This document shows positions 1 through 20,285 of a stretch of DNA of 20,285 nt, piece by piece. The stretch lies in IMG/VR virus record IMGVR_UViG_3300040806_001116, positions 1 to 20,285 of that record, one strand, 5' to 3'. How positions within the stretch are numbered: the first letter of the stretch is position 1; the number at the start of each line of letters is the position of its first letter. The notes beneath the pieces were generated by a model. It saw only the letters and a list, made by a program, of their open reading frames with translations, made no database searches and had not been told where the DNA came from. The position numbers were made by a program, and so were the translations under genes. Source of the stretch: a virus.

Positions 1-15
1 CACATCCCGCAATAT

Positions 16-92
16 TGGTTGGAATGGGCGGACTCGAACCGCCGACCACATGCGTATCAGGCAAGTGCTCTAACCAACTGAGCTACATTCCA
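16..92 (-). tRNA. tRNA-Ile(GAT), CCA encoded
   Basis: Full cloverleaf on the minus strand. The acceptor stem TGGAATG pairs with CATTCCA, followed by A73 and an encoded CCA (16-18). The D-arm, T-loop TTCGAGT and anticodon loop CTGATAC (anticodon GAT) are canonical. The anticodon stem has one T-T mismatch. It is the last tRNA seen in the array before the window edge. Confidence 0.93.
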
Positions 93-98
93 ATTTAG

Positions 99-171
99 TC
101 GGGATAACAGGGCTCGAACCTGTGACCTCCACGTCCCAAACGTGGCGCGCTACCAACTGTGCTACATCCCG
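99..171 (-). tRNA. tRNA-Pro(TGG)
   Basis: Cloverleaf with acceptor CGGGATG/TATCCCG, anticodon stem CCACG/CGTGG and loop TTTGGGA, giving anticodon TGG. T-loop TTCGAGC. The discriminator is A and no CCA is encoded. Confidence 0.94.
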
Positions 172-177
172 AAAATG

Positions 178-250
178 TGGTTTCTGCTGGGTTCGAACCA
201 GCGACGCTCGGCTCTTCAGGCCGACGCTCTACCAACTGAGCTAAGAAACC
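178..250 (-). tRNA. tRNA-Phe(GAA)
   Basis: Acceptor GGTTTCT/AGAAACC, D-arm GCTC/GAGC, anticodon stem TCGGC/GCCGA with loop CTGAAGA (anticodon GAA), T-loop TTCGAAC. No encoded CCA. Confidence 0.95.
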
Positions 251-256
251 AAATTG

Positions 257-330
257 TACACCAGAAAGGATTCGAACCCTTAACCTCTTGATCCGTAGTC
301 AAGTGCTCTATCCAGTTGAGCTACTAGTGT
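257..330 (-). tRNA. tRNA-Arg(ACG)
   Basis: Acceptor ACACTAG/CTGGTGT, anticodon stem CTTGA/TCAAG with loop CTACGGA (anticodon ACG), T-loop TTCGAAT. The wobble A would normally be deaminated to inosine by TadA. Confidence 0.94.
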
Positions 331-335
331 AATTG

Positions 336-418
336 TTGGCAGGGAGGGATTCGAACCCCCGTACTCCGAAGAGAGCAGATTTACAGTCTGCCGCCTTTAA
401 CCACTCGGCCACCTACCA
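336..418 (-). tRNA. tRNA-Tyr(GTA)
   Basis: Class II tRNA with a long variable arm. Acceptor TGGTAGG/CCTGCCA, anticodon stem GCAGA/TCTGC with loop CTGTAAA (anticodon GTA), T-loop TTCGAAT. Confidence 0.94.
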
Positions 419-423
419 ATATT

Positions 424-536
424 GTACCAGGGCAGGAGTCGAACCTGCAGCGTTCCAGCCTTAGTAATCCATGATGGTCATGACTCCATCTTTCATACTA
501 AATAGCCTTCTGTGTTTGCCGTTTCACCACCTGGCC
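424..536 (-). tRNA. tRNA-like element, enlarged anticodon region, isotype unclear
   Basis: A canonical T-arm (GCAGG-TTCGACT-CCTGC) is followed by CCTGGTA, which pairs imperfectly with GGCCAGG at the 5' end (position 1-72 mismatch). The D-arm resembles that of class II Leu tRNAs. Between D-arm and T-arm are about 61 nt, well above the 32-38 expected for a class II tRNA. That stretch folds as a two-storey hairpin: TTAGTA/TACTAA (496-501 with 461-466) enclosing GATGG/CCATC (486-490 with 473-477). No ordinary 5-bp/7-nt anticodon arm could be found. It could be a degenerate tRNA-Leu, a tRNA with a small insertion, or a tRNA-like RNA. Confidence 0.5.
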
Positions 537-561
537 AGTCAGTTCTAGAATTGACTGTTTG

Positions 562-636
562 TGCACCTTGATGGATTCGAACCACCGACATCTTGCTTGT
601 AAGGCAAGCGCTCTGAACCAACTGAGCTAAAGGTGC
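562..636 (-). tRNA. tRNA-Val(TAC)
   Basis: Acceptor GCACCTT/AAGGTGC, anticodon stem CTTGC/GCAAG with loop CTTACAA (anticodon TAC), T-loop TTCGAAT. Discriminator A, no encoded CCA. Confidence 0.95.
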
Positions 637-640
637 ATTG

Positions 641-732
641 TAGTCAGGACAGGACTCGAACCTGTCATCCGTTCTATCACCATTTCTAGTGGGACTCGAA
701 CCCCGATAGATAAGACTGTCCAGCACCTGACT
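641..732 (-). tRNA. tRNA-like element with two T-loop sequences
   Basis: The outer acceptor AGTCAGG/CCTGACT is perfect and is followed by A73. The normal T-arm ACAGG-TTCGAGT-CCTGT is present. The middle is abnormal: TCTATC/GATAGA (705-710 with 673-678) encloses 26 nt that contain a second TTCGAGT loop closed by GGG/CCC. A CTAGAAA heptamer lies in the same insert between CCA and TGG and could act as an anticodon loop (AGA), but the stem is weak. No normal D-arm is visible. Possible explanations are a partial tRNA duplication or recombination, an insertion in the anticodon arm, or a decoy RNA. Confidence 0.5.
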
Positions 733-736
733 ATAA

Positions 737-833
737 TTCTAAATGTTCGGCACATCCAGCAGTTTTCTTTTCCATAAGTACCGCTTATAGTAAAGTTATC
801 ACGTGTTCTCTACTATAACTGCTTTAACACTTG
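737..833. other. Spacer without recognised gene
   Basis: About 100 bases between the tRNA-like element and tRNA-Lys. No T-loop motif, no convincing ORF (only a 13-codon frame on the minus strand) and no terminator were seen. Confidence 0.6.
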
Positions 834-907
834 TACCCCCTCAGGGACTCGAACCCTGGACTCCCACATTAAAAGTGTGGTACTCTAGCCAACTGAGTTA
901 AGAGGGC
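834..907 (-). tRNA. tRNA-Lys(TTT)
   Basis: Acceptor GCCCTCT/AGGGGGT with two G-T wobbles, anticodon stem CCACA/TGTGG with loop CTTTTAA (anticodon TTT), T-loop TTCGAGT. Confidence 0.94.
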
Positions 908-920
908 AAATTTGATTGTT

Positions 921-987
921 CTGATTAGGTGAGGAATCGAACCTCACATCTTTGGCTCGCCCGTGTTATCCATTACACCACTAACCA
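921..987 (-). tRNA. tRNA-like element with shortened anticodon domain
   Basis: TGGTTAG pairs with CTAATCA. The D-arm GTGT/ACAC and T-arm TGAGG-TTCGATT-CCTCA are good. Only about 16 nt separate the D-arm from the T-stem, where a normal tRNA has about 23, and that stretch contains one T, at its 3' end (GATG), so no loop with U33 can be drawn. A GCC (Gly) triplet flanked by purines is the only anticodon-like string. The T-stem could be 6 bp. Probably a degenerate tRNA or a tRNA mimic. Confidence 0.45.
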
Positions 988-1015
988 AGGTAATCAACCT
1001 AGTCTTGCAAGATTT

Positions 1016-1093
1016 GTTGCGATTGAGGAATCGAACCTCGGAGGGGAGCTACCCAATACGTCTCATGAAAACGTCTCTGTACCACCATCGCAA
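1016..1093 (-). tRNA. tRNA-like element, CAT anticodon, reduced D-arm
   Basis: Acceptor TTGCGAT/ATCGCAA is perfect. The T-loop is TTCGATT, with a mismatch at the base of the T-stem. An anticodon arm ACGTT-TTCATGA-GACGT gives CAT (1065-1067). Only about 12 nt lie between the acceptor and the anticodon stem, too few for a D-arm, and the variable region is about 17 nt with a possible GGG/CCC helix. It may be a degenerate second Met or Ile2-type tRNA. The discriminator is C. Confidence 0.5.
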
Positions 1094-1381
1094 TATATTT
1101 TACTTCTAAAACTACCCATAGGTGCGGCAGCATCCGAGGGTATCATTCTAAACCTTTACTGCAGTTAATCAGTCTAGCCTGGCTGTGAATGCGACCAACT
1201 ATTAACGAACTTTCTCCATCACCCCCGATGGTCAGTCGGGGTCTATCCTTTTCAGGAAGATACTTATTCTCACCACTTTTAGAAGTCTTAAACCAAATTT
1301 GAGTTGCAAACCTTGTGAGCCTCTTTGCATCTTTATCTCACCGCTTCTAGGTCCTCTTTCGAGCTCCATTAGTTTAAGAAT
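1094..1381. other. Non-coding spacer with a tRNA-anticodon-like hairpin
   Basis: About 290 bases without a recognised gene. A strong hairpin lies at 1223-1241 (minus strand CCCCGA-CTGACCA-TCGGGG): a 6-bp stem with a 7-nt loop, like a free-standing anticodon arm, but no T-arm is nearby. A 45-codon minus-strand frame starting near 1371 has no recognisable features. The 15-base string at 1291-1305 recurs with one change at 1601-1615. Confidence 0.5.
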
Positions 1382-1455
1382 TGGTTGTCCCGCAAGGATT
1401 CGAACCTCGATTCTCTGGACCAAAACCAGATGTGCTGCCTTTACACCACAGGACA
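1382..1455 (-). tRNA. tRNA-Gln(TTG), CCA encoded
   Basis: Acceptor TGTCCTG/CGGGACA then A73 and encoded CCA (1382-1384). Anticodon stem TCTGG/CCAGA with loop TTTTGGT (anticodon TTG), T-loop TTCGAAT. Confidence 0.94.
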
Positions 1456-1461
1456 ATATTG

Positions 1462-1603
1462 TGATTCCGGTTGGATTCGAACCAACATGATGCTTTAGGA
1501 GATTTAACCGCTGAGGGTTCGTCAACCTTCTAGTTAACTCTCCAACTAACACCCACCGTTAGGTAGTGACCTTTCACGTTCAAAGGTATATCCGTTCGGA
1601 ACC
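1462..1603 (-). tRNA. tRNA-like element, 142 nt, long hairpin in the anticodon region
   Basis: The 3' half is canonical: T-arm GTTGG-TTCGAAT-CCAAC, then CGGAATC and A73. The only complementary 5' strand nearby is GGTTCCG at 1597-1603 (7 bp with one wobble), which makes the element about twice normal size. Inside is an extended helix, GGAGA/TCTCC (1539-1543 with 1498-1502), then TTAAC/GTTAA (1533-1537 with 1504-1508), then GGTT/AACC. A CCTTT/AAAGG hairpin with a 7-nt loop sits near the 5' end. No anticodon arm is certain; GTTAAAT would read TAA. The 5' boundary is uncertain. Confidence 0.4.
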
Positions 1604-1643
1604 AGATTTGAGTTTTTAATTGATCGAAAGAACTCTAACTTCG

Positions 1644-1719
1644 TGGCAGTCCTGACGGGAGTCGAACCCGCTCCACCGACCGTGACAGGGTGGTATCTTA
1701 ACCGTTTGACCTCAGGACT
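1644..1719 (-). tRNA. tRNA-Asp(GTC), CCA encoded
   Basis: Acceptor AGTCCTG/CAGGACT, discriminator G, encoded CCA (1644-1646). Loop CTGTCAC gives anticodon GTC. T-loop TTCGACT. One mismatch in the anticodon stem. It is the first tRNA downstream of the promoter at 1899-1956. Confidence 0.92.
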
Positions 1720-1739
1720 ATTTTGTAGGCCTTGCACCT

Positions 1740-1830
1740 ACTCGGGAGCATCTATAACCCTCCAAATATTAAAAGAGCCGGTCTCTTTAAGACTTACTTA
1801 AGCATATCGGCTGGGCCGTTAGACCAGCTT
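1740..1830 (-). other. Structured leader: consecutive hairpins upstream of tRNA-Asp
   Basis: Between the promoter at 1899-1956 and tRNA-Asp the transcript can form several hairpins in a row: GCTGG/CCAGC (1810-1814 with 1824-1828), TTAAG/CTTAA around 1788-1802, AAAGAG/CTCTTT (1772-1777 with 1783-1788, followed by a T-rich run on the minus strand), and GGAG/CTCC near 1746-1764. No T-loop consensus is present. It may be a leader RNA, a weak terminator/attenuator or a degenerate tRNA. Confidence 0.35.
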
Positions 1831-1898
1831 TCAAATCAGAAGTAATATCTGCATTTTCTTAATTTTACCAATATGTCAAAGAACCATTTTGTTTATTG

Positions 1899-1956
1899 CA
1901 GTGCAAATATAATAAGAATATTTGACACTGAAAAACTTTCTTGCAACTTTTTTCAA
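1899..1956 (-). promoter_or_regulatory. Phage promoter copy P1 (drives tRNA array 1-1719)
   Basis: Minus-strand -7-type box TATATTTG (1904-1911) with GTGTCAA (1922-1928) exactly 12 nt upstream of TATTTG, preceded by a T-run and GTTGCAAGAAAG. The same arrangement occurs at 3964-4020, 4838-4900 and 8608-8669. TATATTTG matches the TAnnTTTG -7 consensus of Bacteroidota. AGTGTCAAA and TTTGCACT form an inverted repeat that could also be an operator. Confidence 0.75.
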
Positions 1957-1966
1957 AGTTTTTTTG

Positions 1967-2037
1967 CACGCCTGTAAGGAATCGAACCCTACCCACGAGG
2001 TTTTGGAGACCTGTGCGGCACCTTGCCTGTCAGACGT
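1967..2037 (-). tRNA. tRNA-Trp(CCA)
   Basis: Acceptor ACGTCTG/CAGGCGT, a short D-arm (GGC/GCC with a 5-nt loop), anticodon arm AGGT-CTCCAAA-ACCT (anticodon CCA), T-loop TTCGATT, discriminator G. It lies just upstream of promoter copy P1 and so belongs to a different transcript from the array at 1-1719. Confidence 0.88.
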
Positions 2038-2053
2038 ATGTTAAAGAACTCTG

Positions 2054-2136
2054 CGGAGAGACTGGGAATCGAACCCAGGCAACCTTTCGGTTGTACACCT
2101 TAGCAGGGTGCTGCATTACCGCTCTGCCACCTCTCC
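2054..2136 (-). tRNA. tRNA-Ser(GCT)
   Basis: Class II tRNA: acceptor GGAGAGG/TCTCTCC, discriminator G, anticodon stem GCACC/GGTGT with loop CTGCTAA (anticodon GCT), variable arm CAACC-GAAA-GGTTG, T-loop TTCGATT. Confidence 0.95.
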
Positions 2137-2140
2137 AAAA

Positions 2141-2174
2141 TAAAAAAGGGCCTCAATCTTGCGATGAGGCCCTT
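2141..2174 (-). terminator. Rho-independent terminator
   Basis: Ten-base-pair stem AAGGGCCTCA/TGAGGCCCTT with a 9-nt loop, followed on the minus strand by a run of six T. It ends transcription arriving from the kinase gene and the short unit at 2212-2298. tRNA-Ser and tRNA-Trp lie beyond it, so they need read-through or an unseen promoter. Confidence 0.8.
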
Positions 2175-2211
2175 ATTTCTAAGTTATATTATATGTTCTA
2201 TCTACCTAAGT

Positions 2212-2298
2212 TCATACAATATTCGGGCCTCTGAGCTCACATGGCTTAATCGCCTGTGACCATCCAAAATCGACCATATATGTATGACTGCGTTTCAT
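2212..2298 (-). CDS. Possible 28-residue microprotein or small RNA
   Basis: An ATG frame of 28 codons (starts MKRSHTYMVD, ends GPNIV) lies between a TTGAAA/GATATATA promoter-like element (2327-2358) and the terminator at 2141-2174, so it would form a compact transcript of about 150 nt. No similarity is recognised. A parallel arrangement with a 24-codon frame occurs at 4079-4153. The unit may equally be a non-coding RNA. Confidence 0.3.
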   Translation of the reverse strand: MKRSHTYMVDFGWSQAIKPCELRGPNIV

Positions 2299-2326
2299 TG
2301 AACTTAGTTTTTCTTGTTATTTGTTA

Positions 2327-2376
2327 GGTATATATCAGCTCACTTGCTAAAAGTTTCAACCTTTTTGAAAATTAGT
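2327..2376 (-). repeat. Direct repeat copy A with promoter-like boxes
   Basis: About 50 bp that recur at 2970-3018: positions 2352-2376 and 2994-3018 differ at one base (2361 versus 3003), and similar downstream sequence ends in TGATATA. On the minus strand it reads TTGAAA, 19 nt, TATATA, like a -35/-10 pair. It overlaps the last codons of the kinase gene: the stop TGA is inside GTTGAAAC. Confidence 0.6.
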
Positions 2377-2895
2377 ATGTACTATAATAGGAAATACCGC
2401 ATAGCTTTCTGGGATGATATAATTTAAACTTAACTCTTTAGCTTTTTTAATTTCTAATTTGTACAATATTTCACCATCCAAAATCGTTCCGCAATACAAT
2501 AATTCACCATTTTCATTTTCTCTAAAATAAAAACCACCATTTTGTTTATCTCTATATTTAATATTGGATTCGGCTTTTTCAGGATTATTCTCAAAATATA
2601 TCCTTGTAATTTTTAAATTAGGAAATTGAGATTTTAAATAATACTCCGCTTTATGTAAAAATTCATTATCACAAAATTCGATACATGAAATTATTATGTT
2701 AGTGTTATTTTTTAAATCTTGAAGGAGATCAGGATAATTCATATCAGCCGCAAAATCTTTATCTAAATGATTCAAAGTCCAAGTCATCCAATCATCATAA
2801 ATTTTATAATCTATAAATGGATGTGCTTTATAGTGCTCAATTAGAGTACTTTTTCCAGAACCGGGAAGACCAATTATAAACGTAACTTCTTGCAT
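2356..2895 (-). CDS. P-loop NTPase/kinase, possibly polynucleotide-kinase-like
   Basis: A 179-residue protein with a Walker A motif at the N-terminus (GLPGSGKST, residues 9-17), as in small phage AAA/P-loop kinases such as the kinase domain of polynucleotide kinase. The downstream part has alternating hydrophobic strands (NIIISCIEF, about residues 65-73; ITRIYFEN, about 95-102) typical of a P-loop fold, but no phosphatase motif, so the substrate is not known. It is visibly more AT-rich than the neighbouring genes and sits alone among tRNA genes between two direct repeats (2327-2376 and 2970-3018), suggesting a cassette acquired separately. The C-terminal six residues are encoded by the repeat itself. 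An RNA-repair role would suit its place in a tRNA array, but that is inference. Confidence 0.7.
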   Translation of the reverse strand: MQEVTFIIGLPGSGKSTLIEHYKAHPFIDYKIYDDWMTWTLNHLDKDFAADMNYPDLLQDLKNNTNIIISCIEFCDNEFLHKAEYYLKSQFPNLKITRIYFENNPEKAESNIKYRDKQNGGFYFRENENGELLYCGTILDGEILYKLEIKKAKELSLNYIIPESYAVFPIIVHTNFQKG

Positions 2896-2922
2896 TTAGT
2901 GTAAATGTATTTTTAACACTAA
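2896..2922 (-). promoter_or_regulatory. Inverted repeat directly before the kinase start
   Basis: TTAGTGT and ACACTAA (2896-2902, 2916-2922) form a 7-bp dyad that touches the kinase ATG. On the minus strand it reads AGTGTTAA...TACATTTACACT, a compressed version of the AGTGTCAA...TATATTTGCACT core of the four promoter copies. It may be a variant promoter or an operator. Confidence 0.4.
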
Positions 2923-2969
2923 TTTAGCTTCGCCTTTCCAAAATCAGTGCCAATAGTGTCTTGGAATAA

Positions 2970-3018
2970 TTTATATCACTTACCTTTCAAAAAGTTTCAA
3001 CATTTTTGAAAATTAGTA
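2970..3018 (-). repeat. Direct repeat copy B with promoter-like boxes
   Basis: Second copy of the repeat at 2327-2376, here directly after the 3' end of tRNA-Leu. It carries TTGAAA and TATAAA 19 nt apart on the minus strand and would give a leader of about 70 nt for the kinase gene. Confidence 0.6.
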
Positions 3019-3098
3019 CTCAAGGAGGGACTCGAACCCTCAAGCCTTGCGGCACTGGTTCCTAAGACCAGCGTGTCTACCAATTCCACCACTTGAGC
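3017..3098 (-). tRNA. tRNA-Leu(TAG)
   Basis: Class II tRNA: acceptor GCTCAAG/CTTGAGT, anticodon stem CTGGT/ACCAG with loop CTTAGGA (anticodon TAG), variable arm GCC-GCAA-GGC, T-loop TTCGAGT. Confidence 0.95.
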
Positions 3099-3115
3099 AT
3101 ATAATCTATATATCG

Positions 3116-3189
3116 TGGGCCCTGCAGGGCTCGAACCTGCGACCTACTGATTATGAGTCAGTTGCTCTAACCAACTGAGCTAAGAGCCC
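3116..3189 (-). tRNA. tRNA-Met(CAT)
   Basis: Acceptor GGGCTCT/AGGGCCC, anticodon stem ACTGA/TCAGT with loop CTCATAA (anticodon CAT), T-loop TTCGAGC. The acceptor starts with a Watson-Crick G-C pair, so it is an elongator Met or a lysidine-modified Ile tRNA rather than an initiator. Confidence 0.93.
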
Positions 3190-3195
3190 TCAATT

Positions 3196-3327
3196 CTAGT
3201 TAATCGCCAATGCAGTTATCACTATTCCTATTAAGAGTAGTATAACCGACAAAATTGCTAGATTCTCAGAGTCTTTAATTTGACTCAATCTCTTACCTTG
3301 GTTTTCGTTTAACATTTTCATAATCAT
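3196..3327 (-). CDS. 43-residue single-span membrane microprotein
   Basis: An ATG frame of 43 codons fills the gap between tRNA-Met and tRNA-Arg(TCT). The N-terminal ~20 residues are polar and basic (contains NENQGKRLSQIKDSE). Residues about 24-42 are uniformly hydrophobic (ILSVILLLIGIVITALAI), a clear transmembrane helix, and the protein ends directly after it. Three in-frame ATG codons (3325-3327, 3319-3321, 3313-3315) are possible starts; no Shine-Dalgarno sequence is visible, as for most genes here. The hydrophobic design argues against a chance frame. No homologue is recognised. Small single-span phage proteins include holin-like, superinfection-exclusion and inner-membrane toxin-type proteins, but nothing chooses between them. 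Confidence 0.6.
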   Translation of the reverse strand: MIMKMLNENQGKRLSQIKDSENLAILSVILLLIGIVITALAIN

Positions 3328-3330
3328 TTG

Positions 3331-3404
3331 TGAACCAGACAGGATTCGAACCTGTGACCGTCTGCTTAGAAGGCAGATGCTCTATCCAGCTGAGCTACTG
3401 GTCC
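3331..3404 (-). tRNA. tRNA-Arg(TCT)
   Basis: Acceptor GGACCAG/CTGGTTC, anticodon stem TCTGC/GCAGA with loop CTTCTAA (anticodon TCT), T-loop TTCGAAT. Confidence 0.95.
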
Positions 3405-3452
3405 ATTCGTTTTACATTCTTTATATGACTAAAAGGAATGTTTGTTTCTTTG

Positions 3453-3538
3453 TAGTCGAGGCGGGAATCGAACCCGCACGGACATTACTGTCCATTGGAT
3501 TTTAAGTCCAACGCGTATACCAGTTTCGCCACTCGACC
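3453..3538 (-). tRNA. tRNA-Leu(TAA)
   Basis: Class II tRNA: acceptor GGTCGAG/CTCGACT, anticodon stem TTGGA/TCCAA with loop CTTAAAA (anticodon TAA), variable arm GGACA-GTAA-TGTCC, T-loop TTCGATT. No intron. Confidence 0.95.
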
Positions 3539-3544
3539 AGGTGC

Positions 3545-3787
3545 CCAGATTTCGTTCTGAGCTGACGTGATCTATCAAGTCCTTGACTTTAATAGATCAG
3601 CGGCTATTACGCCGCTAATGCAAAGTTGTCGTTTGCGTACGCCAATCGTCTCTTCCTATCGCTATCAACCATTGTCAAAAGCCGGTCACCCCCATATTTT
3701 GGTAATATGTAAAAGAACTTGTGGAGGTGGCGGGATTCGAACCCGCGTCCAATAGTCTGCCAATAAGTGTCATTGACAATCAACTTG
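3545..3787 (-). ncRNA. ssrA: Circularly permuted (two-piece) tmRNA
   Basis: tmRNA frees stalled ribosomes and tags the unfinished peptide for proteolysis. In transcript order, the first piece (about 3787-3722) ends with GGACGCGGGTTCGAATCCCG and CACCTCC-A, which closely match the conserved 3' end of bacterial tmRNA. After a 28-nt spacer (3694-3721), the second piece starts with GGGGGTG (3687-3693), which pairs with all seven bases of CACCTCC. It continues with a D-loop-like GGCTTTTGACAATGG, close to the tmRNA consensus GGnTTCGACnGG, then the tag frame (3607-3636) with its stop codon in hairpin AGCGGC/GCCGCT, then a long hairpin (about 3570-3599). Thus 3' half precedes 5' half, the order of permuted tmRNA genes. 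The outer ends, the P2 helix and the pseudoknots are not resolved. No CCA is encoded. Confidence 0.85.
3607..3636 (-). other. tmRNA tag reading frame ANDNFALAA-stop
   Basis: Nine codons from resume codon GCA to TAA (with TAG next) encode ANDNFALAA. The ALAA end is the usual ClpXP-type degron, and E. coli encodes ANDENYALAA in the same place. The ANDNF start resembles tags of alphaproteobacterial two-piece tmRNAs. Confidence 0.88.
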
Positions 3788-3861
3788 CTCCCCCACCTGG
3801 ACTCGAACCAGGGACCTACTGATTAACAGTCAGCCGCTCTAACCAACTGAGCTATGGAGGA
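3788..3861 (-). tRNA. tRNA-Asn(GTT)
   Basis: Acceptor TCCTCCA/TGGGGGA, discriminator G, anticodon stem GCTGA/TCAGT with loop CTGTTAA (anticodon GTT), T-loop TTCGAGT. Its 3' end abuts the start of the tmRNA acceptor piece. Confidence 0.95.
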
Positions 3862-3867
3862 ATGTTG

Positions 3868-3939
3868 TAGTCCGTACGGGAATCGAACCCGTGTCTTCAC
3901 CGTGAAAGGGTGATGTCCTGACCCCTAGACGAACGGACC
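3868..3939 (-). tRNA. tRNA-Glu(TTC)
   Basis: Acceptor GGTCCGT/ACGGACT, anticodon stem TCACC/GGTGA with loop CTTTCAC (anticodon TTC), T-loop TTCGATT. It is the first gene downstream of promoter copy P2. Confidence 0.95.
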
Positions 3940-3963
3940 ATTATGTAAAAGAACGTTTTTGTT

Positions 3964-4020
3964 ACAGTGCAAATATAACAAATAAGTTTGACACTAAAAA
4001 ACTTTTTTTGACTTTTTTGC
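3964..4020 (-). promoter_or_regulatory. Phage promoter copy P2 (drives tRNA-Glu to tRNA-Leu array and tmRNA)
   Basis: TATATTTG (3970-3977) with GTGTCAA (3988-3994) 12 nt upstream of TATTTG, preceded by AAAGTTTTTTA and TTGCAAAAAAGT. Transcription would start near 3963, about 24 nt before tRNA-Glu. Confidence 0.78.
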
Positions 4021-4052
4021 AAAAAAAAAGGGCCTCAATTTCTTGAAGCCCT
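4021..4052 (-). terminator. Rho-independent terminator
   Basis: Stem AGGGCCTCAA/TTGAAGCCCT (one mismatch, 4-nt loop) followed on the minus strand by nine T. It ends transcription from the sigma factor side, directly before promoter P2. The 5' arm resembles the terminator at 2141-2174. Confidence 0.8.
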
Positions 4053-4078
4053 CTGGTTAGTTGGTGTCTTATCTGAGT

Positions 4079-4153
4079 TTATCGAATAAGAGGGCTTCCA
4101 AGACTAGGTTCTAGTCTTCTTAAATTCAGCTCTATGTTATTCAATAATTTCAT
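4079..4153 (-). CDS. Possible 24-residue microprotein or small RNA
   Basis: An ATG frame of 24 codons (starts MKLLNNIELN, ends GSPLIR) lies between the GATATATA element at 4162-4192 and the terminator at 4021-4052, mirroring the unit at 2141-2336. No similarity is recognised. It may simply be the 3' untranslated region of the sigma gene or a short RNA. Confidence 0.25.
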   Translation of the reverse strand: MKLLNNIELNLRRLEPSLGSPLIR

Positions 4154-4161
4154 TTGTGATA

Positions 4162-4192
4162 GTATATATCGTTAACTTTTTAAAAGTTTCAA
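4162..4192 (-). promoter_or_regulatory. TTGAAA-N18-TATATA promoter-like element
   Basis: Directly after the sigma factor stop codon the minus strand reads GTTGAAACTTTT and, 18 nt after TTGAAA, TATATA. It is the third copy of the pattern also seen at 2327-2358 and 2970-3000. Spacing suits a -35/-10 promoter; the function is inferred. Confidence 0.4.
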
Positions 4193-4194
4193 CT

Positions 4195-4812
4195 TTATTC
4201 GCCCATCGCTCTTTGGATTAGAACTTTTCCGCGACGCACTCTGTTCTTTACAGTCTGTAGAGATACATTGTATTTCTCTGCAATGTCTTCATACTTCATA
4301 TTGTGGAATAGACGATCTTGCATAATCTCACGGTACATTGGCTTAAGACTGTTAATACACTCAATTGCACTTTCGTAACGATTTTGTAAATACTCATCTT
4401 CTTCGTAGAAGTCTGCTTCAGTCATGCGCTCTTCTGAGTCTAAGAGTAAATTGTCAGCCATGTTTGTTGTATGGTTGCCTTCAGTTACTTCGATCCCATA
4501 ATCTCGCATTGCATCTAGACTGTACTTACGATTACGCTTACGAATATGACTTAGACATTCGTTGAATGCTATCTTGTAAAGCCATGTAGTTACTTGATAC
4601 TCTGGTTTGTACTGATCTATCTTAGTCCAAAGCTTAGTCAGAGTGTTAGCTAAGACATCGTCAGTTGCTTCTGAGTCTTTAATGATGTTAAAGATATAAG
4701 ACTTAAGTCCTGGCTTTACTTTCTTGTAAAGTACATTGTAGTCTTTTTCACTGCGTGAAGCATAAAAGTTCTCTGCTAATTCTCTGTAGCTTAAATCGGA
4801 TGTTTTTGACAT
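4195..4812 (-). CDS. ECF-like RNA polymerase sigma factor
   Basis: A 205-residue protein that should bind RNA polymerase core and redirect it to phage promoters. The region 2 signature spans about residues 15-100, with the core-binding and -10-recognition helices (DDVLANTLTKLWTKIDQY, then TTWLYKIAFNECLSHIRKR). After an acidic linker (about 110-150), region 4 carries a helix-turn-helix (MKYEDIAEKYNVSLQTVKNR, about residues 172-191). Region 1.1 and region 3 are absent, as in ECF (group 4) sigma factors. The ATG is 25 nt downstream of the predicted start from promoter P3, with an A-rich leader and no Shine-Dalgarno sequence. It is monocistronic, ended by the terminator at 4021-4052. The target could be the P1-P4 family, including its own promoter, or the ATATATAA-type elements before tail genes; the sequence does not decide. 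Confidence 0.88.
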   Translation of the reverse strand: MSKTSDLSYRELAENFYASRSEKDYNVLYKKVKPGLKSYIFNIIKDSEATDDVLANTLTKLWTKIDQYKPEYQVTTWLYKIAFNECLSHIRKRNRKYSLDAMRDYGIEVTEGNHTTNMADNLLLDSEERMTEADFYEEDEYLQNRYESAIECINSLKPMYREIMQDRLFHNMKYEDIAEKYNVSLQTVKNRVRRGKVLIQRAMGE

Positions 4813-4837
4813 ATATGTTTTTTGTTTGTGAATAATT

Positions 4838-4900
4838 ACAGTACAAATATAATAAAAAAGATTGACACTAAAAAACTTTTTGGCAATTATTTTGCAAAAA
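4838..4900 (-). promoter_or_regulatory. Phage promoter copy P3 (drives sigma factor gene)
   Basis: TATATTTG (4844-4851), GTGTCAA (4862-4868) at the fixed spacing, AAAGTTTTTTA and TTGCCA upstream, and TTGCAAAA further up. It overlaps the end of the preceding operon, whose stop codon is at 4904-4906. Confidence 0.78.
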
Positions 4901-4903
4901 AGT

Positions 4904-5419
4904 TTAGATGTCTTGAAAGATCTGTAGAGTCTTCTCTAGATCCTGAGGCTTGAAACCCCATAAGTCTGTAGAAACGTTGATGCGCTTCTTCTTTGGGTCA
5001 CTTTTGAACTGCTTCTGCGGGTGACCAATGATTGAGTAGTAACCTTTCTGTTTACCAGGCCAGGCTTCCATTGGCCAGTAGCTTAGATTAGCCTTCATCA
5101 TTTCAAGCGGCATAATTCGGTTAATCACCTTAACACCATCTCTTAGTAGACCTTTTCTAGCCAAGATCATTACAGCATCATCGTATTCTGCTGGCAGTAA
5201 CCAAATGTTACCGTTAAGTCGATCTAAGGCCTCTTGTGCTGTCTTTGGATCCCAGGCAAAGTTACCTAGATGATAGACAAGGTCACCTGGAGAGACGACA
5301 TTATTCCACTCTCTGATTAGAGCGTCTGTCATCTCATCCACGTTCTCAAAAGGTCTCTTGTAAGTTTTAATCGCTGCTGGGCGACCTAGTTGCATATTCG
5401 AAGTTACGAATCTCTTCAT
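4904..5419 (-). CDS. Metallophosphatase-like protein lacking metal ligands (probable pseudoenzyme)
   Basis: A 171-residue protein aligned by eye with the small phage calcineurin-like phosphoesterases. Fold landmarks are kept: RPFENVDEMTDALIREWNNV, then PGDLVYHLGNFAW, LNGNIWLLPAEYD, IIGHPQ and NVSTDLWGFKP. In active members these read SDTHFGH, GD at the second block, GNHD, and GHTH or GHxH. Here SDTH has become SNMQ, the GD aspartate is N, GNHD is PAEYD, and the last histidine is Q. Nearly all metal-binding Asp and His residues are therefore missing. The protein keeps its length and composition, so it is probably a folded non-catalytic protein. It starts at a TAATG overlap with the nuclease-like gene upstream and is the last gene of the operon. 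The family assignment rests on motif order only. Confidence 0.7.
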   Translation of the reverse strand: MKRFVTSNMQLGRPAAIKTYKRPFENVDEMTDALIREWNNVVSPGDLVYHLGNFAWDPKTAQEALDRLNGNIWLLPAEYDDAVMILARKGLLRDGVKVINRIMPLEMMKANLSYWPMEAWPGKQKGYYSIIGHPQKQFKSDPKKKRINVSTDLWGFKPQDLEKTLQIFQDI

Positions 5420-5955
5420 TAAGCTACAATAAATTTAATGTTGTATCTGTTCCAAAGCTCTTCGATAAACTCACTCTCGTTGACGCTATCAACCGAGTTT
5501 TGGATTCTCTTGTCTTCTGTTGTATCGATAAAAAGGTAGATTACAAAGTCATAGTGTGTTGCGTAGATCATTGACTGACCAATACCGCTACGCAGTTCTG
5601 AACCTTTACCACCACGCTTAAACTCGATCGCAATACGCAGGCCGTTCATCTCGAGCACCATGTCGGGTCTGTTTTGAGTACCCATGAAAAGAATGTTGTT
5701 GACTGTAGTCTTAACATTACCTTCCCATTTCAAGGCCTCTTTTACGCGCTCTTTTGCAGTGGTTTTATCTAACTCTTTTGTCTCAACAAGATGTGTTGTC
5801 AAGTTCTCTATCAAATGTGGATAGATGAACTGCTTGATCTTGTCCTCACTCTGTCTGCGATAATCGATTGTTTCGTAGATGTCATCGTGAGTAAGAACTC
5901 CCTGGATTAAATCCAGGAAGTCCAATCTTTTTCTGCTCTTACTCGCTGTCTTCAT
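5419..5955 (-). CDS. PD-(D/E)XK nuclease-like protein
   Basis: A 178-residue protein. The catalytic motif is clear: PDMVLE (about residues 97-102) followed by IAIEFKRG (about 107-114), i.e. PD-x(n)-ExK. A following helix contains the Q of GIGQSMIY (about 124-131) and a core strand (FVIYLFIDT) follows, as in type I restriction HsdR N-terminal and other PD-(D/E)XK domains. The N-terminal ~90 residues are helical and charged. It may cleave host DNA or act in phage DNA processing; the target cannot be told. It is translationally coupled at both ends: its start overlaps the stop of the coiled-coil gene (TAATG at 5955), and its stop overlaps the next start (TAATG at 5419). Confidence 0.72.
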   Translation of the reverse strand: MKTASKSRKRLDFLDLIQGVLTHDDIYETIDYRRQSEDKIKQFIYPHLIENLTTHLVETKELDKTTAKERVKEALKWEGNVKTTVNNILFMGTQNRPDMVLEMNGLRIAIEFKRGGKGSELRSGIGQSMIYATHYDFVIYLFIDTTEDKRIQNSVDSVNESEFIEELWNRYNIKFIVA

Positions 5956-6476
5956 TACACTCTATTTTCTAGAGTCGTCTTTTCTAACTCTGGTTCTACT
6001 TCTTCAACGTTTTCAAGCTCAGCGATCTCTCTTTCGGTTGCATCTAGTTCTGCGTGCATCTCTGAGATCTCCTTGTTCATATCACCAAGTACTGACATTG
6101 CATTGGTTACTGTTTCACCAACGTTGGTTAACATTGTGATAAAACGACGTGCTGATTCAACACCAGTGCCTTCTACGTTAAGAAGAGCTTGGTAAAGTCC
6201 GTTAAGCTCATGAGCTTTTAGTTTAATTACTGTAGCCTCTTCTTCAGAGCTGGTTAACTCTTTGTTCTGCTTCTTTAACTGATCGTAAAGAGCTACAACA
6301 ACCGCAGCGTTTTGAGTCTTCCAGGTGAAGCCTTTGTTTAAGTGCTCCATGATTGTTTTAATCTGCTTACGATCGTCTAGTTCTATTTCAAACAGCTTTT
6401 CAGCAGATTCGGTTTGTAATTCGTCTAATTTTTCAATTAGCTCTGTTCTTTTTGTCTTGAGTGTTTCTAATGACAT
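5955..6476 (-). CDS. Coiled-coil protein of unknown function
   Basis: A 173-residue acidic protein. Two long heptad-rich segments (about residues 1-35 and 125-170, with MSLETLKTKRTELIEKLDEL at the start and ATEREIAELENVEEVEPELE near the end) flank a more mixed middle. No catalytic motif, signal peptide or membrane segment is visible. It starts with an ATG after an A-rich leader (TTAATAAAC) without Shine-Dalgarno sequence and is coupled by TAATG to the nuclease-like gene downstream, suggesting a partner or accessory subunit. I do not recognise the family. Confidence 0.75.
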   Translation of the reverse strand: MSLETLKTKRTELIEKLDELQTESAEKLFEIELDDRKQIKTIMEHLNKGFTWKTQNAAVVVALYDQLKKQNKELTSSEEEATVIKLKAHELNGLYQALLNVEGTGVESARRFITMLTNVGETVTNAMSVLGDMNKEISEMHAELDATEREIAELENVEEVEPELEKTTLENRV

Positions 6477-6501
6477 GTTTATTAAAATTTAAGATTCTTG
6501 A

Positions 6502-6513
6502 TTTTATATATTC
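6502..6513 (-). promoter_or_regulatory. ATATATAAAAT element (possible late or middle promoter)
   Basis: The minus strand reads ATATATAAAAT just after the stop codon of the guanylate-kinase-like gene and about 25-35 nt before the coiled-coil gene. Similar strings stand at 18985-18995 (before the tail tube gene) and 12729-12738 (before the KTSC gene). The promoter role is inferred. Confidence 0.35.
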
Positions 6514-6987
6514 TTAAAAATCTGGGTTAGTAATGCGGATTTCAAAGTCGTCGAAGCCTTTAAACTGTTCGTCGTCTGCTAGTAAACGTCGTGCAACCGA
6601 ATCGTTTGGATCTTCTCTCATGTTAAGTCTTTCAACTCTAGTCTTACGGTCAATCTCTAGATAGATGACTACACATTGTTTACGATATTCTTGTGGTAAA
6701 ATGTCTAGGCCATCTTTACTCATAATCATAACTTCTGCTTGAGCAAAGTCTTCTTTAGTCTGACCATAGTACCAGCCGTTAAAGTGCATGTATTCTACAA
6801 ACTGATCTTCTTCGATCATCTGTTTAAAGGTGGCTTCGTCTGTAAAGTGATAATCAACACCATCTGTTTCAGATGGTCGAGGTGGCCTTGTAGTATGACT
6901 AACACCGATCTTAAAACCCTTCTTCTTTAATCGAGTCTTAAGATAGTCTTTACCAGATGCTGCTTTGCCTACGAGTACTAATTTCAT
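6514..6987 (-). CDS. Guanylate-kinase-like (d)NMP kinase
   Basis: A 157-residue enzyme expected to phosphorylate GMP or dGMP (or another dNMP) with ATP, supporting phage nucleotide pools. The P-loop is GKAASGKD (residues 7-14), with Asp where most guanylate kinases have Ser/Thr. The nucleotide-binding block SHTTRPPRPSETDGVDYHF (about 30-48) is the guanylate kinase signature, and GWYYGQTKEDF (about 71-81) matches the second GMP-contact region. IYLEID is the next core strand, and the RLNMREDPNDSVARRL segment resembles the lid. It is shorter than the usual 180-210 residues at the C-terminus. Start ATG follows an A-rich leader. It sits between the DNA glycosylase and the coiled-coil gene in the same operon. 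A role as a phage dNMP kinase, as in T4-like phages, is an alternative. Confidence 0.85.
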   Translation of the reverse strand: MKLVLVGKAASGKDYLKTRLKKKGFKIGVSHTTRPPRPSETDGVDYHFTDEATFKQMIEEDQFVEYMHFNGWYYGQTKEDFAQAEVMIMSKDGLDILPQEYRKQCVVIYLEIDRKTRVERLNMREDPNDSVARRLLADDEQFKGFDDFEIRITNPDF

Positions 6988-7018
6988 ATTTGTATTATAC
7001 GTTTAAGTTTAAAATTGT

Positions 7019-7864
7019 TTACGTTCTTTCATAAGCTTTTGGGTTCGGTAGGCCAGAATAATGGTCCCATTCTGAATCTAGATCTAACTTATCCCAATGT
7101 GGGTCGTACCAAAAACGACGCCCAGTAGAGTCTATACGTTGACTCATCTCTTTGTTTCCATAACAGAGCATAAATTTACCAACTTGGCTCTCTTTGCCGA
7201 ATGGATTATCCCAGTCTTTGATTGCGCCACCGCCTCTTTGGTAGGCCAACATTGGAATATCTCGACACAGTTCTAAGATCTTCGGGTATCTTGCCAGCTG
7301 GTCTCGAGCTGGCAGGAAAGGATTAACTTCAGCACGGTAGATGATCTCGGCTCTCAGATAGTTGCCAATGCCATTAAAGTACTTTTGGTCCATTAAGACT
7401 TCAAAGAGTGGCTTAGCAAATTTAGCCTTAGTCAGATTAGTCAACACGTTCAAGAAGAACTCTTTGTAGTCAGTCGTTGGATCCGGGCCACGTTTATCTG
7501 ACCAGCTCTCACCTGCCTTCCAGTTACCGAAACGACGCACGTCCACAAAGGACAATACAGAGCCATCTGTGGCAAGGAAGCGTAGATGTGCATGTTTATC
7601 TACATCTTGTGTTTGAGTTAGCCTGAAGTGGCCTGACATACCCATACCCATTCGTATCGGATAGACTCTATCTGAATTAAGGTCTTTAAGCTCTAGCAAG
7701 AGCTCTTTACCGCGGCTCTGTGCCTGAATTTCAAACTGATCGAAAGGCGCAGAGACTTCTGCACCTTTATGGATCGGATTCTTTTCTATCCCGCCAAAGA
7801 CTCTGCCTTGTGTTGACTGATTGACGTAGTCTGCTGTCAGTTTAAGTTCTGCTAGTTCAGGCAT
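7019..7864 (-). CDS. Fpg/Nei family DNA glycosylase, zincless finger
   Basis: A 281-residue base-excision repair enzyme that would remove oxidised bases and nick the abasic site. The start is fixed by MPELAE: Pro2 is the catalytic nucleophile and Glu3/Glu6 are conserved. The lysine of RGKELLLEL (about residues 51-59) matches the catalytic beta-turn Lys of Fpg. The H2TH domain is clear (MDQKYFNGIGNYLRAEIIYR, about 159-178, then AEVNPF). The C-terminal finger keeps STGRRFWYDP with its DNA-contacting Arg, but the four zinc cysteines are gone; only one Cys (MLCYGN) is near. This is the zincless finger type known from NEIL1 and some viral Nei proteins. Its first 13 bases overlap the end of the upstream gene. 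Substrate preference cannot be read from the sequence. Confidence 0.88.
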   Translation of the reverse strand: MPELAELKLTADYVNQSTQGRVFGGIEKNPIHKGAEVSAPFDQFEIQAQSRGKELLLELKDLNSDRVYPIRMGMGMSGHFRLTQTQDVDKHAHLRFLATDGSVLSFVDVRRFGNWKAGESWSDKRGPDPTTDYKEFFLNVLTNLTKAKFAKPLFEVLMDQKYFNGIGNYLRAEIIYRAEVNPFLPARDQLARYPKILELCRDIPMLAYQRGGGAIKDWDNPFGKESQVGKFMLCYGNKEMSQRIDSTGRRFWYDPHWDKLDLDSEWDHYSGLPNPKAYERT

Positions 7865-8190
7865 AGGTTCTTATTTACCATGTTCTCAATTAGGTCTTCA
7901 AAGTCACCAGAGTAAACTTTAGCACCAACGTGCCAGTGGTCATACTCGGTTAAAGTGTGGTCTTGGTTGTAGGTCTTCCAGTCGTAGATGGTATAGATGT
8001 TACCGTTCCACTTAAGGACCCATTCGTATTGAACCTTACCGTCGCCAGAATCTTCTGGTTTAAAGGTTGGTTCTCCTAAGACTTTGTAAAGGTCAGTAAA
8101 TTTAATACCTCTCTTTAGATAGCCTTTAAGTGAAGTCCCGGTAGCTTCGTACCGGGCTTCATCTGCTGTTAATTTGATTAGTGCTTCCAT
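7852..8190 (-). CDS. Conserved-looking protein of unknown function
   Basis: A 112-residue soluble protein. Aromatic, tightly spaced strands in the middle (VQYEWVLKWNGNIYTIYDWK, about residues 53-72) and a WHVGAKVYSGDFEDLIENMV segment near the C-terminus suggest a small beta-sheet domain with a C-terminal helix. I do not recognise the family. The start is coupled to the upstream gene through a TAATG overlap at 8190, and its 3' end overlaps the glycosylase start by 13 bases. No signal peptide, membrane segment or metal-binding cluster is visible. Confidence 0.75.
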   Translation of the reverse strand: MEALIKLTADEARYEATGTSLKGYLKRGIKFTDLYKVLGEPTFKPEDSGDGKVQYEWVLKWNGNIYTIYDWKTYNQDHTLTEYDHWHVGAKVYSGDFEDLIENMVNKNLCLN

Positions 8191-8576
8191 TATGCGTACA
8201 TGTTTACTAGGTCAACTGGAAGTTTGTATGTCTTACCGTCAGAGCATTTAGCCAAGATTGGGTACTTTTTGCTACGTGGTTTAAGACCCACGATAGTAAA
8301 TGTTTTACCGCTGCGTTGGAACTCTTGTCCAAGGTCCATGTTAATCCCAAGGATTGTCTTGTAGCGATTAAAATCAGTAGCCTCTTTTGACATTGTGATG
8401 CCACCTTCAGCAACTGTAGCTACTTGAACTTTAGTGCTAAAATTATCGCCAGTAAAGCGAGTATTACCAAGTTTAACTTCTAGTCCGTATTTTTCAGCCA
8501 CTTGCTTAAGAGCTGCTTCAAGTTCAGAGTTGATTTGACGGATGTTTTGACGGTTGAATGATGTTACTTTTTTCAT
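8190..8576 (-). CDS. Unknown protein, first gene of the operon
   Basis: A 128-residue protein with a helical N-terminus (about residues 8-33, SFNRQNIRQINSELEAAL) followed by a beta-rich C-terminal half (GKTFTIVGLKPRSKKYPILA, then GKTYKLPVDLV) reminiscent of a small SH3-like barrel. The family is not recognised. It is the first gene after promoter P4: the ATG lies about 31 nt from the predicted transcription start in an A-rich leader (AAACAAAAACAAAA) with no Shine-Dalgarno sequence. It is coupled by TAATG to the next gene. Confidence 0.75.
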   Translation of the reverse strand: MKKVTSFNRQNIRQINSELEAALKQVAEKYGLEVKLGNTRFTGDNFSTKVQVATVAEGGITMSKEATDFNRYKTILGINMDLGQEFQRSGKTFTIVGLKPRSKKYPILAKCSDGKTYKLPVDLVNMYA

Positions 8577-8607
8577 TTTTGTTTTTGTTTATGTTTAACT
8601 TTCAATT

Positions 8608-8669
8608 ACAGTATAAATATAAACAAAAAGATTGACATAAAAAAATCCTGTGGCAACTTTTTTGCACAA
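8608..8669 (-). promoter_or_regulatory. Phage promoter copy P4 (drives operon 8576 to 4904)
   Basis: Fourth copy of the element: TATATTTA (8614-8621) in place of TATATTTG, ATGTCAA (8632-8638) at the same 12-nt spacing, GTTGCCA and TTTGTGCAAAAAA upstream. It is the most diverged copy, with substitutions in both boxes. Confidence 0.7.
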
Positions 8670-8681
8670 AGTTATTAACAA

Positions 8682-9863
8682 TTACTGTTTTGTAACTGTC
8701 ATGTGTCTAAAGAAGTACCACCAGCCATAGCCAAACATCTTACCCTTGATAGTATCAAGTACTTTCTGGTGATCTGCATTGAAATGGTTGCTAGCATCTT
8801 CCATATTGTCAAATTCACCTTCAGCATGGTTGTATATTGTAACTCGATCAAATGTGCTCAGGTTTGCCAAAAGTCGTTCTCTGCTACTTTCTGCTAACTC
8901 TTTCCAGGGCACAATTATATTTGGACAGCTATAATCATTGAAGAGAATAGTCTTGTCGTGGTAAATTGTCTTAATCAGCACTTGGTCTGCATCAGATACG
9001 TCTGCAATAAGGCTTACTCGATCCACAGAGTCTAAAAACTTACAAGCTGAAATGGCTGAAGTGTAGTTGTACAAGTGGTCATAAACTGGAATATGTCCAG
9101 TTGGTTCCATGTTAGTATACTTGTCAATATAGTAACTTGCGTTTGTGTTAAAATCAGCATATTCTTCAGCTGACATCCGGCCTGAATCTGAACCATCTCT
9201 GCGTACATAAGTATACATCCTTCTTGGTATATGTAGATGCTTACCTCGAGTTAGACTGTAAAAAGTAACCAGAGTATCTGTTGATGTTCTAGTATTCTTG
9301 GTCATACGCATGCCGCTTTCCGTAGGTCTACGCATACATCTAGCATGACCAAACATATTATATGATGATCTGTTTTTCCAGTGTTGGTTGACATTAGTCG
9401 TGGAACGATAGTTAAACTCGGCGACATAGTCTTCAGGTGGCTTAACGAAGAAGTACTGTTCTAAATTGCCATCCACGTCAGTTCGAATAAAGTCGCTGAA
9501 GATACTCATGGCTTCCGGGTACATTTCGAAGTGATTATGGTAAGTCTGTAGAATATTTGGGTCAATCAGGTCATCTGAGTCTAGATCAAAATAGTAATCA
9601 TAGTCTAGGTGTTGAAAGAAGTTCTGATAGAGATAGAGTTCTCGCTTCTCCTTCACATCATAGTACATAATTCTCGGGTCATTGGCCTTTAAGATCTCAT
9701 TCTTAAGCCAGGTTCTGTATTCTGGATCTGCACTAAAGTCATCGCCAATGATTAAAACCCAGTTCTGATATGTTTGACTAAGCACGTTCTTAAACGTAAG
9801 TTCAAGGTGTTCTTGTGGGTTATTGTAGAACGATGTTACTAGTAGAAACTTTTTATCTTGCAT
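8682..9863 (-). CDS. Family 2-type (GT-A) glycosyltransferase
   Basis: A 393-residue protein with an N-terminal GT2 domain (about residues 1-220): FLLVTSFYNN, LSQTYQNWVLIIGDDFSADP and the metal/nucleotide-binding DxD region DLDSDDLIDP (about residues 93-102) are typical of processive-type GT2 enzymes. The C-terminal ~170 residues look soluble and are not assigned. No membrane segment is seen, so it should act in the cytoplasm on a nucleotide sugar. Its 5' end overlaps the upstream glycosyltransferase gene by 11 bases. It is the last of three glycosyltransferase genes; the acceptor (virion protein, modified base or surface glycan) is unknown. Confidence 0.85.
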   Translation of the reverse strand: MQDKKFLLVTSFYNNPQEHLELTFKNVLSQTYQNWVLIIGDDFSADPEYRTWLKNEILKANDPRIMYYDVKEKRELYLYQNFFQHLDYDYYFDLDSDDLIDPNILQTYHNHFEMYPEAMSIFSDFIRTDVDGNLEQYFFVKPPEDYVAEFNYRSTTNVNQHWKNRSSYNMFGHARCMRRPTESGMRMTKNTRTSTDTLVTFYSLTRGKHLHIPRRMYTYVRRDGSDSGRMSAEEYADFNTNASYYIDKYTNMEPTGHIPVYDHLYNYTSAISACKFLDSVDRVSLIADVSDADQVLIKTIYHDKTILFNDYSCPNIIVPWKELAESSRERLLANLSTFDRVTIYNHAEGEFDNMEDASNHFNADHQKVLDTIKGKMFGYGWWYFFRHMTVTKQ

Positions 9864-10554
9864 TGCTCTGGTCTAACATTTTTTGTATGCGTTCAAGTTT
9901 AGTATGTGTATTTCCACCTGCATGGTATACATAATCGATCTTTCCATCCTCCCAGATTCGGTGATATGCGTAAGGAAGTACTTTAATCTTATCTAGTATA
10001 ATTGGATTTTCCAAGTCTTCTTTCTCTTTATTAAGAACATTGGAGCCACCTGCTAATTCAAAAAAAGGCACAAGTATCTCATCTAATCTTGTTTGTTCGT
10101 GGAAATAGGCAGTCTTCCACGGTCCTGGTTCCTGATGCATATGCTGAAGCATAGAAGAACTCCATACGCTATTACGCCAAACCATGAAACCTGTAGTAGT
10201 GTGAGTCCATACTTTATTGCTATTCCTATCATCTTCCATTTTAGGAATTACTAAATCAACTTCACCCTCTACTAAATCCTCAATTTTAATATCTTGATTG
10301 TAAAAAATAGCGTCCGCGTCGATCCATACTATGTAATCAAAATCTTCTAAGTATTTTCTTAGTATACTAATTTTAATCCATGTTGGATGCCAACCATCTT
10401 CTTCAGATGTAACTATTTCTTTAATGTAGGTATATCCATGTTTGTTTGCATATGCAATATGGTTTATAGATGCTAGATCTCCATAATCACATTTACCATA
10501 GTTATCCCATTTAATCTTATCTGTGTAAGCAGTAATGATAGCTATTCTCTTCAT
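9853..10554 (-). CDS. GT-A glycosyltransferase, GT34/nucleotide-diphosphosugar transferase-like
   Basis: A 233-residue protein. RIAIITAYTD starts the Rossmann-like fold, and the DxD motif lies in YIVWIDADAIFYN (about residues 74-86), as in GT34 (galactosyl/xylosyl) and related GT-A enzymes. TTTGFMVWRNS, then HEQTRLDEIL and a C-terminal YAYHRIW-YVYHAGG segment agree with that fold (acceptor and metal-binding His at the end). No signal peptide or membrane helix. Its start lies just after the stop of the fused gene upstream (TAA then TATG), so the genes are probably co-translated. It is more AT-rich than the operon at 4904-8576. Donor and acceptor are unknown. Confidence 0.8.
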   Translation of the reverse strand: MKRIAIITAYTDKIKWDNYGKCDYGDLASINHIAYANKHGYTYIKEIVTSEEDGWHPTWIKISILRKYLEDFDYIVWIDADAIFYNQDIKIEDLVEGEVDLVIPKMEDDRNSNKVWTHTTTGFMVWRNSVWSSSMLQHMHQEPGPWKTAYFHEQTRLDEILVPFFELAGGSNVLNKEKEDLENPIILDKIKVLPYAYHRIWEDGKIDYVYHAGGNTHTKLERIQKMLDQSNAR

Positions 10555-10555
10555 A

Positions 10556-12490
10556 TTAATCCAAATGTGCGTAAATTAAATTTTGAACAGTCTTTATTCT
10601 AAAACCAGCTGAATTTAGCCTGTTATAAACTACTGTATTGATTTCAGGACTATGTGTTTCACACACGATCTTTTTAATTTGTCCTAACCTATCGTCAATT
10701 GCATTAAATATTTCTAATTCTGAACCTTCACAATCAATCTTTAATAGATCAATGTGCCCTACGGCGTCTAATACCTGGTTAATACTTAAAGCATCCACCT
10801 GAACTGTATCACCACCTTCGTTAAATATATCCGCGTGCTTAACCACATGGTTTACAGCAGATGTAGTATCTGATATATTCATCGTTAAAACTCCAGGCTC
10901 ATCACTAACCGCTGAATTAAATGGCTTAATTTCAGTATATGTGGTTGCAAGACCTTTTAGATGTTCGTATGCTTTAGGAGAGGGTTCATATGCCCAAACC
11001 TTTTTTGCGCCTTTATTAATAGCATCAAGCGTAAAGAATCCATAGTTAGCTCCAATGTCTACGACAACATCACCACTTTCTACCATACAATTAGGTTGAT
11101 TATACTCTCCATGGATAAAGATCTCCCAGAAAGTAGAATAATTGTTATCATCCAACTGGTCATTATACAATACAGTGTCTTTAATATTTAATTCGGTACC
11201 TCCATCAAAATGTACATTTTCAACTTTCACCAAGTTGTGGTTTTTATCATACACTTCTATTGCAATAGGACCCAATCCTAAAGTTCTGCTCGGAGCTGGA
11301 ACCCACCAATAATTACCATCAATTTTAACCGCGCTATACGACTGTGCGTCTCTACGTAAACCTGTAGTAATGTCTCTTATTACAAGCCAGTATTTTTCAT
11401 TGGTGGTTCTGGTAAAATTAAATAGAAGTTTATCACCATCTGTACCATTAAAGACAAATGGACATTTAGATTCTATTGTGTGATCTCTCTTTGGAATATT
11501 GTCTATATTTGTAATGATTGACATTAAAACTTGATCTGGACTAGGCTGACACTTAAACTCAGGGTAACCTTCGGCACATTCTGGTGCATAGTGCATTGCA
11601 TTGATAGTATTCCATTCTTTAACTGAATACTTTGGATTAGAAGCACAGAAGAGCTTACATTCACCACCAATAAAATGGAACTTGTAATCTTGGCTACTAT
11701 GGCGCCATGGTGCGATCTTCTCCTTTCTGATTGAAGAACCGATCGTAAAGATCTCTGTATCTGTAGTTCCAGCCAGGTGCATTGGTCCAGAATCAAATGT
11801 AACAAGACCGGACGCATTATTTATTATGTGCCAGAGTTCACTGATTGGACTATCCTTCAGATCACAGTAGTCTAGATCCACATTCTCAAGTTTAATAACA
11901 CCCTTATCTAGATGCATACCGTTATATGTGGGCTCTTTATGACTCATGCCTACCGTGACTATTTTAAAGCCGGTGTGGCTTTTAACTAGATCGACCATTC
12001 TTTGCCATTTCTGCACACTCCAAGTTCTAGAAGGCCAGTTCTCAGTTACGTGGAAAACTAGATAATTTTTATCTACTTTGGCCGCACGCTCGCTCATTGC
12101 GTCTGGAATAAAGTCGTAGTGTGATTCTTCTGGGTAGAGGTGCATACCAACGCCAAGTGCGTGTAGTTGGCGCGCTTCCATGTTGTGCAACTTAATCTCC
12201 ATAGGCTTATCATGGAAGATGTCGCTGCGCATGCCTACGTTCAATTTGATCCACTGATTATATGTGTCAAAGACCTCGTTGTAGCCCTCTTCAGAATCTG
12301 CATTAATATTGAGTACATTATCAACATAAGGGCTATTCTTAAAGATCTCGCTACGGTGTGTCATCACATCGATTTTATGACCATAAGAAAGTGCAACCTT
12401 TCTGATCGCTGGTGTTGAACATAATGTATCGCCAAGTGCTGGACAAGAAACCTTGACCAGCACATTCTTATTGTTAGGTCCTAGTTCCAT
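10556..12490 (-). CDS. Fused GT9-like glycosyltransferase and FkbM methyltransferase
   Basis: A 644-residue, at least two-domain protein. Residues about 8-320 resemble ADP-heptose:LPS heptosyltransferases (GT9, GT-B fold): SCPALGDTLCSTPAIRKVAL at the N-terminus and VTFDSGPMHLAGTTDTEIFT with a following HSS/W segment in the nucleotide-sugar-binding half. Residues about 340-440 form a beta-rich linker, perhaps carbohydrate-binding. Residues about 470-640 are an FkbM-type SAM-dependent methyltransferase: VVVDIGANYGFFT (motif I), VWAYEPSP, and DLLKIDCEGSELEIF. The enzyme could add a sugar and then O-methylate the glycan. It is coupled to the KTSC gene by TAATG at 12490. The fusion looks genuine: no internal stop or frameshift is seen. 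Confidence 0.85.
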   Translation of the reverse strand: MELGPNNKNVLVKVSCPALGDTLCSTPAIRKVALSYGHKIDVMTHRSEIFKNSPYVDNVLNINADSEEGYNEVFDTYNQWIKLNVGMRSDIFHDKPMEIKLHNMEARQLHALGVGMHLYPEESHYDFIPDAMSERAAKVDKNYLVFHVTENWPSRTWSVQKWQRMVDLVKSHTGFKIVTVGMSHKEPTYNGMHLDKGVIKLENVDLDYCDLKDSPISELWHIINNASGLVTFDSGPMHLAGTTDTEIFTIGSSIRKEKIAPWRHSSQDYKFHFIGGECKLFCASNPKYSVKEWNTINAMHYAPECAEGYPEFKCQPSPDQVLMSIITNIDNIPKRDHTIESKCPFVFNGTDGDKLLFNFTRTTNEKYWLVIRDITTGLRRDAQSYSAVKIDGNYWWVPAPSRTLGLGPIAIEVYDKNHNLVKVENVHFDGGTELNIKDTVLYNDQLDDNNYSTFWEIFIHGEYNQPNCMVESGDVVVDIGANYGFFTLDAINKGAKKVWAYEPSPKAYEHLKGLATTYTEIKPFNSAVSDEPGVLTMNISDTTSAVNHVVKHADIFNEGGDTVQVDALSINQVLDAVGHIDLLKIDCEGSELEIFNAIDDRLGQIKKIVCETHSPEINTVVYNRLNSAGFRIKTVQNLIYAHLD

Positions 12491-12717
12491 TATACAGTCT
12501 CGTGTATTTTCTCAAATTCATAATTAGGTTTGATGAACTCATTCAAGGCTCTGCCCTGTGAGTCTGCCATGTTGAAAAGATTCCAATCTGCTAGTTCAAC
12601 ATCTTTGTAAATATAGGATGCGTGATTAAAATGTACAGTTAGAGTCTTATGCTCAACATTGTAAGCGGCTGACTTGACCGTAGATGAATCGTAATGTGAA
12701 TGAGTTGTAGTTATCAT
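12490..12717 (-). CDS. KTSC domain protein
   Basis: A 75-residue protein matching the KTSC domain over its whole length: SSTVKSAAYNVEHKTLTVHF, then YIYKDVELADW, then the A-S-G-x-N pattern DSQGRALNEFIKPNYEFEKI. KTSC domains occur as stand-alone small proteins and fused to RNA or nucleotide-related proteins; their biochemical role is not settled. Its leader contains ATATAAAATC at 12729-12738. It is translationally coupled to the fused glycosyltransferase gene. Confidence 0.82.
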   Translation of the reverse strand: MITTTHSHYDSSTVKSAAYNVEHKTLTVHFNHASYIYKDVELADWNLFNMADSQGRALNEFIKPNYEFEKIHETV

Positions 12718-12728
12718 ATAAATGTTTA

Positions 12729-12738
12729 GATTTTATAT
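12729..12738 (-). promoter_or_regulatory. ATATAAAATC element before the KTSC/glycosyltransferase genes
   Basis: In the 52-bp gap after the tape measure gene the minus strand reads ATATAAAATC, shared with 6502-6513 and nearly with 18985-18995. A possible promoter for the KTSC and glycosyltransferase genes; inferred. Confidence 0.3.
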
Positions 12739-12769
12739 GACACTGCTTAAGAATGTTTACGTTTATTGG

Positions 12770-15700
12770 TTATGTAGATGTAACTCTAATACCTCTTGCG
12801 GTAAGTGTACTCTCCAGGTCTTCGATTGCAGCAACGATAGAGCTCACGTCTACTTCTGGTGGAGCCTGTTGTTGTGTTGCTGGCTTAGCTGCTGCTGTGT
12901 TATCAGGCTTCTTAAATATATCTTTCATTGTAGATCCAAGCTCATTAGTACTTGCTGCACCTTGCTCTACGCTACCTTTAAATTCAGTTAACATGTCTGC
13001 TAGGTTTTGTAATGCATCTTCTAGAGAAGCTCCCATCTGTGCAAGAATGTCTGCTGGTTCACCACCGTGTGTTAATGCCGCAAGTGCCTCGAACATAGTC
13101 CTTGCTTCAACGATCTTTTCAAGATCCATATTGTTAATAGCCTCAGCAGTAACTTGCATACCATCTCCAACTTTTGGCATTGCATCACCAAGTCTAGTCC
13201 ATGCATAACCCTGAGCTGCATAACCTGCTGCTGGATCTTTTGCATCAACTGCTCCCCAGAATGCATTTCTAAATGCCGTTGCGCCTTCCGGGTTAACTGT
13301 ATTTAATGCGTTAATAATTGATGGAATACTCTGACCCATCTTCTCGTAAGCTTCACCAGCTCTAACCCAAAGCCACTTTTTAGTGTTTAATAGTTTAGGA
13401 TCTGCATCGTTACCTGATGTTAATGCACCGATCAATATTTTTATCTTGTTAGCTGCATCTGTTGCATCCCAGTTACCTTCCATCAATTTACTTGCTGCAT
13501 CAGCAATATTCTTGATTGGTTCTGAGATCATTTTAGCGATTTCTGCACCCTTTTCAATTGTTGAAGATGAGAACCAACCGCTATCATCTTCAGCACCCAA
13601 CTTCTTAAAGATACCTACCAGACCGCTATTACCGTCAGCACCTAATAGAATAAGTTTAACATTCTTCTCAACTTGCTTAAGCTTAGAAGGAATATCGCTA
13701 GCATCTGCAAAAGCAATCGCTTTACCATCTTTGTCGTATTTAGTCGGAAACTTAAGATTAGCCATCATCTGTACACCTTCCGCTAAGTTTAGCAGAGGAG
13801 TACCAACGTTCTGAATCATCTCTACACCCTTTTCGTAATCAGTGCTTGTGAACCAGCCTTTATCCGGACCGTTTGCCTGACCAACTTGTGTAAACACAGA
13901 GACTAGACCCTGTGTAGTACCATCGCCAAGTAGAATAAGTTTAACGTTTTCATTTACCTTTCTAATTGCACTAGGTATATCGACGGTCTCAAATGCGATT
14001 GGTTTACCTTCTTTATCCCATTTAGTCGGGAACTTAAGATCTGCCATCGCTTGAACACCAAGAGCAATACCTGTTAAGGCATCACCCATACCCATTACAG
14101 ATGATATACCGTCTGCAACTGGAGATTGTGTACCACCGCCGAATATGCTTGCAAATAGTCCCCTTTTACCACCTGGGTATTTAGTACCAATCTCACCGAA
14201 TACAGTTGCCAACACAGATGTAATCATTGCAGCGTTAGTTGCAACTTTCATTGGTGCATCCGAGTTCATACTCTCGAACTTGATCGGATTGCCCTCTTTA
14301 TCAAATTCAACTGGGAACTGTAAGTTAGCCATTGCCTGCATACCACGAGCGATACCGGTCAAGGCTCTACCCATGCCCAATGTTGCTGAGACACCTTGTG
14401 CCACTACCGAACCACCACTAAAGATACTTCCACCGCCACCTGGGTAGAGTGTACCAATTCTTGCAAATGAATCTGAAAGTGACGTAACTATCATGTTTAC
14501 GTTATTGTTGAGTGACTTAAGATCTGTCTTCTCAGCAATCTTCTGGAATTCAGAAATGCCTTTACCGATTAGAATCAGAGCAGCTCCTGCCATAATAAAT
14601 GCTGGCGCACCTGCGTAAAGTCCAATAAGTGAAAGTGGACCTAGACTCATTGAGTCTGCAATTGCCTCAAACATCACTTCCATGTTGCTCTTAGGTCGAC
14701 CACCACCGATACCTAAGAAGCCTTTAGTTTTCTGACCAGAGTCAGCAAAAAGACCACCGCTTTTAAACATAGTACCAATGTCTAGTTTAGTGAAATAACC
14801 TAGGCCAATACCAATTGGTATCAGTGCTAGACCTGCTACCATCATCGCAGCGGAACCAAGCATAATAAATGGTGCAAGAAGGCCAAAGGCTGCCATCTCA
14901 ACACCTAACAGTGCAATCAGTGCACCATATTGTCCAATACGTTCAAAACCATTATCTCCTAAAGCTGCATCTAGTCCTTTTACACCAATACCAATTACTA
15001 GCAGTGATATACCTGCTACCATCATCGCAGCGGAACCAGCTATAATATAAGGCGCAGCTAAACCTGCAAGTCCCATTGCAATTCCTAGACCTCCAATCAA
15101 AGCTCCCATCATACCAATGCGCTCCCAGCCATTTTCTTCAGGGATCGCTGCGTTTAGTATAGAGACTCCAAATCCTATTACTATCAATGCCACACCTGCA
15201 ACTAACATTGAAAGAGCACCTTTAATAATTTGAGCAGCACCTTTACCTGCTAGATAAAAACCTGCACCGATAGCACCGATTACAATGAATGCCTTTAAGG
15301 TTTCCATCGAAAGGATGTCACCGGGTACAAGCATGTCAAAGAAGTAGAGTGATAGTCCTAGAGCTAGAATAGAAAGTGCAGCAAAGCCCATAGCTCGAGC
15401 ACCTTTAAGAATTGTTTTTCCTTTTATTCCAATTAGACCAAACGCTAGTGCAACTGCACCAATGATAATGCCTATTTTTAGTATGTCTTCAGGTGGCGGT
15501 GCTATAATATTAAATAGAGCTAGAGCAACACCAATTGCTAGAATAGATATGGCTGTTTTAAGCATTGCTTTCGCACCCATTTCAATCTTGTCTAAGATCT
15601 TCATCTGATCTAGAAGCCAGAATGTACCACCGATAATCAAGAGTGCACCTGCTGTATAGAATGCTCCTTTGAGCATATAAGGTCCGATAAAGCTAATCAG

Positions 15701-16816
15701 AGCTAGAGAAGCTCCGATTGCTAAAATACCTAAACCTAAATTCAACATATTCTTGCCAAAGTCATCGCCTGTATCAAGACCTCCTTCTATTAGACTTATG
15801 CCAATAGTTAAGATCATCATTGTACCAACAAAAATAAGAGCTCCTTTCATAAGCTGAGCTCCCAAAACTGTAAATATATACAAGCCTGCTGCAACAGCTA
15901 ATAAACCTAGGCCTAGAGCTGCAATACTTTTATTAAATTCTGAAACTTTTTCTAGAGGTATAAGTTCGTCGATCAACGCTAATACTCCACCTAGTATTAA
16001 GATTGAGCCTGCTGCGAAGAATGCACCCTTTAGCATCTGAGGTCCAATTAGACTAATCAAGGCTAAGACGCCTCCTAAGACAGCTATCCCAATGCTTAGT
16101 TTAAGAAGAGCATCTGCCTGTTTCTTTGCGACCTTTGGATTTAACATAGTACTCATGATCTGAAGTACCTTAGTGATACCAATTAAAATAAGACCAGCAT
16201 ATAGAGCTCCTTCTATTGCCTGCATACCAATTAGACTAACAAGAGCTAGTGAACCAGCTAGTACTAGAATACTTAAGCCCACATCACCTAATAAAGAAAT
16301 CTTCTTGAGCGTCTTTTTATCCAGTCCTTGTGCTGCAAACATTAAGCCATTTAATGTAAACATCAGACCCGGCACCCAGATGGGTGCTAACAGGGCACTC
16401 ACTAATAAAAGTGGTGTCGCTATTATCATACTGATAGCAAAGCTAACGATAGCATCCCCTATCTGGCCAAGCTTAACTAGGCCGCCGACTAGAGCATCCA
16501 TCTTCTTGGCAGCTTTTTTGCCATCGGGCAATTCATTCAATGCCTGTACTAATATCTGAAAACCTTTACCGAGAGGCTCCATTGAATTACCGACAATGGC
16601 TAGAGCCTTAGCATCTTTGATGGCCTCCTTACCGGATGCTGCACCGTTGTTAGCAATTACGCGCAACAGTTTGACCATCTCATCCATCTTAGTGAATAAG
16701 ACACCACCAACAGTCACGGAAGCAGCGGTCAGTTCACTGGCCTCTGCTATCCGATTTAGTTGTTTTGATTGTTCGCCTATTCTATCAAAGGCGCTTTTTA
16801 AAAAGTTTAAATTCAC
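12770..16816 (-). CDS. Tail tape measure protein
   Basis: At 1348 residues it is by far the longest gene, placed after the tail sheath, tube and chaperone-like genes, as expected for the protein that sets tail length and passes DNA through the membrane. The start is GTG at 16814-16816. Residues about 1-110 are helical. About 125-690 hold many hydrophobic, Gly/Ala-rich segments in repeats (motifs such as LKGAFFAAGSILILGG and SLIGPQMLKGA). Around 820-850, 915-945 and 1010-1040 a block recurs three times with a core FPTKWDKEGKPIAF. The last ~90 residues are charged and rich in A, P and Q, ending in a short helix. Its lack of homology to named proteins is normal for tape measures. Frames on the opposite strand are shadows. 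Confidence 0.87.
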   Translation of the reverse strand: MNLNFLKSAFDRIGEQSKQLNRIAEASELTAASVTVGGVLFTKMDEMVKLLRVIANNGAASGKEAIKDAKALAIVGNSMEPLGKGFQILVQALNELPDGKKAAKKMDALVGGLVKLGQIGDAIVSFAISMIIATPLLLVSALLAPIWVPGLMFTLNGLMFAAQGLDKKTLKKISLLGDVGLSILVLAGSLALVSLIGMQAIEGALYAGLILIGITKVLQIMSTMLNPKVAKKQADALLKLSIGIAVLGGVLALISLIGPQMLKGAFFAAGSILILGGVLALIDELIPLEKVSEFNKSIAALGLGLLAVAAGLYIFTVLGAQLMKGALIFVGTMMILTIGISLIEGGLDTGDDFGKNMLNLGLGILAIGASLALISFIGPYMLKGAFYTAGALLIIGGTFWLLDQMKILDKIEMGAKAMLKTAISILAIGVALALFNIIAPPPEDILKIGIIIGAVALAFGLIGIKGKTILKGARAMGFAALSILALGLSLYFFDMLVPGDILSMETLKAFIVIGAIGAGFYLAGKGAAQIIKGALSMLVAGVALIVIGFGVSILNAAIPEENGWERIGMMGALIGGLGIAMGLAGLAAPYIIAGSAAMMVAGISLLVIGIGVKGLDAALGDNGFERIGQYGALIALLGVEMAAFGLLAPFIMLGSAAMMVAGLALIPIGIGLGYFTKLDIGTMFKSGGLFADSGQKTKGFLGIGGGRPKSNMEVMFEAIADSMSLGPLSLIGLYAGAPAFIMAGAALILIGKGISEFQKIAEKTDLKSLNNNVNMIVTSLSDSFARIGTLYPGGGGSIFSGGSVVAQGVSATLGMGRALTGIARGMQAMANLQFPVEFDKEGNPIKFESMNSDAPMKVATNAAMITSVLATVFGEIGTKYPGGKRGLFASIFGGGTQSPVADGISSVMGMGDALTGIALGVQAMADLKFPTKWDKEGKPIAFETVDIPSAIRKVNENVKLILLGDGTTQGLVSVFTQVGQANGPDKGWFTSTDYEKGVEMIQNVGTPLLNLAEGVQMMANLKFPTKYDKDGKAIAFADASDIPSKLKQVEKNVKLILLGADGNSGLVGIFKKLGAEDDSGWFSSSTIEKGAEIAKMISEPIKNIADAASKLMEGNWDATDAANKIKILIGALTSGNDADPKLLNTKKWLWVRAGEAYEKMGQSIPSIINALNTVNPEGATAFRNAFWGAVDAKDPAAGYAAQGYAWTRLGDAMPKVGDGMQVTAEAINNMDLEKIVEARTMFEALAALTHGGEPADILAQMGASLEDALQNLADMLTEFKGSVEQGAASTNELGSTMKDIFKKPDNTAAAKPATQQQAPPEVDVSSIVAAIEDLESTLTARGIRVTST
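13700..14345 (-). repeat. Three protein-level repeats in the tape measure gene
   Basis: Three copies of a block about 95 codons apart, with cores at about 13720-13745, 14000-14030 and 14285-14310. Each encodes a version of MAxLxFPxxxDKxGxxIxF. It probably arose by internal duplication and may relate to tail-length change. Confidence 0.75.
14831..15038 (-). repeat. Identical 28-bp direct repeats 180 bp apart
   Basis: Positions 14831-14858 and 15011-15038 are identical and lie exactly 60 codons apart in the tape measure frame, encoding the same GSAAMMVAG segment. This marks a recent 60-residue unit duplication within the hydrophobic region. Confidence 0.85.
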
Positions 16817-16850
16817 TTAGAGACTAAGTCTTTTTTTATTGATGCTCTAT

Positions 16851-16859
16851 CTATATATC
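16851..16859 (-). promoter_or_regulatory. GATATATAG element before the tape measure gene
   Basis: The minus strand reads AAAGATATATAG directly after the stop codon of the small chaperone-like frame and about 35 nt before the tape measure start, matching the GATATATA strings at 18987-18995 and 4163-4170. Possible promoter. Confidence 0.35.
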
Positions 16860-16860
16860 T

Positions 16861-17199
16861 TTATAGCTTTGGCATCTTAAGACTAGGAGTCTTTAGATTA
16901 GGGACCTTGGGCATCTTTGGCGTTTTAAAACTGTTTGTTCTTTCATTAGCCTGTTCTTGTTGGTCCTTGTTCTGTTTGTTTCGTTCCTTAAGATGTTCCT
17001 GCAGATTCTTAACATAGTACCAATATTCATAGTAGTACATGTTTTCAATCTCTGAAGGCTGCATCCTAAGATGTATACCCAGGTAGAACTTAGTCTTAAA
17101 GTAGTTCTCCAGCGAGATCTGAAATAATGAAAAGACTTTTGATGCCACCTGGGAAGTCAAGAGGGGCTTTCGCAACCTCCCCGTCGATTTCTTTTTCAA
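16861..17199 (-). CDS. Second frame of a tail-assembly chaperone pair (possible frameshift product)
   Basis: A frame of up to 112 codons that overlaps the end of the preceding gene by 104 bases in the +1 frame and ends just before the tape measure gene. The part after about residue 30 (SLENYFKTKFYLGIHLRMQP, SEIENMYYYEYWYYVKNLQE) reads as real protein, followed by a charged, K/P-rich tail. The listed ATG at 17197-17199 gives an unlikely N-terminus. More plausible are translation from the internal ATG near 17064 (MQPSEIENM) or expression as a C-terminal extension of the upstream protein through a +1 or -2 ribosomal frameshift within the overlap. Position and layout match the G/GT chaperone pairs found upstream of tape measure genes in many tailed phages. 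Confidence 0.6.
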   Translation of the reverse strand: MKKKSTGRLRKPLLTSQVASKVFSLFQISLENYFKTKFYLGIHLRMQPSEIENMYYYEYWYYVKNLQEHLKERNKQNKDQQEQANERTNSFKTPKMPKVPNLKTPSLKMPKL

Positions 17200-18097
17200 G
17201 TGTTGTTTCTACACCGATCTTCATGCGTTCTGCTAATCGGTAGATCACCATAAATTTCTTTTCATCCCAACCTTTATAGTCAATCTCTAGTTCAAAGATT
17301 TTCTTCATGTTGATGTTTCTCCAGTCACTGGCAATATAAGGTAGGACTTGAATGAAAGCCTTATCAAAATCAATACCCTTCTCTTGACGATCTTTAAGGT
17401 ATTTAGTGATTTCTTGCATAACACCAATTGTTGGTGGACGCATTCTCACTGTACCTGCAGATCTGGTTTTAATTACATAAGTACGTTCAGCTGCAGAATA
17501 ATATTTCTCAATTTCTTCTGGAACCTGATTAGGTACTAGGTAACGTGTTGATAATTCGATTTCAACTTGCTTGTTAGATTCTTCCATTTTACCTTTAAGA
17601 ATAATCTTATTCTCTGGTTCTGGAAAGGTCAAGTCCCTTACTTTAAGAAGTAAAACAATTCTATCTTCTTCAAGAAGATCTTTGAATGAGAGTCTTCTAG
17701 TGCCAGCCTCAAGCTTACAGCAAGATTCAACAATTGAGTTTAACTTCTCTTCCATATCAAGGTAGTTAGCCTCGTCCATTGTTGAAAAATGTCTAATCTC
17801 AGCTGCTTTGGCAGATCTAATCTGTAGTTTGAATTCAGCTGGATAGAATTTACCCATTGAAGGCAAATCTTCTAGATTAACAGTGTGCCAGCCTAAGATG
17901 TTATCTGAGCTCTCAGGCGTTTCAGGTACAAAGTTACTCATGTCAACTCTACCTAGACCTTTTGAGTCAATTACATTCTCAATTGCATCTGCTTCAGCGT
18001 CTACATTTTGATGCGCGTTTGTGTTGATTCCTTGGTCTTTAGCATCAAGCTGTCTAGCTAGATCCTCTTGGTTCATGTTCTTGTTTTCGTTATCCAT
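17096..18097 (-). CDS. Tail assembly chaperone or baseplate hub protein, T4 gp26-like
   Basis: A 333-residue protein. The N-terminal ~65 residues are acidic, Asn/Asp-rich and probably disordered. The rest contains LPSMGKFYPAEFKLQIRSAK, EIRHFSTMDEANYLDMEEKL and EDRIVLLLKVRDLTFPEPEN, a pattern I associate with the T4-type baseplate/gp26 family of myophages. That identification rests on memory of the pattern, so it is only moderate. Being directly upstream of the tape measure gene and having an overlapping +1 frame at the 3' end, it could alternatively be the chaperone G of a G/GT system. The ATG lies two bases after the upstream stop codon. The protein is not expected in the finished virion if it is a chaperone. 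Confidence 0.6.
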   Translation of the reverse strand: MDNENKNMNQEDLARQLDAKDQGINTNAHQNVDAEADAIENVIDSKGLGRVDMSNFVPETPESSDNILGWHTVNLEDLPSMGKFYPAEFKLQIRSAKAAEIRHFSTMDEANYLDMEEKLNSIVESCCKLEAGTRRLSFKDLLEEDRIVLLLKVRDLTFPEPENKIILKGKMEESNKQVEIELSTRYLVPNQVPEEIEKYYSAAERTYVIKTRSAGTVRMRPPTIGVMQEITKYLKDRQEKGIDFDKAFIQVLPYIASDWRNINMKKIFELEIDYKGWDEKKFMVIYRLAERMKIGVETTLEKEIDGEVAKAPLDFPGGIKSLFIISDLAGELL

Positions 18098-18099
18098 AT

Positions 18100-18321
18100 T
18101 TACTTGTCTTTTAAGTTTTTAAGATCTTTTTTTATTGTTTGTCTTTCTTCTTTAGTTCGCTTACTCAATTCATTTTGGATTAATATACGTATGAACGCAC
18201 TAATAGAAACTGGTCTTTCCTCCTTTTCTAAAGCATCATTCAATATAATCCTATTGACCTGAGCAACTTCATCTTCTGTCAAAAGCACTTGCAATTTCTT
18301 TGTCAGTTTATGATTGTTCAT
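18100..18321 (-). CDS. Small ribbon-helix-helix-like protein
   Basis: A 73-residue, Lys/Glu-rich protein. The segment KLQVLLTEDEVAQVNRIILN followed by PVSISAFIRILIQNELSKR has the strand-helix-helix layout of ribbon-helix-helix (Arc/MetJ/CopG) DNA-binding proteins, with the typical S-x-F-I-R start of the second helix. The C-terminal ~15 residues are a charged helix. It could be a late regulator placed within the tail operon, but no operator is identified. Its leader starts with TTGAAAC at 18347-18353 and TATACT near the ATG, reminiscent of the other TTGAAA elements. Confidence 0.6.
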   Translation of the reverse strand: MNNHKLTKKLQVLLTEDEVAQVNRIILNDALEKEERPVSISAFIRILIQNELSKRTKEERQTIKKDLKNLKDK

Positions 18322-18356
18322 AGTATATTATGTTGGTATTGTAATATGTTTCAAGT

Positions 18357-18391
18357 TCAAAAAAAGAGAGAGACTTTAAAAGGCCTCTCTC
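18357..18391 (-). terminator. Probable rho-independent terminator after the tail tube gene
   Basis: On the minus strand an AGAGAGG/CTCTCT stem with a loop of about 10-12 nt is followed by seven T. It lies 20 bases after the stop codon of the -1 frame of the tail tube gene, which supports that frame as the true 3' end of the gene. Confidence 0.7.
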
Positions 18392-18411
18392 CTTAAGTGA
18401 TTTAATACTTA

Positions 18412-18968
18412 TTAGTTTAATTCTTCAGCGAATACGTCGCTTCTCCATGTAACTTCTAAAGTTTGTGGATCTGCTGATTCATAAGATAGTTCACCTGTGA
18501 AACCTAAACCTGATGTGATGAATGCATCATCAAGTGTTACTTTTCTGTAGATGTCACCCTCTCTGTTGAATTGTACAATTACGATCGTACAACATAATTC
18601 TTTTTCAAGCCCATTTCACCAGTTTCCGGGTTGTATGCGCTTCTGTACCATTGTCTCATAGTCTTGTACAGATATGCTTGATTTGAATCATTTAGGTTTA
18701 ACGTAAAGTTAACTGTTACGTCAATTGCTGTTCCATCAGGCATACCAGCATAAGATCTAGTTGAGAACTTATACTTCTGCTCAACGGCTGCAACTTCTCT
18801 ATGAAGAGCTTCCAAACCCGAGATTGAGTTTACATGTTGTAATAGTAGTTCTTGACCAGAAACTCCGGTTGGAGGTAGAATAGTTACCTCAAACAGGTTA
18901 GCCTGTACTGGTTCGAACTGCTTACCTTTCTTGCTGGTTTGGTCTTCTGAATAATGTGGTAAAGCCAT
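18412..18968 (-). CDS. Tail tube protein, reading frame broken by a -1 shift
   Basis: The tail tube forms the inner channel of the tail. The ATG frame (from 18968) gives MALPHYSEDQ..., with tube-like features: a hydrophobic strand VTVNFTLNLNDSNQAYLYKT and MRQWYRSAYNPETGEMG (about residues 100-116), matching the conserved W/Y-rich block before NPxTG of T4 gp19-like tubes. It then meets a stop at 18579-18581. The -1 frame is open from before that point to TAA at 18412-18414 and encodes the expected tube C-terminus (TIVIVQFNREGDIYRKVTLD, then SGLGFTGELSY and TLEVTWRSDVF). Restoring one base in the A5 run (18601-18605) gives a 185-residue protein of normal size. Either a sequencing or assembly indel, a real mutation, or programmed frameshifting at AAA-AAG explains this. 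Confidence 0.82.
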
Positions 18969-18984
18969 TTTTATCTTTCTTTTA

Positions 18985-18995
18985 TTTTATATATC
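18985..18995 (-). promoter_or_regulatory. GATATATAAAA element before the tail tube gene
   Basis: In the 36-bp gap between sheath stop and tube start the minus strand reads AAAGATATATAAAAT. It shares ATATATAAAAT with 6502-6513 and GATATATA with 16851-16859. It resembles late promoters of T4-type phages (TATAAATA) in composition and position; function inferred. Confidence 0.4.
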
Positions 18996-19004
18996 TTTCG
19001 TTTC

Positions 19005-20285
19005 TTATGCAAAGTTTCCTGTTGCGATTTCACCAGTGTTCAAAATAGTAACACGTGATACAAGAATTTCAAGACCTTTAACCGGTTCAACGTATGTATC
19101 TAAGATACCCATGTTGTTATCGATTACTTCGTTAGTGTTATTTGTTGTGTCCATAATGTTTCTATAGTCATAAACACCACCGTCTTTCTTAACTGACTCC
19201 ATGAAGTTGTCAGCTAGAGTTTGGATCTCTAATCTTGTTTGTGCGTTGTTAAACTCGAACAAGTAGTTTTGTAAGATTGCTGCTAGACCGTCTTCGATGT
19301 AGATCATTGCTTCTCTTACGTGAGCTGATGAAAGAGCTGACTGGATTGACTGTTGAGCAGTCTTGTTACCTTTAATTACAATACCAACTCCTCTTTCGAA
19401 TACGATTGGGTTGTAACCAAATGGCTCAAGTACGTCTCTGTCATTCTTGTCGAACGCAAATTCAACACCTTGTACGCCAGTACCACCAACAACACCTCTT
19501 CTTGGACCTGCCACGATTGACCATGGTAGAGAGTCGAAGTATTTGTCGATGTAGTTGTTTGATACGTAAGCTGCTGGTGGAATCACCTTAGTTCTTCCAT
19601 TCTCTAGTACATTCAGACCTGGACCGTAGTAGAACGCGTAGTTAGCGCCTTCATTCAGTGAAGGTAGTGTGTATAGAGCAGTTGGATTAAGGTTTAAGTT
19701 ACCACCTGTTCCAACGTATCTTGTTTCAAATTCACCAGTGATCTCGTTCATGAACGATGGGTTTTCAGAGTTTTTAAGTTCTTTAACCATCGGTGCATTC
19801 AAGATCGCACTTGCGTTTTGTCTATCTTTACAAAGTTGAGCAATTTCTTCTTTGTTCAAGATACCGCCGGCTTCTAATGAACCGAATGTATCAACAACGT
19901 ATCTGAAGTCGATTGCGTCTTTGTCGATAAGAGTATTAGAAAGACCGTTACCTGGCTTTAACATTGTTAAAAGCTCTGCAATTGTCTTATCAGTTTGAGT
20001 TGCACCTTCGATCGGGAACATCTTGTAAACTTCAGTTGCTTCTTCGTATGATCTAAGAGCATACTCTGGCTCAACTGACATGTTTCTGTGACAGATAAAC
20101 TCAAATGTGTAAGTTGTATCTCCGTTACCGTCAACTACTGGTGTTAACTTCTTAATTTGCTTGATTCTAGCTAGATCGCCTTGGTTAGCATTTGTTGGTA
20201 AGTACATACCAACTTTGATGTGCATCATTTCGCTATCTGGATCTAGTGGATTGTAGTTTGGGTTGAACGCTGGTTCAGAACCACC
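19005..20285 (-). CDS. Tail sheath protein, C-terminal part
   Basis: The contractile sheath surrounds the tail tube and drives injection. The frame is open through the window edge: codons 20229-20285 are in frame with the first internal Met, so the true start lies outside and the visible 427 residues are the C-terminal portion of a probably 600-800-residue protein. Sheath features are clear: WSIVAGPRRGVVGGTGVQGV, NPIVFERGVGIVIKGNKTAQ, the AREAMIYIEDGL-type stretch (HVREAMIYIEDGLAAILQNY) followed by FNNAQTRLEIQTLADNFMES, then NNTNEVIDNNMGILDTYVEP and a terminal strand VEPVKGLEILVSRVTI, as in gp18-type C-terminal domains. It is directly followed by the tube gene, as in most myophages. Confidence 0.9.
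   Translation of the reverse strand, partial: GGSEPAFNPNYNPLDPDSEMMHIKVGMYLPTNANQGDLARIKQIKKLTPVVDGNGDTTYTFEFICHRNMSVEPEYALRSYEEATEVYKMFPIEGATQTDKTIAELLTMLKPGNGLSNTLIDKDAIDFRYVVDTFGSLEAGGILNKEEIAQLCKDRQNASAILNAPMVKELKNSENPSFMNEITGEFETRYVGTGGNLNLNPTALYTLPSLNEGANYAFYYGPGLNVLENGRTKVIPPAAYVSNNYIDKYFDSLPWSIVAGPRRGVVGGTGVQGVEFAFDKNDRDVLEPFGYNPIVFERGVGIVIKGNKTAQQSIQSALSSAHVREAMIYIEDGLAAILQNYLFEFNNAQTRLEIQTLADNFMESVKKDGGVYDYRNIMDTTNNTNEVIDNNMGILDTYVEPVKGLEILVSRVTILNTGEIATGNFA

Follow-up and report, generated by a model that had tools for sequence, protein, structure and literature searches.

A one-base deletion confined to one metagenomic contig interrupts the tail tube gene of a T4-like phage, and a probable +1 recoding site lies further along the tail operon

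The interrupted tail tube gene analysed here is best explained as an ordinary single tail tube gene of 185 codons, belonging to a T4-like (Bacteroidota jumbo-type) phage, from which one base is missing near position 18590. The window, by which we mean the whole stretch of DNA analysed, is an IMG/VR virus record of 20,285 bases. Comparison with related sequences shows that the deletion occurs in this contig only and that no other gene of the window is split, and we infer that it is quite probably an error of sequencing or assembly in a metagenomic contig rather than a real mutation. The original prediction, which called for a -1 frameshift at a run of five adenines (A5), described a genuine break and misjudged its cause: the break is neither programmed nor located at the A5 run, and is most likely an artefact.

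Organization and identity of the tube gene

Read along its minus strand, the window opens with the end of a tail sheath gene, which is followed by the tube gene and by other tail genes. Of the sheath gene, which extends beyond the window, the C-terminal part is included (19005–20285), and the ATG listed for it at 20228 is internal; the tube gene starts 36 nt past the sheath stop. From the ATG at 18968 the tube ORF (18968–18579) extends over 129 residues to a TAA stop, and its first 126 residues are authentic, being 100% identical to those of the intact relative L002. The -1 frame contains a TGA at 18618–18616 and is then open down to the TAA at 18412; it carries the missing C-terminus, the segment 18412–18590 on the minus strand corresponding to residues 128 or thereabouts to 185 of the intact protein. 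The two frames share the overlap 18579–18615. A single conserved protein aligns to both halves, so that the split is not a matter of chance ORF structure. The frames had been placed correctly from the start, as had a terminator behind the gene: folding reveals a stable hairpin followed by a T run on the minus strand (18352–18402, -18.6 kcal/mol, z -3.8), which a terminator scan had missed.

Elsewhere in the window, 16 predicted tRNA genes are packed closely together within positions 1–3939, and a tmRNA call that overlaps them at 3338–3811 is probably spurious. Three glycosyltransferase-like ORFs, read as such from sequence only, occupy 8682–12490 and adjoin the tail genes; the largest (10556–12490) has a methyltransferase-like C-terminus.

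The gene product can be identified with good confidence as the tail tube protein, as had been proposed, from profile matches, a low-confidence structural model and adjacency to the sheath gene. Searched against PHROG, L002 matches three tail-tube families in all, among them phrog_45 (E 2.6e-8) and phrog_4542 (E 6.6e-7), while the matches of the truncated 129-residue protein are limited to one unannotated family. The predicted model (mean pLDDT 53, hence of low confidence) finds its best Foldseek matches among tail-tube and related tube-fold proteins, and resembles the tubes of contractile injection systems, the T4 tail tube, the KP1 tube and Hcp. The gene is in these respects comparable to that of the tail tube of T4-like myophages (T4 gp19; PHROG 45, 4542 and 32623): it likewise lies directly downstream of the sheath gene, the full-length relative matches tail-tube profiles, and the fold is like that of the T4, KP1 and contractile-injection-system tubes. 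It differs from them in the one-base deletion of the window copy. By sequence profile alone, moreover, the best solved match of a profile including PAU, PTm1, LR756500 and Lak sequences is T4 gp54, the tube-baseplate junction protein (E 4e-4), ahead of the gp19 tube proteins, which match more weakly in the PDB.

Site of the deletion and the case against a programmed shift

A scan of viral contigs provided 80 relative loci with a tube gene. The frame is uninterrupted in every one of them; 79 encode exactly 185 residues and the remaining one (L035) is cut by the contig end. It is also intact in the cultured phages PAU (184 residues) and PTm1 (180 residues) and in the metagenomic phage LR756500 (182 residues). 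The motif G-L-K-x-x-Y-V-G spans the break; an alignment of 13 members shows no variation at G120, L121, K122, Y125 and V126 and hardly any at G127. Relative to its relatives, the window lacks a single base in the codon of the conserved Gly127 (18589–18592, minus strand), where alignment puts the gap at 18589–18591. This site is some 10 nt further downstream than the A5 run; the lost base comes from a pair of identical letters, and no homopolymer there is longer than two. A homopolymer indel had been offered as the simplest reading; the indel is borne out, whereas the homopolymer, and with it the location at A5, is not. The loss of one base near 18590 puts the last third of the gene out of frame and leads to the stop at 18579; if this loss is an error, the real phage would make a normal tube protein of 185 residues with no frameshifting at all.

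In LR756500 (L102, 2566–8477), the sheath and tube genes are separated, and followed, by several large ORFs; these end alike (SGSLKFEWKNE, TGNYKFEWKKS and TGNYKFEWDKM) and are absent from the lineage of the window.

On the alternative reading, ribosomes slip at the A5 run in a programmed -1 shift and make two forms of the tube in a fixed proportion. It draws on the position of this run, whose AAA AAG codons fall within the overlap of the two frames. The A5 run (18601–18605, minus strand) is indeed read TTG AAA AAG, with G as the preceding base, but these are ordinary Lys-Lys codons that many intact relatives with identical local sequence have unchanged and read through in one frame, while other relatives have AAG AAG instead. 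The overlap contains no X XXY YYZ heptamer, the only one of the ORF being far upstream at 18819. Slippage at A5 would give ELCC in place of the conserved NYVG (residues 124–127), so that the sequence of the family is not restored. Programmed shifting would, finally, be expected to be conserved among homologues, and a change of frame is seen in 0 of the 80 relatives. Uninterrupted frames in all homologues had been named beforehand as the outcome that would speak against a programmed shift. Given the uninterrupted homologues, PAU, PTm1 and LR756500 among them, sequence comparison has already refuted a programmed shift, and two tube forms in a defined ratio, for the family; for the window itself we regard it as exceedingly improbable.

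Sequencing error or real mutation

The contig closest to the window, L090 (IMGVR_UViG_3300040751_000754), shows no substitution over window positions 10398–20012, and the tube deletion is the sole difference in these 9.6 kb. A pattern scan of IMG/VR allowing both alleles returned two records, both with an intact gene, and no second example of the shorter allele. Comparison of the window with 98 matching ORFs of relatives identified the tube gene as the only frame-split gene (a first list of non-triplet indels, made up mostly of gaps that compensate one another in the alignment, was not relied on by itself). With the tube gene as the sole split gene of the window, the idea that error-prone reads introduced many frameshifts was rejected.

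An error at this one position is favoured since all 80 relatives as well as PAU, PTm1 and LR756500 are intact, since L090 is otherwise identical, and since no other record in the IMG/VR scan has the shorter allele. It is also in line with a genome-wide study in which singleton frame breaks validated by homology are expected to be mainly sequencing errors (PMC3711429); as there, the tube break is common to no homologue and both its halves match one intact family, and no notable difference sets it apart from such breaks. Furthermore, the contig appears unreliable nearby: identity with L090 ends at 20012, and the last 273 nt (20013–20285) switch from the L090 lineage to another strain, being about 84% identical to L090 and about 95% to other relatives. 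The change of strain at 20013 may be either recombination or a mixed contig end, and the chance of true recombination counts against an error, as does the two-base repeat at the deletion, which is no classic error site.

The deletion could instead be a real, recent loss of function, belonging to a genome that is defective or to a variant in the minority, with intact co-infecting phage providing complementation. The remainder of the 9.6 kb, in being identical to L090, indicates that the contig is not generally poor, and loss of the base creates a 6-bp repeat that might have served as a template for deletion. The latter argument is not significant, and templating by a quasi-palindrome or a direct repeat was rejected: 9.4% of random single-base deletions do equally well for an inverted repeat and 11% for a direct one. 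The affected product is a core structural protein whose gene occurs once in each of the five relative records searched, no second intact copy is present in the window, and no other contig in the IMG/VR scan carries the allele. A null allele in the consensus is unlikely to persist, given this single-copy status and the removal by the truncation of four of the eight strands predicted by the model. We therefore consider a real mutation unlikely.

It is more doubtful still, to the point of being scarcely credible, that the truncated protein of 129 residues works as a short variant of the tube and can dispense with its C-terminus. Nothing beyond the open frame speaks for it, and the C-terminal third that would be dispensed with holds strands of the predicted fold and is kept in all relatives, distant phages included. 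Once the break is read as an artefact, a supposed instance of recoding in a structural gene falls away, and the contig should not serve as evidence for two forms of the tube.

A candidate +1 shift in the tail operon

Some 1.4 kb downstream of the tube gene, the same operon contains a different, well-supported candidate for recoding. An ORF of 333 residues (17096–18097, minus strand; phrog_36717) is the zero frame of a probable +1 pair, the end of which is overlapped by a +1-frame ORF (16861–17208, minus strand) similar to the baseplate hub assembly catalyst (phrog_634). The pair sits just upstream of a large ORF (16816–12770) in the position of a tape measure gene; this ORF matched no PHROG family, and its size and place suggest that it encodes the tape measure. 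From the pattern of conservation, we think it likely that a programmed +1 shift at CTT_TTC (17134–17129, minus strand) fuses the 333-residue ORF to the gp51-like domain upstream of the tape measure gene, and that this is conserved across Bacteroidota and Sphingomonas phages.

At least 74 nt of open +1 frame precede the zero-frame stop in 72 of the 73 loci where that stop is readable, the exception (L079) being a different match. The same arrangement is found in PAU, PTm1, PTm5, MaF61, MA9V-1, MA9V-2 and LR756500, and is less conserved in other huge phages; Lak phages have ATA TTC, without the conserved +1 overlap. Where the conserved +1 sequence FSLFQ starts, 55 of 56 distinct sequences have NTT_TTY, that is CTT TTC or ATT followed by TTC or TTT. 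Synonymous divergence falls from about 0.40 upstream to 0.06 over the last 12 codons counted from CTT, by way of about 0.16 in the dozen codons ahead of them, a drop of the kind looked for in a dual-coding overlap, and the sole codon still varying in the last 12 (CTA/TTA) varies silently in both frames. An alternative site, the CTT TAA that closes the 333-residue ORF and resembles that of release factor 2, is invariant in close relatives and was rejected: its absence from PAU, PTm1, MaF61 and others leads us to prefer the CTT_TTC further upstream.

Independent initiation of the gp51-like +1 ORF of the jumbo phages is a competing explanation that still stands, since in cyanophage S-H9-2 gp51 is a separate gene with its own ATG. 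ATG, GTG and TTG are all lacking from the overlap in two sequences, and ATG alone in 28 more.

The proposed +1 shift invites comparison with the G-GT tail chaperone of lambda (PMC5009743), where a small pair of ORFs directly ahead of the tape measure gene is likewise joined by a conserved change of frame. The candidate differs in being +1 and not -1, in its site, CUU_U as in release factor 2, and in its partner ORF, which resembles the hub assembly catalyst of T4-like phages. In the context of release factor 2, CUU_U is reportedly the +1 shift site of highest efficiency, and the same review describes lambda-type tail frameshifting as conserved except in T4 (PMC5009743). With tail-chaperone frameshifting of the lambda type reported absent from T4, the +1 candidate would matter more than the result on the tube gene: if true, it would be a conserved +1 version of tail-chaperone-type frameshifting in T4-like jumbo phages, operating at a site of the release factor 2 type.
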